Source: an uncultured Sphaerochaeta sp.
Lineage (GTDB): Bacteria > Spirochaetota > Spirochaetia > Sphaerochaetales > Sphaerochaetaceae
Assembly (NCBI RefSeq): GCF_963677315.1
Contig: NZ_OY781939.1
Location: 2,832,453 to 2,896,452 of the forward strand
Reading direction: 5' to 3'
DNA: 64,000 nucleotides
Shown here: positions 1 to 64,000 of the stretch, one piece after another
Numbering within the stretch: position 1 is the first letter of the stretch
Layout: every line of letters begins with the position of its first letter
Notes under the pieces: generated by a model
The model's input: only the letters and a program-made list of their open reading frames with translations
What the model was told of the DNA's origin: nothing
Database searches by the model: none
Program-made: the position numbers and the translations under genes

Positions 1-2
1 TA

Positions 3-146
3 GAGAATGACTTCATAGTTGCAGCAGCACCAACTGGGGTCAAAACCTTAGGTATCGTGGAGTGTATGGAATATGCAACACGTTCTGTCGTCGAAATGTC
101 AATCAGGGGATCAAAACCGGTCCGAATTTCTGAATATGTGAAATAA
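3..146 (+). CDS. C-terminal end of a probable Gfo/Idh-type oxidoreductase (partial, runs in from the left edge)
   Basis: Only the last 47 codons are present, open from the window edge to a TAA at 144-146. The ending, with SVVEMSIRGSKPVRI followed by a short tail, resembles the C-terminus of Gfo/Idh/MocA NAD(P)-dependent sugar oxidoreductases, but no catalytic residue or nucleotide-binding motif lies inside the window, so the family call is an inference. It sits 10 nt upstream of a sugar kinase and a sugar ABC importer, which fits a carbohydrate catabolic operon. Any enzyme whose tail looks like this would also fit. Confidence 0.4.
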   Translation, partial: ENDFIVAAAPTGVKTLGIVECMEYATRSVVEMSIRGSKPVRISEYVK

Positions 147-156
147 GAGCAACATT

Positions 157-1602
157 ATGAAACAAAAAGCAGCATTAGAAGTAGATATTGGAATTTCTAC
201 AGTTCATGCAGTGGTAGTTTCTTTGGTTGATGGAACCCTCATAGCCCAGAAGGAGGTCGGCTATGAGTGGGATGTAATGGAAAATGATAGAGGTGAAATA
301 AATCCAAACAAGATTTGGGAGATTTCCCAAAAGGCTGTTGAAGCAGTATTGGAAACTCTTGATTATGCTAAAGTCAGGATTGAAGTGTTGGCTTTTTCCT
401 GCTTCGGAGATTGTTTCGTTGGAGTTGATGAGAATGGCGAACCTGTCTATCCAATGTTGGCTTTTAGTGATTTAAGAGCCATTGACATTGTTGATGAGCT
501 AAATAGTCTGATAAAAGGTAAGCCCTATGCTCAGATCACTGGAGGTCCGCTTATAGCAGACTACGTATTTCCCAAAATGTATTGGATGAAAAAACATCTT
601 CCTCAAATTTATGGAAGAATTGATAGTTTTTACAATATTCAGCAATTCATGTTGAGGAAATTAGGATTGTCCCCTTTAACTGATTATAGTATGGCCGCTC
701 GCAAAATGATGTTCGATGTCAAAAGCCATAGTTGGGCCTCTGAATTGTGCGAAATTTTGGAGAAGGATCCTGATTGTTTTGGAAAGGCAGCCGAAGCTAC
801 TACAATCGTAGGGAAAATTAATAGGTATGGCAGGGTAGCTCTTCCATACGAGATACAGGTGGTGTTAGGAGCACATGATGCACAGTGTGGATACATGGGT
901 CTTGGAGTCAAAGAGAACAATACCTCTGACATAATTGCCAACAACGCTGGAACCTATAATTTGTTCGGTACCTTAAGTGCCAAATCGATTGTATTTGATT
1001 CAGCAATGATAACTCCTGGGTGTGGTCCGACTATCAATAGTTTCCATTACCAAGCCGGTGCAATGATTGGTCCGACACTGAATTGGTTCACCTCTAATGT
1101 CGCAAAGTCAAATCTTGCTAACTTGTTTGAGAAAGCAGTTTTTGACGCAACGTGTAATATCCGTATGGTTAATGATCCATTGACAGGTAATGGGATGTTT
1201 GAGGGAATTTCTCTCCGTGATGATACTACTTCATTTTTTACAGGATTGATCGAAAGTATTACATTCCCAATGAGAGACTGGCTTGATGCAATGCGTGAAG
1301 CTTCTCAAGGTGTTGATGGGTTCAAGTGTGTGCGTATAGGTGCGGGCGGTGCGAAATCTCCTGCTTGGATACAACTAAAAGCGGACATCCTGGGGATCCC
1401 GTTCGAAAGAGTAGAAAATCTTCAAACATCTTCGGTGGGACTAGCAATGATCTGTGCGGTAGCTACAGGTGTATATCCTGATTATGATGCTGCCTCGGAG
1501 AATATGATACGGGTAAATCGAGTTTTTGAACCGGATTTAAGATTGAATCAAAACTATCTGGAGCGTTATTTCGATTTCAAGCAAAGAATCCAAGCAAACT
1601 AA
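157..1602 (+). CDS. FGGY-family carbohydrate kinase
   Basis: The 481-residue product has the length and layout of FGGY sugar kinases, which phosphorylate a sugar or sugar alcohol with ATP in the cytoplasm. The N-terminal actin-like ATPase strand begins VDIGISTVHAVV (residues about 9-20). The middle has AHDAQCGYMGLG (about 233-244), placed like the substrate and hinge region. The C-terminal nucleotide-binding segment GAGGAKSPAWIQ (about 400-411) is typical of the family. The first phosphate loop is less canonical than the usual D-x-G-T-T/S form. The gene follows an oxidoreductase end and precedes a ribose-type importer, so its substrate is probably the imported sugar or its oxidised product. 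The exact substrate (xylulose, ribulose, erythritol or similar) cannot be told from sequence. The ribosome-binding site before ATG 157 is weak, consistent with an internal operon position. Confidence 0.85.
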   Translation: MKQKAALEVDIGISTVHAVVVSLVDGTLIAQKEVGYEWDVMENDRGEINPNKIWEISQKAVEAVLETLDYAKVRIEVLAFSCFGDCFVGVDENGEPVYPMLAFSDLRAIDIVDELNSLIKGKPYAQITGGPLIADYVFPKMYWMKKHLPQIYGRIDSFYNIQQFMLRKLGLSPLTDYSMAARKMMFDVKSHSWASELCEILEKDPDCFGKAAEATTIVGKINRYGRVALPYEIQVVLGAHDAQCGYMGLGVKENNTSDIIANNAGTYNLFGTLSAKSIVFDSAMITPGCGPTINSFHYQAGAMIGPTLNWFTSNVAKSNLANLFEKAVFDATCNIRMVNDPLTGNGMFEGISLRDDTTSFFTGLIESITFPMRDWLDAMREASQGVDGFKCVRIGAGGAKSPAWIQLKADILGIPFERVENLQTSSVGLAMICAVATGVYPDYDAASENMIRVNRVFEPDLRLNQNYLERYFDFKQRIQAN

Positions 1603-1656
1603 ATTAGATTCATTTTCATTTTTTCAAGGAAATAAAAAAACAAAAGGAGTCCTGAA

Positions 1657-2709
1657 ATGAAGAAAAAGTTGAGAATTTTTTCGTATGCTTTGACGATGGT
1701 GTTTTTACTGGTTGTGAGTTCTTGCAGCAATGGGAAGACGGAGACAACAAGTGAAAATGTAGTAACAAGCAGTACTGTTGAGAGTACAACTGTAAGCAAA
1801 GGTCAGGAGGGACCTGTAGGTAAGTATACTCCGGACGAACTGAAAGGAGCATTGATTTACATCATAACTGATACTCAGCAAAATTCATATTTTGTTGCTG
1901 AGGCTGAAGGGGCTAAAGCAGCTGCAGAGGCTATAGGGTTCCAAGCAAAGATTACATCATACGAGAGTGATATTACAAAAGAAACTGAACTTTGTGATAT
2001 GGCAATCGCAGAAGGTGCTGTTGCCATTATTTGGGATGTTACTGACTCTGAAGCGAGTATTACCTCTGTCCAGAAAGCAAAAGATGCTGGAATCCCAACT
2101 TTTTGTACCAGCCGTGAGCTAAATACCACGGGAGTCGCTGTTTCTCAGATTGTTGCTGATAATGCTGGTGGATCCATGGCTGTAGCGGAACGTTTCGTGC
2201 AGGCTGTAGGAGAAGTTGGGCAGTATGCAGAATTATACGGTATGGAAGGCGATAATAATTCGAAAGTACGCTCAGAATCATTTCATGCTGTGCTCGATCA
2301 GTATCCAGATCTCGAATGTGTAGCTGTTGAAGTCTCTAATTTTAGTCTTCCCGAGTCTTACAGTGATACTGAAAACATCCTTCAGTCTCATCCTGATATC
2401 ATCGGAATTGTTACCGCGAACGATACAATGGCTTTAGGTGCATGGCAAGCTTGTGTAGATGCTGGGAAAGATGATGTTGTAATTATAGGTGTAGATGGTT
2501 CAGATGAAGTGGCAGCATCGATCAAAGAGGGTGGAATTTTAGCTACTGCACTTCAGCCGTGTGTACTAGAGACACGAATGGCTGTTCAACAGGCCTATGA
2601 TTTCCTGACGAAGGGAACAACAGGTTTACCTGAGAAACAAATCGTGGAATCACCAGTCATAGACAGTAGTAATGCTGACAGACTCAGTGGTTTCTATTTG
2701 AGCACATGA
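1657..2709 (+). CDS. sugar ABC transporter substrate-binding lipoprotein (periplasmic-binding-protein fold type I)
   Basis: This is a 350-residue exported solute-binding protein. It has a basic N-terminus, a hydrophobic stretch and a spirochaete-style lipobox VVSSC with the lipidated cysteine at residue 23, so the mature protein should be anchored to the outer face of the inner membrane. A Ser/Thr-rich linker follows. The binding core starts near residue 68 with GALIYIITDTQQNSYF, the first strand of ribose/galactose-type binding proteins, and later shows GIVTANDTMALGAW and VIIGVDGSDE, the usual hinge and ligand segments. AAAAGGAG lies just upstream of the ATG. It feeds the DUF2291, ATPase and permease genes downstream. 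The sugar is unknown. Confidence 0.9.
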   Translation: MKKKLRIFSYALTMVFLLVVSSCSNGKTETTSENVVTSSTVESTTVSKGQEGPVGKYTPDELKGALIYIITDTQQNSYFVAEAEGAKAAAEAIGFQAKITSYESDITKETELCDMAIAEGAVAIIWDVTDSEASITSVQKAKDAGIPTFCTSRELNTTGVAVSQIVADNAGGSMAVAERFVQAVGEVGQYAELYGMEGDNNSKVRSESFHAVLDQYPDLECVAVEVSNFSLPESYSDTENILQSHPDIIGIVTANDTMALGAWQACVDAGKDDVVIIGVDGSDEVAASIKEGGILATALQPCVLETRMAVQQAYDFLTKGTTGLPEKQIVESPVIDSSNADRLSGFYLST

Positions 2710-2721
2710 GTTGCTATGATC

Positions 2722-2744
2722 GAAGGAGGAATTTTCCCTCCTTC
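2722..2744 (+). terminator. intercistronic stem-loop after the binding-protein gene
   Basis: GAAGGAGG (2722-2729) pairs with CCTCCTTC (2737-2744) across a 7-nt loop, 13 nt after the stop codon. There is no long T-run behind it. It looks like a partial terminator or mRNA-stabilising hairpin, of the kind that often lets a binding-protein gene be expressed above the transporter genes behind it. Confidence 0.55.
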
Positions 2745-2782
2745 TCCATTAATGCTTAAAATGGCATTGGGAACTAATCATT

Positions 2783-3415
2783 ATGAAAAATAAGATTAAA
2801 TTAATAATAAGTATAATTGTAATTTTAGGGTTTATTTGGGTGGCTATTGGTACTTCACATGTAGTTCCCCTTGATGAAAAAGGAAATCCTCTCATCCTAG
2901 CAGATGAGCAATCAGAGGATTATCTAGAGGGTCGCTGGGATACAATCTTAGAAGAAATAGATGATAACACAATTGAATTAACTTCATTACTTCAGAACGG
3001 AAATGGCAATTTTATTGAAAATATCGATGATTTTGGTTCTGGAAGTAAAAACATTCTCACAGTCAGTGGAACTGCGCAGATAGAGTCTGTAAATACTGAT
3101 TCCAGGGCTGGGTTTCTTACGATTAAGCCGATTGGATACATTGGTGAGTATACGTTCCGTCTTCAAATCGGTCCAATATTTAAAGGATCGACGATTCGAG
3201 ATGGGTTATCCAGCATAGGATTTTCGGATTTCGATAATCAAATGGACTGGAGTTCCCTATCAGGTGAAATCATGGAAAAGCTTTATGATTCATCAATAGC
3301 TCAATTAGAATTTTCTTCAACTGAAGGGAAAATGTTGGATTTTATTGGATGTTTCGCTTTAGATGCCAATACTAAAACAGTAGTAATTTCTCCAGTACGA
3401 ATTGTAATGGAATAG
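2783..3415 (+). CDS. DUF2291 family protein linked to sugar ABC transporters
   Basis: The 210-residue protein has an N-terminal hydrophobic segment (about residues 5-22) without a lipobox cysteine, then a soluble extracytoplasmic domain. Features such as the early HVVPLDEKG stretch, a central VSGTAQIESVNTDSRAG and the following TIKPIGYIGEYTF match my recollection of DUF2291, a family found almost only inside ribose/xylose-type ABC importer operons. Its biochemical role is unknown. The position between binding protein and ATPase fits an accessory part of the importer in the periplasm. A GAGAGGAATG ribosome-binding region leads into the ATPase gene 14 nt later. Confidence 0.75.
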   Translation: MKNKIKLIISIIVILGFIWVAIGTSHVVPLDEKGNPLILADEQSEDYLEGRWDTILEEIDDNTIELTSLLQNGNGNFIENIDDFGSGSKNILTVSGTAQIESVNTDSRAGFLTIKPIGYIGEYTFRLQIGPIFKGSTIRDGLSSIGFSDFDNQMDWSSLSGEIMEKLYDSSIAQLEFSSTEGKMLDFIGCFALDANTKTVVISPVRIVME

Positions 3416-3429
3416 GAGAGGAATGCTAT

Positions 3430-4971
3430 ATGAATCCCAAACAAGATCCTACTAACAGTTTATATGCAGAAGAAATAAGTAAATATTTTCCTGGTACAAA
3501 AGCCCTTGACCGAGTGTCATTTGCTATAAAGCGAGGAAAGGTGAATGTGTTAATTGGTGAAAACGGTGCTGGAAAATCAACACTCATGAAGGTCATAGCT
3601 GGAATTGTACAGCCGACTTCAGGGAAATTGTATATGGATGGTGAGGTAGTTAGTTTCTCTAACACGATTGAGGCGAAGGCTAGGGGAATTGCAATAATAC
3701 ACCAAGAATTAAATCTATTCCCCAATATGAATATATTTCAAAATATTTTTGTTGGGGCCGAAATTACAAAAAAAGCAAACCTATTGGATGATAAAACACA
3801 TAGTGAGAAGGCCAAAGCTGTTTTGGAACTTTTGGGGCATCCATTAGACCCAAGTACTATTGTTGGTAATCTATCTGTTGGACAGAAACAAATAGTAGAG
3901 ATAGCAAGGAACTTAATTGACCCTGACTTACGAGTTTTGATAATGGATGAACCTACCTCCTCATTGTCAGCACAAGAAGTTGAAATTCTTTTTGATGTTA
4001 TAAGAGACTTAAAATCAAGAGGTATTGCTATCGTGTATATTTCGCATCGACTGGAAGAGTTGATGCAGATAGGTGATAACTTAACGATTCTTCGTGATGG
4101 ATGCTTTGTAGATTCTGCTGAAGTTAAAGATATTGATGTACATTGGATTGTTGAGAAAATGGTCGGAAACAATAAGGGGTATAACTATCCTGAAAGAAAA
4201 ATACATTGGGAATCTAGAAAAAAAATTTTAGAGGTCCATGATGTATGCCTTCCTAAAAAGGGCGGTGGATTTCTTTTAGATCATGTAAATTTTGATGTCA
4301 AGAAAGGTGAAATCCTAGCGATTTATGGACTGCTCGGAGCAGGAAGAACTGAGTTGCTTGAATGTATCATGGGCGTACATCAAGATTTTGAAGGCGAAAT
4401 TTATCTGCACGGGAAGCCGATTAAAATAGAATCCTTTGATAAGCAAGTTGAAAAAGGATTTGCCATGATTCCTGAGGACCGACAGAAAGAGGGATTGGTA
4501 CAGAGTTTATCTGTAAAGAAGAATATCAGTTTATCAAGCATGCAAACAATGACTTCCAAGGGGATCTTGTCTTCAAAAATGGAAAATGATTCCACGCAGA
4601 AAATGATAAAGGAATTGCATATCAAGGTTGCTGATAGTGAACTTCCTATCCTTTCACTTTCAGGGGGGAATCAACAGAAAGTTGTCATAGCTAGAGGGAT
4701 TCTAACAGATCCTAAAGTGTTGCTTCTGGATGAGCCAAGTCGTGGAATAGATGTCGGTGCAAAGTCAGAGGTGTTTGATATTATCCGTTCCTACGCAGAT
4801 AAAGGATTGAGTATCGTTTTTAGTTCTTCTGAGCTAAAGGAAGTGACGAGTATTGCTGATAGGGTGCTTGTTTTGTCAAACGGGAAAATCACTGGTGATT
4901 TCCCTCGTTCTGAAATATCAGAACAAAAATTAGTGAGCGCTTCTTATCTAGGTCACGGAATACATAAATAA
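3430..4971 (+). CDS. sugar ABC transporter ATP-binding protein (RbsA/MglA type, two ABC domains)
   Basis: The 513-residue protein is the tandem ATPase that powers a ribose-type importer. Domain 1 has Walker A GENGAGKST (residues 43-51), signature LSVGQKQIVEIAR and Walker B LIMDEPTSS. Domain 2 has the degenerate Walker A GLLGAGRTE typical of the second half of this family, signature LSGGNQQKVVIARG and Walker B LLLDEPSRG. The unequal halves are normal for RbsA/MglA proteins. It lies between DUF2291 and the permease in an uninterrupted operon. Substrate specificity comes from the binding protein and is unknown. Confidence 0.95.
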   Translation: MNPKQDPTNSLYAEEISKYFPGTKALDRVSFAIKRGKVNVLIGENGAGKSTLMKVIAGIVQPTSGKLYMDGEVVSFSNTIEAKARGIAIIHQELNLFPNMNIFQNIFVGAEITKKANLLDDKTHSEKAKAVLELLGHPLDPSTIVGNLSVGQKQIVEIARNLIDPDLRVLIMDEPTSSLSAQEVEILFDVIRDLKSRGIAIVYISHRLEELMQIGDNLTILRDGCFVDSAEVKDIDVHWIVEKMVGNNKGYNYPERKIHWESRKKILEVHDVCLPKKGGGFLLDHVNFDVKKGEILAIYGLLGAGRTELLECIMGVHQDFEGEIYLHGKPIKIESFDKQVEKGFAMIPEDRQKEGLVQSLSVKKNISLSSMQTMTSKGILSSKMENDSTQKMIKELHIKVADSELPILSLSGGNQQKVVIARGILTDPKVLLLDEPSRGIDVGAKSEVFDIIRSYADKGLSIVFSSSELKEVTSIADRVLVLSNGKITGDFPRSEISEQKLVSASYLGHGIHK

Positions 4972-4995
4972 GTACGTTAAAAAAGAGGTATAATA

Positions 4996-6021
4996 ATGGC
5001 AAACGGAACACAAATAATTGAGCCAAAAGTGAAATTAGGAATGCTGTTGATTAAGGCAAGAACTTTTATAGCATTATTCATATTGTTTATTGTTTTTAGT
5101 ATTTTATCTCCAACATTTTTAATGTCCAACACATTGCTTATGATTGCGAAGCATGTTGCACTCTATGGGATTTTAGCGATTGGGATGACCTACGTAATTA
5201 TCACTGGAGGGATTGACCTTTCGGTTGGTGCTGTTGTTGCACTAGTTGGGATGATTGCAGGTGGTCTGATAGTTGAGGGAGTTGTTATCAAACCATTGGG
5301 AATAGTACTTTTCCCCAAGGTCTGGGTGATTGTAGTTATTTGTATTTTAATTGGGGTTCTTGTCGGATTGATAAATGGTTTGTTTATAACGAAATTTAAA
5401 GTTGCTCCCTTCATTGCAACATTAGGGATGATGTACGTTTCTAGCGGTTTTGCTGCTCTTAGGTCTGGGGGATCAACATTCTCTCGATTAAATGGGTCAG
5501 AACTACTAGGAAATACTGGATTTGCTATTTTTGGTAGTTCCACTTTTGGCGTCCCAAATGCTGCCATAATCCTTTTCGTATTTGCCCTAATTGCAGCATT
5601 TGTGCTTAAAAAACTCCCATTTGGTTGGCATTTGTATTCTACTGGTGGGAATGAAAAAGCAGCACGTTTTGCTGGCATCAGAGTAACTCAAGTAAAAATG
5701 AAGGCATATGTAATTTCAGGGGTTTGTGCCTCAGTGGTTGGTATAATCACGGCTTCACAGTTACAAGCTGCCAATCCTAATAATGGGACAGGTTGGGAAA
5801 TGAATGCAATTGCAGCTGTTGTCCTCGGAGGAACCTCAATGTCTGGCGGTGTTGGCACGATAGGGGGGACAATAATCGGAGCTTTTGTTATCGGAGTTCT
5901 TAACGACGGTATGGTCATGTGTGGTGTTTCGGAATACTGGCAGAAAATCATTAAGGGACTGGTAATAATTTTTGCAGTAATTATTGATATGTATCAAAAA
6001 AGATTGCAGGAAAAACTTTGA
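4996..6021 (+). CDS. sugar ABC transporter permease (RbsC type)
   Basis: The 341-residue integral inner-membrane protein has about eight to ten hydrophobic segments. It carries the family stretch GGIDLSVGAVVAL (about residues 70-82) and the C-terminal LGGTSMSGGVGTIGG (about 278-292), both hallmarks of ribose/xylose/galactoside-type permeases. It forms the membrane channel used by the ATPase encoded 24 nt upstream. AGAGGTATAATA precedes ATG 4996. Confidence 0.93.
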   Translation: MANGTQIIEPKVKLGMLLIKARTFIALFILFIVFSILSPTFLMSNTLLMIAKHVALYGILAIGMTYVIITGGIDLSVGAVVALVGMIAGGLIVEGVVIKPLGIVLFPKVWVIVVICILIGVLVGLINGLFITKFKVAPFIATLGMMYVSSGFAALRSGGSTFSRLNGSELLGNTGFAIFGSSTFGVPNAAIILFVFALIAAFVLKKLPFGWHLYSTGGNEKAARFAGIRVTQVKMKAYVISGVCASVVGIITASQLQAANPNNGTGWEMNAIAAVVLGGTSMSGGVGTIGGTIIGAFVIGVLNDGMVMCGVSEYWQKIIKGLVIIFAVIIDMYQKRLQEKL

Positions 6022-6048
6022 AATTAAGGTGAAGGAGCATCGAACAAT

Positions 6049-6650
6049 TTGAGCACCAAAATATATTTTATTAGACATGGGGAAACCTATTGGAATGTAC
6101 AACGTAAGATGCAAGGGCAAGTGATATCCCCCTTAATCCGGAAGGGTATCGACAAGCTGAAGATGCTCACTATTTGATAAGAAATGAGATTATCGATGTT
6201 TGCTATACAAGCCCTTTATCGAGAGCCAGAGAGACAGCTGAATCTGTACTTTCTGACAGAAAAATCCCGATCATTGATGAACCACTGCTTCTTGAACAGA
6301 AATATGGATTATCGGAGGGGAAAAGGCAAAGGTTAGCTGCTCTTAATCCTTTCTCCCCGTTGTTTTATTACAAACGAAATCCGGAAAGATATAAACTAGA
6401 TATTGGTGCAGAAAGTTTTGAAATTCTTTCAAGCAGAGCGATTACGTTCATCGAGAAAATTCTATTGCCAACTGAGAATGTACACCAGGGGGTTTTGATA
6501 TCAGCGCATGGGGCTATAATTTGTAGTATACTAAGTCAAATATTCAACATCCCCCTAAAGGATTTTTGGAGTGTTCTCCCAAATAATTGTGAGGTAAAGA
6601 AAGTCTTGTTATCGGATCAAAAATTTCGAGCTGTGGAAGATCGAGTTTAA
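6049..6650 (+). pseudogene. histidine phosphatase family protein, broken by a single-base frameshift
   Basis: A TTG start at 6049 behind GAAGGAG opens a frame reading IYFIRHGETYWN, the catalytic RHG motif of phosphoglycerate-mutase-like phosphatases, then RKMQGQ. At about 6121 one G appears to be missing. Restoring it gives GQGDIPLNPEGYRQAE in frame with the rest, which continues through YTSPLSRARETAE and SAHGAIICSI (second catalytic His) to the TAA at 6648-6650. As written, the catalytic first arginine and histidine are separated from the remainder. Either the gene is recently inactivated or the assembly has an indel. It follows the permease closely and may have been a sugar-phosphate phosphatase of the operon. 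Confidence 0.8.
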
Positions 6651-6733
6651 TAATACTTGTAATCAACTTTTAAATTTAGAAACCTAGACAAGCTTTTGTC
6701 GATTAGGCACAAGGCTGGAGAAGGAGGCATTAC

Positions 6734-7150
6734 TTGCATAACAAGATAAAAATAGCATCGATGCATTATGAAAATGGATATACTTGTTCGCAAGCGGTGT
6801 TTTCTGCATATAGCAAAGAAATGGAAATAGATGAAGTAACCGCTCTGCGTTTGGCCGAAGGGTTTACCGATGGTATTGGTGGGCTACAGAATATTTGTGG
6901 TGGTTTAAGTGCAGCCATTGCTGTGATCAGTTATCATTATAGTGATGGTACACCTGGGAATTTGGAAAAAAGAAAAGTACTCTTTACAAAAATAAAGACT
7001 TTGATTGATGAGTTTCAAAAAGAATATAAGGGAATTACTTGTAAAGAGGTTTTAAGAAATGAAAAACCGGTTCAATTTCAATGTGGGATGACAGTTAAAA
7101 ATTGTGTACTTTTAATCAATCAACTGCTTTCTGAAATTGATACACGGTAA
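6734..7150 (+). CDS. C_GCAxxG_C_C family protein
   Basis: The 138-residue protein has the signature pattern of the C_GCAxxG_C_C (redox-active cysteine) family: YTCSQAVF near residue 17, GGLQNICGGLSAA near residue 49, then ITCKEVL and FQCGMTVKNC toward the end. Family members are thought to bind metal or to take part in redox chemistry, but no reaction is established. The TTG start at 6734 is chosen because AAGGAGG stands eight bases before it. Spacing of about 80 nt from the phosphatase suggests its own transcription or a loosely organised operon. Confidence 0.8.
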   Translation: MHNKIKIASMHYENGYTCSQAVFSAYSKEMEIDEVTALRLAEGFTDGIGGLQNICGGLSAAIAVISYHYSDGTPGNLEKRKVLFTKIKTLIDEFQKEYKGITCKEVLRNEKPVQFQCGMTVKNCVLLINQLLSEIDTR

Positions 7151-7330
7151 AATCTCGAAACTCCTGAAAGCTTTTAAAGGTTGTTCACACTGATAGAATT
7201 GACAGTGAATCATTAAGAAGTTATAGGTTTGTGTACAATGGTGATGGTATGTAACTTGAAACCTAATCTTACTATTTAACACAAAAAATATTACAATTTA
7301 AGATTAAATGAACTAGCCTTAATATATATC

Positions 7331-7876
7331 ATGCATGTCATGATTCCTGAAGAAAAATCAATGATTGTCAGGACACTGAGAACTATTGGAGTAAAGAAGA
7401 ACCAAACCATTCTTGATTTCGGTTGTGGTATAGGTACATTTAGCATTCCTGCAGCAGAGATTTCTGGCTCTGCAGGGATTGTATATAGTGTTGACCGGGA
7501 TGAGTCAAAGTTGAAATTTTTAAAAGCTGAATGTAAGAGGCAGAATATAAATAATTGCGTAACGTTAAATAATTCCGATTGGCAGGGCCTACGATTTCCT
7601 AATGATACCTTTGATTTTATTTTATTGTATGATGTACTTCATAGTTATTATTTTAAGGATAGTCGTGAAAGAGTTTCTTTGTTGCATGAAGTAAAACGGG
7701 TAGCAAAAAATGCTTGTATTATTTCTATTTACCCGAAACATATGAAAATAAGTACAATTATTCAGGAATTTAATAATATGGGGATTTCACTAATAGACAG
7801 TTATTTAGTTGATATTCTACATTATGGACAATACGAATACGACTATGTATATAACTTTGGGTATGTCCAATCATAA
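7331..7876 (+). CDS. class I SAM-dependent methyltransferase
   Basis: The 181-residue protein has a clear SAM-binding motif I, ILDFGCGIGTFSIPAA (about residues 29-44), motif II with the acidic end VYSVDRDE (about 53-60), and a later FDFILLYDVLHSY strand typical of methyltransferase type 11 enzymes. The methyl acceptor is unknown. The start is uncertain: ATG 7331 and a second ATG four codons on are both plausible and neither has a strong ribosome-binding site. A 180-nt AT-rich gap before it suggests an independent promoter. Confidence 0.8.
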   Translation: MHVMIPEEKSMIVRTLRTIGVKKNQTILDFGCGIGTFSIPAAEISGSAGIVYSVDRDESKLKFLKAECKRQNINNCVTLNNSDWQGLRFPNDTFDFILLYDVLHSYYFKDSRERVSLLHEVKRVAKNACIISIYPKHMKISTIIQEFNNMGISLIDSYLVDILHYGQYEYDYVYNFGYVQS

Positions 7877-8016
7877 TAGATTCTAGTAAATAGATTTCTT
7901 GAATTTTAATCAGCTACTGATTGTATAGTAAATAATTACGCAAGGCATAATTGAGATTGGTTTTCAGGGAACCTTCAGAACGAAATGTCTACCGAATATG
8001 TATAAAGGATTGTAAT

Positions 8017-8586
8017 ATGACGGAAATTGAAAAACTCGATGCAGGACTTGAATATTGTTTTTATGACGATGCTGTCGCAGACAGAAAAATCCGTGCAGAA
8101 GTTGGCTGTAACAAATTAAATCAGGTTCCTCCCGAAGACTATAAAAAGAGGAGTGAAATGCTCCAGGAGCTTTTTGGATCTTGTGAGGGAGATGCAGGAG
8201 TTGAACCAGGGTTTTACTGTGATAATGGTAAGAACATTCATGTAGGCAAAGATTTCATTGCAAACTATAACGTAGTTATTTTAGATATTAGAACTGTAAC
8301 GATTGGTGATTACTGCATGATTGGTCCAAATACACTGATAACGACAGTAGGGCATCCCAAATCACCCAAAAAGAGAAGAGCTAAGATGGCTATAGCTTCA
8401 TCTGTAACAATCGGGAATGATGTCTGGATTGGTGGTAACTGTACGATATTGCCGGGAGTAACGATTGGAAATAATGTGATAGTGGCAGCCGGTGCAGTGG
8501 TAACTAAAGATGTTCCAGATAATTGTGTGGTCGCTGGAATTCCTGCAAAGATAATTCAAGAATTGGAGGATGATACTGATGAATAA
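8017..8586 (+). CDS. maltose/galactoside-type sugar O-acetyltransferase
   Basis: From ATG 8017 (AAAGGAT upstream) the product is 189 residues. It begins TEIEKLDAGLEYC and has the left-handed beta-helix hexapeptide repeats of the LacA/Maa/NodL family: VTIGDYCMIGPN, TIGNDVWIGGNCTI, VTIGNNVIVAAGAVV. The acetyl-CoA acceptor loop GHP is visible at about residue 112, and the ending VAGIPAKII is typical. These enzymes acetylate sugars with acetyl-CoA in the cytoplasm, possibly as detoxification. A longer frame upstream is open from 7951 but lacks a ribosome-binding site. The stop overlaps the next gene's start region. Confidence 0.85.
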   Translation: MTEIEKLDAGLEYCFYDDAVADRKIRAEVGCNKLNQVPPEDYKKRSEMLQELFGSCEGDAGVEPGFYCDNGKNIHVGKDFIANYNVVILDIRTVTIGDYCMIGPNTLITTVGHPKSPKKRRAKMAIASSVTIGNDVWIGGNCTILPGVTIGNNVIVAAGAVVTKDVPDNCVVAGIPAKIIQELEDDTDE

Positions 8587-9427
8587 TCTAAAAGATAAAA
8601 TCAAGATGAAAAATGGATATGGAATTCCTTGTGTGGGATATGGAACATGGCAGACCCCAGATGGAGAGACTGCTCGTTCTGTTGTTAAAAAGGCAATAGA
8701 ACTTGGCTACCGACATATTGATGCTGCAGCAGTGTATGGCAATGAAGTAAGTGTAGGACAGGGGATAAAAGAATCAGGGATTGACCGTCGTGAATTGTTT
8801 GTAACAAGCAAGGTGTGGAATACGATGAGGGGATACAATGCAACAATCCAGGCTTTTAATAAGACTCTGGATGATCTACAGCTGGATTACTTGGATCTTT
8901 ATTTAATACATTGGCCAGCATCAGAGAAACAGTTCTCCGACTGGGAGTCAGTCAATCTTGAAACTTGGCGTGCTATGACCGATTTGTACAAAGAGGGTAA
9001 AATCAAAGCAATTGGAGTATCAAACTTTAAAATTCATCATTTGAATGCTCTAATGAAAACGAGTGTCCCTCCAATGGTAAACCAAATTGAATTCCATCCG
9101 GGTCTGATGCAACAGGAAACGGTGAATTTCTGTAAAGCAAATGATATTCTTGTAGAAGCATGGAGTCCGTTAGGCACGGGAAAGATGCTCTCCAATGGGG
9201 TTCTCCTCGGAATTGCCCGAAAATATAATAAATCTGTTGCTCAGTTATGTGTTCGCTGGTGTCTCCAGAATGGCGTCGTGCCATTACCTAAATCTATAAC
9301 GCCTTCGAGGATTGAAGAAAACGCCAAGATATTTGAATTTGAGATTTCAAATGAAGACATGAATGAGATAAACAACCTTCAATATTTCGGAGGTTCAGGA
9401 TTAGATCCCGATGAAGTTGATTTCTAA
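8579..9427 (+). CDS. aldo/keto reductase
   Basis: The 282-residue protein has the full aldo/keto reductase pattern. GYRHIDAAAVYGNE carries the catalytic Asp and Tyr, VTSKVWN carries the Lys, and LYLIHWPA carries the His. Further family marks are IGVSNFKIHHL, NQIEFHPG and the NADPH-binding LPKSITPSRIEENA near the C-terminus. It reduces aldehydes or ketones with NAD(P)H. ATG 8579, inside the end of the acetyltransferase gene and eight bases after TTGGAGGA, is preferred to ATG 8570. The tight overlap implies cotranscription with the acetyltransferase. Confidence 0.93.
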   Translation: MNNLKDKIKMKNGYGIPCVGYGTWQTPDGETARSVVKKAIELGYRHIDAAAVYGNEVSVGQGIKESGIDRRELFVTSKVWNTMRGYNATIQAFNKTLDDLQLDYLDLYLIHWPASEKQFSDWESVNLETWRAMTDLYKEGKIKAIGVSNFKIHHLNALMKTSVPPMVNQIEFHPGLMQQETVNFCKANDILVEAWSPLGTGKMLSNGVLLGIARKYNKSVAQLCVRWCLQNGVVPLPKSITPSRIEENAKIFEFEISNEDMNEINNLQYFGGSGLDPDEVDF

Positions 9428-9456
9428 AATTTTAAAACATGTATAAAGGAAGAATA

Positions 9457-10572
9457 ATGACTGAATCACAAGTATTCTTTACAACGTTTAAAACATCATA
9501 CAAAGAAAACCTGTTGCAGAAACTCAAGCGGTTATTGAAGACTGCCGGAATAGAGCAAATTGATTTTAAAGACAAATACGTAGCTATCAAAATACACTTT
9601 GGAGAATACGGGAATATAGCTTTTCTTAGGTCAAACTATGCGAAGGTTGTTGTAGATCTTGTAAAGGAACTTGGTGGCAAACCTTTCCTGACTGATTGTA
9701 ACACTCTCTATGTAGGCAGTCGTAAAAATGCCCTTGATCATCTTGATACCGCCTATATGAATGGTTTTTCCCCTCTACAGACAGGTTGTCATGTAATCAT
9801 AGGTGATGGTTTGAAAGGAACCGATGAGACCCTTGTTCCTGTGGATGGGGAATATGTTAAAGAAGCAAAAATTGGTCATGCGATTATGGATGCTGACATA
9901 TTGATTTCTCTTACGCATTTCAAGGGACATGAAATGACGGGTTTCGGAGGAACTATCAAGAATATTGGGATGGGCTCAGGCTCTCGTGCAGGAAAGATGG
10001 AGCAACATTGTGACGGAAAACCTCAGGTTAACCAGGATCTTTGTATTGGCTGCGGAGCCTGCATAAAAATCTGTGCCCATGATGCACCTGTAATACATAA
10101 CAAGAAGGCCAAAATCGATCATGATACATGTGTGGGATGTGGTAGGTGTTTAGCTGTCTGTCCGAAGGATGCTATCAAGGCCAGTTTTAGTGATTCAATT
10201 GCAATGTTGAGTAAGAAAATGGCTGAATACAGTCTTGCCGTTTGTAAGGACCGACCTGGTTTCCATATCTCTCTGATCAATGATGTGTCTCCAAATTGTG
10301 ATTGTCATTCAGAGAATGATATTCCCATCATTCCCAATGTGGGCATGTTGGCTTCTTTTGATCCTGTAGCGCTTGATGTCGTTTGTGCCGATCTTTGTAA
10401 TAAAATGCCTGTCATTGATAATAGTATTCTATCTGATAATCTTCAGAATTGCGACCATACCGAAGGAGACCATTTCCATATGACGCATCCTGATACAGAT
10501 TGGAAGATTTGCACTGATCATTGTGAAAAGATTGGCTTAGGCAGTACTAAGTATGAATTAGTGCAAATCTGA
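9457..10572 (+). CDS. DUF362 domain protein with two [4Fe-4S] ferredoxin motifs
   Basis: The 371-residue protein begins with a DUF362 domain, including VAIKIHFGEYGNIAFLR and SLTHFKGHEMTGFGGTIKN. It then has two ferredoxin CxxCxxCxxxC motifs (CIGCGACIKIC and CVGCGRCLAVC) at about residues 190-236 and a C-terminal DUF362 continuation. Members are predicted cytoplasmic electron carriers or oxidoreductases of unknown substrate, common in anaerobes. ATG 9457 follows AAAGGAAGAATA and is preferred to the ATG 18 nt upstream. It is the last gene before a strong terminator. Confidence 0.88.
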   Translation: MTESQVFFTTFKTSYKENLLQKLKRLLKTAGIEQIDFKDKYVAIKIHFGEYGNIAFLRSNYAKVVVDLVKELGGKPFLTDCNTLYVGSRKNALDHLDTAYMNGFSPLQTGCHVIIGDGLKGTDETLVPVDGEYVKEAKIGHAIMDADILISLTHFKGHEMTGFGGTIKNIGMGSGSRAGKMEQHCDGKPQVNQDLCIGCGACIKICAHDAPVIHNKKAKIDHDTCVGCGRCLAVCPKDAIKASFSDSIAMLSKKMAEYSLAVCKDRPGFHISLINDVSPNCDCHSENDIPIIPNVGMLASFDPVALDVVCADLCNKMPVIDNSILSDNLQNCDHTEGDHFHMTHPDTDWKICTDHCEKIGLGSTKYELVQI

Positions 10573-10623
10573 TATTTGTATTCTAAGGTATTGACTGAGT
10601 TATTGTTAAATTCTAAACAGTCG

Positions 10624-10671
10624 CGGAACTTGACGTGAGGATTTTCCACAAAAGGTTCCGTTTGTTTATTT
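10624..10671 (+). terminator. rho-independent terminator closing the left gene block
   Basis: CGGAAC (10624-10629) pairs with GTTCCG (10655-10660). The inner arms GTGAGGA and TCCAC extend the structure, and TTTGTTTATTT follows directly. It lies 50 nt after the DUF362 gene. Confidence 0.7.
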
Positions 10672-10687
10672 CTCTATATTCATTTTT

Positions 10688-10945
10688 TTAAAACAAGCTT
10701 TCCTCCAACATCGATAGGTATCCTTCTTCAGTGGAAATAAGATGAACCGATACTTTGATCCCAAGTATATCCCCTGCTTGTTTTAACCTTCTTGTTACAT
10801 CCTTATCCGCAGGACTTGGCTTTAGATTTCCACTAGGGTGGGTGTGCAACCAGGATTGCGGTTGAACGTTGGCTTACTGCTTCTGTAAAAACCTCCTCCT
10901 GCATGCTTAGTCCTATGTAGAATAGACTAGTCAAAATTGAATTGA
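10688..10945 (-). pseudogene. radC-like (JAB/MPN domain) remnant
   Basis: The - strand encodes a recognisable RadC C-terminus. A first piece reads SMQEEVFTEAVSQRSTAILV and, after a one-base frame change near 10860, HTHPSGNLKPSPADKDVTRR continues to SLF and a TAA at 10688-10690. HTHPSG corresponds to the metal-binding HxHPSG motif of RadC. A stop at the upper end and loss of the N-terminal half show that it is a fragment. RadC-like genes are frequent passengers of mobile elements, so it marks the left side of the accessory region. Confidence 0.8.
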
Positions 10946-11119
10946 TCAGTTTAAGGATTTTAATTGTCGGCTAGTGATTAAAATTGCTTTATTGATTTTT
11001 ATCTTTTTGGGGAACCCGAAAGAATGCTACACTGAATTATAGACGAATGTTCTATCAGTGATATCATTTCTGCTCTTGTCAATTTCATTCAATTATTTAA
11101 TGTTTGGGGGATTTTGAAT

Positions 11120-12043
11120 ATGTTGATCCAACAACTTATAACAGATATGAACCTTGAGGAAGATCAATGTAAAATTCTCGAAGAATTCTTGTACCATGAA
11201 GTGTGGAATGAGAAGGAAATTTCTCCTTCGGAAAATATTGATCACAAAGATTTAATGGATAGGGTAAGACGTTTTGCAAGGACCCGTTTCGAGGATCGTG
11301 AATTGTTCATTAAATCGATGAACAACTTCATTGATGAAATGAACGATAGAGAACTACTTCTAAACGAGAGTGTTGAAGGCAGGAAATTACATTGCCAGAT
11401 CGACAAGATCTACGAATCCTCTGAGATGAAAATCAAGTTGTTGAAATACTTACAGGGAAGGGGGAAAGGGAAGAGACGTGATGACATTGCCGAGCATTTC
11501 AATATTACCAAGCATTCGGTGGACAAACGAATTCAGGAGTTGCAATCTCGCGACAACTATATCCTTGGTACGAAAATCCAGATTAATCCGGAACGCGCGA
11601 CCAATATCTATGATTCGACGGTTCACCCCTTGTTTCTCGCTCTGAATCTATCTGAGGTGTACGGAATGCTCACCAGCCTAATTCAAGCGGAAATGTCGGT
11701 ACCTGGAGGGACCGTTACCGACATCATCAAGGATGTTGTGTCCCAGTTGACTGATTATGCCGAGGGTATTCTCAAGGACTCAGGATTGAATATCGATGCC
11801 TATCATACAGATGTGTCCCGAGCATTCAGAAATGAATCGCCGAAGAACAAGTATTACCATGCGATGAAGACTGGATCTGTTTGTATGTTACGGCTCTATA
11901 AAAGCGAGGATTCTCTGGTGGGGACATTGAAACCCAACATGAATCCCGGGAACGATTTCTTTTTTTATCCGAAGGGTGGAGGAGCACCCATCCCTCTGGC
12001 TTGCGATGATATCAAGGAACTCATAGAGATTGAAGAAAGCTGA
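11120..12043 (+). CDS. uncharacterised protein with a central HTH, possible regulator
   Basis: I do not recognise the family of this 307-residue protein. A charged N-terminal half is followed at about residues 110-145 by a likely winged or simple helix-turn-helix, RDDIAEHFNITKHSVDKRI, and then a mixed alpha/beta C-terminal part that could sense a ligand. The general shape recalls transcription factors that pair an HTH with a sensor domain, but no WYL or other named motif is clear. ATG 11120 stands eight bases after TGGGGGA. It precedes a GGCT fusion gene by about 100 nt on the same strand and may regulate it. The codon use is AT-rich like the left block, not like the 13-24 kb element. Confidence 0.55.
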   Translation: MLIQQLITDMNLEEDQCKILEEFLYHEVWNEKEISPSENIDHKDLMDRVRRFARTRFEDRELFIKSMNNFIDEMNDRELLLNESVEGRKLHCQIDKIYESSEMKIKLLKYLQGRGKGKRRDDIAEHFNITKHSVDKRIQELQSRDNYILGTKIQINPERATNIYDSTVHPLFLALNLSEVYGMLTSLIQAEMSVPGGTVTDIIKDVVSQLTDYAEGILKDSGLNIDAYHTDVSRAFRNESPKNKYYHAMKTGSVCMLRLYKSEDSLVGTLKPNMNPGNDFFFYPKGGGAPIPLACDDIKELIEIEES

Positions 12044-12146
12044 TGGATTTCAATTCTCGGAATATAAATACACATCTGAGATATGGCGAACTCAAAGCGA
12101 TTACTCCTTATGATTCTGGTATCAAAGCTCATAAGGAGAAAACGAA

Positions 12147-12929
12147 ATGCTGAGACAATTGCTTTTGCTTAAGGATGAGTTGATTGAGAATAGGTTTGAT
12201 TCGAGTTGCAAGCGACTTTTTGAAGGTGCGGGGTTGGTAATAAGTCCCAAGGACATACCAGGCGGTTCGGGAAATTATCTTCTTGTGATCACACCATACG
12301 CACAAGCACTCAGTGCCTTGGTCAATAGACTCAAGGATATTTGCTCGGATCATCTGGATTATCTAAGCAAGTATTCCTTTTACGGCAGATTGGGAGAAGC
12401 CGCCAACAAATCTAGTGCGAACCACATGGATGAGAAATCCATTCTCCTCGATGTCAACGATGAAGCAATTCGGTATGCAGGCGAGGTTGAGACTATTGAA
12501 TACTTTGCTTATGGGTCCAATATGGACACATCCCAGATGACTGAGAGGTGTCATTCCGCCAAATCTATCGGTGTTGGCAGGTTGGTTGGCTACCAATTCT
12601 CTTTGGATGCCAAAGGTGTGGCTACTGTGCAAAAGAATCAGGATGAATCCGTATGGGGAGTTGGCTGGAATATCAATGGGGATGACATTGTTGCTCTCGA
12701 CGGGTATGAAGGGGTCAGGGCTTATTGCTATAGGCATGCATTCGTCCAAATAGAGTTCGAAAACATGGTTCATGACGTTCTAATATATATTTCAAACAGA
12801 GCTGAGAATCAGGGAGTCATGAGACAGGGGTACGTCGAGAAAATATACGATGCTGCTGTCCAATGGCAGTTTCCTCCCGTGTATCAAAATATGATCGGTG
12901 AATTTACCAATAAAAAACTCATGTCCTGA
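12147..12929 (+). CDS. protein with unknown N-terminal domain fused to gamma-glutamylcyclotransferase (GGCT/AIG2-like)
   Basis: The first ~115 of 260 residues are unrecognised. From about residue 116 the sequence has the GGCT fold: EYFAYGSNMDTSQM (the YGSN substrate loop), RLVGYQFSLDAKG, WGVGWNINGDDIVALD and GYEGV with the expected catalytic Glu. GGCT-fold enzymes cyclise gamma-glutamyl amines to release 5-oxoproline, or act on related isopeptides. The N-terminal extension is unusual. A second GGCT lies at 18599-19048 next to an amidoligase, so two enzymes of this fold are encoded within 7 kb. Start ATG follows AAGGAGAAAACGAA. Confidence 0.75.
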   Translation: MLRQLLLLKDELIENRFDSSCKRLFEGAGLVISPKDIPGGSGNYLLVITPYAQALSALVNRLKDICSDHLDYLSKYSFYGRLGEAANKSSANHMDEKSILLDVNDEAIRYAGEVETIEYFAYGSNMDTSQMTERCHSAKSIGVGRLVGYQFSLDAKGVATVQKNQDESVWGVGWNINGDDIVALDGYEGVRAYCYRHAFVQIEFENMVHDVLIYISNRAENQGVMRQGYVEKIYDAAVQWQFPPVYQNMIGEFTNKKLMS

Positions 12930-13000
12930 AACGAGTGATTTCCATTAAGCAGAGTCAATAATCCAATACGCTATTGTTGATAGCACAAAAGGAGTTTGGA

Positions 13001-13060
13001 ATGATTGAATTCTTTTTAACAGTAATAATCCTGTATTTCCTATTGACCGGAAAATTGTAG
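13001..13060 (+). CDS. possible 19-residue membrane peptide
   Basis: AAAAGGAG with ideal spacing precedes an ATG at 13001. The short frame gives a peptide that is almost wholly hydrophobic (MIEFF, then TVIILYFLLTGKL), ending at TAG 13058-13060. The size and one-helix make-up resemble KdpF-like or toxin-like small membrane proteins, but no homologue can be named. Its only support is the ribosome-binding site and composition. Confidence 0.35.
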   Translation: MIEFFLTVIILYFLLTGKL

Positions 13061-13082
13061 AAGGGATGCTTCAGGCTTTTAA

Positions 13083-14306
13083 TCAGAAATACCATGGCTT
13101 ATCGAGTATCTCAAATTCAGGGAGTTCCCAGGTATCAGGACCATTTTGCAATAGATACGATTCCGCCCATTCCACCCATTTGGCGAAGTCTGAACCGGAG
13201 TAAGTTGCTCCTAGTCGTTTCTTGCCCTCGGTTGAGACGACCTCGATGTATTCCTTCATCTGTTTGAACCTGACCAAGCGATCGGCTTCCTTGCCCAGGT
13301 TTTCAACCCTGGCTTTCTCCATACGTGCCAGTCTTTCCTGTGCCTTCCTTCTCTCTTCCTCAATCCTGTATTTGTCCTCCTGCATTCTCCAACAGGCTTG
13401 CTGTTCCTTGGTCGCTGCAACTCGCTTTATCATGTTGATGATGATGTCATGCAGCTGGTCCTCAATTTTTCTTTTCTTGCCATCATGCCATTTGGCCCAT
13501 GCATGGCTTCCCGAGGGATTGTTACTAAGCTCAAGGCTCAGTCTTCCAGACGGCACATACTTGTATTTCTGGTAAGACTTCTTCCGTTCTTCCTCGGACA
13601 GTTCTATCTTTTTTGAGGTCTCCATGATCCAGAAGGGGATGTAGGTATCCATTATGATCGCATAAACCTGGTTGACCACCCTTTCAGGATAGCTGTTTTG
13701 TGTCTCGGAGTCTTTGCTGCCTATCTCGGGTTTCGTCCCGACCGAATAGCCTCGCTTCTCAAGTTCATCACATAGGGTTTGCAGAATCGCAAGCACACGC
13801 TTGATGTTGTCAGGCCCGATGCTCACCATAAAGTTTTCATCGATATCTGAACTGCACCTGCCGTACTCATTGGTGGCATGCTTGCATGATTTTTCGAGCC
13901 CTCTCTTGGTATTCAACACATACTTGTTGGTGATCTTTATCTCTGGATCGAAGTCTACCTCCATGCCAGGGAGTTTCTCTTTGTCCAGGATCTGTTTTTC
14001 AATCTCAAAAGCCTCAGGTACAAGATGCACACGTTCTTTTTGCTCATCTTCTGAAGGAGGTCTGAAATAGGTCTTTTTCACCTTCGGGTATTTTTCTACC
14101 TTTGGAAGCGGAGTCTTCTTCAGTTTCTGGCCGCTCTGCATCTTGTTCCAGTATCCTGGCTCCGGCAAGGGGATGAGCATCTTGCGACAGGTTTTGGCTA
14201 TCGCCACATTAGACACACCATAGCGTTTTGCAACCTTGTAGACCGGCTCTGCCCAGACTTCCTCGTACAGTTTCTCACGGTCGTAATATCGGTCGGATTC
14301 ATTCAT
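13083..14306 (-). CDS. element-borne protein with N-terminal HTH-like domain, function unknown
   Basis: The 407-residue protein opens with YDREKLYEEVWAEPVYKVAK followed by RYGVSNVAIAKTCRKM and PGYWNKMQSGQ. This N-terminal module, probably a DNA-binding helix-turn-helix, is widespread in bacterial proteins of unknown role. The middle is mixed alpha/beta. Residues about 300-365 are Arg/Lys/Glu-rich and likely coiled coil (EEERRKAQERLARMEKARVE). ATG 14306 is chosen because AGGAGG stands eight bases before it; the frame is open further up to the recombinase stop at 14466. It is the last gene of the - strand element operon, just after the second serine recombinase, so a role in integration or its control is possible but unproven. 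Confidence 0.6.
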   Translation of the reverse strand: MNESDRYYDREKLYEEVWAEPVYKVAKRYGVSNVAIAKTCRKMLIPLPEPGYWNKMQSGQKLKKTPLPKVEKYPKVKKTYFRPPSEDEQKERVHLVPEAFEIEKQILDKEKLPGMEVDFDPEIKITNKYVLNTKRGLEKSCKHATNEYGRCSSDIDENFMVSIGPDNIKRVLAILQTLCDELEKRGYSVGTKPEIGSKDSETQNSYPERVVNQVYAIIMDTYIPFWIMETSKKIELSEEERKKSYQKYKYVPSGRLSLELSNNPSGSHAWAKWHDGKKRKIEDQLHDIIINMIKRVAATKEQQACWRMQEDKYRIEEERRKAQERLARMEKARVENLGKEADRLVRFKQMKEYIEVVSTEGKKRLGATYSGSDFAKWVEWAESYLLQNGPDTWELPEFEILDKPWYF

Positions 14307-14465
14307 GGTCTTGGCCTCCTGGATGGCAAGGAAATCATCGAAGCCAGGCTTGATGTGGATTCCCTGCCCATGGATACCATATACGCCATGCAATGGGGTT
14401 GTGCAACAAGAATCTCCGTTGGCATGGAAAGGGAAACACAGATGGAGCTTATACGGTGCCGGCAA

Positions 14466-16046
14466 TCAGACCCTGACTCCCATCCCGTTCCTGAAGGTGA
14501 TGCGTACCTCGTCCTTCGAGAATACCTCGACATGATCGGCCAGTGCATACCACAACTCGTCCGAGAATTCGGTCACCAAGCCCTCTTGCTCCCTGAGGGT
14601 GTTCAAAAACAGCTCGGTCCTGGTCCTCCGGTAGTTCCTGTCCTTGATTGCATCATCCAGTATGGCCAGTCGCTCCTTGACCTCAGCATACCTTTCGGTG
14701 AGGGTATTGTACGTTGCGAGGTATTTTTCCTGGTCCATCGCCACCGAGGCGTTCCGCTTGGTGAGGGCTTCCATCTGCCTGATGATTTCAGCCTTTTCTT
14801 TTTCCAGGTTTTCCATTCCCTCGATGTCGCCTGTGCTCTCGAACACCTTCTCCCTGATTTCACAGAAATTTCGGAGGATCTCTTCGCGACGGGCAATGAC
14901 CTTGTTCAGTGCCTTCACGTACAAAGCCTTGAACTCATCCTCGCTGAAGTTAGGGCTCTTGCAATGTTTGGCATCCCGCCCGTGCCTCTCGTTGCATTGC
15001 CAGACCACCTTGCGGTACTTGGTGTTGCTGTGCCATATCTTCGGGCCGTAGTCCGCACCGCAAAGGCCGCACCGGATGCGCCCGATGAAGACGCTGCATC
15101 CCCGTTTGTAGATCACATGCTTCCTGCGATGCACGGCTTCCTGCTGTGCCATGTCGAAGATGTCAGGGGGGATGATCGCCTCATGGTTGGCCTTGACGTA
15201 GTACTGGGGGACCTCCCCCTTGTTGAGCACCGCCTTCTTGGTGAGGAAATCGGGGGTGTAGGTTTTCTGCAGCAGGGCATCCCCCTTGTACTTCTCGTTC
15301 CTGAGTACCTGTGCAATGGTGGACGAATGCCAGTTGCAGCCACCGGTCACTTTCTCGAACCCCTCGTCCTCCAATTTCCGTGCGATTGCGTTCGGTGACA
15401 ACCCGCGCAGGTAAAGGGAGAATATGTATCGTACGGTCCGTGCCTGCCTTTCATTGACCACAAGATTTCCGTCGGGTCCCTTGTCGAAACCGAGGAAACG
15501 GGTGAAGGGGACGGCCACCCGGCCGTCGGCGAACCGCTTGCGGTAGCCCCATTTCACGTTCTCCGAGATGGAACGCGACTCCTCCTGTGCGAGCGAGCTC
15601 ATAATGGTGATCAAAAGTTCCCCCTTGCTGTCGAACGTCCAGATGTTCTCCTTCTCGAAGAACACCTCGACCTTGACTTCCTTGAGCCGCCGTATGGTGG
15701 TGAGGCTGTCGACGGTGTTGCGGGCGAAGCGGCTGACGCTCTTGGTGACGATCAGGTCGATCTTGCCGGCCAGTGCATCGGATACCATCGACCTGAACCC
15801 CTCGCGGTGTGCGGTGCTGGTGCCGCTGATGCCCTCGTCGGTGTAGATGCCGGCGAAGTCCCACTCAGCCTTGTTCTTGATCAGGTTCGTGTAGTAGTCG
15901 ACCTGTGCCTCGTAGGAGGTGTACTGGTCCTCCCTGTCGGTCGAGACGCGTGCATAGCCCGCGACCTTTCTCCTGGGGGCAAGGATGCCCTCCGGGTTCG
16001 CTGCCGCGATTTCCCTTGTAGCGGGGATAACCCGTACCTGTCTCAT
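14466..16046 (-). CDS. large serine recombinase (second of a coupled pair)
   Basis: The 526-residue protein is a complete large serine recombinase. The catalytic domain starts GYARVSTDRED with the nucleophile Ser at residue 35 and continues through VTKSVSRFARNT and SLAQEESRSISENVKWG. Next come the recombinase domain (about 180-290), a zinc ribbon (CGLCGADYG with CNERHG and HCKSPN), and a C-terminal coiled coil, EKEKAEIIRQMEALTKRN. Such enzymes cut and rejoin DNA at short att sites to integrate or excise elements. ATG 16046 overlaps the upstream recombinase stop as ATGA, with GAGGTG before it, so the two are translationally coupled. Confidence 0.93.
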   Translation of the reverse strand: MRQVRVIPATREIAAANPEGILAPRRKVAGYARVSTDREDQYTSYEAQVDYYTNLIKNKAEWDFAGIYTDEGISGTSTAHREGFRSMVSDALAGKIDLIVTKSVSRFARNTVDSLTTIRRLKEVKVEVFFEKENIWTFDSKGELLITIMSSLAQEESRSISENVKWGYRKRFADGRVAVPFTRFLGFDKGPDGNLVVNERQARTVRYIFSLYLRGLSPNAIARKLEDEGFEKVTGGCNWHSSTIAQVLRNEKYKGDALLQKTYTPDFLTKKAVLNKGEVPQYYVKANHEAIIPPDIFDMAQQEAVHRRKHVIYKRGCSVFIGRIRCGLCGADYGPKIWHSNTKYRKVVWQCNERHGRDAKHCKSPNFSEDEFKALYVKALNKVIARREEILRNFCEIREKVFESTGDIEGMENLEKEKAEIIRQMEALTKRNASVAMDQEKYLATYNTLTERYAEVKERLAILDDAIKDRNYRRTRTELFLNTLREQEGLVTEFSDELWYALADHVEVFSKDEVRITFRNGMGVRV

Positions 16047-17428
16047 GCCTGCACCTCCTCTTGCCCTGCAGCCTTCGCCCTTGCCAGTTTTTCCTTCCTG
16101 AGTACCCACGCATCCTTTCTGGCCGTGCTTTTCCAGGACGAGGAAATCACCCGCCCTTCCTTGAGGTGGAACTCAAGGTGGTCGCCGAAAACCACAATAT
16201 GGTCCACCAGGGTTTCGACCCAAGCAGGGTCGAACCCGGCATCGGAAGTGGCACTGGCGAGAGGACCCAGGACCGTGCAGCAGGTCTGCCGGAGGGAGCG
16301 GAGCGGGAGGTTTTTTGCGCTGCATGCCTTGGCAGTGTTGATGCGCTTGTTCGAGCACCGGTACTGGCCCTGTTGGAATTCGGTGATAACACCGGCGGAG
16401 GAGACCGCAGGGGTGTAGGTGAAGGTATGCCTGCAGGAGCCGCATACCAGCTTGGCCGTGAAGCATGAGGCGGAGCTCCATCTCACGACATTGATCCGGC
16501 GCCTTCTCTCGCGCTCAGCCTCGACCTTCTCATGCAGGTCGTCATCGATGATGCGGGGATGGGTGCCGTCCACCACGAACCTTGGCAGCTCCCCGTTGTT
16601 CATCTTTTTGCGGTGCGTGATGTGACTCTCTATGAAAGTGCGCTGGAGAATGCTGAAACCCCTGTATTTCTCCTGGTCGAGGATCCTCAGTATCGAGGAC
16701 TTGCCGAAAGGGTTTCCTATGCGGTTGAGGATGCCCATTGCCGCAAGGGCTTTGGATATCTCGATGAGCGTCCTGCCGCCCGCGAAAGCGCGGTACATGA
16801 AGCGCACTGCCTCTGCTTCACTCTCCACGATCTCGAAACGGTCACCGGTCCATCGGTAACCGTACATGTTGTAGGCTGGGAACTCCCCCTGCTCGAACCG
16901 CTTTCTGATTCCCCACTTCACGTTCTCGCTGATCGAGTGGCTTTCCTCCTGTGCATACGAGGCGAGGATGGAGAGCATGAGCTCGCCGTCGGGGGAGAAT
17001 GAATCGAGGTGCTCGCGCTCGAAACGTACCGAGACGTTCAGCCCTCGCAGCTTCCTCACGTTGTCAAGGAGGTCAACCGTGTTGCGAGCGAACCTGCTGA
17101 CCGACTTGGTGAGGATGATGTCGACCAATCCCTTCTCGCAGTCGGCGATGAGCCTTTTGAACTCGGCCCTGTTTTTCGTCCCCGTTCCCGATATGCCTGC
17201 ATCCGCATACACGCCTGCATATTCCCAGGAATGATTTGACTGGATGTATGTGCTGTAATGGCTTATCTGGGCTGCGAGCGATGCCATCAGCTCCTCGGAA
17301 TCAACCGAGACCCGGGCGTAGGCAGCCACTCTCTTTCGGGAAGGCAGGGCAGGGGTACCGTGGTTGACCCGTGTCACCTTTGCCATGCTCCCGATTTTCG
17401 GGGTCCTTTCAGCCTTGGAATTATCCAT
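16043..17428 (-). CDS. large serine recombinase (first of a coupled pair)
   Basis: The 461-residue protein has the catalytic core AAYARVSVDSEE (Ser 41), TKSVSRFARNTVD and SYAQEESHSISENVKWG, a recombinase domain, and a zinc-ribbon region with CGSC and CSNKRINTAKAC. Its C-terminus is shorter than that of its partner and ends in a basic region rather than a long coiled coil. Together with the coupled downstream gene it probably forms a two-protein integrase, an arrangement known from clostridial-type integrative elements. It has its own promoter-like unit at 17458-17490, and GGAG stands 9 nt before ATG 17428. Confidence 0.93.
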   Translation of the reverse strand: MDNSKAERTPKIGSMAKVTRVNHGTPALPSRKRVAAYARVSVDSEELMASLAAQISHYSTYIQSNHSWEYAGVYADAGISGTGTKNRAEFKRLIADCEKGLVDIILTKSVSRFARNTVDLLDNVRKLRGLNVSVRFEREHLDSFSPDGELMLSILASYAQEESHSISENVKWGIRKRFEQGEFPAYNMYGYRWTGDRFEIVESEAEAVRFMYRAFAGGRTLIEISKALAAMGILNRIGNPFGKSSILRILDQEKYRGFSILQRTFIESHITHRKKMNNGELPRFVVDGTHPRIIDDDLHEKVEAERERRRRINVVRWSSASCFTAKLVCGSCRHTFTYTPAVSSAGVITEFQQGQYRCSNKRINTAKACSAKNLPLRSLRQTCCTVLGPLASATSDAGFDPAWVETLVDHIVVFGDHLEFHLKEGRVISSSWKSTARKDAWVLRKEKLARAKAAGQEEVQA

Positions 17429-17457
17429 ATGTATACTCCGTAAATAATTGATTGTAT

Positions 17458-17490
17458 TGTATCAATCACTCTCCATGCCTCATTAGTCAA
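17458..17490 (-). promoter_or_regulatory. shared 33-nt promoter/operator unit, copy 1 (upstream of first serine recombinase)
   Basis: Read on the - strand: TTGACT, a 17-nt spacer ending GAGAGT, then GATTGATACA, 29 nt before the recombinase ATG. The -35-like half overlaps the stop codon of the SHOCT-like gene. The same layout recurs at 20070-20102 and 20388-20420. Confidence 0.6.
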
Positions 17491-17657
17491 CGAAACTCTG
17501 CGAACAAGCGGCCGAATGCAGGCTTGTATTTCTCCAGGAGCAATGCCTTGGTTTTTGCGAACTCATCCTGGGTCAGGAGTTCCGAACGCAACAGGTTTTC
17601 TGCAAGCGCAAGTGAAGCCTGGTAGGCCGATTCGGATGAAAAGCTCTCATCGGTCAC
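17487..17657 (-). CDS. small SHOCT-like protein of the recombinase module
   Basis: From a GTG at 17657, overlapping the end of the upstream gene, the product is 56 residues. It contains SALALAENLL-type helices and LLTQDEFAKTKALLLEKY, the short amphipathic pattern of SHOCT domains, ending GRLFAEF. Small proteins of this kind sit just before tandem serine recombinases in many Firmicutes elements. Their role is unclear, perhaps oligomerisation or helping the integrases. The frame is open further upstream, but that part overlaps the zinc-finger gene and is probably not translated. Confidence 0.6.
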   Translation of the reverse strand: MTDESFSSESAYQASLALAENLLRSELLTQDEFAKTKALLLEKYKPAFGRLFAEFR

Positions 17658-18069
17658 CTTCGTCCCCCTTGTAATAGCGTTCCTGGATGTAGCAATCGTG
17701 GCTGCAGTACTTGCGCCCGGCATTTCCGTAGGCGGTGAAATCCTTCCCACAATGGGCACAGGTAAACCGGTGCCATGCCGTGGCTGTTCGCTTTACGAGG
17801 TACAGGTGTGAGTTCCACCATTGCTGGCGGCAGGCCTTGGAGCAGAAGAGCTTTCTCTTCCGCTTGGCAATCTGCTCGATCGGTTTGCCGCATTGCTTGC
17901 AGCAGCTTCCCTGAGCCGGGTCATGTGCAGAGGATTGGCATTTCCCCTCCAGCCTCAGGCAAAAGGATTTGACGGTTCCCGCCTTCAAGCCCAGGGTTAT
18001 GGCCGCATGCCTGTAGCTGAAGCCCATCCTGCGCATCTCAAGGATCTTTTCTTTCTGGTTATCTGTCAT
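17647..18069 (-). CDS. HTH plus two zinc-finger (FCS/MYM-like) protein of the integrative element
   Basis: From ATG 18069 (AGGAGACCTAC before it) the protein has 140 residues. Residues about 5-40, EKILEMRRMGFSYRHAAITL and GLKAGTVKSF, look like a sigma-70 region 4 or resolvase-type helix-turn-helix. Two zinc-binding knuckles follow: CKQC with FCSKACRQQWW (about 57-85), and CAHC with KYCSHDC (about 104-127), both of the FCS/MYM style. It is probably a DNA-binding regulator of the recombinase module. The longer open frame to 18189 has no ribosome-binding site. Confidence 0.7.
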   Translation of the reverse strand: MTDNQKEKILEMRRMGFSYRHAAITLGLKAGTVKSFCLRLEGKCQSSAHDPAQGSCCKQCGKPIEQIAKRKRKLFCSKACRQQWWNSHLYLVKRTATAWHRFTCAHCGKDFTAYGNAGRKYCSHDCYIQERYYKGDEGDR

Positions 18070-18519
18070 GTAGGTCTCCTTCTGGATGCCGGGAAACCGT
18101 ACCCCTGGGAGATCAGTACCCATCTTAAATAGGGCAGTATGTCGAAGAAATTGGGATGTCTTGCAGATTCCCATCCAACGGTGAGTCAATGATAGCTGTG
18201 GGCGAAAATCCTTGAGGATGACATCTACAACCAGGGTATTATCTCAATCCACGACATTGGATTTGCCTCCGAGTGGAAGGAATCAGTTTCACGGTGCTGC
18301 TTGCAGTACAAGAAATTAAGGAAATTGCTTACTATGCCGATTGGTATCACATATTTCGAGTCGCCGAACGTGAACCATGACAATTCGCCTTCGCTGCATA
18401 GGCATAGACCTTATACAGCGAAAGCCTTCTCGTCGTTACCATTGATTTCCGAGCCCTATGCCACGAAGCGGGTGGGAGTGTATTTCTTCGGCTTTTTCAT
18501 GATGTTCCTGGGTGATATG

Positions 18520-18541
18520 AAAAAAGACCCCGGAGGGCCTT
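18520..18541 (-). terminator. rho-independent terminator after the GGCT gene
   Basis: On the - strand AAGGCCC pairs with GGGTCTT-side bases around the tetraloop TCCG (seven pairs, one G-U), and TTTTTT follows. It lies about 60 nt after the GGCT stop and separates the upstream amidoligase/GGCT unit from the zinc-finger/recombinase unit. The gap 18190-18519 holds no gene I can support. Confidence 0.65.
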
Positions 18542-18598
18542 CTGATCGGAAAGTTGCGAATTTGTCTTATGGTGGTATGCGTGGTCAACGTGACGGCA

Positions 18599-19048
18599 TC
18601 ACCGGTAGCCGGTGCCGTCCATTGTGTTGATCACCGCCTGCTTCAGTATGGTTTCGTCGAAATCGCAGTCTTGATACCCCTCCCGTATGGTCGCATAGTA
18701 ATAGGCGCCGGGCATTGCGAGCGGAGGCCCTTCGTTCATGATGTAGGCCATAGCCGTCAATTCATCCCCGTCAAGATTCACCGTGAGGTTTTTCTTCCTG
18801 TACAAGCGGGGGTAGCCCTCGTACCGATCGAGGGATTTCTCGCATTTCTCGGTAATCTCCCAAAGCAGCACCGGGACGTTGGATCCTCTTTTCATCTCTA
18901 TGGTTGCAACGCCGTTCTCGTGATTTCCGCGGAAGGTGAGCCGGTGGTCCTTGAGTATTGCCGTTCCGATGACAGCGGCATCGGGACATCTGTACTCCAT
19001 CTGCTCGAAGTTCAGGTTGCTCCCGTAGGCCAGATAGATTTTCTTCAT
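18599..19048 (-). CDS. gamma-glutamylcyclotransferase-fold protein (AIG2/GGCT)
   Basis: The 149-residue protein is a stand-alone GGCT domain: IYLAYGSNLNFEQM at the N-terminus (YGSN loop), LTFRGNHENGVATI, VPVLLWEITEKCEKSLD, RYEGYPRLY with the catalytic Glu position, and DELTAMAYIMN. It starts at ATG 19048 behind AAGGAG, about 80 nt after the amidoligase gene on the same strand. Amidoligase/GGCT pairs have been predicted to add and remove glutamyl-type amide links on peptides or other small substrates. The substrate here is unknown. Confidence 0.85.
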   Translation of the reverse strand: MKKIYLAYGSNLNFEQMEYRCPDAAVIGTAILKDHRLTFRGNHENGVATIEMKRGSNVPVLLWEITEKCEKSLDRYEGYPRLYRKKNLTVNLDGDELTAMAYIMNEGPPLAMPGAYYYATIREGYQDCDFDETILKQAVINTMDGTGYR

Positions 19049-19129
19049 GATTGCGTAGCTCCTTGTATTCTGGTTTCTACCACCGCAAGGGCGGTCGTCC
19101 CGCCCTCAGCTTCCGATGTCGCAACCCCT

Positions 19130-20035
19130 TCATGCAGCCGGTCGGAACCGCCATGCCCCTGAACCTGCCAGTCGCTTGGTAAGGTGTTCCCGGCAACTCT
19201 TGAATTCGTCCCCGATGAAACCGATTCTGTTCAGGTAGGTGCGCATCGCGAATTTCTCGTTCTCCACCTGCGGTTTCTTGGTGCTGGCGGAAGTCTGTTT
19301 CAATGCCTGGTTGTTCAGTGCGAGGGCGAAGGCTATGTAGCTCCGTACCTCGCCTGCATGCAGGGTGCTGTTGAATCCCCTCAGCTCGACGGTCCTGTGT
19401 CCGTGGAAAAAGGAGTGCAGGTTCAAAAAGTGGTAGCGGCTTTCGTGGTAGTGCATTTGCCTACTTCCCCGATATCCTGCGTACCAGATGTCCTCTATCG
19501 CATCGAAAGTGGTCGGTTTTCGGCGGTTCATGGTGGAGACAAGGTGTTCGTCCATCTTTTTGCAGTACCTGGCTCTTCTGGCTTCGATTCCCAGTGCCTT
19601 GTAGAAAAGATCGTTGCGGGCGTAGATGATGTTCACGAAGTTCCGTATCGAGCGTGGCGTATGGCCTTGTCCGTCCAGGTGGATGTGGATGCCGCAGGAG
19701 TTGTTTGCGAAGGCCCCTGCCTTGCGGATGGCGCGGATGACTTCCTGCATCCTTTCGATGTCGGCTTCGTAGGTGAGGATCGGGCTTACCATCTCGACAC
19801 CGTAAAGTCGTGTCGCGCTTTCCCTGGCCCCGTGGCTTCTCGTCTCGCATCTGATCGAGCCGTCGTAGGTGAACTTCCATTCCCGCCCGTCGGATGCCAT
19901 CAGTTTCCAGGTGTCGTAGTAGGATCCTTCGTATACCAGTTCTCCACCGAGCACCATCCGTGCAGCCTGGGCCGCATCCTTGCGGGTGATTCCCGTCATT
20001 TCTACTTCGATCCCGAATCTTGTCGTGGTGTCCAT
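19130..20035 (-). CDS. amidoligase family protein (Amidoligase_2, glutamine-synthetase-like fold)
   Basis: The 301-residue protein starts TRFGIEVEMTGI, the first metal-binding strand of the COOH-NH2 ligase (glutamine-synthetase-like) family. It carries SCGIHIHLDGQGHTPRS near residue 115, the GxHIHxD-type motif of Amidoligase_2, and HRTVELRGFNSTLHAGEV near residue 215, with the expected Glu and Arg. Family members are predicted to form amide or isopeptide bonds with ATP. The gene follows DUF4314 by 90 nt, has its own promoter-like unit at 20070-20102 and an AGAGAGG ribosome-binding site, and precedes a GGCT gene. Confidence 0.88.
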   Translation of the reverse strand: MDTTTRFGIEVEMTGITRKDAAQAARMVLGGELVYEGSYYDTWKLMASDGREWKFTYDGSIRCETRSHGARESATRLYGVEMVSPILTYEADIERMQEVIRAIRKAGAFANNSCGIHIHLDGQGHTPRSIRNFVNIIYARNDLFYKALGIEARRARYCKKMDEHLVSTMNRRKPTTFDAIEDIWYAGYRGSRQMHYHESRYHFLNLHSFFHGHRTVELRGFNSTLHAGEVRSYIAFALALNNQALKQTSASTKKPQVENEKFAMRTYLNRIGFIGDEFKSCREHLTKRLAGSGAWRFRPAA

Positions 20036-20069
20036 TGCCTACCTCTCTTTGGTGTGTTTCTTTTCGTAC

Positions 20070-20102
20070 TGTATTAATCACTCAAAGAGGGTTATATAGC
20101 AA
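20070..20102 (-). promoter_or_regulatory. shared 33-nt promoter/operator unit, copy 2 (upstream of amidoligase)
   Basis: Read on the - strand: TTGCTA, a 17-nt spacer ending TTGAGT, then GATTAATACA, 34 nt before the amidoligase ATG. The core GAGTGATTRATACARTAC matches copy 1 at 16 of 18 positions. Confidence 0.6.
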
Positions 20103-20126
20103 GTCTATATAATTAAATAAGATACA

Positions 20127-20366
20127 CTATTTCAATGATATCTCCTCGTACGGTTTTCGGATCATGTCTATCCCTGGGATCACCCCCAATGTCGAGCCGT
20201 TTGCCCATGCCACGTGGATGGTCCCGGTGTCGTCCACGTAGAGGACCTTTCCCTTCGTACCTCTTGGCGGGGCCATTTCATCATCCATGCTCACCAGTTC
20301 AACGATGCATCCCGCCGGGTATTGCTGGCGGAGGATCGCAATCCTGTTCCTGTCTATGTCTTCCAT
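20127..20366 (-). CDS. DUF4314 domain protein
   Basis: The 79-residue protein reads RIAILRQQYPAGCIVELVSM, then APPRGTKGKVLYVDDTG, IHVAWANGSTLGVIPG and ID, the full length of DUF4314. This is a small beta-barrel-like domain carried by prophages and integrative elements next to amidoligase-type genes. No activity is known. AAGGAG stands 8 nt before ATG 20366, and a promoter-like unit lies at 20388-20420. Confidence 0.85.
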   Translation of the reverse strand: MEDIDRNRIAILRQQYPAGCIVELVSMDDEMAPPRGTKGKVLYVDDTGTIHVAWANGSTLGVIPGIDMIRKPYEEISLK

Positions 20367-20387
20367 GGCTGTTTCTCCTTGTCAGGG

Positions 20388-20420
20388 TGTATTCATCGCT
20401 CAGGTTTTGGGTAATGGCAA
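20388..20420 (-). promoter_or_regulatory. shared 33-nt promoter/operator unit, copy 3 (upstream of DUF4314)
   Basis: Read on the - strand: TTGCCA, a 17-nt spacer ending CTGAGC, then GATGAATACA, 21 nt before the DUF4314 ATG. It is less conserved than copies 1 and 2 in the GAGTGAT core but has identical spacing. Confidence 0.5.
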
Positions 20421-20749
20421 GCCCCCAAGTTGTCATTCTTCCGCATGGGATCAATGGACAGACCACAGGCATTGTTATGTGGGAGGGCCGAAGAACATTC
20501 CCCTATAGCAATCACCTTTGATTTTCGCTACAAGGATGGGGAAAATTCACGATCATCCTGGGTATTCAAACGGTATCAATCATGTCCAAACTGCCTTCAA
20601 CATGCATTGCTGAGCGCCTTTGCCGGTTTTCCACGTTTGATTTAGAGGTTAATACCCCGTTTGAATTCGGCTTTTTGTGCGTGAGGGGAGCCGCACGTTG
20701 TAAGAGAAAATAGGCCTAGAGATTCAAACCCCCCTTCCCCCACAAACAC

Positions 20750-20836
20750 GGGGCAGGATGGGGCAGGTTTTTATAAGGGGGTGAAAAGTTCTCTCTTCAT
20801 GGAACCGAATGTAAATCCCTGCCACAAGCTGCCCCA
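20750..20836. repeat. GGGGCAG repeats beside the primase gene
   Basis: GGGGCAGG occurs at 20750-20757 and again at 20760-20767, and the complement CTGCCCCA occurs at 20829-20836, next to C/G runs at 20729-20741. The arrangement (two direct, one inverted) just beyond the primase stop could be an origin or primase recognition zone of the element, or simply a decayed repeat. The wider 20421-20839 stretch holds no gene I can support. A stem GTGCG/CGCAC near 20677-20696 can compete with a CGGCT/AGCCG stem. Confidence 0.3.
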
Positions 20837-20839
20837 ATT

Positions 20840-23137
20840 TCAATCAAGGAAATCCATATCGGGTTTCAGGCAATACCCGAGCAGCAGCGTGGTCTTCTCC
20901 CCGCCATCGAGGGGCCTGCGTCTTATAAGATTCCCATACTTCCTGAGTTCATTGTTGAAGCTTCTGATATTCTCAGCATAGCACCCGTTCGAGGCACACC
21001 AGTCGCGATATGATTCATAGATGTTCGACGTGCGTGCCTCGCCGCCTATCTGAGAAACCAAACGATCCTCGATGAACTGCTCGACCTTGTTGCTCTCATG
21101 GAAGTATGTCTGCGTGGCTTCCCTGACGGACTTGGGCATCTCCAGCCCCTCATCCTCAAGCATCCAGTATCCTTCCACAAGCCAATTCAGGATGGCACTC
21201 TGCACCTCGGGTTTGTTGAACTCCTGCTTGAGTGTCTTGTCCTGTTCCCATTCCTCGAAGTGACGGTCGAATGGGATGATGATGATCCTTCCGCTGCTGA
21301 AGAGCGTCATGTCGGTTACCACAGGGAGGTAGTTGGTATTGATGTAGAGTTTGAACTGGGGTTTGTAATCAAAGCTGTTCTCATTAAGGAACCGTGCGTT
21401 GATGGTATCATTGCCTGTCATGCTTTTCACCTGAGCGGCATTGATCACAAGTCCGCGGGCAGGCTCGGAGATGTTCGCAAAACGGATCCCGGCCAGGCGG
21501 GCGATGTCCTCACTCGGTCCCTGGCTGTTCACCTGGTTCTTCTGGGCGATGGTCTCCGGTCTGACCGATGCCCCGTAGTCCCCGAGCGATACGAGCACGC
21601 TTTCCGTGACTGTTCCCTTTCCGTTTCTGGTAAGCAAGCCGTAGAGAATGAACAGGCACTCATGACGGGTATCGCCGCTGATTCCGTAGCCGAATGATTT
21701 CTGCAGGAAGCGGGCTCTCTCCTTGTCGGAACTCATGATCTCGTCGACGAACGTGATGAACCTCTGGGACACCGCCGTCGGATCATAATCGATGCCGGTC
21801 ATCTTCGAGAGATAATCATCCGGTCGGTGTTCCCTGAATTCCCTCGTACCGAGATCCAACGTACCGTTGTTGCAGTTCAGGAGGTATTTGTTCTGATCGA
21901 ATAGGTGCATCGGTATGGGGAAGACACTCTGTGCTTCTTTCAGATATGTTTCTCTCACTCTCCTCTGCTGCCACTTCTGGCAGTTCTTGAGGAACCCCGT
22001 TCGGGCATTTTCCTCCTTGATGGAAAGGGCATACAGCAGCATGGAATCAGCAAGATCCTTGCACAGCTCCATGGCCTTTAGGGATCCGATATCTGCAACC
22101 CAGCGTTTGCCGTCATATATGTACCACTTGCGGCGCTCGGGAACATACCGGGCTATATCCTTGTAGACATCGGCGAACAATCGTCCGGAACCTATGTCGC
22201 TGTTGCGGTAACGTGGATTGTTCAGGACATCAAACCGGACCAGGATCCCGAGGACATCGTTGAAGTCCTCACTCGCTGGACCGGTGATCGCCGGCTTATA
22301 GAACTCCCGAGTCATTGAGACGGCGTTTCTCAATGTGTTCGTCCTGTAATCGTCCCGTTCCCATTTTTCCCTCATCAGACCTGACGCCCTGAAAAGCCTG
22401 TCCATCTGATCCATGTCACCGCCGCACCAGAATGCCAGCATGGAACACAGGGCTGCATCAGCCTCGCTATGCGATGTATCGTCGGCAAAACATCCTTCCC
22501 AGAGCTGTTTGAACTTCTCCCTGTTTCTGGCGGTCTGAGCCTTATGAAGGACCGATTCATCGGAAAGATAGGAAAGTGCGGGCGTGGAAGAAGGATTTAC
22601 TGATTCTTGCTTCCGCACCATGTAGGTGTCGAGCACCTTCATCAGTTCCGTGCTCCGCTCATTCACGCCCGCATCATGGATGACATTGCCGGTCATGGTG
22701 AGATACTTGTTCGTATATCCATGCACATAGATTTCCAGGCCCAATTTGCGATTGTTGATGTAATAGCGGGCTTTGTCGTATGAGAGCCCATCCGCTCTCA
22801 GATGGATGTGAACACCGGTTCCCGACGGACTGAGCTCTGCATAGGAGTCCATCGTCCTGACGATATCCTGCGCCATTGGTGAGAGCTTGCCGTCTTCGAC
22901 ACAATGGTCTATGTCAATCCCGCTGTAACCGTCGAACACCCCGATTCCGATTCCGTCGTATCCCTTGCGCGTCTCCATGACCCGTCCAAACCCAGCGAAG
23001 GTGCTTTTGTCACTCGACCTCGCTCTCATGCCGTTAACCTGGTAGGGGACCTTCGTCGTTCTTCCTTTGCGTTGTTCGTATTTCCACAAACAGAAAGACC
23101 CATTGACCTTCAATTCTTCCGGTACATTCTCGTACAT
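20840..23137 (-). CDS. P4/D5-type DNA primase-helicase of a mobile element
   Basis: The 765-residue protein starts at ATG 23137 behind GAAGGAAGG; a longer frame up to 23224 lacks a ribosome-binding site. The N-terminal part is a primase/polymerase-like domain: VNGSFCLWKYEQRKGRTTKV, GIDIDHC with the metal-binding acidic residues, and SPSGTGVHIHLRA. The C-terminal half is the D5_N plus superfamily 3 helicase region: LLNCNNGTLDLGTREFREH, a Walker-A-like LYGLLTRNGKGTVTE, and LYINTNYLPVVTD. This is the replication protein of phages, satellites and integrative plasmids. No relaxase or capsid gene accompanies it. Confidence 0.9.
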   Translation of the reverse strand: MYENVPEELKVNGSFCLWKYEQRKGRTTKVPYQVNGMRARSSDKSTFAGFGRVMETRKGYDGIGIGVFDGYSGIDIDHCVEDGKLSPMAQDIVRTMDSYAELSPSGTGVHIHLRADGLSYDKARYYINNRKLGLEIYVHGYTNKYLTMTGNVIHDAGVNERSTELMKVLDTYMVRKQESVNPSSTPALSYLSDESVLHKAQTARNREKFKQLWEGCFADDTSHSEADAALCSMLAFWCGGDMDQMDRLFRASGLMREKWERDDYRTNTLRNAVSMTREFYKPAITGPASEDFNDVLGILVRFDVLNNPRYRNSDIGSGRLFADVYKDIARYVPERRKWYIYDGKRWVADIGSLKAMELCKDLADSMLLYALSIKEENARTGFLKNCQKWQQRRVRETYLKEAQSVFPIPMHLFDQNKYLLNCNNGTLDLGTREFREHRPDDYLSKMTGIDYDPTAVSQRFITFVDEIMSSDKERARFLQKSFGYGISGDTRHECLFILYGLLTRNGKGTVTESVLVSLGDYGASVRPETIAQKNQVNSQGPSEDIARLAGIRFANISEPARGLVINAAQVKSMTGNDTINARFLNENSFDYKPQFKLYINTNYLPVVTDMTLFSSGRIIIIPFDRHFEEWEQDKTLKQEFNKPEVQSAILNWLVEGYWMLEDEGLEMPKSVREATQTYFHESNKVEQFIEDRLVSQIGGEARTSNIYESYRDWCASNGCYAENIRSFNNELRKYGNLIRRRPLDGGEKTTLLLGYCLKPDMDFLD

Positions 23138-23333
23138 ATCAATCCTTCCTTCGAAGTGCAGTGCCATCCCATCCCCGGCGGGATGAAATGCTGCCTCTGA
23201 TTGATACCGAGAAACCGTACTCATTGGGGAACAGAAAAATTCTTATGCAGGTATCGGCTTTGCCTGTTTGCATCATTTCACAACATATTTTTTATCCTGG
23301 ATGGCTTGGTCCTGACTGTTTTTGCTGAACCAT

Positions 23334-23609
23334 TTATTCGTCGGAATCCGAGGACTTGGAGACATACCATCTGAACAGTTCGATACGATCGAATGCATAC
23401 CCGTTCCCGACCTCCATGAAAGGAACTTCCCCCGTTGCAAGTACATAACCCAGGAAATCGGCTTCCTCGAAACCGAGTATGCTTGATGCCTCGCTGAAAG
23501 AAAGGATACGAAGCCTGTCGTGCTTGTTCGGATAGGGGAGGCACTTGAGATTCTCGACCTTGGAGAATCGTATGATCGAATTGATTTCTTTTCTGCTTAG
23601 GAAATTCAT
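23334..23609 (-). CDS. excisionase-like small HTH protein
   Basis: The 91-residue protein contains RILSFSEASSILGFEEADF followed by MEVGNGYAFDRIELFRWYVS, a winged-helix arrangement typical of MerR-like excisionases and DNA-binding adaptors of mobile elements. Its ATG overlaps the upstream regulator's stop as ATGA (23606-23609), so the two are translationally coupled. It may direct the recombinases toward excision. No activity is demonstrated. Confidence 0.6.
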   Translation of the reverse strand: MNFLSRKEINSIIRFSKVENLKCLPYPNKHDRLRILSFSEASSILGFEEADFLGYVLATGEVPFMEVGNGYAFDRIELFRWYVSKSSDSDE

Positions 23610-24094
23610 ACGATCGGATCCTTGTTCTCAGAATAAGAGCATATGAGTCCCACGAAATCGGAAATGGGAATTCCACAGGCCTTGCAATAGATCGATAGGG
23701 TGGTCACAGTCGGATATGATCTGTAACGGCTGCCTTCTCTCAAGTTGATTGCGGATAGTTGGAATGACGTCACTTTTGCAAGCATATGCTGGGAGAACCC
23801 ATTCCTTCTTCTGATTTCTTTCAGAGCCCTGGAAACATGCTCTTGCTCCAACGGTGGGTTTATTGTTTGTGGCCTGGGAGTGCATGAGCCTTTCTCCGCG
23901 TATTCAAAAAAACTGATTACATTGATGCCCAATGCATCGCAGATGCTCCAGATTGTATCAAGCTTGGGTTTCCATTCCGGTTTTCGGGTTACGGATTCCA
24001 TCCACCGTTTGGTGTGTTGGGTGCTTTTGGTGAGTTCAGAAGTTGTCATGTTTTTGATCTTCATCATATGGATAAGGGCTTTCTGACATTGCAT
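23606..24094 (-). CDS. double-HTH (XRE-like) regulator, first gene of the element
   Basis: The 162-residue protein has two helix-turn-helix segments. One is near residues 8-60 (MTTSELTKSTQHTKRWMESV, then PKLDTIWSICDALGINVISF). A second is near 88-145 (NGFSQHMLAKVTSFQLSAIN, then REGSRYRSYPTVTTLSIYCK). The protein at 35676-36242 has the same arrangement with many identical positions, so the two are paralogues. AAAGGAGG precedes ATG 24094. As the first gene on the - strand it is the likely repressor controlling the element. Confidence 0.75.
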   Translation of the reverse strand: MQCQKALIHMMKIKNMTTSELTKSTQHTKRWMESVTRKPEWKPKLDTIWSICDALGINVISFFEYAEKGSCTPRPQTINPPLEQEHVSRALKEIRRRNGFSQHMLAKVTSFQLSAINLREGSRYRSYPTVTTLSIYCKACGIPISDFVGLICSYSENKDPIV

Positions 24095-24140
24095 TCCTTG
24101 CAGACCTCCTTTTGCCTTTTGTTTCCATATGGCTGGGAGG

Positions 24141-24396
24141 TGAGCGTTTTGCTTCAGGAGGAAGGGAATGTTTATGGTTTTGTCAAAATAACGGACTTAC
24201 AGGGAATCTTGGTTGAGGCGAAATGTGAGCAGTCTGGGTATTTTTACAATGCTATACAGATAAGTTCATAGAAGTCTTCAAGGATGCAGATGGTAATGGG
24301 GATGATGAGTTTCAGATAGGGGAATGGGATAAATACGGATTGCCGAACAATATATGGTGGTTTTACGGACGGTATCGGAGGAGCTTAGGGAATTAA
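24141..24396 (+). pseudogene. possible remnant of an exported-protein gene
   Basis: Two overlapping + frames give protein-like text: GNVYGFVKITDLQGILVEAK in one and, after a frame change near 24250, EVFKDADGNGDDEFQIGEWD to a TAA at 24394-24396. The acidic DADGNGDDE stretch resembles calcium-binding or lipoprotein repeats of spirochaetal surface proteins. There is no start or ribosome-binding site. It may be decay debris at the element edge or chance. Confidence 0.25.
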
Positions 24397-24640
24397 CCTG
24401 GTTAAGTTGGTTTTACAAACCTACTTCGGCTGTTAAATGCCATTGAGGGGTATTATTACATTTATTCATCTAGCTCAATTTGGTTCAATCGGGAAAGTTT
24501 GCCATCCTTTTTCGGTAAACACTTCATGTCCATATTTTTCCCGAAAATAGAAATTCTTCTCACCTTTGATGAGTGAATTAATATTCAAAAAGTAATTACT
24601 TATACAATACTAAAAAACATTGAAAATAATTTTTTAAAAA

Positions 24641-24658
24641 AGATTGTAATTCCAATCT
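24641..24658 (+). promoter_or_regulatory. inverted repeat upstream of the Phd/HsdM operon
   Basis: AGATTG (24641-24646) and CAATCT (24653-24658) form a 6-bp inverted repeat around TAATTC, 56 nt before the Phd-like gene. The surrounding 24550-24650 is very AT-rich and promoter-like. The repeat is a candidate operator for the Phd-like protein, since such antitoxins usually repress their own operon. Confidence 0.4.
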
Positions 24659-24714
24659 ATTTGTGTACTACTATTAAGTGGAATAGACTGGATGTATTTC
24701 GAGGAGGAAGATCA

Positions 24715-24933
24715 ATGCCTGATAAGAAAACGACGCAACCCAAGGTGCCTATAATGGAACACCTGAACATAGCCGAATTCAACCGAGGGCAATCCTCGCG
24801 CCTTTTGAGGGAACTGGTAGAGACTGACAAAACAGCCTACATCCAAAAGAATGGTAAACCCATAGCAGTAGTGATGACCTATGCTCGCTATTTACGTCTT
24901 TGCGAGAAAGGAGTTGACATTAATGAGTACTAA
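24715..24933 (+). CDS. Phd/YefM-type antitoxin-like protein leading the type I RM operon
   Basis: From ATG 24715 (GAGGAGGAAGATCA before it) the product is 72 residues. HLNIAEFNRGQSSRLLRELV followed by YIQKNGKPIAVVMTYARYLR is the beta-alpha pattern of Phd/YefM DNA-binding antitoxins (target-binding loop KNGKPIAVV). No toxin gene follows; instead hsdM begins inside its last codons with an 11-nt overlap. It therefore probably acts as an autoregulator of the restriction operon rather than as half of a toxin-antitoxin pair. Confidence 0.75.
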   Translation: MPDKKTTQPKVPIMEHLNIAEFNRGQSSRLLRELVETDKTAYIQKNGKPIAVVMTYARYLRLCEKGVDINEY

Positions 24934-26959
24934 TATTTCTGAGAAATCAAACTTTATTTGGAAGATAGCCGATATCTTGCGCGGCGATTACAAACAGAGT
25001 GAGTATGGTGACGTTATACTCCCGTTCACCGTGTTGTGCCGTCTGGATAGCGTTCTTGCCCAGACCAAGGACCGAGTCATGGAGATTTACAGGAAAGGAA
25101 CGTTCAAAACGGATTACGCCAAACTGGCAGGGTTCAAGAGTATCACTGGTGGGTTGAAGTTTTACAATATCAGCGAATTCACAATCGCTAAGCTTAAGGA
25201 CGATGCCGCAAACATCGCTGATAACCTGACTGACTATATCAAGGGCTTTTCCGAGAATGCGCGCTCGATTTTGGAGTCTTTTGACATATATTCGCAGATT
25301 GCTCGCCTAGATAAGGCGAATCTGCTTTATCTTATCGTAACCAAATTTGTGGACGATATTGACCTCCACCCCGATCATGTCTCGAACAACGAGATGGGAT
25401 ATATTTTTGAGGAACTCATCCGCAAGTTTTCCGAAATGTCCAACGAGACCGCCGGAGAACATTTTACTCCGCGTGAAGTTATCCGCTTGATGGTTGCGAT
25501 GCTGTTTGATCCGGATATGCGCCTCATCACCGAGCCGGGATTCATGGCGAAGCTGTACGATCCAGCCGCGGGAACGGGCGGGATGCTTTCGGCGGGTATT
25601 GAATATGCCACTGAATTGAACAATCAGGCTCTTATCGAAGTTTATGGGCAGGAATTGAACGAGAAGACCTACGCCATCTGTAAGTCTGACACGATGATTA
25701 AGGGAAAGGGCTATGAGAACATCCATCTTGGCAATAGTTTCACCCAGGATGCGATGCCTCACGAAACTTTCCACTATATGCTTTGCAATCCGCCTTTTGG
25801 TGTGGAGTGGAAGAAGTATGAAAAGTTCATACGTGATGAAGCAGAGCGAGGCTATACAGGACGCTTTGGTGCGGGTTTGCCTCGTGTTTCGGACGGCTCG
25901 CTCCTGTTCCTGCAGCATATGATAAGCAAGATGATGGATTACGACCCGAATGACGACGGTTTGACCGGTTGTCGCCTTGCCATAGTCTTTAATGGTTCCC
26001 CGCTCTTCACGGGCGATGCGGGCAGCGGAGAAAGTGAAATTCGCAAATGGATTATCGAGAACGGCTGGCTTGAAACCATCGTTGCTTTACCTGACCAGCT
26101 ATTCTACAATACGGGTATTTTAACCTATGTGTGGATTGTGACCAACCGTAAGAAAGGTGTGCGGAAGGGCAAGATCCAGTTAATTGACGGTACATCCTTC
26201 TTTGAACGTATGCGTAAGCCGCTTGGGGAGAAGCGCAAGCTCATCAGCGAGGGGCAGAAAGACGAACTGACCCGAATCTACGGCGAATTCATGGAAGGTG
26301 AGTTCTGCAAAATCTTTGACGAGGACGATTTCGCATATTGGAAAGTGACAGTTGATCGTCCACTTCGGCTGAACTTCCAAGCATCGCCAGAACGTATCGA
26401 GCATATCCGCGAGCAAACTGCATTCGTCAAGCTTGCCACGAGCCGCAAACGTAAACCATCCGAATATGACGCGGAAGTCGCCGAGGGCAGGAATCAACAG
26501 GAAGCCATCCTTGCTGCCGTCGGTACGTTGGATGCTACGGTACTGTATAAAAATCGTGTCGAGTTCACTAAGTTACTAAAAATAGCGTTCAGGAAAACGG
26601 GCCTGGATGTTAAGACACCTCTGCTCAAAGCTATACTCACTGGGCTCGCTGAAAAAGACGCGACCGCCGACATCTGCACGGATGCAAAGGGTAATCCTGA
26701 ACCCGACACCGACCTCCGTGACACCGAACAGATACCCATAAAGGATGACATCGCCACTTACATCAAACAGGAGGTTCATCCTTATGCTCCTGATGCTTGG
26801 GTGGACGAGAGCAAGACCAAGAAGGGCTACGAGATTCCGTTTACGCGTCACTTCTACAAATACACGGAACTTGGGAATGCCGAAGATACACTTCAGGATA
26901 TTCAGACGTTGGGTGTGAAGATTCAGTTCGTAATAACAAAGTTGTTCGGGGAGGTATGA
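24923..26959 (+). CDS. hsdM: type I restriction-modification system methyltransferase subunit HsdM
   Basis: The 678-residue protein has the N-terminal HsdM helical domain (FIWKIADILRGDYKQSEYG) and SAM-binding motif I DPAAGTGGMLSAG (about residues 213-225). Before these lies the approach ETAGEHFTPREVIRLMV, and the catalytic motif IV is NPPFGVEWKKYE. It methylates adenine in the bipartite target chosen by HsdS. AAGGAG stands before ATG 24923. The gene overlaps the Phd-like gene by 11 nt and hsdS by ATGA. It is longer than many HsdM proteins because of a C-terminal extension (about residues 500-678). Confidence 0.95.
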   Translation: MSTNISEKSNFIWKIADILRGDYKQSEYGDVILPFTVLCRLDSVLAQTKDRVMEIYRKGTFKTDYAKLAGFKSITGGLKFYNISEFTIAKLKDDAANIADNLTDYIKGFSENARSILESFDIYSQIARLDKANLLYLIVTKFVDDIDLHPDHVSNNEMGYIFEELIRKFSEMSNETAGEHFTPREVIRLMVAMLFDPDMRLITEPGFMAKLYDPAAGTGGMLSAGIEYATELNNQALIEVYGQELNEKTYAICKSDTMIKGKGYENIHLGNSFTQDAMPHETFHYMLCNPPFGVEWKKYEKFIRDEAERGYTGRFGAGLPRVSDGSLLFLQHMISKMMDYDPNDDGLTGCRLAIVFNGSPLFTGDAGSGESEIRKWIIENGWLETIVALPDQLFYNTGILTYVWIVTNRKKGVRKGKIQLIDGTSFFERMRKPLGEKRKLISEGQKDELTRIYGEFMEGEFCKIFDEDDFAYWKVTVDRPLRLNFQASPERIEHIREQTAFVKLATSRKRKPSEYDAEVAEGRNQQEAILAAVGTLDATVLYKNRVEFTKLLKIAFRKTGLDVKTPLLKAILTGLAEKDATADICTDAKGNPEPDTDLRDTEQIPIKDDIATYIKQEVHPYAPDAWVDESKTKKGYEIPFTRHFYKYTELGNAEDTLQDIQTLGVKIQFVITKLFGEV

Positions 26960-28272
26960 GCGTGGAAGAGTATGTGAATGGCTTGGTTGCATGGGATACC
27001 ATTATTCCGCCTCATTGGGAAGTCTGTCGTTTCAGGCAGATATTTAGCTTTGGACGTGGTATAAATATTACAAAGGCAGATCTCCAAGATGAGGGATTGC
27101 CATGTGTTACTTATGGTGATATCCACTCAAGATTTGGCTTTGAGTTGAAACCTGAAATTCACACACTTAGATGTGTTGATACTAGTTTTGCGACAAGTAA
27201 TCCAGCGTCAATGCTTCACTATGGGGATTTTATCTTTGCCGATACCTCAGAGGATGTAGCAGGTTCCGGTAACTTTACCTATTTGAATAGTGAAGTGCCG
27301 ACCATTGCGGGTTACCATACAGTCGTTGCCCGTCCTCATTTATCCAATTTAAGCCGGTTTTTGGCGTACGTATTTGATTCCGTTACGTTCCGAGCGCAGG
27401 TAGGTTCGAATGTTTATGGGATAAAAGTTTTCAGCATAACGCAGTCGATTCTAAAAAACACTCGCTTTCCTATGCCTCCACTCGACGAACAAGCCTACCT
27501 CGTTGCCTACCTCGATCGTCGTACTGCTGAAATAGATTCCTTACTCATCAACCTTCAATCGCAAGCAGAAATGCTTGACCGCTACAAACGGGAACTCATC
27601 GCGGGAGCGGTCACAAAAGGGCTTGATAAGTCGGCGGCGGTGAAGGACAGTGGCGTGGACTGGATTGGCGATGCCCCTAGTCACTGGGGAATCACGAAGA
27701 TAAAGTGGATGTTCGAAATCGTTAAACGTATCTACGGCAAGGAAGACCGTGATGTGCTTTCTATTACGCAGCGTGGTTTGAAGGTTAAAGACATTCAATC
27801 CAACGATGGACAGTTGGCGGAATCTTACGCCAATTACCAGATGGTCAATTTCAATGATTTTGCCATGAACTCTATGGACTTGCTGACCGGTTGGGTGGAT
27901 TGTAGCTCGTTCGAAGGCGTGACCAGCCCTGATTATCGGGTATTTCGCTTTCTGCCGGGCAAGGAACAGTGTCACAACTACTATAAATATTTGTTCCAAA
28001 TGTGCTACAAGAATCGAATTTTCTATCGCTTGGGTCAGGGCGTTTCAAATCTTGGCCGCTGGAGACTTCAAGCAGACCAGTTCCTAAATATGAGATTCCC
28101 TCAACCTCCTATCGAGGAGCAGGCGAAAATCGCGGCGTACCTAGACGCGAAGACAGCGCAAGTCGAAGACTTGATCGCCGACATCTCAGAGCAAATTGAA
28201 AAATTGAAACAGTACCGTCAGATTGTGATTCACGATGCGATCACGGGTAAGATCAAGATAACGGAGGGATAA
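26956..28272 (+). CDS. hsdS: type I restriction-modification specificity subunit HsdS
   Basis: The 438-residue protein has two target-recognition domains. The first opens IIPPHWEVCRFRQIF. It ends in a conserved helix region, PPLDEQAYLVAYLDRRTAEI, matched by PPIEEQAKIAAYLDAKTAQV at the end of the second. The second domain opens SGVDWIGDAPSHWGITKIKW. This half-repeat structure is that of a normal HsdS that reads a split target. ATG 26956 overlaps the hsdM stop as ATGA with GGGGAGG before it. Confidence 0.95.
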   Translation: MSVEEYVNGLVAWDTIIPPHWEVCRFRQIFSFGRGINITKADLQDEGLPCVTYGDIHSRFGFELKPEIHTLRCVDTSFATSNPASMLHYGDFIFADTSEDVAGSGNFTYLNSEVPTIAGYHTVVARPHLSNLSRFLAYVFDSVTFRAQVGSNVYGIKVFSITQSILKNTRFPMPPLDEQAYLVAYLDRRTAEIDSLLINLQSQAEMLDRYKRELIAGAVTKGLDKSAAVKDSGVDWIGDAPSHWGITKIKWMFEIVKRIYGKEDRDVLSITQRGLKVKDIQSNDGQLAESYANYQMVNFNDFAMNSMDLLTGWVDCSSFEGVTSPDYRVFRFLPGKEQCHNYYKYLFQMCYKNRIFYRLGQGVSNLGRWRLQADQFLNMRFPQPPIEEQAKIAAYLDAKTAQVEDLIADISEQIEKLKQYRQIVIHDAITGKIKITEG

Positions 28273-28275
28273 GCT

Positions 28276-31200
28276 ATGGCGATAGGCACAACCGAACGTA
28301 CATTTGAACAGGAAATCGAATGGTGGCTCACTAAGGGTCCGGCCAAAACTGGCCACTATAAAAAAAGCAATCCCACCGACTATGATCGCGAATTAGCGAT
28401 GGATAAAGATGCGGTTCTGGCGTTTATAAAATACACCCAGCCCGAGATCTGGCAAGGACTTTGCAAGCGGCATGGATCAGAACTCGTTGCCGAAGCGGAG
28501 TTTTTCAAACGACTAAATTCAGAATTGAATGCGCGGGGGATGATTGATGTGCTACGTCATGGTATAGTTGACCTCGGTATCTCTGTGCGGCTTGCTTATT
28601 TCAAGCCAGGCAGCGGAATGAACCAGAGCCTCGCAGCACTATATGATAAGAACGTGCTTCAGATAATGCGACAGGTCAAATACAGTGTTCATAACGAGAA
28701 CTCCATTGACATGGTCATTTTCCTGAACGGACTCCCGATTATCACCATCGAACTCAAGAACCCGCTAACGGGTCAAACCTACAGGAATGCCATCACCCAA
28801 TACGAGAACGACCGCAACCCACGGGAATTGCTGCTTTCAAAGGGAAAGCGCGCTATCGTTCATTTTGCCGTTGATACCGAGCAAGTCTGGATGACGACAT
28901 GGCTTCGCAAACTCGATACCACTTTTCTGCCGTTCAACAAAGGGGGCGAGGACGGCGGTGCGGGTAATCCCGCCGCGGCAGGCGGCGACTATCGTACAGC
29001 TTACTTATGGAAAGAAGTACTGCAACGTGACAGCCTTCTGGATATTCTCCACCGCTTTGTACAGGTCTCTAAAGATGACAAAGGCAAAGAAAAGCTTATT
29101 TTCCCGCGCTATCATCAGTTGGATGCCGTCCGTAAATTGGTAACGGATGTGTACTCGCATGGCGCTGGCAAGAACTACCTGATACAGCATTCCGCGGGGT
29201 CGGGCAAATCGAACTCCATCGCTTGGCTTGCTTACCATTTGGCAAATCTGCACGATGCAAGCGACGAGGTTATATTCCACAGCATTATCGTCATTACCGA
29301 CCGCCGTGTTCTTGACAAGCAACTTCAGCGCGACATCTATAATATGGAACATAAGCCGGGCGTGGTCATTCGTGTGGATAAGAACTCCAAGCAGTTAACC
29401 ACTGCCTTGAACAACGGCGATAAAATCATTGTTTGTACCCTGCAGAAGTTTCCGTTTGTCGATGTGCAGAAAGTATCCATCACAGGTAAGCGATTCGCTA
29501 TCATCGTGGACGAGGCTCATTCATCCCAAACGGGGGATGCTAGCAAGCGTATGAAAGAGATTCTAGCGGATATTTCTTTACAAGGCGATGATGCCATCGA
29601 AAAGAAACTGCACGAATTTGCCATGGAGGAGGCAAAAGCCGAAGCCGAGGAAAAGGATATCGATGAGGTTATTGCCGATGAAATGGCGGCTCACGGCCAG
29701 CAGCCCAACCTCTCGTTCTTTGCGTTTACTGCAACGCCTAAGCAAAAAACACTTGAAATATTCGGGCAAAGGACTGCATCAGGAAAGCCTGAGCCGTTCC
29801 ACCTCTACAGTATGAGACAGGCTATCGAGGAGGGCTTTATTTTTAACGTCCTAGAAAACTACACGACCTACGAGACCTACTTCCAAATCGGAAAGAAGAT
29901 CGCCGAAGACCCTATATACGGTAAAAATCTGGCAAACAAGGCTCTCGGTAAATATATGAGCCTTCATCCGCACAACCTCGCCCAGAAAGCTGAAGTCATA
30001 ATTGAACATTTTCGCTCGCAGGTTCAGCACCGTATCGGTGGTCAGGCAAAGGCGATGCTCGTGACGGGTTCTCGACTTCACGCGGTACGCTATTTCTTTG
30101 AGTTTCAGCGTTATATAAAGAAGATGCACTATGACCTGGGTATATTGGTGGCTTTCTCCGGCACAGTCAAAGATAAGGTGAGTGGTGAAATCAAAGAGTA
30201 CACGGAATCCAACCTAAACAAATTTCCGGATCGAGAAACTGTGGAGAAGTTCGACACTGCCGAATATCAGATTCTCATTGTTGCTGAGAAGTACCAGACA
30301 GGTTTCGATCAGCCGCTTCTGCATACGATGTATGTTGATAAAAAACTGACTGGTATCAAGGCCGTTCAGACACTTTCGCGTATCAACCGCACCTGTCCCG
30401 GCAAAACAGAGACTTTTATTTTGGATTTCGTTAACTCTCGGGAAGACATCGAGAAGTCGTTCCAAGATTATTATCAGGCCACAGGCATGGCAGAAACTAC
30501 TGATCCCAATCTCATCTACGACATCAAGAATGTGCTCGACAGCTTCATGATCTATACGGACAACGAGATAGAAGCTTTCGCTAAAGTTTTCTTTAAAGAA
30601 AACAAAACGCAAGGGAACATTGACTTGGCAAAGCTGAATGGTTTTATTGATCCTGCAGTAGACCGCTACAACAGCATGCTCGAGAAACAAGATAAGATTG
30701 ACTTCAAGAATGCTCTGAAAAAGTTTATCCGCTTATACGCATTTTTGACACACATTATCAATCTCGGCGATGTGAGACTCCACAAATTCCACGCTTATGC
30801 CAAGTGCCTGCTCCGCAAACTGCCGAGAGATGAAGCGGAACGAACTCCCGATATTGAAAGTGATGTTATGCTCCAGTATTATCGAGTGCAGAAGGTCTCC
30901 GAGGGGCCCATTGTTCTGGCGAACGAGGACGGACTTTTGAAACATAGAACGTCCGGTAGTGGTTTACAACTTGAAGACGAGAAGGAACCCCTCTCCGCAA
31001 TTATAAAAAATCTAAATGAGCGGTTAGGTACGAATTTTACCGAAATGGATAAGGTCCTTGAACAATTTGTGCTGGATATGGCAGGCAATCAAGAAATGGT
31101 GCTTCGCTCTAAAAATCCACTTGATCTTTTCAAGATCGTCTACGATAACACAATCATGGATGTCGTTTTGGGGCGTATGGCTAAAAACCAAGAATTCTGC

Positions 31201-31287
31201 GAGAAATATCTGGAAGACGAGGAGTTTAGGCGTGAAGTAGATAAAATTCTTCTTCCACTTGTTCACGAGCGGCTATCGAAAATGTAG
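28276..31287 (+). CDS. hsdR: type I restriction enzyme subunit HsdR
   Basis: The 1003-residue protein is the translocase-nuclease of the system. The PD-(D/E)xK nuclease appears as IDMVIFLNGLPIITIELKNP near residue 153. The superfamily 2 motor has Walker A QHSAGSGKSNSIAW, the DEAH-like box IVDEAHSSQTG, and motif III FTATPKQKT; a later helicase motif is LSRINRTCPGK. It starts four bases after hsdS. All motifs look intact, so the system is probably active. Confidence 0.95.
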   Translation: MAIGTTERTFEQEIEWWLTKGPAKTGHYKKSNPTDYDRELAMDKDAVLAFIKYTQPEIWQGLCKRHGSELVAEAEFFKRLNSELNARGMIDVLRHGIVDLGISVRLAYFKPGSGMNQSLAALYDKNVLQIMRQVKYSVHNENSIDMVIFLNGLPIITIELKNPLTGQTYRNAITQYENDRNPRELLLSKGKRAIVHFAVDTEQVWMTTWLRKLDTTFLPFNKGGEDGGAGNPAAAGGDYRTAYLWKEVLQRDSLLDILHRFVQVSKDDKGKEKLIFPRYHQLDAVRKLVTDVYSHGAGKNYLIQHSAGSGKSNSIAWLAYHLANLHDASDEVIFHSIIVITDRRVLDKQLQRDIYNMEHKPGVVIRVDKNSKQLTTALNNGDKIIVCTLQKFPFVDVQKVSITGKRFAIIVDEAHSSQTGDASKRMKEILADISLQGDDAIEKKLHEFAMEEAKAEAEEKDIDEVIADEMAAHGQQPNLSFFAFTATPKQKTLEIFGQRTASGKPEPFHLYSMRQAIEEGFIFNVLENYTTYETYFQIGKKIAEDPIYGKNLANKALGKYMSLHPHNLAQKAEVIIEHFRSQVQHRIGGQAKAMLVTGSRLHAVRYFFEFQRYIKKMHYDLGILVAFSGTVKDKVSGEIKEYTESNLNKFPDRETVEKFDTAEYQILIVAEKYQTGFDQPLLHTMYVDKKLTGIKAVQTLSRINRTCPGKTETFILDFVNSREDIEKSFQDYYQATGMAETTDPNLIYDIKNVLDSFMIYTDNEIEAFAKVFFKENKTQGNIDLAKLNGFIDPAVDRYNSMLEKQDKIDFKNALKKFIRLYAFLTHIINLGDVRLHKFHAYAKCLLRKLPRDEAERTPDIESDVMLQYYRVQKVSEGPIVLANEDGLLKHRTSGSGLQLEDEKEPLSAIIKNLNERLGTNFTEMDKVLEQFVLDMAGNQEMVLRSKNPLDLFKIVYDNTIMDVVLGRMAKNQEFCEKYLEDEEFRREVDKILLPLVHERLSKM

Positions 31288-31484
31288 GAGGGCAGACCGC
31301 AAGGGAAAAGATGATATTCACTTCACAAAAGGGTGTATCGACTTCATCATGGCAGTCGTAAACGTTATATTTGGTTTTTCTGAACTGCAGCGTGGCTATT
31401 TTTGAAGATTGCAGTTCTATACACAATGATATCTCATTGAATACATGATGATTTTGATTTTCCGACTAATACGCAAAGGAAGAA

Positions 31485-32432
31485 TCATAGGTTAAAGATA
31501 TCTCCAATATTGAACATATTTTTTCTGTCCGTTCCGGAGTGGAGGAAAAAATTGCGAAGGTGAAAAAATTTCGGCTTAATGGTATCTGAGTATAGCCGCG
31601 TGTAGATACTTTTAGTATCCAGTTCAAATGCAATATTATTGAAATCTAATTGGTAGCATATTTGATAAGATGAATGTGAAGAAGCAGGAAATGTTGATTT
31701 GTATTCAATATTATATTGAGGAGAGAAATATTTAATTAAAGCAGCTTCAATAACAGTTATTTGTTGGTCCAAAGGAATAGGGGTGTTGTTCACCTTTTTA
31801 TACTGTTCGACCGATTCATCAAAATCATGGATGGCATCTATGCCTATCGAACCTAACATTGATATAAGATATGGTGCAAATTCCCATAGAATGAGCCAGA
31901 TTTCTTCGTTTAGATTGTTATCCATGAAATCAGCATAGATCTGTTGTAGTGTACTATGAGAACTTAGCCGTTCAGCAGCTAGCCTTTGCCCGTTTTCTCC
32001 GAAAGCCTGCCCAATATATAAGATTTTTAGATCAAGTATTTCTTTATATTCAGGAATGGAGGATACATAAAGCAAGGATGATTTTCCATCTGTCAGGATT
32101 TTACCCTTCTCATCCATTATATGGATCCTGTTGCATGCCTCGTTGAGCTTATAATTTGAAAAACCAAGGGTATTAGGAAAATCATATTCCTCAGAATATT
32201 CTTTACCATTTTTAATATAATCATAGCCAACCCTGTAATAGTCCCTACCGAAATGCAATGAACTTTTTCTGAATAATATTTTCGGGCGTGAACATATCAT
32301 GTAAATATGGCAAGAATGACTTTGTAAGGACCGAACTATTTCCAAATCTTTGAAATCATTTTGTTGTAATAGGTTGTGATAACCGGCTTTCATTGCAATG
32401 GTATTTTCGATCGAATAATTAGCGTGTTTCAT
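31485..32432 (-). CDS. protein with a GIY-YIG-like nuclease region, function unknown
   Basis: The start ATG 32432 follows AAGGGG, giving 315 residues; an in-frame ATG at 32465 is an alternative. The N-terminal half is unrecognised. From about residue 145 the sequence DLKILYIGQAFGENGQRLAA has the YIG strand, followed by ERLSSHSTLQQIYAD. After a spacer, TVIEAALIKYFSPQYN gives the Glu-containing helix and the P-x-Y-N ending typical of GIY-YIG folds. It is probably a nuclease or nuclease-like protein. Placement between a restriction operon and an AbiH-like gene suggests a defence role. The family is not named with certainty. Confidence 0.5.
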   Translation of the reverse strand: MKHANYSIENTIAMKAGYHNLLQQNDFKDLEIVRSLQSHSCHIYMICSRPKILFRKSSLHFGRDYYRVGYDYIKNGKEYSEEYDFPNTLGFSNYKLNEACNRIHIMDEKGKILTDGKSSLLYVSSIPEYKEILDLKILYIGQAFGENGQRLAAERLSSHSTLQQIYADFMDNNLNEEIWLILWEFAPYLISMLGSIGIDAIHDFDESVEQYKKVNNTPIPLDQQITVIEAALIKYFSPQYNIEYKSTFPASSHSSYQICYQLDFNNIAFELDTKSIYTRLYSDTIKPKFFHLRNFFLHSGTDRKNMFNIGDIFNL

Positions 32433-32679
32433 GAATAAACCCCTTGGTCTCAATACTTTTTTCATTATCAATATTATATACTTAGAGCCAATTCTCAATT
32501 ATGCACCATTCATATACATCGTAGATATTCTTGATTGAGTTGTATTGTTTACTGATAAATCTACTACTGTTGGCGTCGGGCGTAAACAACCCTAAATAGC
32601 CGGATAGAAACAACCAAATCAAGACAGTTGAAAATAACCAAAACGGATGGATGTGAAAGTTAACCAGTTTTTTCACTAC

Positions 32680-32768
32680 TAAGGTAAGAAGATTTTCTCA
32701 AGATCTTGTAATCATATTTTTCTTAATGACGGTAAGCATTGTTTTCCTATCTAAGGTAAGCAGTTTTT
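32680..32768. repeat. three GGTAAG-type subterminal repeats
   Basis: TAAGGTAAGAAGATTTT (32680-32696), GACGGTAAGCATTGTTTT (32728-32745) and TAAGGTAAGCAGTTTTTT (32752-32769) share the core GGTAAG followed by a T-run. Multiple terminal repeats are usual at IS21-family ends and probably bind the transposase. Confidence 0.45.
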
Positions 32769-32787
32769 TCTAGGAATAGTGAAACTT

Positions 32788-33048
32788 TTAAGGCGTTTTT
32801 TTGTGTTGATGCTTCATTCGATATGACTGGCCTTTCAGGGAAAAACCTCTTGCATTATAGAGAAAACGGTCAAGCAGAGCTGTCGCCAGCACAGATTCCC
32901 CCAAGAGCTTTTCGATGAGGATGATGCTCTCGAATGCACCATCGACAGGCTGTGGGACAAGGCCATTTGGATGACCTTCTCGGGGCAGAGTTATCGAGGT
33001 TCCGATAGAGAACAGATTGAGTTGAATTTCGTAAAGTTCAGATAACAA
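32788..33048 (-). pseudogene. istB C-terminal fragment
   Basis: The open frame ends with LGESVLATALLDRFLYNARG and then FSLKGQSYRMK, the pattern of the IstB helper ATPase C-terminus (ALLDR-x2-H/Y and G-x-SYR). Only these ~35 residues are convincing; the upstream 45 residues read through degraded sequence. Confidence 0.6.
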
Positions 33049-33171
33049 GAATTTTTGCTGATTTGGTTGTTTTATTCTGACTTTGGGTGCGACCGACCCT
33101 CAGTGGTTCTTTTTTTCCGACTAAAATTAGTTAATTTCACCCGACTCTAACACTACTTAATCTCAAGAATT

Positions 33172-34278
33172 TTACTCATCGTTGTTTGAATTACTTAACC
33201 CAAGCAAATTTTTCAAATTTGGAAAGAAGCGAATATCATTACATTGAATAAGGGAAAGATGTTCGTAGATAAGAGTTTTATCTAGAAGCCTTTCGTACAG
33301 ACTTCTATCCCTTTCCGAATAATAAGCAATATACACATGGTTGATCTTCCCTCTCTCAATCAACTCTTGAATACGATATAGAATATGGCCATCAAGCGAA
33401 TTGGTGAAGTAGTATTTCATGTCCCCAGGTGTTTCAAGATACTTGGGAAAAGCAGCAAAGAATTCATCTGTAAAAATTGCTGTCGGCGAGAAGGATACCC
33501 CATATATTAATAAGTTCTTCCAGTTCTTTTCTTCATCAAAGAAAAAGTCCAAGTCATATAATCGAGAAGGGACATCGCATTCATTAGTATGAATTCTCAT
33601 CAGTCTGCTCTGTTTTTCGAAGGCGTTTGACCCAAATAAGTACGGGTACTCGAATTGTTTGCCATCATCGAAAGGGAAATATTGCAAATCCCCGTAATTG
33701 CCCAATTTCTCAACAAATCTTCCATGAATGTGTTGAACAGTTAAAGGTCTACTCATATATACGTTGTCTAGAAGCAGATCAAAATTGAGGGAAAGAATAT
33801 TCTTAAATTGAGTGGAAAATTCATAACCGACTTCCTCAAGATAATCTTTGACCGCTGGTTTTGTTATTATCGAATCTTCAATTTCTCTATACCAGAAATT
33901 ATAGAACAGATATAAGAATGTGAAATTATCCTTCACTGGACGATTGTGCTCTTTATCGGCAAACAGATGTTTTCCAACAAAGTATTCCATTCCATACTTT
34001 TGGATTTCTGGGATGAATGGTATGAGTGCTCGTTTTGCAGCTTTTTGTTCATCGATTATTTGCTGGTAATTTGGTATATCACGGCCAAAGACTCCGAACA
34101 ATTTGAGCACTTCGCGATAGTTCGGGGAATCTACAGGTGCTCCAATCATACTGCAGACTCTTTCATTTAACTTAAGCAGCTTCTCATCAGATTTTCTAAT
34201 AAGTTTTTGTTGTCGAATACGATTGAATAGAGAAGTAGTCAACCCATTTCCAAAAAGAATGGTTTCATAGGTAGGCAT
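33172..34278 (-). CDS. AbiH/SIR2-like putative defence protein
   Basis: The 368-residue protein has landmarks of the AbiH/DUF4917/SIR2-like group. At the N-terminus ILFGNGLTTSLFNRI occupies the nucleotide-loop position (GNG). A middle strand, ILSLNFDLLLDNVYM, is followed by VQHIHGRF with the HIHG motif. Later comes NLLIYGVSFSPTAIF, the usual GxS strand. Related proteins abort infection, several by consuming NAD+, but the exact family and activity here are inferred. It lies 46 nt after a small membrane-protein gene on the same strand and probably forms a two-gene unit with it. Confidence 0.6.
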   Translation of the reverse strand: MPTYETILFGNGLTTSLFNRIRQQKLIRKSDEKLLKLNERVCSMIGAPVDSPNYREVLKLFGVFGRDIPNYQQIIDEQKAAKRALIPFIPEIQKYGMEYFVGKHLFADKEHNRPVKDNFTFLYLFYNFWYREIEDSIITKPAVKDYLEEVGYEFSTQFKNILSLNFDLLLDNVYMSRPLTVQHIHGRFVEKLGNYGDLQYFPFDDGKQFEYPYLFGSNAFEKQSRLMRIHTNECDVPSRLYDLDFFFDEEKNWKNLLIYGVSFSPTAIFTDEFFAAFPKYLETPGDMKYYFTNSLDGHILYRIQELIERGKINHVYIAYYSERDRSLYERLLDKTLIYEHLSLIQCNDIRFFPNLKNLLGLSNSNNDE

Positions 34279-34324
34279 TATATTCGTCTCCCTACATAAT
34301 ATCGATTAATTATTGAATACATCA

Positions 34325-34846
34325 TTACTCAGCCGCGAATAAAAGATTTTTGTCGAGATGTAGCTCTTTTACAAGATCATCATTTGCCTTACGATATCTC
34401 TCTCTATACTCGGGTGTGTAGTCATTGATCTTAATTCTGTAATAGTTTTCTGGTGAAATCCAGATATTTGTAAGGTCATATTTGAGTTGGCAAAACAATA
34501 GTACATAAATAGCTGTAATTGGGAAAATGTCCTTTTCTGTTCCGGATTTGTTATGATTGTTATAACTGAATTCAAACATCTTTGCTGCAATAAGAACTGC
34601 ATTCGGAGTCCCATAAGCCATTACTCGGTTACTTGTTTCTCGGATATCAATCATCAATTCGTCTTGTGATTTTTGCTTGAAGATGATCGAATCAAGTAAT
34701 TTCAAGATGTCTATCGGCATTTCTGATGACTGGGTAAGGTAAATATCAGTCTTTTGCTTTTGGATCTCCTGTGAGAATGAACTTCTTAATAAGAAAAAAC
34801 TAACAATAAACCCAAAAACTGTAATCCCAGAATTTATGAACTCCAT
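34325..34846 (-). CDS. small membrane protein with cytoplasmic domain, partner of the AbiH-like gene
   Basis: From ATG 34846 (AGGAGATTTGAT before it) the product is 173 residues. One hydrophobic helix at about residues 6-24 (SGITVFGFIVSFFLL) is followed by a charged, helical cytoplasmic part (about residues 30-80) and a second moderately hydrophobic stretch near 110-125 (PITAIYVLLFCQLKY). I do not recognise the family. It precedes the AbiH-like gene by 46 nt on the same strand. A membrane anchor plus an NTD-binding effector is a common layout of defence pairs, but the link here rests on position only. Confidence 0.5.
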   Translation of the reverse strand: MEFINSGITVFGFIVSFFLLRSSFSQEIQKQKTDIYLTQSSEMPIDILKLLDSIIFKQKSQDELMIDIRETSNRVMAYGTPNAVLIAAKMFEFSYNNHNKSGTEKDIFPITAIYVLLFCQLKYDLTNIWISPENYYRIKINDYTPEYRERYRKANDDLVKELHLDKNLLFAAE

Positions 34847-35084
34847 ATCAAATCTCCTGATTGGCAATATGAAAGAAAGCCTTTAGTAAAATGAGGAGCC
34901 TTTTCATCGTCCACAATTCTTAAAGTTGCTAACGTGGTTTGTTATGTGGTTAATGATAATGGGATCACTATAAGCCAAGAAATCCCATCTGTAAATCTTT
35001 GATACCTGTCTAAGTCCAATCTTTTGAAAATCTGAATTTTCAAATCTATCCATCACCTGTGATCCATGATATGCAGAACCAATC

Positions 35085-35255
35085 ATGCCGGACGAAGCAG
35101 AAACAATCCCCAGGGTGTATGTCATCCCAGCAACGAGTCATCGGAACAAGAAACGGGTGGCGCTGTACTGTCGTGTTAGCACGTCCATGGACCGGCAGCT
35201 GGGAAGTCTCTCCGCCCAGATTGATTTTCAGGAAGAAAGCCATTTTTCTCACTAA
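35085..35255 (+). pseudogene. truncated large serine recombinase (N-terminal 56 residues)
   Basis: The + frame from ATG 35085 reads VYVIPATSHRNKKRVALYCR and then VSTSMDRQLGSLSAQIDFQ, the start of a serine recombinase catalytic domain with YCRVST carrying the nucleophile Ser. It breaks off at EESHFSH and a TAA at 35253-35255. The opening VIPAT matches the opening of the recombinase at 14466-16046 (VIPATREI). It is a relic of a second recombinase module in the opposite orientation to the intact pair. Confidence 0.8.
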
Positions 35256-35564
35256 TTTAATTTTTTGTAGCACTAATAGATTATTTCTGAGTGTATAAAT
35301 CTGGGAGTTTCAGTATTAGTGTTTCGCAAGCTGAGGGGAGTGAATGAGCTGGGATAAACAAAGTTAGAATAAATCCACTCTGCAAAAACCTCCAAATAAT
35401 GCTCTGGATTGCAGATTTTCTGTTTTATCCTCTTCAAAATTTGTATCAAAGATTACGGTAATAGGTCACTAGGATGAACAACAGTCCTGTTATTTATCTC
35501 ATTAGAACGAACATATAAAGGAATTGTAATTCTAACATTTCTTTTCTTTGGTAGTAGTGTACCG

Positions 35565-35630
35565 CCGTCCTCCATGAAAAATCTTTGACTTACTAATAAT
35601 TCTCCATCTATAGACATTCATTGAGGACGG
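35565..35630. repeat. 14-nt inverted repeat with 38-nt spacing
   Basis: CCGTCCTCCATGAA (35565-35578) and TTCATTGAGGACGG (35617-35630) are inverted copies with one mismatch. It could be a stem-loop downstream of the - strand regulator at 35676 or the end of a small element. The whole 35256-35675 gap contains no gene I can support. Confidence 0.4.
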
Positions 35631-35675
35631 TCCAATATTAATATTTAGTATCTTGTGAGATTAACTAGACAACAC

Positions 35676-36242
35676 TCAAGATGTTAGCAAAATGGTTGGA
35701 GTATTAATTGTGTGTTCGAATACTCTTGTCAGAAATTCAGAAAAGGAGATTTTATAGGCCTTGCAATATAGCGCTAAGGTAGTGACTGTGGGGTAATTAT
35801 TATTTCGATGTCCTTCTCTAAGACTTATTGTGCTTTTGGTAAATGGTGTGTATTTCTCCAATTTTTCTTGGGATAGTCCACAATCTTTTCTTAAAGACTT
35901 AAAGGCTTTTGCTACATGTATCGGTAAAATATCAAGTATTATTCTCCTTTGAATAGGTATTAACTCCCAAGATTTTAAAGTATATATTTTATTGGGAAAA
36001 TTCTTGTTTATAGAAGAAATGTTACGTGAAGGTCCAAATTCAGCATAATCAAGAAATTTAAACACATCGAATTCGAGTGAATAACAGAGTCTTAGGATAG
36101 TATCCAATCTAGGATGCCACTCAGAATTGGTTGTGATTTCTGTAATCCATCTTGGATTTGACCCTGTTTTTTCACATAGTTCTTGCTCGCTTACATTATT
36201 CTCTCGTATCGCATACACGAGTGCTGCCTGGAATTGCATCAT
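35676..36242 (-). CDS. double-HTH (XRE-like) regulator, paralogue of the 23606-24094 protein
   Basis: The 188-residue protein repeats the layout of the other regulator. An N-terminal HTH holds RWITEITTNSEWHPRLDTIL and CYSLEFDVFKFLDYAEFG. After a longer linker the C-terminal HTH has CGLSQEKLEKYTPFTKSTIS and LREGHRNNNYPTVTTLALYC. The matching blocks PxLDTI, YAExG and YPTVTTL-x-x-YCKA identify the two as paralogues. TTGGAGG precedes the ATG. It appears to be the surviving regulator of a second, mostly lost element. The 36243-36529 gap to the tRNA terminator has no gene I can support. Confidence 0.75.
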   Translation of the reverse strand: MMQFQAALVYAIRENNVSEQELCEKTGSNPRWITEITTNSEWHPRLDTILRLCYSLEFDVFKFLDYAEFGPSRNISSINKNFPNKIYTLKSWELIPIQRRIILDILPIHVAKAFKSLRKDCGLSQEKLEKYTPFTKSTISLREGHRNNNYPTVTTLALYCKAYKISFSEFLTRVFEHTINTPTILLTS

Positions 36243-36529
36243 GAATTACCTCCAAAAGTGTTAGATACTTTCTAAGAAGAGAAAGAGGAGGCATTGCTTC
36301 AAGAAATTTGATTAATGATTTCTTTTATAACCTAGATTCTTGATCTGGTTAAAATATTGTATGATTTTACTATGGTTTCCTAGTTTCAGAGATGTTACAG
36401 TACTACTTCACTGAAGCAATCTCTTCCAACGTTTTTAATAGACAGAAACTATGCAGAAGCTTAAGGCTTTGATACACCTTTTAGTAAAGTGATGAGGTAG
36501 TGGCTTCAGTGTTATCGCTAATTACAACA

Positions 36530-36556
36530 AAACCTCCCTGCATTGCAAGGAGGTTT
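36530..36556 (-). terminator. terminator downstream of the tRNA gene
   Basis: AAACCTCC (36530-36537) pairs with GGAGGTTT (36549-36556) around an 11-nt loop. On the - strand the stem is followed by TGTTGT after TTTT, and on the + strand by TATCTTT, so it may work both ways. It lies 7 nt past the tRNA 3' end. Confidence 0.7.
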
Positions 36557-36562
36557 TATCTT

Positions 36563-36636
36563 TGGGCCCAGTAGGACTTGAACCTACGACCCACGGATTA
36601 TGAGTCCGATGCTCTAACCAACTGAGCTATAGGCCC
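36563..36636 (-). tRNA. tRNA with CAU anticodon (tRNA-Ile2 or elongator tRNA-Met)
   Basis: The - strand folds as a full cloverleaf. The acceptor is GGGCCTA with TGGGCCC (one G-U pair) and discriminator A. The D-arm has AGCTCAGTTGG, the anticodon loop is CTCATAA, the variable loop GGGTC, and the T-arm GTAGG-TTCAAGT-CCTAC. CCA is not encoded. The CAU anticodon leaves two readings; the body resembles bacterial tRNA-Ile2 (lysidine-modified) more than tRNA-Met. Its 3' side faces the accessory region. Confidence 0.92.
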
Positions 36637-36650
36637 GAAAAGCTGTATGT

Positions 36651-36679
36651 AATCTAAAGGATTTTTCGAAGAATGTAAA
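36651..36679 (-). promoter_or_regulatory. sigma-70-like promoter of the tRNA gene
   Basis: On the - strand TTTACA (36674-36679), a 17-nt spacer and TAGATT (36651-36656) stand 14 nt before the tRNA 5' end, close to the TTGACA-17-TATAAT consensus. Confidence 0.55.
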
Positions 36680-36790
36680 GAATCTTTTCGTTGGTATAGA
36701 TTAGTCTTCCAAAATATGCTGAAAGCCATGCTTTTTCTTGGAAAAGGGTAGTACCCATGGTACCATTACCGTACTTGGGAGAAGGAGACA

Positions 36791-37897
36791 ATGAGTAGGC
36801 AGTATAGAGTAGTATTGTGTTTGTTCATACTTGTACTGACTTCTTATAGTGTCTTTGCTTCCTGGAGCTTTGCATATGACAGTTGGGAGGGACATCCAAG
36901 AATAGGCTCTTCCTTGGTTCCCACCGGTATTCGCTCTGGAGTAACTGGGGACTTGGACCCAATCTTTTCTGGTTGGGAAACTGACCTTATCCTCTTGGCC
37001 AAAGCAGGGTTTCATGAACGAGTTCTCTGGCAACACCCAGTAAATGGCTCTCTTCTCTCTAGTTCCCCTCTCATATTTGACCTTCTGCAGTTCGATTGGA
37101 CCATTGGAATCAAGCAAAGCCTTGCTCATGACCAACAGCTCTTTCTTGGCTACCGAGGCACCTATGAACAAGCCCTCGACTCCATGATCGAAGGAGATGT
37201 ATTGGATAGTGGAACAGTCCTTGGCATTGACCCTTGGTTCTCCTCCTATGGAGGAAATACCCTCTATGGGAAACTTTCAGGAATCAGTACAAACATATCG
37301 CTCAGCTATTCTTACAACCACGAAGAAGAACTTCTTGATGGCTTGGCCTTTGAAAGTTCCCTCTTCATAGGACCGAAACTCCTGAATACCAACGCCTCCT
37401 ATCTAGCATTTACTGCTGAAGGGGCAGGGGCTTTGATGATCTATCAAGAACTTGATGAGAAACAACACAATCTTTATTCCATCATCCTTCGTGATAACCT
37501 CCAGTTCACCTATACACTAGGCAGTCATATTCCTGTGTCGGTTTTACAGGAAACTTCTCTTGGAAGTTTGGTCAGAGGCTACGGTAGTGGTCAGTACCCC
37601 TTGGATGGAGCACTGGCAAACCGATTCTCCCTCTGCTTCAACGGGCCAGAACCCTTTACCAAAGGCTTCTATCCCCGTCTTATCCTCTTCTTTGATGTCG
37701 GCTATGGCTTTGGCCAGCTGGTTAATACCTCTGTTTCGTCCTCGGCTTTTCTTGCCAGCACTGGGGTATCGGTTACCTACTCACTTCTTTCCTACATGGA
37801 TATAGGTTATCAAATGGCATACCTTATGGAAGGGTCAAACCCCATGCAACCAGGAAAGACCATGGTAGGTGAGTTGATAGCCCACATCCGTTTCTAG
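36791..37897 (+). CDS. exported beta-barrel-like protein of unknown function
   Basis: The 368-residue protein has a signal peptide (basic MSRQYR, hydrophobic LCLFILVLTSYSVFA, cleavage near residue 23). The rest is rich in aromatic and alternating beta-strand sequence and ends in Phe (AHIRF), as many outer-membrane barrels do. No named family is recognised. It is the first gene after the tRNA on the other strand and starts the core-like block. AAGGAGACA precedes the ATG. Confidence 0.65.
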   Translation: MSRQYRVVLCLFILVLTSYSVFASWSFAYDSWEGHPRIGSSLVPTGIRSGVTGDLDPIFSGWETDLILLAKAGFHERVLWQHPVNGSLLSSSPLIFDLLQFDWTIGIKQSLAHDQQLFLGYRGTYEQALDSMIEGDVLDSGTVLGIDPWFSSYGGNTLYGKLSGISTNISLSYSYNHEEELLDGLAFESSLFIGPKLLNTNASYLAFTAEGAGALMIYQELDEKQHNLYSIILRDNLQFTYTLGSHIPVSVLQETSLGSLVRGYGSGQYPLDGALANRFSLCFNGPEPFTKGFYPRLILFFDVGYGFGQLVNTSVSSSAFLASTGVSVTYSLLSYMDIGYQMAYLMEGSNPMQPGKTMVGELIAHIRF

Positions 37898-37980
37898 CCA
37901 TGATGAATATTGTGTTTCTCTATCTAATATGTATTTGATATGCGACAATAACGTAATCAAATTCGGAAAGGGAGCATATC

Positions 37981-39459
37981 ATGAGTACTGACCATGTGGT
38001 AATTATTGGGGCAGGTATAGCAGGACTCTCTGCAGCCTCCTATCTCGCTCGTAGTGGCTATAACGTAACCGTGCTGGAGCGTCATGCCCTGCCAGGTGGT
38101 CTCTGTACCTCTTGGAAACGAGGTCAGTACACCATCGACTACTGTGTACACTGGCTCATGGGAACCAAGGAAGGTTCTGAGTTCAACCAACTCTGGAAGG
38201 ACCTTGGGGCTTTTACCAATGATGATGGCTCTACGGTACCGATTGTCAACTTTGACCAGTTTTCCACGATGGGGCTCTCCAAAGGTGATTCCATTACCCT
38301 CTACAGTGACCTTGAAGCCTTGGAAAAGGAACTGCTTCGCTATGGAGATGAAGACCGGAAGGAAGTACATGCATTCGTAGCCAGTTTGAAGAAACTGGGT
38401 ACCAGATTTTCTGATGAAAAACCGAACATTCTTGGTTCCATCTCCCAATTCCTCACCCTGTTCAAGCACCTCCAACCAATGAAGGAGTACTCAAAGCGAT
38501 TCAAGAGCCGGATACTACAAGAGCTTTTCTCTACTGAAATTCCAGAGGATTGGTCCCTGATAGCACTCACATTAGGGCTCTCCCAGCAACCGTACCAATG
38601 CGCCGGCTATCCAGTTGGAGGTTCCCTGAACCTCGCCAAAAACATAGAGAGAGAAGCAAAGCGGCTTGGAGCCACATTCAGATATAACAGCACGGTGGAG
38701 CGCATAGTAGTGGAGGATGGCGTTGCCAAGGGTGTGACACTTCGCGGAGGAGAACAGGTTGAAGCTGATTATGTGATCAGCGCAGCAGATGGCCATACCA
38801 CGCTCTTTGGCATGCTTGAAGGCAAGTACCTCTCCAAGCCTTACCAGAGGGCCTATGAAAGCTATCCTCTTTTCCCATCCAGCATCATGGTTGCCTTGGG
38901 CCTCAAAGGTGATTATTCTGGGTACCCTCATGAAAGTTCCCCCTATTTCAAAGAACCGATTACATTGTTTGATGGCACCACCCATAATCGATTCAATCTT
39001 AATATCTATCACTACGACCCAACTCTTGCTCCAAAAGGGAAGACACTCATCACCGTCATGTTCAACACTTGGGAAGGCGAGCAGTGGCAGCAGCTTGCAA
39101 CGGAGCATCCAAAGCAGTACGAAGAGGAGAAGAAACGGCTTTCTGAACAGGTAATCGATCGTCTCTCTCGGATTATCGGGCCATTGGAAGACAAGGTTGA
39201 AATGGTTGACGTCTCAACACCTCACTCGGTCATACGCTACACAGGGAACTGGCAGGGTAGCTTTGAAGGCTTTGCTCCCACAAAAGCAACACTCTCCAAA
39301 AGCCTCTCCAAAACGCTTCCAGGATTGAAGCACTTTGCGATGATCGGGCAGTGGACAACCCCCGGAGGTGGTCTTCCAACTGCCGCGAAGGATGGGGTGG
39401 ATATAGCCAAGCGCCTTTGCAAAGAGCATGGAAAGCCCTTTGTCGCAAAACTATCATAG
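37981..39459 (+). CDS. phytoene-desaturase/CrtI-like FAD-dependent oxidoreductase
   Basis: The 492-residue protein starts with the dinucleotide-binding motif VIIGAGIAGLSAASYLARSG (residues about 7-26) and VTVLERHALPGGLC, which binds FAD. It ends with WTTPGGGLPTAAKDGVDIAK, the C-terminal FAD motif of the phytoene dehydrogenase/RetSat family. The substrate is not necessarily a carotenoid; many bacterial members are of unknown substrate. AAAGGGAG precedes the ATG. It lies alone between two short spacers. Confidence 0.85.
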   Translation: MSTDHVVIIGAGIAGLSAASYLARSGYNVTVLERHALPGGLCTSWKRGQYTIDYCVHWLMGTKEGSEFNQLWKDLGAFTNDDGSTVPIVNFDQFSTMGLSKGDSITLYSDLEALEKELLRYGDEDRKEVHAFVASLKKLGTRFSDEKPNILGSISQFLTLFKHLQPMKEYSKRFKSRILQELFSTEIPEDWSLIALTLGLSQQPYQCAGYPVGGSLNLAKNIEREAKRLGATFRYNSTVERIVVEDGVAKGVTLRGGEQVEADYVISAADGHTTLFGMLEGKYLSKPYQRAYESYPLFPSSIMVALGLKGDYSGYPHESSPYFKEPITLFDGTTHNRFNLNIYHYDPTLAPKGKTLITVMFNTWEGEQWQQLATEHPKQYEEEKKRLSEQVIDRLSRIIGPLEDKVEMVDVSTPHSVIRYTGNWQGSFEGFAPTKATLSKSLSKTLPGLKHFAMIGQWTTPGGGLPTAAKDGVDIAKRLCKEHGKPFVAKLS

Positions 39460-39468
39460 GGAATGGAT

Positions 39469-39528
39469 TGCCCATTCATGGCTAAATGAATGAAGTGGTT
39501 TACTTCCACGATTTCAAATGAATGGGCA
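39469..39528. repeat. 11-bp inverted repeat behind the CrtI-like gene
   Basis: TGCCCATTCAT (39469) and ATGAATGGGCA (ending 39528) are perfect inverted copies around a 38-nt core that itself can form a small GTGG/CCAC stem. No T-run follows. It might be a terminator-like or REP-type structure. The 39460-39797 gap otherwise holds nothing I can support. Confidence 0.4.
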
Positions 39529-39797
39529 TGGTGCTTTTTGCCAAGTGTTTTGGGGTATTTTGCCAATATCAAACCATAATTGCCAGAAACGAAGATAATT
39601 CTTGTTCATTTTTCCCGTATCCCCTAGTTGGCATGTTTTGTGCATCTTGCCTTGTAAGGTGTGGTGCAAAGAAGCGGCCAAAGAAACTGGATTTCATCCA
39701 GATTCAGTGTAGGATAAACCTTTTCAACCCACCATCAGGCGCATCAAATGAATATCTTCAAGAGTGTGCCTGCTCTAGAAAGGTGGGTCAAGCAAAC

Positions 39798-40379
39798 ATG
39801 AATCAAAAACATATCTACTTGGTTTTTACAAAAACAGGAACATGGCTTTCAAGGATGATCTCAAGCGTTTCACAAATTTACTATCCCCATGTATCTCTCA
39901 GTTTTGACGACAGTTTTTCTCAGATGTACTCATTTGGAAGGATAAATCCTAAAGACCCTCTCTCAGCAGGGTTTGTCACAGAAAACCTCTATGAAGGTGT
40001 GTATAAAAATTCTCCCAGTTGTGAGTGCCTGATCTATAAAATTGCCGTGAATGAGGAACAATATTTGTTCATGAGGCAACGAATTTCTAGGTTTATACAA
40101 ATGAGGGGGTACTATCACTATAATATGCTTGGATTATTCGGGGTTCTGTTTAATAAACCGATTAAGCGGAAAAGACATTATTTCTGTTCCCAATTTGTTT
40201 CAGAAGTGTTGATGGATGGAAATGTGTTAATCACTGGAAAAGTGCCAGAGCTAGTCAGCACAAGTGACCTGCTTGCCCTAGAACACAAGGAGAAGGTGTA
40301 TGAAGGATTTATTTTCTCTCCTTCCCCTGGCCAGTATCCGATGGTGCATGTGAGGGTAGTTGGAGGGAAGGTGTCATAG
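39798..40379 (+). CDS. permuted papain-fold (NlpC/P60-like) hydrolase-like protein
   Basis: From ATG 39798 the product is 193 residues. YYPHVSLSFDDSF carries the candidate catalytic His in its early strand, and HYFCSQFVSEVLMD carries the candidate Cys near residue 135. That His-first, Cys-second order is the permuted layout of YiiX/YycO-like and related papain-fold hydrolases. There is no signal peptide, so action on cytoplasmic substrates or export by another route is possible. A frame open far upstream to 39522 lacks a start signal and is not believed. Confidence 0.6.
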   Translation: MNQKHIYLVFTKTGTWLSRMISSVSQIYYPHVSLSFDDSFSQMYSFGRINPKDPLSAGFVTENLYEGVYKNSPSCECLIYKIAVNEEQYLFMRQRISRFIQMRGYYHYNMLGLFGVLFNKPIKRKRHYFCSQFVSEVLMDGNVLITGKVPELVSTSDLLALEHKEKVYEGFIFSPSPGQYPMVHVRVVGGKVS

Positions 40380-40422
40380 GATATCCCCAACCATCTACAA
40401 ACCGACTATGCATCCCTGTTAT

Positions 40423-41088
40423 TCATCGGTACGGATTGTCCTCACTCTTCTTCAGAACATTGCTCTCTGAAAAGCCCAATGCTGAGAGTGCCTGCATGGT
40501 CCTCTGCAACTGATAGGCAGGGATCCACCGGACCGTCAGTCGTACTGCCTTGCTCTCGGGGAGTTGCTCAGCATAAGGCTTCAGCCCTGCGTTAAGTAGT
40601 CTATCATACTGAGCATAGGCAGTGAGCAGGGAAGAGTAGGCGCCAACCTGGATCTGATACCAACCGGTATCACCGGCGCGCTTGTACTTTGACTCTGGAA
40701 TCTCAGGTTCAAAGATAAGGGTCAAATCAACATTGGCAATACCGGCATCGAGCATATCGATCTGCTCAGCAGAGGATGGGGTTAGGTCGATGATTCTTCC
40801 ATCAACATACGGCCCCCTGTCGTTGATCCTTACATCGACACTCCTTCCATTGTCCTTGTTGGTCACCCTGACGATGGTACCGAACTTCAGGCTCTTGTGG
40901 GCAGCCGAAAGGCTGGTAGGGTCGAATATTTCACCATTGGCAGTAAGACTTTCGCTCTTGTCACTGGTGTACCAGGAGGCTATCCCTTTTTCTATTACCG
41001 TACCGGGCTGCAACTTCTCTTCCTCTTCAGCAAAGAGGAAGCTTGTACAAAGAAGCGCCACTACTAGCAAAGCCATCAATCGTTTCAT
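40423..41088 (-). CDS. rlpA: RlpA-family septal ring lytic transglycosylase with SPOR domain
   Basis: From ATG 41088 the 221-residue protein has a signal peptide (MKRLMALLVVALLCTSFLFA). The double-psi beta-barrel core reads GIASWYTSDKSESLTANGE, then DPTSLSAAHKSL and VRINDRGPYVDGRIIDL, with the catalytic Asp in NDRGPY. A SPOR-like end is WYQIQVGAYSSLLTAYAQYD. RlpA proteins cleave denuded glycan strands at the septum and bind peptidoglycan through SPOR. There is no lipobox. Confidence 0.88.
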   Translation of the reverse strand: MKRLMALLVVALLCTSFLFAEEEEKLQPGTVIEKGIASWYTSDKSESLTANGEIFDPTSLSAAHKSLKFGTIVRVTNKDNGRSVDVRINDRGPYVDGRIIDLTPSSAEQIDMLDAGIANVDLTLIFEPEIPESKYKRAGDTGWYQIQVGAYSSLLTAYAQYDRLLNAGLKPYAEQLPESKAVRLTVRWIPAYQLQRTMQALSALGFSESNVLKKSEDNPYR

Positions 41089-41169
41089 ACTCAAGAGTAT
41101 ACGCTCTCGCTCTTTGTTTTGGCAACCAGCAGTTGAACTCATGTCAGTGTTTCACTATAATCGACGGTT

Positions 41170-42744
41170 ATGAGCGAAAAGAACGTATCTACACATTGGG
41201 CGGATATATACGCCGACAAGATTATTCGTGAGAAAGGGGAAAAGGAGCACTATACCTGTGCCTCCGGCATTACCCCTTCTGGCACAGTCCATATAGGAAA
41301 CTTCCGGGAGATCATCTCGGTTGAACTGGTGGTGAGAGCCCTTCGGGAGAAAGGCAAAAACGTCCGCTTCATCTACAGCTGGGATGACTATGACGTATTC
41401 AGGAAAGTTCCCAAGAACATGCCAGAGCCGGAGATGCTCTCCACTTATCTCCGTAAGCCCATTACCTTGGTTCCCGATACCCTTGGCCGGGCTGAGAACT
41501 ATGCACGTGGGAACGAGCAGGATGTAGAGCGCATCCTTCCCGCTGTTGGCGTGGAGCCTGAGTACATCTACCAGGCAAATCGATACCGCGCAAGCGAGTA
41601 CGCTGAAGGTATGCGCCTTGCCCTTGAGAAGCGTGATGAGATCCGAGCCATCCTTGATGAGTTCAGAACTGAACCGTTGGAAAAGGATTGGTGGCCAATT
41701 TCTGTCTTCTCCAACTTCACTGACAAGGATACCACCACCGTACTCGACTGGGACGGCGAGTGGAACATCACCTACCGGGACGATGAGACCGGCCAGACGG
41801 AAACCGTCGACCTCAGGACCACCAGCTGTGCAAAACTACCATGGCGCCTTGACTGGCCGATGCGTTGGGCACATGAGCAGGTAGATTTTGAACCCGCAGG
41901 AAAGGATCACCACAGTGAAGGTGGTTCCTTCGACACCTCCCGCAAGATGGTCCAGGTATTTGGTGGGGAAGCACCTGTTTCCTTCCAGTACGACTTCATC
42001 AGCATCAAGGGACGTGGTGGAAAGATCTCCTCATCCAGCGGAGAGGTCGTCTCCCTCTATGATGTCTTGGAAGTCTATACCCCTGAGGTTGCCCGCTACA
42101 TGTTCGCAGGAACCCGACCGAACACAGAGTTTGCTATCTCCTTCGACCTTGATGTCCTGAAGATCTATGAGGACTACGATACCTGTGAGCGAATCTATTT
42201 CGGTCTGCAGGAAGTGAATGAGAAACGCAAGGCAAAGGAGAAGCGGATCTACGAACTCAGCCAGGTGAAGGGGCTTCCCTCCGAGCCCAGCTACCAGATT
42301 CCCTTCCGCCACCTCTGTAACCTATTGCAGCTCCATGAAGGGGACATCGAAAGGGCAATCTCAACCTTGGACGATATGACCGACAGCCAAAGGGACAGAC
42401 TCAGGGTTCGTTGTGCATGTGCCTGGAACTGGATCACCACCTTTGCTCCGGAGGACTTCAAGTACCGCTTGTCCAATGAGAATGACCCCTTGGTAGAGCT
42501 TACTGACCAAGAGAGGGCTGCAGTGTACGCGCTTCGTGAGGTGGTCAAGGTCATGGACCAGATCGAGGATAAGGAGTACACCACTCGCCTCTATGACTCA
42601 GCAAAGGACAATGGCCTGGACACCGGAGCCTTCTTCAAGCTGATCTACCGCATCATGATAGGGAAAGACCGGGGACCAAAACTTGGACCCTTCCTCCAGA
42701 CCTGCGGCAAGGAGAAAGTGCTCTCAATCCTTGGGCGATACTAA
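41170..42744 (+). CDS. lysS: class I lysyl-tRNA synthetase
   Basis: The 524-residue protein charges tRNA-Lys. It is the class I (archaeal and spirochaete type) enzyme, with the HIGH-like motif GITPSGTVHIGNFRE (about residues 35-49) and the KMSKS-like GGKISSSSGEV (about 282-292). Most bacteria use the class II enzyme, so this gene supports a spirochaete origin. A strong hairpin follows. Confidence 0.93.
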   Translation: MSEKNVSTHWADIYADKIIREKGEKEHYTCASGITPSGTVHIGNFREIISVELVVRALREKGKNVRFIYSWDDYDVFRKVPKNMPEPEMLSTYLRKPITLVPDTLGRAENYARGNEQDVERILPAVGVEPEYIYQANRYRASEYAEGMRLALEKRDEIRAILDEFRTEPLEKDWWPISVFSNFTDKDTTTVLDWDGEWNITYRDDETGQTETVDLRTTSCAKLPWRLDWPMRWAHEQVDFEPAGKDHHSEGGSFDTSRKMVQVFGGEAPVSFQYDFISIKGRGGKISSSSGEVVSLYDVLEVYTPEVARYMFAGTRPNTEFAISFDLDVLKIYEDYDTCERIYFGLQEVNEKRKAKEKRIYELSQVKGLPSEPSYQIPFRHLCNLLQLHEGDIERAISTLDDMTDSQRDRLRVRCACAWNWITTFAPEDFKYRLSNENDPLVELTDQERAAVYALREVVKVMDQIEDKEYTTRLYDSAKDNGLDTGAFFKLIYRIMIGKDRGPKLGPFLQTCGKEKVLSILGRY

Positions 42745-42763
42745 ACTATTTGGATATATAGGT

Positions 42764-42790
42764 GGCAGGGAGCTTTCTGAGCTCCCTGCC
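42764..42790 (+). terminator. strong hairpin after lysS
   Basis: GGCAGGGAGCT (42764-42774) pairs perfectly with AGCTCCCTGCC (42780-42790) around a 5-nt loop. It lacks a T-run, so it may act as a transcript end or stabiliser. Confidence 0.65.
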
Positions 42791-42826
42791 AGCGTTATAA
42801 GACCAGAGAGAAAAAAGGAGTTCTAG

Positions 42827-43447
42827 ATGAACGTTTTGATGATCAACACAAGTCCACACGAGAATGGTTGCACCAATCGTGCACTGCAAGAGGTGGCATC
42901 TGTATTAAAACAGTGGAATATTGACAGTGAGATTCTCTGGATCGGAAAAGGTTCCCTGCATGGATGCACCGATTGTGGGTACTGTTTTAAGCATGGTTCA
43001 TGCGTATTTACCGATGATTCGGTAAATGAGGCTGCAAAGAAAGCTGTGAAGGCTGACGCCCTTGTATTGGGATCAGCGGTACATTACGCCTCTGCTGCCG
43101 GGGCTGGCAGCGCCTTCCTCGATAGGATGTTCCGTGTTGCCTCCAAGCAGATGGCACTCAAGCCGGGGGCCGCTGTGGTCTCCTGCAGGCGGGGTGGGGC
43201 AAGCGCCACCTTCGACCAGTTGAACAAGTACTTCACCATCAGCCAGATGCCGGTGGTCTCTTCTACCTATTGGAACAGCGTTCATGGCAACACGGTCGAA
43301 GAAGTGGAGCAGGACCTTGAAGGACTGCAGGTTATGCGTTATCTGGGGGCAAACCTTGCTTGGTTGCTCTCCTGCATTGAGGCAGGCAAAGACACCGTGA
43401 AGAAGCCTGTTCCAGAAAAACGCATAGCCACCAATTTTATTCGCTAG
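42827..43447 (+). CDS. NAD(P)H-dependent FMN reductase / iron-sulfur flavoprotein-like
   Basis: The 206-residue protein has the flavodoxin-like start MNVLMINTSPHENGCTNRAL with the FMN phosphate loop. CTDCGYCFKHGSCVFTDD carries a compact Cys cluster as in iron-sulfur flavoproteins, and ALVLGSAVHYASAAG and VVSCRRGGASATFDQLN are FMN-contacting segments. It probably transfers electrons in the cytoplasm; the partner is unknown. AAAAAAGGAG precedes the ATG. It overlaps era (opposite strand) by four bases. Confidence 0.82.
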   Translation: MNVLMINTSPHENGCTNRALQEVASVLKQWNIDSEILWIGKGSLHGCTDCGYCFKHGSCVFTDDSVNEAAKKAVKADALVLGSAVHYASAAGAGSAFLDRMFRVASKQMALKPGAAVVSCRRGGASATFDQLNKYFTISQMPVVSSTYWNSVHGNTVEEVEQDLEGLQVMRYLGANLAWLLSCIEAGKDTVKKPVPEKRIATNFIR

Positions 43448-44325
43448 CGGAGAATCCTGTCCAGGATGATGGAGTTGTTTCTCCACTTGTCCTGGGCTTT
43501 GACCCTGAGGTCGAGTCGGAGTTTCTTTCCTGGGAAGATATCGCGGATCTCAGGCTCGGCACCCTTGCGGATTTTTGCGATGCCCGCTCCTCGCTTACCT
43601 ACCACAATACCCTTCTGCGTATCGCGTTCTACCACGATGAATGCCCGCACCCAAACCGTATTGTTTTCCTCACTGTATTCAATATCGGCAATCTCGACAT
43701 AGATTGCGTGGGGAATTTCCTCGGTCACCAAGTTGATCGCCTTCTCACGGATGATCTCACTGATACGGAATTCAAGGTTTTGGTCGGTATATGCATCGGC
43801 AGGGTAGAGCAATTCACCCTCTGGTGCATGCTTGAACAGCTCGATGAGGATCTCATCGACCCCTTCATCGAGTTTTGCCGAGGCTCCCAGTACTGTTTTT
43901 CCTGGCAACATCTCTTCAAGGAATGCCTGGGCTTCTGCTAATTCCTCTTCCTTGAGGATGTCACTCTTGTTGATGACACAGATAACCGGGGTTTTCAGTT
44001 TTGCAATATGGCTGGCGAGAGCTTTCTCCTCTTCTCCTGCACTGCGCTTGGCATCGAGGATATAGAGTACTGCATCGTTCTCCTCGAGGGTCTTCAGCGC
44101 AGTCTCTTGCAGGCGCTTGTTCAACGTTTTTTCACTGAGGTGGAAACCAGGTGTATCGGTGAAGATCAACTGTCCCCTCTCGTCGGTATAGATACCCCTG
44201 ATCGCATTCCTGGTGGTTTGCGGGGTACTGGCGGTAATGGAGACCTTCATCTCACAAATCGTATTGAGCAGGGTGCTCTTTCCAGCTGATGGTCTGCCGA
44301 TAATGGCAACCGTAGCACATTTCAT
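43444..44325 (-). CDS. era: GTPase Era
   Basis: The 293-residue protein is full length for Era. It has P-loop IIGRPSAGKSTLLN, G2 TTRNAIRG, G3 DTPGFH, G4 NKSD, G5-like GASAKLDEG, and the C-terminal KH domain with GIVVGKRGAGIAKIRKGA. Era binds the 3' end of 16S rRNA and assists 30S maturation. Confidence 0.96.
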   Translation of the reverse strand: MKCATVAIIGRPSAGKSTLLNTICEMKVSITASTPQTTRNAIRGIYTDERGQLIFTDTPGFHLSEKTLNKRLQETALKTLEENDAVLYILDAKRSAGEEEKALASHIAKLKTPVICVINKSDILKEEELAEAQAFLEEMLPGKTVLGASAKLDEGVDEILIELFKHAPEGELLYPADAYTDQNLEFRISEIIREKAINLVTEEIPHAIYVEIADIEYSEENNTVWVRAFIVVERDTQKGIVVGKRGAGIAKIRKGAEPEIRDIFPGKKLRLDLRVKAQDKWRNNSIILDRILR

Positions 44326-44480
44326 ACACTGTTCTCCTAATTAATGGCCTCAGTATACTGTTTCATATCCTTTCTGCCTACATCCCCTCTTTCTTACCTG
44401 CTATGCCTTTGCAAGAATGAGAGTATGTGTGTATACTTGCCTTGATGTTCTACATCAAAACCAGTTTGAGTGAGGGGCAC

Positions 44481-45056
44481 ATGCCACAAGAAGAAGAAAA
44501 AAAGCCTGCAACGCAGGATCCACAGATACAGGAAAAACTCCTAAAAACCCGTTCCATCCTTCTCTCGGGAGAGATTGACAAGGAGAGCGCAGAGTCGGTC
44601 ATCAAGCAGATGCTCATCCTTGAAGGAGAGAGTGATGAACCGATCAAGATTTTCATCAACAGCCCCGGTGGTGATGTCGATGCAGGCTATGCAATCTTTG
44701 ACATGGCTCGCTTCATTACTGCTCCCGTTACCATGATTGGGATGGGCTTGGTGGCAAGTGCTGCTGCCTTGGTCCTTTTGGCTGTTCCCAAGGAGCAACG
44801 CATTGCGTTGCCTAACTCCACCTACCTCATCCACCAACCGATGAGTGGCATGAAAGGGGTTGCCACTGATATTGAGATTCACGCCCAGCATCTTGAGAAG
44901 CTGCGTGAGAAACTTGACAAGCTGATCGCACAGGAGACAGGCAAGAGCCTTGAGGAAGTGCGCAGTGATACCGAACGGGATCATTGGCTTAGTGCAGATG
45001 AAGCACAGAGCTATGGTCTAGTCAGCAGAATTGTTAAACAACGGAGTGAATTGTAA
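44481..45056 (+). CDS. clpP: ClpP-family serine protease
   Basis: From ATG 44481 (GTGAGGGGCAC before it) the 191-residue protein has the ClpP fold. FINSPGGDVDAGYAIFD is followed by GMGLVASAAALVLLA with the nucleophile Ser, YLIHQPMSG with the His, and DTERDHWLSADEAQSYGLV with the Asp. The nucleophile context GLVASAAA differs from the usual GMAASM, so this may be a secondary ClpP or TepA-like paralogue rather than the housekeeping one. Confidence 0.85.
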   Translation: MPQEEEKKPATQDPQIQEKLLKTRSILLSGEIDKESAESVIKQMLILEGESDEPIKIFINSPGGDVDAGYAIFDMARFITAPVTMIGMGLVASAAALVLLAVPKEQRIALPNSTYLIHQPMSGMKGVATDIEIHAQHLEKLREKLDKLIAQETGKSLEEVRSDTERDHWLSADEAQSYGLVSRIVKQRSEL

Positions 45057-45062
45057 CTACTC

Positions 45063-47291
45063 ATGCCCAAGACTAGATTCCTCAGTGAAAAAGAAAAGAC
45101 ACTGGGAAGAAAGCATATGTATCGCCAGGAGCTGTATAACGGTGTTGCCTACAGCCTCCTCGGCGATACAATTGTTTATTTGCTCGCTATTTATTTTGGT
45201 GCCAGTAACATCGCCCTTGGCTATATAGCTTCAGCAAGTTATATTGCTGGAATTGTGCTTCCCTTTGTCCCCCAGGTCTTCAAGGGACGCAACCAGGTAA
45301 AGGTACAATCCCTTGTCTGGATTCTCCGTGGGCTTGTCTCCCTCGGGTATCTGGGGCTTTTCTTCCTCAGCGGGGACTGGGCAGTGATTCTTCTGCTCTC
45401 GGTCTACACCCTGTTCAATGTGTTCAGGATGATCGGTATTGCCCTCATTGACTCAACACTCAAGAGTATCAGCAGCATTGCCAACCGAGGAAAGGTTGTT
45501 GCCAATGTGAATGCAGCCTACCAAAGTTCGTCTCTGGTGGTTCGATGTATCTCGGCCCTGGTATTGGGTATAGAGCGGTTTAGTGGATTGGTTGGTCTGG
45601 TGACCATGCAGATCCTTGGAGTGTTGGTGAACTTCATGGCGAGCCATGAGATGGCACGCATTCCCAGCCGCAGTACGGTTGATTACAAGAAAGGAAGAGG
45701 CGTATTCGTCCTTCTTAAGGAAGCTATGAAGCAGGCTGCTTTCAGCAGAAGGCTTTACCTGAGATGGCTTTCCACAGCAGTGGCCGTTGTTTTTGCACTT
45801 ACCACCCCATTCCTTCGTGTTGAATTGGGGCTGTCCAACTCGCTTGTGCTTGTCTATTCGGTTGTGCTGGGTGTATCGGTCATGGCCGCTAGTTTTATCA
45901 GCAAACAGTTCTCCGACCGTTTGGGCAGCCGGCCTTTGGTGCTCTTCTCCACGATATTCTCACTCTTCTTTTTCATGGCATGGGCCTTGATAACCCCAGA
46001 GGCTAACCCCATATGGTTCTTTGTCCTTGGATTCTTCACCAACTTCTTCATTGCCCTGATCAGCATGCTTGTCTATCGATTGATCACCCAGGTGATGCCT
46101 GATGATGAGACGGTTGCATTCAACTCAATGGTCAATTTTTTCATTGCCATCGTAGCATTCGTGGTTGGACTGGTCAGTGGTCTGCTTGGTGATTTGGGAC
46201 ATATTTCCAGGGATCTGTTTGTCGTAAATGGAATAGCTGCCGGAAACGGGTATACCCTGGTGTTTGTCTTTGCCATCCTGCTTACCGCTGTGGAAATCTT
46301 GGTAGCCTCCAGGCTGCAGGAGTATGGTGCCTACAGCTCACAGCAGGCAGCACAAGTTATTTTCAGTATGCATGGACTCAGGGCAGTTTCCATGATCGAG
46401 AAACTCGAGAGAACCCGGGATCCCGCCAAACGTAGATTCCTGATGCTCTCCCTCGGTGGGAACCTGAACAATCTTGCCACCAGTGAGCTCCGTATGATTC
46501 TCCGTAGTCCCTTCTCCCCTGACAAGCGTGATGCAGTGAGGGCTCTTGGTGACCGCCCCAGGAAAGCGCTGCTTGATGACCTGATAGTGGTTGCACAGGA
46601 CGATGACTCCTACGTTCAGCTTGATGCTATCGCCTCCCTAGGTGCATACAGAAAGGAAGAGAAAGCCAAGAATGCATTGGTGAGTCTCATGTTGCATGGC
46701 AGATGGTCATCGGTCCGTTCAATGGCCAGCAAATCCCTTGTCCATATCACCGAGGGTACTGAGTATCTCCCATTGGTAAATGAGCTGAGCCACTCAGCGA
46801 AGCATATTGATGAAATCATCGACTATCTTATCGCCAAGCGTTTCATGGACAAGGAAGGAACGTTCTACCAGGAGTTTTTCATCTCGGTGGAGCAGGGGCG
46901 AAGTGCCACCTTCCGCCAGACCCGCTATGCGGTCATTGCCACTTTCCTGAAGTTCGGATCTCCCCGGCTTTCCCATCTGTATGAGCAGATGAATCTTGGG
47001 TATCCCAAGGACTTCCTCTCCCCATTCATCTCAGAGGCAAGGGACCTGGATCAGATCGACCAAGCGTACAAGACTGTACTTTCTTACTTTGAAAAGAAGG
47101 AATGGGAGCCACTCAGGTCTTTCTGCATGGATATCCTGGAGAGTAGTGATGTATCATTCGATCCTTGCTTCGAGAATCTCAAGCAAGGATTGTTGAAAGC
47201 GAAGGAGATGGACATCGAAGCCTTCGATGAACAGGATGCGGTTGCCATGCTCTATTTCAGTTACTCACTCGGGAAAAACGCACAGAACTGA
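45063..47291 (+). CDS. MFS-type membrane transporter fused to HEAT-like repeats
   Basis: The 742-residue protein has a 12-helix membrane part (about residues 20-410; segments such as YLGLFFLSGDWAVILLLSVY and WFFVLGFFTNFFIALISML) of major-facilitator type. A C-terminal ~300-residue soluble half of repeated helices follows, for example AVRALGDRPRKALLDDLIVV, LDAIASLGAYRKEEKAKNAL and VRSMASKSLVHI, which resemble HEAT/armadillo repeats. Substrate and the role of the repeats are unknown. It starts seven bases after clpP; the ATG at 45117 is an alternative with a better ribosome-binding site. Confidence 0.7.
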   Translation: MPKTRFLSEKEKTLGRKHMYRQELYNGVAYSLLGDTIVYLLAIYFGASNIALGYIASASYIAGIVLPFVPQVFKGRNQVKVQSLVWILRGLVSLGYLGLFFLSGDWAVILLLSVYTLFNVFRMIGIALIDSTLKSISSIANRGKVVANVNAAYQSSSLVVRCISALVLGIERFSGLVGLVTMQILGVLVNFMASHEMARIPSRSTVDYKKGRGVFVLLKEAMKQAAFSRRLYLRWLSTAVAVVFALTTPFLRVELGLSNSLVLVYSVVLGVSVMAASFISKQFSDRLGSRPLVLFSTIFSLFFFMAWALITPEANPIWFFVLGFFTNFFIALISMLVYRLITQVMPDDETVAFNSMVNFFIAIVAFVVGLVSGLLGDLGHISRDLFVVNGIAAGNGYTLVFVFAILLTAVEILVASRLQEYGAYSSQQAAQVIFSMHGLRAVSMIEKLERTRDPAKRRFLMLSLGGNLNNLATSELRMILRSPFSPDKRDAVRALGDRPRKALLDDLIVVAQDDDSYVQLDAIASLGAYRKEEKAKNALVSLMLHGRWSSVRSMASKSLVHITEGTEYLPLVNELSHSAKHIDEIIDYLIAKRFMDKEGTFYQEFFISVEQGRSATFRQTRYAVIATFLKFGSPRLSHLYEQMNLGYPKDFLSPFISEARDLDQIDQAYKTVLSYFEKKEWEPLRSFCMDILESSDVSFDPCFENLKQGLLKAKEMDIEAFDEQDAVAMLYFSYSLGKNAQN

Positions 47292-47323
47292 AGCAGTAGT
47301 GGAACATCGTGCTCTTAAGGAGC

Positions 47324-48334
47324 ATGATGATCTTATTGCTTACTATCTCCCTGCTCCTGTTCTCTGGATGCGATGCAACCATCACTCCGGACGAGAAGAC
47401 CTTCTCTGTGCTCTCCTATAATGTACAGAATCTCTTTGATGCAACAATTGACGGTTCTGAATATGAGGAGTACCAAGACCCGGATATCTGGGATGAAGGA
47501 TCCTATCGTCTTCGACTCAAGACACTTGCAAATGTACTGTTGGACCGTTCCCTTGCACTGCCTGATGTCATCGTACTGCAGGAAGTGGAAGGATCCAATG
47601 TTGTACATGATCTCTTGTACCACCATCTTTCCCGCAAGGGATATCGTTGGTATGCCGTCAGCAAAGGAGAAGACAGCCCGATCGCTGTGGCAATCATCAG
47701 CAGGCATCCTGTCTCAGATTCTGTGGTGCATGCAGCTCCTGGGTGCAGGCCGTTTCTGGAAGCGAGTATTGAAACCGGCAGGGGAAATGTGGTGGTCTTT
47801 GCCTTGCATGCCAAGAGCAGGATTGGAGGGGATGAAGAGACCGAGGGACAGCGCATTGCCCTCTCAGGGGCTCTTTCAATGGCTGCAAAGGACCATGAAG
47901 GGACACTGACCTTGCTTTGCGGGGACTTCAATGAAAATCCTGATGCTGTATGGGATGCCGGAGGAAGGCAGACAGCCTTGGTGGATATCTCATATCCACT
48001 GAGTAACAAATTCATACAGGATGGGTCCCTCGCTGTTACCGGTGCAAAGGACAAGGTCGGCCCTTCACAGTGGTATAGTCCCTATCTAGATTCCCAATAC
48101 GAGTTTCTCTCTCCTCCAGGCAGTTGTTACTGGACGGGGCAGTGGCACCGCTATGACCAGATACTTGGCAATGGCTATCTCTTTGATGGATTGGGTTGGG
48201 AGTATGACGCGTTCTCCATTTGTGGGATTCCTTCCCTGCTGAAAAGTGATGGTACCCCATATGGGTGGGATTCCAGGATAAAAAATGGGGTCAGCGACCA
48301 CCTCCCGGTTTTGCTGACCCTCACTCGTCATTAG
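47324..48334 (+). CDS. endonuclease/exonuclease/phosphatase-family lipoprotein
   Basis: The 336-residue protein has a lipoprotein signal LLLFSGCDA with the lipid Cys near residue 16. The EEP fold follows: FSVLSYNVQNLFDATIDGSE with Asn as metal ligand, VIVLQEVEGSNVV with Glu, LLCGDFNENPDA, and SDHLPVLLTL with the final Asp-His. It probably hydrolyses a phosphodiester or phospholipid outside the cytoplasmic membrane. AAGGAG runs directly into ATG 47324; a second ATG follows at once. Confidence 0.85.
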   Translation: MMILLLTISLLLFSGCDATITPDEKTFSVLSYNVQNLFDATIDGSEYEEYQDPDIWDEGSYRLRLKTLANVLLDRSLALPDVIVLQEVEGSNVVHDLLYHHLSRKGYRWYAVSKGEDSPIAVAIISRHPVSDSVVHAAPGCRPFLEASIETGRGNVVVFALHAKSRIGGDEETEGQRIALSGALSMAAKDHEGTLTLLCGDFNENPDAVWDAGGRQTALVDISYPLSNKFIQDGSLAVTGAKDKVGPSQWYSPYLDSQYEFLSPPGSCYWTGQWHRYDQILGNGYLFDGLGWEYDAFSICGIPSLLKSDGTPYGWDSRIKNGVSDHLPVLLTLTRH

Positions 48335-48339
48335 AAGCC

Positions 48340-48975
48340 TCAACTGTTCTTGGGGAACTTCAACTCATAGAAAATCTGTTCGAGTTCCAGGGCAATGTTG
48401 ATATTATGCACCACCGGGGAGCGTCCATCTTCCTGTTTCTGTGCCTTGAGCGTGATGGGACTGAAGTTCAGGATACCCATAACCCCTGCTGCGAGCAGCC
48501 TCTCATAGCTATCCTGTGCAGCCTGCTCAGGAACGGTGATAATGCCTGCGGTAACCTCGAGTGCCTCGACAACCTCATCAATCCTACTGATAGGATAGAT
48601 GGGCACGGGATGCGATGCATCGCTGTATACCAAGGGGTCGCTGTCGAATCCTGCGACTATCCTGATGCCATCAGGTTCAAAGCCATTGTAGTGCATCAAG
48701 GCCTTCCCAATCCTTCCACAACCTACAATGATACAGTTCTGGCTGTCTCCTTTCCCGAGGATTTCACCCAAACCTCTGAGCAGCTCGTGGATCTCGTACC
48801 CACCGCGTTTCTGGCCATGGATGCCCAGCTGGGAGAAATCTTTACGTACGATGGCGGCAGAAACGCCTGCTGCATCGGCAAGGTTGTGGGCAAACACTTT
48901 CTCAAGTCCGATGGTCTTGAGACGATTAAGCGAGCGATAGTATCGAGTGATTCGTATCAGCTGGTCATTGTTCAT
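48340..48975 (-). CDS. rex: redox-sensing transcriptional repressor Rex
   Basis: The 211-residue protein has the Rex winged helix, VFAHNLADAAGVSAAIVRKD then FSQLGIHGQKRGGYEI, and an NADH-binding Rossmann fold with NCIIVGCGRIGKALM. A domain-swap helix stands at the C-terminus (LELEQIFYEL). Rex leaves DNA when NADH/NAD+ rises and so releases fermentation and hydrogenase genes. It is divergent from the hydrogenase operon across 177 nt. Confidence 0.94.
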   Translation of the reverse strand: MNNDQLIRITRYYRSLNRLKTIGLEKVFAHNLADAAGVSAAIVRKDFSQLGIHGQKRGGYEIHELLRGLGEILGKGDSQNCIIVGCGRIGKALMHYNGFEPDGIRIVAGFDSDPLVYSDASHPVPIYPISRIDEVVEALEVTAGIITVPEQAAQDSYERLLAAGVMGILNFSPITLKAQKQEDGRSPVVHNINIALELEQIFYELKFPKNS

Positions 48976-49000
48976 GGTGAAATCTCCTATTTATGTGAAA

Positions 49001-49012
49001 TAATGTACATTA
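49001..49012. promoter_or_regulatory. palindrome between rex and the hydrogenase operon, candidate Rex operator
   Basis: TAATGTACATTA is a perfect 12-bp palindrome in the divergent rex-hyd intergenic region, preceded by GTGAAA. Rex operators in other bacteria are AT-rich palindromes around TTGTGAA/TTCACAA. The match to the known consensus is loose, so only position and symmetry support it. Confidence 0.35.
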
Positions 49013-49152
49013 ACTCGATAAAATGGTCAATATACTTCAATTAAAATCCTTTACTCCCTTGGAAAAAAGAATTTATAGAGAAATAGATATGTACAAACTC
49101 TCTGGAAAAGTGTTAGGATACCCCAAAACATAAATTGGGTACTGGAGGTTAC

Positions 49153-49626
49153 ATGTCGGACATTAACGAAGTCACGTTCTCACCCGAATTGGTTGCATTC
49201 ATCAAGGAATGGAAAACCAAGCAGGGTAATCTCATTATGGTGCTCCACAGGGTTCAGCAAGAGCATGGCTACATCTCCCGCGAAGCGGCTGATAAGGTAG
49301 CAGAATTGCTTGATGTACCTTTGGCAACCATCTGGGGTGTCGTAACATTCTACCACTTCTTCAAGCTGACCAAGCCTGGCAAGCACAACATTCAGGTGTG
49401 CATGGGTACGGCCTGCTATCTCAAGGGTGGTCAGGCGATCATTGACGAGTTGGATAAGCAACTGCATTTACCGGTAGGAGCAGTAACAGAAGATGGGATC
49501 TTCTCCTTGGAGGCAGTACGTTGTGTCGGTTGCTGCGGGCTTGCCCCGGTCATGACCGTTGGTGGAGAGGTTTTCGGTAAGGTCACCAAGGACCAGGTTG
49601 CCGGAATCATCGCGAAGTTCAGGTAA
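49153..49626 (+). CDS. hydC: NuoE-like [2Fe-2S] subunit of NAD-linked [FeFe]-hydrogenase (HydC/HndA)
   Basis: From ATG 49153 (GGAGGTTAC before it) the 157-residue protein has the NuoE thioredoxin-like fold with one [2Fe-2S] cluster: QVCMGTACYLKGG gives two Cys and VRCVGCCGLAPV the others. The helical front VLHRVQQEHGYIS is typical. It passes electrons between the flavin subunit and the rest of the hydrogenase. It is first in the five-gene operon. Confidence 0.9.
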   Translation: MSDINEVTFSPELVAFIKEWKTKQGNLIMVLHRVQQEHGYISREAADKVAELLDVPLATIWGVVTFYHFFKLTKPGKHNIQVCMGTACYLKGGQAIIDELDKQLHLPVGAVTEDGIFSLEAVRCVGCCGLAPVMTVGGEVFGKVTKDQVAGIIAKFR

Positions 49627-49645
49627 GGGAGAGAGGTATCTCTCT

Positions 49646-50266
49646 ATGCATATCTGCATCGATGACTATCTGTTGGATATCGTACAGAACTCGTTTGAGG
49701 CAGGCAGTTCCCTGGTGGAACTCACCTTTGCTGAGACGGGGACCAAGCTTTTCTGTGAGATACGTGACAACGGAAAGGGAATGAATGCAGAGATCCAGAG
49801 ACGTGTGCTGGACCCGTTCTATTCAGATGGGGAGAAGCACAAGAAGCGAAAGGTCGGTCTGGGCTTACCGTTTCTCTCTCAGGCATGTGATGCTTGCGAT
49901 GGGACCTTTGCCCTACGATCGGAAGAGGGAATTGGAACCACGGTTTCCTTCTCATTCCGCCTTGACCACATAGATGCCCCTCCTATGGGGAATGTGGCTT
50001 CCACTTTCCTGATACTACTCAGCCATCCTCTCTGTAGGGAGCTGGTGATTGAGCGGAGTTTGGAAACTGGGAAGGGCGGAGAGACGTATACGCTTCGAAA
50101 AAGCGAGCTTGAAGCGGTCCTTGGACCATTTGAGACCAGCGGGACATTGGCACTGCTCAGGCAGTACCTTTCCTCTCAGGAGGAAGAGCTGGAACAGTAC
50201 CGCGAAGAGAAATTGCTGGATATGCATAGAAGAAATACGTCACCTTCCAGACTACAGGAGATGTGA
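49646..50266 (+). CDS. histidine-kinase-like ATPase of the hydrogenase operon
   Basis: The 206-residue protein contains a GHKL ATPase core: IVQNSFEAGSSLVELTF (N-box like), CEIRDNGKGMN (G1), and VGLGLPFLSQACD (G2-like). A stretch DPFYSDGEKHKKRK lies between. There is no phosphoacceptor His domain or receiver. A gene of this type recurs between the NuoE-like and ferredoxin genes in bifurcating-hydrogenase operons of several anaerobes. Its role is unknown, perhaps sensing or assembly. Confidence 0.8.
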   Translation: MHICIDDYLLDIVQNSFEAGSSLVELTFAETGTKLFCEIRDNGKGMNAEIQRRVLDPFYSDGEKHKKRKVGLGLPFLSQACDACDGTFALRSEEGIGTTVSFSFRLDHIDAPPMGNVASTFLILLSHPLCRELVIERSLETGKGGETYTLRKSELEAVLGPFETSGTLALLRQYLSSQEEELEQYREEKLLDMHRRNTSPSRLQEM

Positions 50267-50268
50267 AC

Positions 50269-50673
50269 ATGGCTAAAATGACACTTGAAGAGCTGAGAAA
50301 GCTCCGTGAAAAGAAGCAGAATGAGATCCAGAAGCGCGATATTGAGGGCAAGGATGCCCGTATTATCGTTGGCATGGGGACCTGTGGTATTGCAGCCGGT
50401 GCAAAACCGGTACTTGATACCTTTTTAGAAGTCCTCGACGAGAAGAAAATTGACAATGTCTCGGTCACCCAGACCGGATGCATGGGACTGTGCTATGTGG
50501 AGCCGACCATAGAGGTCATTGTTCCCGGTATGCCCGATGTCATCTATGGAAAGGTGGATGTAGAGACGGCACGCAAGATAGTTGAGCAGCATATTATCGG
50601 GAAGCAGCTGGTAACCGACCATATGTTCGATCGTCCTGCAGCTGACATCATCAAGAAGGATGGGGGTAAATAA
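50269..50673 (+). CDS. thioredoxin-like [2Fe-2S] ferredoxin (HndB-like)
   Basis: The 134-residue protein has an N-terminal helix and a NuoE/thioredoxin-like cluster domain: IVGMGTCGIAAGAKPVL with the first Cys and VTQTGCMGLCYVEPTI with two more. It resembles the small ferredoxin subunit of NADP/NAD-reducing hydrogenases. Its stop codon overlaps the start of the next gene. Confidence 0.85.
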   Translation: MAKMTLEELRKLREKKQNEIQKRDIEGKDARIIVGMGTCGIAAGAKPVLDTFLEVLDEKKIDNVSVTQTGCMGLCYVEPTIEVIVPGMPDVIYGKVDVETARKIVEQHIIGKQLVTDHMFDRPAADIIKKDGGK

Positions 50674-52460
50674 TGGCGTTCAGAAACTACATTTTGGTCT
50701 GTGGAGGAACAGCGTGTGAATCGAGCCGCGCGGACCAGATTTACCAGAACCTCTTAGAAGAGTGCAAGGCTCAGGGGGTTGCGGACGAGGTACAGATTGT
50801 AAAGACCGGATGTTTCGGTTTTTGTGAGCAGGGACCGATTGTAAAGATCTTGCCAGAAGACTCCTTCTACGTGAAAGTTAAACCCGAAGATGCAAAAGAG
50901 CTTATCAGTGAGCACATCATCAAGGGCCGTGAAGTCACCCGACTGTTATATGACAAAGAAGCAAGCCGAAAGAATGCAAAGGTAGAGGATATCAAATTCT
51001 ACCAGAAACAGTTCAGGATTGTACTTCGCAACTGTGGATTCATTGATCCAGAAAATATTGACGAATATATCGCCCGTGAGGGATACCAGGGCTTGGAGAA
51101 GGCTCTCTTTGAGATGACCAGTGAGGACATCATCGAGGAACTGAAGACCGCTGGGCTTCGCGGTCGTGGCGGTGCTGGCTTCCCCACATGGATGAAGTGG
51201 AACTTCTCCCGTCAGGCAGAGAACGATACCAAATATGTTGTCTGTAATGCTGATGAAGGAGATCCGGGTGCCTATATGGACCGCTCAACGCTCGAAGGTG
51301 ATCCGCACAGCGTACTTGAAGCAATGACCATCTGTGGTAAGGCAATTGGCGCTACCAGAGGATTCATCTACATCCGTGCAGAGTACCCCTTGGCTATCCA
51401 CCGTCTTGAGATTGCCATGCAGCAGGCTCGTGAATACGGCCTCCTTGGACAGAATATCCTGGGAAGTGGTTTTGATTTCGATATTGAGATCCGTCTCGGA
51501 GCAGGTGCATTTGTCTGTGGTGAAGAGACTGCTCTCTTGCAGTCCATTGAAGGCAAGCGCGGTATGCCGCAACCTCGTCCTCCATTCCCTGCTGTGAAGG
51601 GTCTGTGGGGTAAGCCGACAGTCATCAACAACGTTGAGACCTGGGCTAATATTCCCGTCATCATCACCAAGGGTGGCAACTGGTTCAGCAAGATCGGTAC
51701 TCCTGACAGTAGGGGAACCAAGGTATTTGCCCTCACCGGTAAGATTCGTAACTCCGGCCTGGTAGAGGTCCCGATGGGTACAACCCTCCGTGAGATCGTA
51801 TACGACATCGGTGGTGGAATTGCCAATGACAAGAAGTTCAAGGCTGTTCAGACCGGTGGTCCTTCCGGTGGTGTTATCACCGATGCCGATCTGGATACCC
51901 CGATTGATTTCGGTTCCTTGGTCCGCATTGGTTCCATGATGGGAAGCGGTGGTATGATCGTCATGGATGAGGATGACTGTATTGTTGACGTTGCAAAGTT
52001 CTATCTGAACTTCACTGTTGATGAATCCTGTGGAAAATGCGCACCTTGTAGAATCGGTGGCCGGTCCCTGACCAACATCCTGGAGAAGATAACTTCCGGG
52101 AATGGTACCCTTCAGGACTTGGATACACTCGAGACCATCGGGGAAGCAATGAGAAAAGGTTCCTTGTGTGCTTTGGGGCAGACTGCTCCCAATCCGGTCC
52201 TATCAACGATCAAGCATTTCAAGGACGAGTACATGGCCCACATTGTGGACAAGAGCTGTCCCAGTGGTACCTGTAAGAAATTGGTCAGGTACTCGATCAA
52301 TCCCGAGAAATGTATCGGTTGTACGGCTTGTGCACGAAAGTGTCCGGTCGCAGCAATCTCTGGCGAAAGAAAGCAAGTTCACATCATTGACCAATCCATC
52401 TGTATCAAGTGTGGTGTATGTATGGAAACTTGTAAGTTCGGCGCCGTTGAAATCCACTAG
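50673..52460 (+). CDS. hydB: NuoF-like flavin and Fe-S subunit of the [FeFe]-hydrogenase (HydB)
   Basis: The 595-residue protein has three parts. The N-terminal [2Fe-2S] thioredoxin-like domain shows LVCGGTACESS and KTGCFGFCEQGP. The NuoF core has GLRGRGGAGFPTWMKW for FMN and CNADEGDPGAYMDR for NAD(H), with the [4Fe-4S] site SCGKCAPCRIGG. Two C-terminal ferredoxin clusters are CIGCTACARKCP and CIKCGVCMETCK. It oxidises or reduces NAD(H) and is the likely site of electron bifurcation. Confidence 0.94.
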   Translation: MAFRNYILVCGGTACESSRADQIYQNLLEECKAQGVADEVQIVKTGCFGFCEQGPIVKILPEDSFYVKVKPEDAKELISEHIIKGREVTRLLYDKEASRKNAKVEDIKFYQKQFRIVLRNCGFIDPENIDEYIAREGYQGLEKALFEMTSEDIIEELKTAGLRGRGGAGFPTWMKWNFSRQAENDTKYVVCNADEGDPGAYMDRSTLEGDPHSVLEAMTICGKAIGATRGFIYIRAEYPLAIHRLEIAMQQAREYGLLGQNILGSGFDFDIEIRLGAGAFVCGEETALLQSIEGKRGMPQPRPPFPAVKGLWGKPTVINNVETWANIPVIITKGGNWFSKIGTPDSRGTKVFALTGKIRNSGLVEVPMGTTLREIVYDIGGGIANDKKFKAVQTGGPSGGVITDADLDTPIDFGSLVRIGSMMGSGGMIVMDEDDCIVDVAKFYLNFTVDESCGKCAPCRIGGRSLTNILEKITSGNGTLQDLDTLETIGEAMRKGSLCALGQTAPNPVLSTIKHFKDEYMAHIVDKSCPSGTCKKLVRYSINPEKCIGCTACARKCPVAAISGERKQVHIIDQSICIKCGVCMETCKFGAVEIH

Positions 52461-52481
52461 GATCAGGTTAGGAGGAATCAA

Positions 52482-54230
52482 TTGAGTATCGTACATGTAA
52501 AGATAAACGGCATTCCCGTAGAGGTTGAAGCGGGGACCACTATATTGCTTGCAGCCCGGAAGGCTGGGGTGAACATCCCAACCCTCTGCTACCATGATGA
52601 CCTCAAGCCATTTGGCTCATGTGGTCTGTGTATCGTGAAGCAGGAAGGCAGTGCCAAGATCCTTAGAGCTTGTGCAGCCCCTGTTGCAGAGAATATGAGC
52701 ATCATCACCCACGACCAGGAGCTGTTCCAGGTACGGAAGACCATCTTGGAGATGATCCTCAGCACCCACCCATCAAGCTGTCTGACCTGTATCCGTAACG
52801 GAGAGTGTGAGCTGCAGACCTTGGCAGCTGAGTTCGGTATTCGTGAGCAGCCCTTTGAGGTCCGCTTGAGTGACCGGCCGAAAGATACATCCTCTGCTTC
52901 CATCGTGCTTGACCCTGAGAAGTGCATCAAGTGTGGACGCTGTGTCCAGGTCTGTCAGGATCTGCAAGGTGTCTTTGCTCTTGAGTTCATCGGACGAGGT
53001 GATGGTACCTGTATGGCACCAGCTGCAATGTTGCAACTTGAGGACAGTCCCTGTGTCCGCTGTGGCCAGTGTGCTGCACACTGCCCAGTTGGAGCCATTT
53101 ATGAGAAGGATGAGATTGCAACTTTCCAGGAAGCAGTCGCAGATCCTGAGAAACAGGTAGTTGTCCAGATTGCTCCATCAATCCGCGTAGGACTTTCTGA
53201 GTCCTTCGGACTTCCTGCTGGCACGGTCACAACCGGTAAGATTTATGCCGCTCTTCGCAGGCTTGGCGTAGCTGCCGTGCATGACACCAACTTTGGTGCC
53301 GACCTTACCATCATGGAAGAAGGTAGTGAGTTGGTGCATAGGCTGACCAAGGGAGGAGCCCTTCCTCAGTTCACCTCTTGCTGTCCTGCCTGGGTTGATT
53401 ACGTCGAGAAGTATTATCCGGATCTTTTGGATATGGTTTCCAGTGCAAAGAGCCCGATGCAGATGGTCGGAGCGATTGAGAAGACCTATACCGCTGAGAA
53501 GCAGAATATGGATCCAGCGAAGATGTTCACTGTTGCAATCATGCCGTGTACCGCCAAGAAGTATGAGGCATACCGCGATGAGAGCATGCGCTCCAGTGGT
53601 TACCAGGATGTGGATCTTGTGCTCACCACCCGTGAGTTTGCCCGCCTGATCAAGGCAACCGGTATTGATTTCCTCCATCTTGAGGATGAGGAAGCAGACA
53701 ATCCAGTTGGTGAATACTCTGGAGCCGGTACCATCTTCGGTGCAACCGGTGGTGTCATGGAAGCTGCAGTCCGTACCGCCTATCATGTTGTTACTGGAAA
53801 AGAGCTCGAGAATGTCGAGGTTGGAGCAGTTCGTGGATTGAGTGAGATCAAGAAAGGAACAGTTGACTTCGATGGAACCCCGGTTCGAGTCGCCGTCGTC
53901 CATGGTCTGTCCCATGTCGCTGAAGTACTGGATGAGGTAAGAGCTGCCCGGGCGGCGGGCAAGCAGGCTCCGTATGAGTTCATCGAGGTAATGGCTTGCC
54001 GTGGTGGTTGTATCGCCGGTGGTGGGCAGCCCTATGGTGCAAACGATGAACTTCGTTTGATGCGGAGTGAAGGTCTCTACTCGGATGATAAGCAGAGCAA
54101 GGTCAGATGTTCCCACCAGAACGAGTCGATCAAGCAGCTGTACGAGGAGTTCCTGGACAAACCGCTCAGCAAAAAGTCTCATCATCTATTACATACCACC
54201 TATCAGGAGATTCCTGTTTACAAGGCCTGA
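52482..54230 (+). CDS. hydA: [FeFe]-hydrogenase catalytic subunit HydA
   Basis: The 582-residue protein starts at a TTG behind AGGAGGAATCAA. It has an N-terminal [2Fe-2S] domain (CYHDDLKPFGSCGLC), a His-ligated cluster segment (HPSSCLTCIRNGECELQ) and two [4Fe-4S] motifs (CIKCGRCVQVC, CVRCGQCAAHC). The H-cluster motifs follow: TSCCPAWVDYVEKYYPD (L1), MPCTAKKYEAYRDE (L2) and EVMACRGGCIAGGGQP (L3). All ligands are present. It forms or consumes H2 with electrons from the partner subunits. Confidence 0.96.
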   Translation: MSIVHVKINGIPVEVEAGTTILLAARKAGVNIPTLCYHDDLKPFGSCGLCIVKQEGSAKILRACAAPVAENMSIITHDQELFQVRKTILEMILSTHPSSCLTCIRNGECELQTLAAEFGIREQPFEVRLSDRPKDTSSASIVLDPEKCIKCGRCVQVCQDLQGVFALEFIGRGDGTCMAPAAMLQLEDSPCVRCGQCAAHCPVGAIYEKDEIATFQEAVADPEKQVVVQIAPSIRVGLSESFGLPAGTVTTGKIYAALRRLGVAAVHDTNFGADLTIMEEGSELVHRLTKGGALPQFTSCCPAWVDYVEKYYPDLLDMVSSAKSPMQMVGAIEKTYTAEKQNMDPAKMFTVAIMPCTAKKYEAYRDESMRSSGYQDVDLVLTTREFARLIKATGIDFLHLEDEEADNPVGEYSGAGTIFGATGGVMEAAVRTAYHVVTGKELENVEVGAVRGLSEIKKGTVDFDGTPVRVAVVHGLSHVAEVLDEVRAARAAGKQAPYEFIEVMACRGGCIAGGGQPYGANDELRLMRSEGLYSDDKQSKVRCSHQNESIKQLYEEFLDKPLSKKSHHLLHTTYQEIPVYKA

Positions 54231-54250
54231 TAGTTGGCCAGTATCCAATT

Positions 54251-54275
54251 TGCCCGGCCCCCGACAGGCCGGGCA
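54251..54275 (+). terminator. hairpin terminating the hydrogenase operon
   Basis: TGCCCGGCC (54251-54259) pairs with GGCCGGGCA (54267-54275), nine pairs with a 7-nt loop, followed by TCCTTGTT. Confidence 0.7.
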
Positions 54276-54290
54276 TCCTTGTTGTAAGAG

Positions 54291-54311
54291 AGACCCGGAT
54301 TATCCGGGTCT
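54291..54311. terminator. second hairpin between convergent genes
   Basis: AGACCCGGA (54291-54299) pairs with TCCGGGTCT (54303-54311) around TTA. It stands between convergent genes and may serve the - strand lipoprotein gene or both. Confidence 0.6.
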
Positions 54312-54340
54312 CAATGTGTTAAAAAGCACAATACCGAAAG

Positions 54341-56380
54341 TTAGGGAATGGCACACAGAATCAGTGAATCATTCATGTCAGAGACAATCGCCAGGTGTTC
54401 TTCACTGGGAGAGAGTGTCATTCTAGCAGGAGCATAATCACCGAGGGAACTATTCTCCAGGAAGAGCGGTCTCCCGAACCCATCAACAGAGAAAGAAACA
54501 ACATTCTTGCTGTCTTTTGCAAGTACGTAGAGCATGGTGTCATCCTTGTTTGAGACGAGCTGTGAGATTCCTTCCATTGCCCCGATATCATTCTGGGAGG
54601 AGGTATACACCTCCTTCTGGGTCCATGCATTACTTGCATAGGCAAACCTCCCAATATCGTTATCCGTTGCATAGATAAGCTGCTCATCGTTGATGAAGTG
54701 CAGGGAACCAATATTGTCTAGGTACGGGGTGTCGGTACTCTGGAAATGCTGGTCCTGTGCAAACAGGTCGTCCATGGGGTTCTTCCGGCAGAGTTTGAGA
54801 AATCCTGTGTCCGTATCTGCCAGAGCTGCACTCTGTGATCCTTCTGAGATTGCCAAGGCGTCAAAGACAGGCGGGTTGGAGAACCACCAGATATACTCTC
54901 CAGGGTCAGCACTCTCAGGGGTTTGTGCATACAGGTTTGTCTGTACCACATGCGAAGCATCAGGTATCAGGCCATAGAGAATTCCTGTGGTTGCCTCCTT
55001 GCTTAGTTGATGCAGGCTTGTGAAGGTTTTGCTTGAACTGCTTGTTTTGTAATAGGTGTTGTTCCGTTCAAACTGTTTGGTGAGCGTTGCGTTTTTTGAA
55101 TCATAGAAATAGACGCTTAGGCTCGGAATGCTTGCATCAGCGATGGCAACAAGTTTTGTGAGTGGATCGACATATATGTCGGTTACCTGTACTGCGTTGA
55201 AGCCATCAGTTGTGGTATAGGTGTTTACCACCTCCAGGGTATCACGGACAATCCTACAGACTTGGATGGTCTGATGTTGGTTGCTGGCCAGCACCAACTT
55301 TCCATCGGGCAGGAATGCTACATGGGCATTCTTCCCGACATACAAGCCATCGGTAGTGTCCTCTACCATTCCGACGAGTTTAGGAACCCCCGCGGTTCCC
55401 TCGACAGCGGCTTTGAAAGTGATGCTGGCCGATCCAGTACTAGCCAGGAGTGCTCCTTTTGCAATGACATCCAAGCGATGTAGTCCACTCTCCGGGGTGA
55501 ATGCACAGGAGAGCGCATTGCTGATTTCCTCTCCGTCCAGATACCAGCTCACCTCCAGGTCTGTTGCCTCTTGGGCAGAGAGTGTTGCCGTTGCTGGGAC
55601 TTGTGCCTCCATGACTTCTCTGATTCCTTGGATGCTGCACTCGACGGGTACTCCCAGGTTGTTTACCAAGGTGATGGTTGCTGGAATATCCGCATACTTA
55701 TCCAATGTCAGTTCGATAACCCCCTCAGTGGTCTTGTTTCCCACTACCCGGATTACCTCTGCACATCCAGCGACTGCAGTTGTCCCACTGTACAACTTTG
55801 CTCTCAGCAAGTAGGAGCCTGCAGGATAGGAGCCGTTGAAAACAACGGAGCCGTTTTCCATGTTGTTCGTTGTTGGGGTGAGCGATGTGCTGGTTCCCTG
55901 TGGGTCGGTAAGCCATACCTCAAGGCTGGGACTGTTGATCTTGCTCGCATCCCATCCCAGGTGAATATCCATCATACCATTCCCGCTGAGCGCGTCCAGT
56001 GTGATGACTGTTTCCAGGGGGTCCTTTGATAGGTTGACTGAAACAGAACCTGTAACAAGATCGACGCCTTGGTCGTTCCTTCCTACGGCTGTGATGTCCC
56101 AGGTGCCGATCAAGAGACCATCGACATCGACGGTACTGGTGTTGGACATGACGCTGAAGGTGGTATCCTGGGGTCCTGTACCTTCCACTACGTAGCGAGA
56201 CACTTCCAGGGGAGTGTCATTTGGCAACAAGGTCTTCTCTGCTCCAGACCGCCTCTCCATGCTTACATGCAAGGAGGAGCGACCTGCGCTCTCTTCTTTG
56301 CATCCCCCAAAAGTAAAACACATGCAGCAACATAGAAGGGGAATCCAAAGCCAACGTGAACATTGTGATATTCTGTTCAT
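54341..56380 (-). CDS. large lipoprotein of unknown function, possible beta-propeller-like part
   Basis: From ATG 56380 the 679-residue protein has a lipobox FTFGGC (Cys 27). Residues about 30-330 look like consecutive beta-sandwich domains (for example GTWDITAVGRNDQGVDLVTG and GSYPAGSYLLRAKLYSG). The C-terminal half has repeated strand pairs with Asp/Asn-rich turns (KLVALASN-like, VQVTDIYVDPLTKLVAIADA, LIYATDNDIGRFAYASNAW) that suggest a beta-propeller. It is probably a surface-exposed lipoprotein. No family is named. Confidence 0.7.
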   Translation of the reverse strand: MNRISQCSRWLWIPLLCCCMCFTFGGCKEESAGRSSLHVSMERRSGAEKTLLPNDTPLEVSRYVVEGTGPQDTTFSVMSNTSTVDVDGLLIGTWDITAVGRNDQGVDLVTGSVSVNLSKDPLETVITLDALSGNGMMDIHLGWDASKINSPSLEVWLTDPQGTSTSLTPTTNNMENGSVVFNGSYPAGSYLLRAKLYSGTTAVAGCAEVIRVVGNKTTEGVIELTLDKYADIPATITLVNNLGVPVECSIQGIREVMEAQVPATATLSAQEATDLEVSWYLDGEEISNALSCAFTPESGLHRLDVIAKGALLASTGSASITFKAAVEGTAGVPKLVGMVEDTTDGLYVGKNAHVAFLPDGKLVLASNQHQTIQVCRIVRDTLEVVNTYTTTDGFNAVQVTDIYVDPLTKLVAIADASIPSLSVYFYDSKNATLTKQFERNNTYYKTSSSSKTFTSLHQLSKEATTGILYGLIPDASHVVQTNLYAQTPESADPGEYIWWFSNPPVFDALAISEGSQSAALADTDTGFLKLCRKNPMDDLFAQDQHFQSTDTPYLDNIGSLHFINDEQLIYATDNDIGRFAYASNAWTQKEVYTSSQNDIGAMEGISQLVSNKDDTMLYVLAKDSKNVVSFSVDGFGRPLFLENSSLGDYAPARMTLSPSEEHLAIVSDMNDSLILCAIP

Positions 56381-56464
56381 TGTAGCCTCCAACAAAGAAG
56401 AGGCAAACGGTAAACATTTGCTTCAAGGCTTTTCTTTTTTTCTTCGAGCAAGTACATTGGGGGC

Positions 56465-57010
56465 ATGCAAGCTTTAATCAAACTCATCCTATTGGCATTG
56501 ACCTTCTTCCTGGTCTTTATCAATCCCTCCTATATTGGAAAAGGGCTCTATTACTCTTTGTTCCCCCTTTTGTTCTTTTTGGTGTGGTTGTTCTATAGAA
56601 TCACCTACTACGTTTCTGAGAAAGAGGTCCGTAAGGCTACGGATGAGGCATTTCACTACTCCCTGTTCTGTGCCATGGTTCCTCCATTGGGGGAAGGAGA
56701 TTTGCTCAGAGGTAGAATGGTTGTCACCAAGGATGCTGTGGTTCTCTATCGTAGGGATGGCAGCAATCCTGTAAAAGAGTCCTATCGTTTGTCCATAGCT
56801 GACATAGAGGGATTTTCCATTGGAAAGGTGCTCTCTGTACGTAGTGGGATTACATTCAGGGCAAAAGGACAGAGTGAAGCAAAGTTTGTCGTCTCTCGTG
56901 CCCATGCAAAAAAAGAGGCTCTCACTGCAGCACTTGGCTGGAGTAGGCCTCTTGGGAATATTGAGGTAGGAGAGGAAGCCAGTCAGGCTCCCTCGTTCAA
57001 GGATCTCTAG
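56465..57010 (+). CDS. small membrane protein with PH-like cytoplasmic domain
   Basis: The 181-residue protein has two N-terminal transmembrane helices (about residues 4-20 and 28-46) and a beta-rich part, GRMVVTKDAVVLYRRDGSN through SIADIEGFSIGKVL to SGITFRAKGQSEAKFVVS. That order of strands is like bacterial PH-like/GRAM-like domains. Function is unknown. Its stop overlaps the end of the convergent gene by four bases. Confidence 0.6.
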   Translation: MQALIKLILLALTFFLVFINPSYIGKGLYYSLFPLLFFLVWLFYRITYYVSEKEVRKATDEAFHYSLFCAMVPPLGEGDLLRGRMVVTKDAVVLYRRDGSNPVKESYRLSIADIEGFSIGKVLSVRSGITFRAKGQSEAKFVVSRAHAKKEALTAALGWSRPLGNIEVGEEASQAPSFKDL

Positions 57011-58050
57011 AAACTGAATCCAAATCCGATTCGCATTGGTTCAAGCTGGATGGTGAAGTCATTTGCAGTGATGACCCATTGTGCCTGTACTCCTGCTTCA
57101 TAGAATACGCGCATCCATTCAGTCAGAGCATAGGAGACGCCTCCCTGGATCTTTCCAGTTACCCCAAACTCATTGCTTCCGCTGGATGGAATGATAACCG
57201 TAGGACCAAGTGAGACAGAGAGTGGGAAAGAGAGAGGTTTGTCGTCACGTAGGTTCCACTGAACCTTGCCCAATACGCTTATCTCCTGATCTCCCCCTAC
57301 TTTCGCATATTCGAGGGTTCCTCCAAACCTGAAGGCTCCCTCTGTATGTCTAAGGAGGTCAACCTGGATATCGAAGCCTTTATCCGAACCAGGGAACTGA
57401 TAGTCGAGGAATGAGACCGAGGAGTTGATTGACCACTGGAAAGCTTCCTCGTCGAAGGTAACAGCGCTGGTTGCCACTGAAGGCGTACTAGGCTTGAGAA
57501 TCACCTTCTGTGTTTCTTCTTCTGGCAAGGGCAGGACCATCTGCTCTTCTTTTTTTCTTGGTTCTTCTTCCAGTCCAAGTACAGGAGCTGCTTTCTCCAT
57601 CAGGCCTTTCTCTTCCTGATCTGTTCCTGCAACACGAGGAGGTGCGAAGGGTACTTGCACCACCGGTCCCCTGGGCCGTGGGAGCTTGAGGATTCCGTTC
57701 TTGATCAAGGGGTCTATAGGTAGTGGCATAGGCTCTGTAACCTGTATCACCGATTGCTTAGCTTCCTCTCTCATCACCGGCATGCTTGGTGTAGGGGGCT
57801 CTTGTACAGGCTCCTCAGGTCGTTGCATAAGTTCTGGGGGGAGTTCTGTTGCTTGCTTTGGTTCAACATATTGTGCAGGAGAAACCTCAGGGACCTGTAT
57901 GGTCTCGCTCTTTCCTGTTTGTTCACTGGTTGCCGTTTGTTCTGTTCCTCTTTGTCCAGCCAAAGGCCTGAACTCCACGTACCAGTAGGTACCTGCAGCC
58001 ACAGTCAGGACAGCAATGACAATCAATACTACAGACCAAATCTTGTTCAC
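57007..58050 (-). CDS. membrane-anchored Pro/Glu-rich protein with barrel-like C-terminus
   Basis: From GTG 58050 (AAGGAGTTTGTT before it) the 347-residue protein has one N-terminal membrane helix (VVLIVIAVLTVAAGTYWYV). About 150 residues of Pro/Glu/Gln-rich linker follow (for example ELPPELMQRPEEPVQEPPTP). The C-terminal ~140 residues have alternating strands ending in MRIGFGFSF, a typical outer-membrane strand with terminal Phe. The linker could span the periplasm. Function is unknown. Confidence 0.65.
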   Translation of the reverse strand: MNKIWSVVLIVIAVLTVAAGTYWYVEFRPLAGQRGTEQTATSEQTGKSETIQVPEVSPAQYVEPKQATELPPELMQRPEEPVQEPPTPSMPVMREEAKQSVIQVTEPMPLPIDPLIKNGILKLPRPRGPVVQVPFAPPRVAGTDQEEKGLMEKAAPVLGLEEEPRKKEEQMVLPLPEEETQKVILKPSTPSVATSAVTFDEEAFQWSINSSVSFLDYQFPGSDKGFDIQVDLLRHTEGAFRFGGTLEYAKVGGDQEISVLGKVQWNLRDDKPLSFPLSVSLGPTVIIPSSGSNEFGVTGKIQGGVSYALTEWMRVFYEAGVQAQWVITANDFTIQLEPMRIGFGFSF

Positions 58051-58243
58051 AACAAACTCCTTACAATAAACTATAACAATAAAGATCATAGTTTGTGTAC
58101 AAGTTTACCATGACTTACAACCATTAATGAGAAGAATTCCTGTTTTTCTTATGAAGAGACCCACTCCTCCTTGTTGATAGTACCCAATTTGGTGAATATT
58201 CCCATACCTTACTCCGTGCTAGTTTCAGCGTACGGAGGAATAT

Positions 58244-58816
58244 GTGCGTACCTTGATGATTATCATAACAATGCTCATCATATGCAGTCCGCTCTTTGGG
58301 GTAGGAACGAGCTTTTTCTGTTCTGTAGATGGTGCCGTCATCGATGCATTATGGAAGGAAACGGTACACGCTCGTGTGGAGCTTGGTCTCTCCCTGGATG
58401 ATCAGTTCTCCTTCCGTATCCCTCTCAGTCTTGCCGCTGAGCGCGAGATTGGAGGCCCCAGGCTGTTGGAAACCGGCCTCTTTCTCGATTATTACCCTCT
58501 GGACTGCGGGTTGCATCTTACCGTTTCCCTTATCCAGGTAGGCTTTCTTTTCAATGATTGGTATGACGATGAGGAGGACTCTCTCCGCTTCCTCAATGAA
58601 ATGGCATTCGGTTGGACAATCACTCCATACAACGGATTACGCATTGAACCAAGAGTGACCATACGCGACCCAAACGGTGTCTTCAGTTCAGCATACAAGA
58701 CACTCTCTTTGCGGTTTTCCTGCTATCCCATGATTCGGTTTTCCTTGCTTGTGGGGTGGTCTTTCCCCCTGAAGCAAAAGAACCAGAAAAAGATACAAGA
58801 GGAGGAAGGAATATGA
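58244..58816 (+). CDS. exported beta-rich protein
   Basis: The 190-residue protein begins at GTG 58244 behind ACGGAGGAATAT. It has a signal peptide (IIITMLIICSPLFGVG) and then beta-strand patterns such as FSFRIPLSLAAEREIGG, LHLTVSLIQVGFLF and LSLRFSCYPMIRFSLLVGW. A small outer-membrane-like protein is the best guess. It is cotranscribed with the next gene, whose ATG overlaps its stop as ATGA. Confidence 0.6.
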   Translation: MRTLMIIITMLIICSPLFGVGTSFFCSVDGAVIDALWKETVHARVELGLSLDDQFSFRIPLSLAAEREIGGPRLLETGLFLDYYPLDCGLHLTVSLIQVGFLFNDWYDDEEDSLRFLNEMAFGWTITPYNGLRIEPRVTIRDPNGVFSSAYKTLSLRFSCYPMIRFSLLVGWSFPLKQKNQKKIQEEEGI

Positions 58817-59664
58817 TAGGAAGAAGAATTGGTACCCAGGTTGTGGTATTGTTGCTCATTGTGCAACTCTCTGGTTGCTCCATGGGGCTGCAATCAGTAG
58901 AGAAACAGAAGATTTCAGATGATCAGCTACTGCCCGCAGTCTCTGATATGATCGAACAACAGAAGGACGTTGTCTGGCCATATCTGGAAGAGGAGGTCAG
59001 CCGTTCACTGACAAAGAGCAATCCCTCTGGCAAGCAGATCGTCAGCAATACCCTCTCTGAAGGTCAGGGAAGGGAGTATTTGGAGTTCTGTTATGCGGTA
59101 GGGGACCCTCTGGGAGAGGCTGATGTTGATAAGGTGGTCTCTTTTGCACACACATTGCTCAATGAAGAGGAGCAGCAACAGCTGGACCAACAACTGGTGC
59201 AGAGACGAAGCTTGCTTCAGGCAAGAGGAGAGAACCTCGCCCGGGGCTTGGCACCCAGTCAACGTGCAGCGTTCTGGAAAGATATGCAGAAGCTGGTGAC
59301 CAGGACACTGGTACTCTTTACCGCCGGGGTGGTTTATGCCTGCATCCCTACCACGGTCTTCTGGGGGAAAATCTCAGCGGCAACTGCTATTGCTATTGCC
59401 AGTGGTGTAGTCTCTACCACGGTCATGTCCATCTGGAGGTACTACCAATTCGGGGGAACTCCCGATGAAGCGTTCGGAGATTGGCTGAAGACGGTGACCA
59501 CAGAACCAGAACTCTCCAGTGCCATGACAGCCAGTGTCATTTCCGTGGGAAAAACGTTGAAGCGGGGACCGGTTGTTACGGGAATCATCATCTGTGTATT
59601 TGCACTCTATAATGTAGTGGATATGATCAAGCCAATGTTGAAGAGCTATGACTTCACGATCTAA
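58813..59664 (+). CDS. lipoprotein with C-terminal membrane segment, unknown
   Basis: From ATG 58813 (AGGAGGAAGGA before it) the 283-residue protein has a lipobox VQLSGC (Cys 22). Its middle is helical, including an acidic and glutamine-rich stretch (LNEEEQQQLDQQLVQRR). One or two hydrophobic segments stand in the C-terminal third (LVLFTAGVVYACIPTTVFWG, VVTGIIICVFALYNVVDM). The family is not recognised. Confidence 0.55.
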   Translation: MIGRRIGTQVVVLLLIVQLSGCSMGLQSVEKQKISDDQLLPAVSDMIEQQKDVVWPYLEEEVSRSLTKSNPSGKQIVSNTLSEGQGREYLEFCYAVGDPLGEADVDKVVSFAHTLLNEEEQQQLDQQLVQRRSLLQARGENLARGLAPSQRAAFWKDMQKLVTRTLVLFTAGVVYACIPTTVFWGKISAATAIAIASGVVSTTVMSIWRYYQFGGTPDEAFGDWLKTVTTEPELSSAMTASVISVGKTLKRGPVVTGIIICVFALYNVVDMIKPMLKSYDFTI

Positions 59665-59742
59665 ATAGTGTGGATTTGGTTGCCTGCAAGTCCAGTTTGT
59701 GAAATACTGGGCATTGGAATACTCACAATGAAGGAGAGATCA

Positions 59743-60987
59743 ATGCCCAATACATTTGCAGACGCTATACTGAACAGATTTTTACGATATGCAGTCATAG
59801 ATACCATGAGTGATGACAAGAAAGTAGGAGAAAGACACCCCTCCACTGATGGACAATGGGACCTGCTCAGGTTGCTGGAACAGGAGTTGCGTGACCTTGG
59901 GATCGAAGACATCCAAGTTGACGAACATGGTGTGGTCATCGGAAGGCTTCCCTCCAACGTCGACCATGATGTCCCTGCAGTGGCCTTCATGGCCCATGTC
60001 GATACAGCCGATGATGTGCCGGGCAATGGCGTAAAACCCAGGGTCATCGCCTCCTATGATGGGAAAGACATACCCCTCAACGAGGAACATACCCTCAAGG
60101 TTGAAGACAACCCTGAACTGTTGCGTTACAAGGGAGAGACGGTCATTGTAACCGATGGCAATACACTCCTGGGTAGTGACGACAAGGCCGGCGTGGCTGA
60201 GATCATGAGCGCAGCAGAGTATCTACTCAGCCATCCTGAGATCAAGCATGGGGTGGTGGAGTTCATCTTCACCAGCGATGAGGAAACCGGTGCTGGGATG
60301 GATACGTTCCCGTACGATAAGATCAGCTGTGACTACTGCTACACCATTGATGGTGGAAAACGGTATGAGATCGAAAGTGAGTGTTTCAATGCTGCAACGG
60401 TACGTGTTCACTTCAGTGGGGTGAGCTACCACTTTGGGGCTGCCAGAGGACGACTCGTCAATGCACTGACCATGGCTGCCTTCTTTGTTAATGCTCTGCC
60501 TCAGGCAGAGAGCCCGGAGGCCACCGATGAACGCTATGGATACTACTGTGCACAGAGCATGAGCGGTACGAATACCGAGGTTGACCTCACCTTGTATCTC
60601 AGAGATTTTGATCTGGAGATACTCGACCGGAGAATTGAGGCAATCAAGCAGTTGGCAGCAGCTACTGAGGCTCTCTATCCAAATGGAGCTGTCTCTGTTG
60701 ATGCAAAACACATCTACTACAACATGGCCTTGGTTGCAAAGAACAAGCCGTTTGCCATGGAGAATCTCCTTAAGGCCGGGGATGAACTGGGATTCAATCT
60801 TGAGCAGGCCTTGATCAGGGGTGGTACCGATGGTGCACGCATGGCCAACGAGAGAAATATACCTTGCCCGAACATCTTTACCGGTGGACATAATCTTCAC
60901 TCCCAGTTTGAGTGGGCCGCCCTGCCCGCAATGGAGGATGCTGCTCGCCTGATACTGAAAATCATAGAGGTTGGAGCTGCAACATGA
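59743..60987 (+). CDS. pepT: peptidase T (tripeptide aminopeptidase)
   Basis: From ATG 59743 (AAGGAGAGATCA before it) the 414-residue protein matches PepT in length. Zinc-binding and catalytic segments are VAFMAHVDTADDVPG (His/Asp), LLGSDDKAGVAEIM (bridging Asp), TSDEETGAGMD (catalytic Glu-Glu) and NIFTGGHNLHSQFE (final His). It releases N-terminal residues from tripeptides in the cytoplasm. Confidence 0.94.
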   Translation: MPNTFADAILNRFLRYAVIDTMSDDKKVGERHPSTDGQWDLLRLLEQELRDLGIEDIQVDEHGVVIGRLPSNVDHDVPAVAFMAHVDTADDVPGNGVKPRVIASYDGKDIPLNEEHTLKVEDNPELLRYKGETVIVTDGNTLLGSDDKAGVAEIMSAAEYLLSHPEIKHGVVEFIFTSDEETGAGMDTFPYDKISCDYCYTIDGGKRYEIESECFNAATVRVHFSGVSYHFGAARGRLVNALTMAAFFVNALPQAESPEATDERYGYYCAQSMSGTNTEVDLTLYLRDFDLEILDRRIEAIKQLAAATEALYPNGAVSVDAKHIYYNMALVAKNKPFAMENLLKAGDELGFNLEQALIRGGTDGARMANERNIPCPNIFTGGHNLHSQFEWAALPAMEDAARLILKIIEVGAAT

Positions 60988-61955
60988 GGCTCGCACTCTC
61001 TCTCATATTCCTTGTCCTTATTCTCTTACCACTCTCCTCGGCGCAGCTTGTCTTCACTCATGATGCAACTATGCCACAGGAGGTGGTAGAAGGAGTGCAA
61101 CGGGCACTTGAGGAAGCTCTTGTTGATCGGTTGGACGAGGAAGGTGAGCTGAGTGCTGTTCTGGAAAAAGATGAGATGGGAGAGTATGCACTCTCCCTTT
61201 CCTACGGAGAGAGACAACTCACCTATAGACTCCTAGGTGAAGCCAGTGGGTATGAGAAGCGTCTTGTTACAGCACTCAATCACGATGGCCTTTCCCTGTT
61301 TGCATCATTGCCTGATCTGAGGCTGACCTCTTTCTCTGGTCGTGGATTTGGGGCAAAGGTTGAAAATTCTCCCTATAGAGAGGGAGATAGATTCACTGTT
61401 TTTGATGCAAGGGAGAGAGAGCAGGGAGTAGTGGTGGTGAGTGAGGTCGCTGAGGAAGAAGGTTTGTTGTTGCTCTCTCAGCTTTCAGGGAAACCACTCT
61501 TCTTGGGTATGGAACTGAGGGAGAGGGGGAATAAGAGCGTCTCACTCTCTCTTTCACTTAACAAGGATATGGATCCTTCTCTTGATCTTATCCATACCTG
61601 GCCGCTTCCCATGCATCCATACGCTGTTCAATTTGGTCTCGGTGCAACAGCGCCCAGCCGTATCTATGGTATTGCAGGTCTTTCAGCAAAGCTGCCGATC
61701 AGCCAGCTCTCATCAGCACGGACCTCTCTGGTTCGCAGCCTCTCCCTTGATGCTTCAGTTCTGTTTTCTTCTGGGTATGATACATCAATTCAGGAGGTGT
61801 TTTATCAGGCATCCGGCGAATTGGGTGTCACGTATGCTCTCCCTAATTGGGCGCTTTCCCTCTCAGTCGGGAACCGGGTTGCTGCTAGCAATGCAGCACT
61901 TCTCGAACAAGGGCTTTTCCTCAAGCTCACAACCGCGTACACTTATACACTATGA
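60984..61955 (+). CDS. exported beta-rich protein coupled to pepT
   Basis: ATG 60984 overlaps the pepT stop as ATGA. The 323-residue product has a signal peptide (LALSLIFLVLILLPLSSAQ). A first domain is acidic and helical (EGVQRALEEALVDRLDEEG). The rest has barrel-like strands, ending WALSLSVGNRVAASNAALLE and then LTTAYTYTL. Function unknown, likely envelope. Confidence 0.6.
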   Translation: MRLALSLIFLVLILLPLSSAQLVFTHDATMPQEVVEGVQRALEEALVDRLDEEGELSAVLEKDEMGEYALSLSYGERQLTYRLLGEASGYEKRLVTALNHDGLSLFASLPDLRLTSFSGRGFGAKVENSPYREGDRFTVFDAREREQGVVVVSEVAEEEGLLLLSQLSGKPLFLGMELRERGNKSVSLSLSLNKDMDPSLDLIHTWPLPMHPYAVQFGLGATAPSRIYGIAGLSAKLPISQLSSARTSLVRSLSLDASVLFSSGYDTSIQEVFYQASGELGVTYALPNWALSLSVGNRVAASNAALLEQGLFLKLTTAYTYTL

Positions 61956-63349
61956 AACGACTCTTCCTGAAAGCCTGCCTTGTGCTCTTCTTGAGTTTGA
62001 TGCTTGTCTCCTGTTCCTCGCTCTCCTCCCTGGTAAGAGCACAGGTAGAGGGGCTCCCTTCTTGGATATACTCACCTCAGCAGCGAAGTGGGGAGGTTGC
62101 CTTTGTGGGTAAGGGAACTGCTCCAGTTAATTATAATGCACGATTGTTGGCCTATGAATCCATTTTGGGCCAAATCTCCGCGTACGTAGGCGAGGATGTG
62201 TATGACATGTATTATCGTGAACTTACCACCACCAATGCCATAGCAGATTTCAACTTGACCATCGCAAGTGAATATACCGTAACCGAAGGAAGAGCAGGCT
62301 TTGATGTCTATCTGCTTGCAAGAATGGATGAGGCATTGCTCAGTGGAAGACGTACCAGTGTCTACAACCAGATGATTGAGCGAGAACAAGCCATTGAAGC
62401 AATCTTGGAAAAAGCTGACCAAGCCTATCGATCAAATGATGATACCGGTGCGATCAAACAGTACCTGGAAGCTGCCATGCTATCAGCAGAAGGACCGGTC
62501 AGTGAGCGTAAGTTTGAAACTGAAACACTCGTTGATAAAGCAATTTCCTTTATTGAATCACTACGGTTCAGTCTCCGTAACCAAGTCGAAGAAGAAGCTA
62601 AAGTCACCGTATACCTACGAAGAAAGAGCCGATTGCTCTCTCCCAAGGTGCTCAATGCCTCCATCAATGCGACATTCCAAGCAAGGAACAGCCTCTCTGA
62701 GACCTATTCCGATTTCCTGCAGTTCAATACGGCCAGCGATGGATATTTCTTGTTTATTCCCTATAACCAAGGCTTGGTGAAGGATGGCCAGATTGTCTTC
62801 TCCCTAGATCTGGCATCAACCATCGCTCAGCTGGAGAAGACTCTCCCAGCGGAGCTGGTTGCAAACATTAGGGAGGCCGTCTCTGCTATTTCCATTACGT
62901 TTCCCTATACGCTCACCTCTACTGTCTCAGGCAAGAGCATTCTTTCAGAGATACAAGAGTTCTCTCAGGAGGGATCTCTGGGTAGAGGGACACAAGCGCT
63001 ACAGGTATTCAACCAGGAACTGAGTCTTGATGATATCATGGTTGAGGAGATCGATCTCAAGCAAGCAGATATCGAAGACCAACTCTCTGCTCTGCAAGGA
63101 GAGGCGGACCTGGCCTTTTTAGGGAGTGTAGGTGTGGTGAGCGAACAGCAGGTGGGAGACCGCTCTGTGGTGGTGGCCAGTGGGAATGTTGGCCTGTATG
63201 ACCTCACAGATGGATCCCTGCTCTTCGACACCCTCTCGGTGGAGGCGGTAGGATCAGGTGAGAGTCGTGAAGAGGCTCAGCGTGTTGCTTTCTCCCGTTT
63301 TGGTTCCATCGCTGCATACTTGCAAAGTGCCTGGTTGTTCAAACGCTGA
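61952..63349 (+). CDS. LPP20-like lipoprotein
   Basis: ATG 61952 overlaps the preceding stop as ATGA. The 465-residue protein has a lipobox LMLVSC (Cys 21). A following segment, GLPSWIYSPQQRSGEVAFVG with an AAYESILGQIS-like helix, resembles the LPP20/FlgP-like domain of spirochaetal and epsilon-proteobacterial lipoproteins. Further tandem domains follow (DQAYRSNDDTGAIKQYLEAA, helical repeat-like; YTLTSTVSGKSILSEIQ). Likely outer-membrane or periplasmic. It overlaps the convergent phosphodiesterase gene by 11 nt. Confidence 0.65.
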   Translation: MKRLFLKACLVLFLSLMLVSCSSLSSLVRAQVEGLPSWIYSPQQRSGEVAFVGKGTAPVNYNARLLAYESILGQISAYVGEDVYDMYYRELTTTNAIADFNLTIASEYTVTEGRAGFDVYLLARMDEALLSGRRTSVYNQMIEREQAIEAILEKADQAYRSNDDTGAIKQYLEAAMLSAEGPVSERKFETETLVDKAISFIESLRFSLRNQVEEEAKVTVYLRRKSRLLSPKVLNASINATFQARNSLSETYSDFLQFNTASDGYFLFIPYNQGLVKDGQIVFSLDLASTIAQLEKTLPAELVANIREAVSAISITFPYTLTSTVSGKSILSEIQEFSQEGSLGRGTQALQVFNQELSLDDIMVEEIDLKQADIEDQLSALQGEADLAFLGSVGVVSEQQVGDRSVVVASGNVGLYDLTDGSLLFDTLSVEAVGSGESREEAQRVAFSRFGSIAAYLQSAWLFKR

Positions 63350-64000
63350 ACAAGTCCTTCAGTGCTTTTGGGTTATTGCTGATGATTCCCATTACTCCTT
63401 GATCAAGAAGAGATTTCGCCTCCTCTCTATCATCGACGGTCCAAGCGCAGAGCTGATAGCCGAAGGATTGCGCCTCCCTAATCTGATCCTTTGATGGTTT
63501 CAGATAGGAGGGGTGGGTGATATGCCTGCCAAAACCGTGTCGGAGTATTCTAGGGACCCCAGATTCATCTCCATAGATTAGGCCGGTCGGGATAGACCCT
63601 TTGCTCTTTCGTTTGAATCTGAGTAGGCTGATCGGATTGAATGAACTGACCAAACATCGGGATTCCAGTCCGGATTGGCGAATCTGCTCAAGCAGAAGCT
63701 GCTCCACTCCAAGGTTCTTTGTATCAGGGGCCTTGATCTCAATATCATAGTAGAGGTCAGTACCACCCAAGGCAAAAACATCTGAGAGCAGTGGGACATG
63801 TTCTCCATTACCAATGTCAATCTCCTTCAACTCTTTATAAGTGAGTTCTGCCACCTTGCCAGGGTGGCCTGCCACCCGCTGTAAATGATAGTCGTGGATC
63901 ACGACCAACTCGCCGCTTTTACAACGTTGTACGTCCAGCTCTATCCCATCAATGTGGTGGGTTAGGCAGTCTGCAAAGCTGGCAAGCGTATTTTCAGGAT
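63339..64000 (-). CDS. glycerophosphodiester phosphodiesterase (partial, 5' end beyond the window)
   Basis: The - strand frame is open from the window edge to the stop at 63339. PENTLASFADCL at the edge is the family's first motif (the EN pair and following Ser). GIELDVQRCKSGELVVIHDY carries ExD and the catalytic HD, and DLYYDIEIKAPD gives the ExK motif. LSCAWTVDDREEAKSLLDQG-like text with ITNNP-type end (GIISNNPKALKDL) closes it. The enzyme hydrolyses glycerophosphodiesters to glycerol-3-phosphate. Only the start codon region is missing. Confidence 0.9.
   Translation of the reverse strand, partial: PENTLASFADCLTHHIDGIELDVQRCKSGELVVIHDYHLQRVAGHPGKVAELTYKELKEIDIGNGEHVPLLSDVFALGGTDLYYDIEIKAPDTKNLGVEQLLLEQIRQSGLESRCLVSSFNPISLLRFKRKSKGSIPTGLIYGDESGVPRILRHGFGRHITHPSYLKPSKDQIREAQSFGYQLCAWTVDDREEAKSLLDQGVMGIISNNPKALKDLFSV

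Follow-up and report, generated by a model that had tools for sequence, protein, structure and literature searches.

The element in the window, a 64,000-nucleotide stretch of an uncultured Sphaerochaeta genome, carries three copies of a bipartite unit on the minus strand (Table 1). In related loci, the unit stands before gene starts with rigid spacing, is kept at the same genes and, in amidoligase leaders, overlaps a covarying stem. Read from these sequence features, the unit is probably a phage-type promoter with a sigma-like reader, with the amidoligase copy inside a lock on read-through mRNA, an explanation that we consider moderately better than even. The interpretation of the original prediction, a promoter or operator family tying the integration genes and the amidoligase module into one regulon, is partly supported as a whole.

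Three copies in the window and their conservation in relatives

The original prediction described three copies of TTGMYW-N17-GATKRATACA at 17458-17490, 20070-20102 and 20388-20420 on the minus strand. All three are confirmed with 0 mismatches, and copies 1, 2 and 3 end 29, 34 and 21 nt upstream of an ATG, as claimed; the reported likeness of copies 1 and 2 (16 of 18 bases in common) lies within GAGTGATTRATACARTAC. In the whole 3.5-Mb genome, TTGMYW-N13-GAGYGATNRATACA matches exactly only at these three copies; 2 mismatches add four further genome sites, with 0 for the reversed pattern. The chance expectation of 0.0014 per window for TTGMYW-N17-GATKRATACA is a post hoc figure, because the pattern was derived from the copies themselves; at 3 mismatches this pattern gives 27 window sites versus 11.7 expected. 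A matrix trained on 57 external copies is the better test, since the window copies were left out. Its training rows were picked by a regular expression demanding TTG and AG, so that the invariance of both is partly due to selection, and at least one row fits poorly (lowest score -20). On this matrix, the highest-scoring window site is copy 2 (36.8 bits), followed by copy 3 (13.6 bits). Copy 1 comes fourth at 4.0 bits, behind a chance site at 12015 that scores 7.2; the reversed sequence scores 1.1 at best. Copy 1 is backed by orthologous elements: L191, with a recombinase 67% identical to that of the window, has the identical 27 bases GAGTGATTGATACAATACAATCAATTA and a different spacer.

Table 1. 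Units, predicted hairpin arms and genes of the element (window coordinates).
Feature	Position	Strand	Sequence or evidence
Serine recombinase 2, tandem with recombinase 1	14466..16046	-	PF00239, PF07508, PF13408
Serine recombinase 1	16043..17428	-	PF00239, PF07508
Unit copy 1, recombinase 1 leader	17452..17490	-	TTGACT-N13-GAGTGATTGATACAATACAA
SHOCT_2 protein, between HTH/zinc gene and copy 1	17487..17657	-	Domain search; order kept in orthologous elements
HTH/zinc protein	17647..18069	-	PF08281 below cut-off; PHROG 2308
Gamma-glutamyl cyclotransferase, AIG2-like, third gene of the cassette	18599..19048	-	PF06094, 9.3e-14
Amidoligase (Amidoligase_2)	19130..20035	-	PF12224, 1.1e-73
Hairpin 3' arm (predicted), with amidoligase Shine-Dalgarno AGAGAGG	20041..20054	-	Folding; covariation in relatives
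Unit copy 2, amidoligase leader	20070..20102	-	TTGCTA-N13-GAGTGATTAATACA
Hairpin 5' arm (predicted), in putative promoter spacer and GAGTG block of copy 2	20079..20092	-	Folding; covariation in relatives
DUF4314 protein	20127..20366	-	PF14192, 3.9e-28
Unit copy 3, DUF4314 leader	20388..20420	-	TTGCCA-N13-GAGCGATGAATACA
D5-type/NrS-1-like primase-helicase	20840..23224	-	PF08706, PF22763
Double-HTH (XRE) protein; no convincing relatives in unit-bearing loci	23606..24094	-	Domain search

Across 163 related loci and the window, the matrix finds 270 sites, compared to 0 in the reversed sequences; the sites are not independent, because genome and viral-contig loci partly overlap, and 13 of them have no found ORF. 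When spacing was left free, the same gap was recovered in 73 of 73 box pairs with TAGAGTGAT and in 121 of 127 with GAGYGAT. These results support the claimed promoter family with fixed spacing, and the conserved GAGYGAT in relatives' units bears out the claim that GAGTGAT is unlike a plain -10 box. The spacer is almost without information, and farther upstream there is only a weak A/T bias. Variants of the upstream box (TTGACTTT or TTGACTAT) are -35-like, and some variant copies have TAATAT at 17-nt spacing. A motif-first scan gave at least 124 non-identical copies. Among the matches listed, 123 of 124 have a Shine-Dalgarno sequence and an ORF downstream, a count without matched control that accepts ORFs cut by contig ends; the genes that follow, again among the matches listed, comprise 76 amidoligases of two families, 10 recombinases and small ORFs. 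By sequence comparison, then, the unit is widespread in phages, a point absent from the original prediction.

The original prediction would have been refuted by orthologous elements without the motif, but the same genes keep the unit in relatives: most amidoligase leaders, 12 of 23 DUF4314 leaders of close relatives and 6 of 8 recombinase stretches have it. For amidoligases, 160 loci were collected and 5 left out because their upstream sequence was too short; the unit is present in 111 of 155 leaders and a variant in 34 more, while 10 have neither the unit nor a known variant. Close relatives keep TTGMTAT and AGTGATTACTACAGTAC in 25 of 25 amidoligase leaders, together with much of the intergenic region; phage record L167 has no matrix match upstream of its amidoligase. 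The DUF4314 leaders of close relatives have a TTG-type box with GAGCGATCAATG (12/23), a diverged GGCAATCAATG form (8/23) or another sequence (3/23). The gamma-glutamyl cyclotransferase gene has no upstream matrix match in the window.

In the recombinase module, the unit was found, partly by eye, in six of the eight fetched stretches (L188, L189, L190, L191, L192 and L194); none was seen in L193, and the L195 stretch is incomplete. The order HTH/zinc-SHOCT-unit-(HTH/zinc)-recombinases is common to the orthologous elements, with the unit before a second HTH/zinc gene and not directly before recombinase 1 in L189, L192 and L194. In the window, the SHOCT gene ends with a TGA that is part of the TTGA of copy 1. 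Recombinase 1 of L188 has an internal stop, and this element may be decaying. That a common unit precedes the amidoligase, DUF4314 and recombinase genes of relatives lends support to the predicted single regulon.

A hairpin in amidoligase leaders

The original prediction did not mention that the amidoligase unit usually lies inside what folding and covariation indicate is a hairpin, pairing the Shine-Dalgarno region with sequence upstream. In the window this hairpin has a predicted energy of -13.2 kcal/mol (z -3.2), with 0 of 200 shuffles equally stable. In a swap test, the arms of amidoligase leaders pair at -14.7 kcal/mol with their own partners versus -10.7 kcal/mol when swapped (0/10,000 permutations), and several pair types occur per stem position, as judged by free duplex folding with no fixed alignment. 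Signals of approximately 1 kcal/mol also arise for other region pairs, so that base composition may account for some of the signal; the amidoligase stem alone is far above this level. The set comprised 59 non-redundant unit copies (72% identity), sorted into 17 amidoligase and 42 other copies; the 44 "other" copies of the first swap test still included a few amidoligase leaders. This evidence for a stem concerns amidoligase leaders only. Copies 1 and 3 of the window have no evident stem (read by eye; copy 3 duplex -3.0), and many unit copies without one have box and spacing nonetheless. On a read-through mRNA, the hairpin could hide the ribosome binding site.

Could the amidoligase unit instead be an RNA leader, with TTGCTAT as an (extended) -10, a start just before the stem, and GAGUGAU..AUGUA as a loop through which a bound ligand or protein would control translation? 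The covarying stem with its conserved loop, and the conservation of much of the intergenic region in close relatives, would fit such a leader. However, TTGCTAT gives way to TTGACTTT/TTGACTAT, forms less like a -10, the final position of the supposed -10 is not conserved, and 15 Rfam riboswitch and leader covariance models gave no match at the leaders (window 12000-26000 and 9 loci). As the sole explanation, we place it second to the promoter, because many copies are stemless and the spacing is constant regardless, and we regard it as unlikely.

Candidate readers of the unit

For the promoter reading, the question is which protein might recognise the unit. The original prediction proposed the double-HTH and HTH/zinc proteins. 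The former is not supported by our searches: there are 0 tblastn matches at 1e-4 in 160 loci (flanks up to 6 kb), and 28 whole phage records give one weak match to the second domain (27%, 2.2e-4). Judged by sequence, sigma-region-4-like proteins would be better candidates. ArpU, RinA and DUF1492 are grouped as phage sigma-like activators with late promoters. Of 20 viral records with the unit, 18 have a DUF1492 match at E<=0.01 (15 over cut-off), compared to 1 of 5 records without the unit (0 over cut-off), a hypergeometric association of 0.0055 that is confounded by phage kinship. In 18 of 18 records the gene shares its strand with the closest unit and precedes it by 3.3-7.4 kb, and the three DUF1492 proteins examined each hit PHROG 36 ("transcriptional regulator"). 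These data make DUF1492 a candidate link to such late promoters. DUF1492 is absent from the element in the window. Of five genomes with the recombinase module, four have a DUF1492 match somewhere; the exception, the L188 genome (G140, 97% complete), has 0 matches although the recombinase unit is present, which speaks against DUF1492 as an obligatory reader, with the reservation that the L188 element may be decaying. The D5-type primase-helicase of the element and a DUF1492 fragment in the host raised the idea of a helper-dependent satellite, which was set aside: the fragment lacks obvious phage neighbours (by eye), the genome has a single amidoligase, and the 72 kb to the left of the window contain no matrix match of at least 3 bits.

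The HTH/zinc protein adjoins the recombinase unit in orthologous elements. It cannot be a general reader, because only 5 of 28 phage records have it (G021 and W01 being the same phage), and it is perhaps a local reader of copy 1. Its N-terminus is weakly sigma-region-4-like (0.0028 with PF08281). The predicted structure (pLDDT 77, pTM 0.31) finds nothing in the PDB better than E 0.12, the weak matches including LuxR-type and sigma region 4 domains; in a sequence-profile search, SigE region 4 (0.037-0.038) is outranked by unrelated chains, most of them zinc fingers. Two other markers were discarded: the ArpU model TIGR01637 (9/28 phage records, 0 over cut-off) and PF08281, found in 23 of 28 records at E<=0.01 (9 over cut-off) yet uninformative because all 14 control genomes also match.

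The unit may also be an operator, its two boxes (21 bp apart) serving together as the target of a DNA-binding phage protein that acts on a host promoter as repressor or activator. The constant spacing fits one rigid protein-DNA complex, and TGMTAT and TGATAT resemble a direct repeat that is visible in TTGATAT variants, but the recombinase and DUF4314 copies do not keep the repeat and none of the protein families searched is present in all unit-bearing records. We judge this reading, which is compatible with a promoter, to be improbable. A chance likeness of three ordinary sigma-A promoters is refuted for copies 2 and 3 and unlikely for copy 1, and so very improbable overall: the pattern is loose and copy 1 scores low, but orthologous genes keep the unit and no reversed sequence matches. 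Most improbable is a recombinase recognition or attachment site, which the place of copy 1 directly upstream of recombinase 1 might suggest, since amidoligases and small ORFs have the unit in front of them too and such a site would split the conserved gene order of the module.

A probable nested phage promoter and its precedents

From these features we infer promoter activity, a start site, a sigma-like reader, the lock and its timing. The upstream box (TTGCTAT, or TTGACT(AT) at recombinases) would occupy the -35 position, with the block GAGYGAT..ATRYA beginning 12 nt past the seven-base box. RNA polymerase, probably with a small sigma-region-4-like phage protein, would use the unit; in most phages this reader would be of DUF1492 type, and for the recombinase module it may be the HTH/zinc protein. 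Accessory genes in phage operons (amidoligases, DUF4314, DUF7678 and serine recombinases) would each gain their own transcription start and thereby form one regulon. For amidoligases there would be a second layer, in which the Shine-Dalgarno region is base-paired to the spacer and the GAGTG block: read-through mRNA from upstream has both arms and would be locked, while mRNA from the nested promoter lacks the 5' arm and would be translated.

Like sigma-70/sigma-A promoters, the unit has a TTG-type upstream box (TTGCTA/TTGACT; the near-invariance of TTG is partly due to selection) and 17-nt spacing to an A/T-rich hexamer. It differs in its conserved GAG ahead of the hexamer, its almost constant spacing and a -10 region (GATATA, GATTAA, GATTGA) that suits sigma-A poorly, which counts against a promoter. 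A likeness to the sigma-28 and sigma-54 consensus sequences was considered and dropped. In T4 MotA-type middle promoters, a TTGCTTTA-like box replaces the -35; the likeness is limited to the box, and the spacing of the unit differs.

The closest precedent for the amidoligase leader appears to be T4 gene e and I-TevI. Their late promoter sits where the 5' strand of an inhibitory ribosome-binding-site hairpin is encoded, so that read-through mRNA is locked and nested-promoter mRNA without this strand is free; a similar nested arrangement is reported for mobE of phage Aeh1 (PMC3014915, PMC2988022). The unit likewise overlies the 5' arm of a hairpin pairing with the ribosome binding site. In contrast to T4 late promoters, it is bipartite with rigid spacing and not TATAAATA, occurs in unrelated phages and hosts (Firmicutes, spirochaetes), precedes several gene families, and has a covarying stem before the amidoligase.

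More tentatively, and with clear doubt, the unit may form a separate promoter class whose readers are sigma-region-4-like phage proteins (DUF1492 in tailed phages, HTH/zinc in the recombinase module), spread with amidoligase and serine-recombinase modules between Firmicutes and spirochaete phages, and repeatedly kept in a covarying ribosome-site hairpin as a read-through lock. If the proposed explanation is true, it would provide a widespread group of phages from gut and environment with a recognisable promoter signature. The amidoligase/DUF4314/cyclotransferase cassette, which is poorly understood, would gain one as well, with DUF1492 and the HTH/zinc protein as testable candidate readers. 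It would also extend the T4-type nested-promoter lock to Gram-positive and spirochaete phages, with covariation as evidence, and make testable a regulon of phage genes that are switched along with the recombinases.

Copies of the unit in the window and its relatives

All three 33-nt copies of the promoter-like unit are present on the minus strand of the window with 0 mismatches to TTGMYW-N17-GATKRATACA, which confirms the original observation. Within the 3.5-Mb host genome, exact matches to a slightly longer pattern with GAGY are confined to these three copies; allowing two mismatches adds 4 sites, and the reversed pattern gives 0 matches. Because the pattern had been derived from the window copies themselves, the unit was tested on sequence from outside the window.

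Features of the window and of compared loci
Feature	Position	Distance to ATG (nt)	Matrix score (bits)
Copy 1, before recombinase 1	17458-17490	29	4.0
Copy 2, before amidoligase	20070-20102	34	36.8
Copy 3, before DUF4314	20388-20420	21	13.6
HTH/zinc protein	17647-18069		
Double-HTH (XRE) protein	23606-24094		
Element, as used for G+C	13000-24100		
Large ORF beside recombinase 2	13083-14465		
Type I restriction-modification locus	24661-31287		
Recombinase 1 of related locus L188	L188 14617-15927		
ORF of L188 resembling the large ORF	L188 10622-11965		
Host DUF1492 frame outside the window	G000:C1:2789163-2789360		

A 40-column position matrix trained on 57 copies, none from the window, gave 270 matches at the threshold of 12 bits on both strands of 163 loci plus the window (3.86 Mb), 2 of them in the window, and 0 in the reversed sequences of the same set. 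It ranks copy 2 first and copy 3 second within the window, and alone would miss copy 1. A Shine-Dalgarno sequence and an ORF follow 257 of the 270 matches; the genes behind them encode amidoligase 1, a second amidoligase family (PHROG 2443), DUF4314, DUF7678, DUF6329, serine recombinases (L166, L063) and small ORFs of unknown kind. A gene-blind, motif-first scan of viral contigs returned at least 124 non-identical matches. Among the matches listed, 123/124 have a Shine-Dalgarno sequence and an ORF behind them, and the genes are second-family amidoligases (58), amidoligase 1 (18), recombinase relatives (10), DUF7678 (5), a 69-aa family (5), DUF6329 (1) and other or none (27).

The original check, whether related elements carry the motif upstream of the same genes, favours the unit at the amidoligase, where 111 of 155 leaders with enough upstream sequence (window excluded) reach at least 12 bits, 34 have one of two variants and 10 have none. 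TTGMTAT and AGTGATTACTACAGTAC occur in 25/25 leaders of close relatives; 51 more distant leaders from the listing have TTG-N16-GAGYGA (33), a CTGTGT variant (13) or neither (5). At DUF4314, a TTG-type box with GAGCGATCAATG stands in 12 of 23 close-relative leaders; 8 show GGCAATCAATG instead and 3 are of another kind. L167 has matrix matches, but not in front of the amidoligase. Among PMC papers, with subscription papers and preprints mostly outside the scope of the search, one of four sequence strings of the unit turned up, in two unrelated papers.

Pfam identifies in the element two serine recombinases, the amidoligase, DUF4314, an AIG2-like cyclotransferase, SHOCT, double-XRE and a D5/NrS-1-type primase-helicase. 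Amidoligase relatives were found in 90 phage records and, across genomes and viral contigs, at no fewer than 160 loci. Among the 160 loci listed, which served as the sample for counts, 118 have DUF4314 and 156 the cyclotransferase, which makes the three genes a phage cassette. Three Ca. Heliusvirales records have it between replication genes and terminase; of these three, L167 carries it on the opposite strand. Close amidoligase relatives share 79-84% identity in their best segment; most of the genome records among them bear spirochaete names, and the rest are virus contigs with no stated host. The G+C content of the element is 52%, versus 39% on its left and 47% on its right. By eye, a type I restriction-modification locus adjoins it on the opposite strand; a small antitoxin-like ORF comes first, followed by ORFs resembling methylase, specificity and restriction subunits.

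The recombinase module

Recombinase 1 has matches at E<=1e-40 in 25 of 139 family genomes searched. Eight stretches with close relatives (66-75% identical) were compared, among them the truncated locus L195. In six (L188, L189, L190, L191, L192, L194), judged partly by eye, a unit lies directly behind the HTH/zinc-SHOCT gene pair, with a TTGACTAT-like box, a diverged spacer and a GAGTGATTGATACAATACAA-like block; no unit is visible in the L193 stretch. Since related modules keep the unit, copy 1 seems to be a regulatory site that is conserved in the recombinase module.

L189, L192 and L194 have a second HTH/zinc gene between unit and recombinases; there the HTH/zinc-SHOCT pair is duplicated wholly or partly, and the unit stands between both copies. 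By eye, the module of L188 is minimal, comprising HTH/zinc, SHOCT and two recombinases, and its surroundings are otherwise non-phage; a single internal stop codon interrupts recombinase 1, and the module may be decaying. The large ORF beside recombinase 2 resembles, by eye, an ORF near the minimal module of L188 and is possibly an additional part of the module.

Spacing and candidate readers

Over 59 non-redundant copies, CTTGCTAT at positions 0-7 is informative and positions 9-12 carry very little; a T-rich stretch precedes (T/A)AGAGTGAT and ATR at positions 19-31, and upstream there is a weak A/T bias, nothing more. When the gap was left free, it was identical in 73/73 TTGMTAW-TAGAGTGAT pairs and in 121/127 TTGMTAW-GAGYGAT pairs. 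In sigma-A promoters of the ordinary kind, spacing differs by one or two bases; the rigid gap therefore points to an additional or alternative factor.

One candidate is DUF1492 (PF07374), matched at E<=0.01 in 18/20 unit-bearing viral records versus 1/5 others (one-sided hypergeometric 0.0055, uncorrected for kinship), and over the curated cut-off in 15/20 versus 0/5. Each of the 18 records has it 3.3-7.4 kb upstream of the nearest unit and on that unit's strand. Each of three DUF1492 proteins scanned matches PHROG 36 'transcriptional regulator', and two of four over or near the Pfam model have a weak Sigma70_r4 match. However, the window element has no DUF1492 match, and of the five genomes that contain the recombinase module, DUF1492 matches occur in four but not in G140, the genome of L188; both findings count against DUF1492 as reader. 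The one short DUF1492 frame in the host genome outside the window lacks obvious phage neighbours and is perhaps a prophage remnant. Records G008, G010, G023 and G025, which contain the L017-type amidoligase leaders described below, have no DUF1492 match and weak ArpU-model matches. The HTH/zinc protein has relatives in 5 of 28 phage records and, at its N-terminus, a weak likeness to sigma region 4. The double-HTH protein, also proposed originally, is not supported as reader, with no relatives in the flanks of 160 loci and one weak domain match in the 28 phage records.

A nested hairpin in amidoligase leaders

The earlier reading of the unit is partly supported, and it is extended by the relatives and by a hairpin. 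For the window amidoligase leader, a 13-bp stem of -13.2 kcal/mol is predicted (equally stable shuffles, 0/200), its 5' arm being the promoter spacer plus GAGTG and its 3' arm the Shine-Dalgarno region. In 15 non-redundant amidoligase leaders, own arms give -14.7 kcal/mol versus -10.7 when swapped (0/10,000 permutations), the own partner ranking among the top five in 14; a looser rule with 17 leaders gives the same energies (0/5,000). Pair types vary along 5'-arm positions 9-18, with TA, GC, CG, AT and TG at position 11 (26 leaders).

As a control, the spacers of the other 42 copies gave -6.6 versus -5.6 kcal/mol (3/5,000). Control regions differed by about 1 kcal/mol or less, likewise rarely among permutations: 6/5,000 (all copies), 18/5,000 (others) and 267/5,000 (amidoligase leaders) for the upstream region, 6/5,000 (others) and 344/5,000 (amidoligase leaders) for the start region. 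Such small effects may stem from common base composition, and we propose the stem for amidoligase leaders only.

The variant unit TTGCTATCCTGTGTTTTCAATGGCCTAATGTAC keeps a distinct stem of its own, CTGTGTTTT/AAAACACAG. The L017-type amidoligase leaders L109, L113, L134 and L150 have a variant unit without GAGYGAT and their own conserved stem. At L106 3152, inverted arms GGTAATAC/GTATTACC flank the entire unit, one lying upstream of the TTG box and the other at the ribosome site, and could pair only in a read-through message. By eye, a possible small hairpin, TACC...GGTA, recurs close to the expected transcription start in second-family amidoligase leaders such as L041 4752.

Two papers document that read-through messages of T4 gene e and I-TevI are locked and locally started ones free, and the region encoding the hairpin 5' strand holds a late promoter (PMC3014915, PMC2988022). 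The unit's spacer and GAGTG, as 5' arm, resemble this arrangement, and the likeness suggests a T4-like lock at amidoligase leaders: in messages reading through from upstream, the stem would lock the leader, while messages begun at the local promoter would be free of it. If so intended, a stem arm inside the promoter spacer would be sensible, because it would lock the former and spare the latter.
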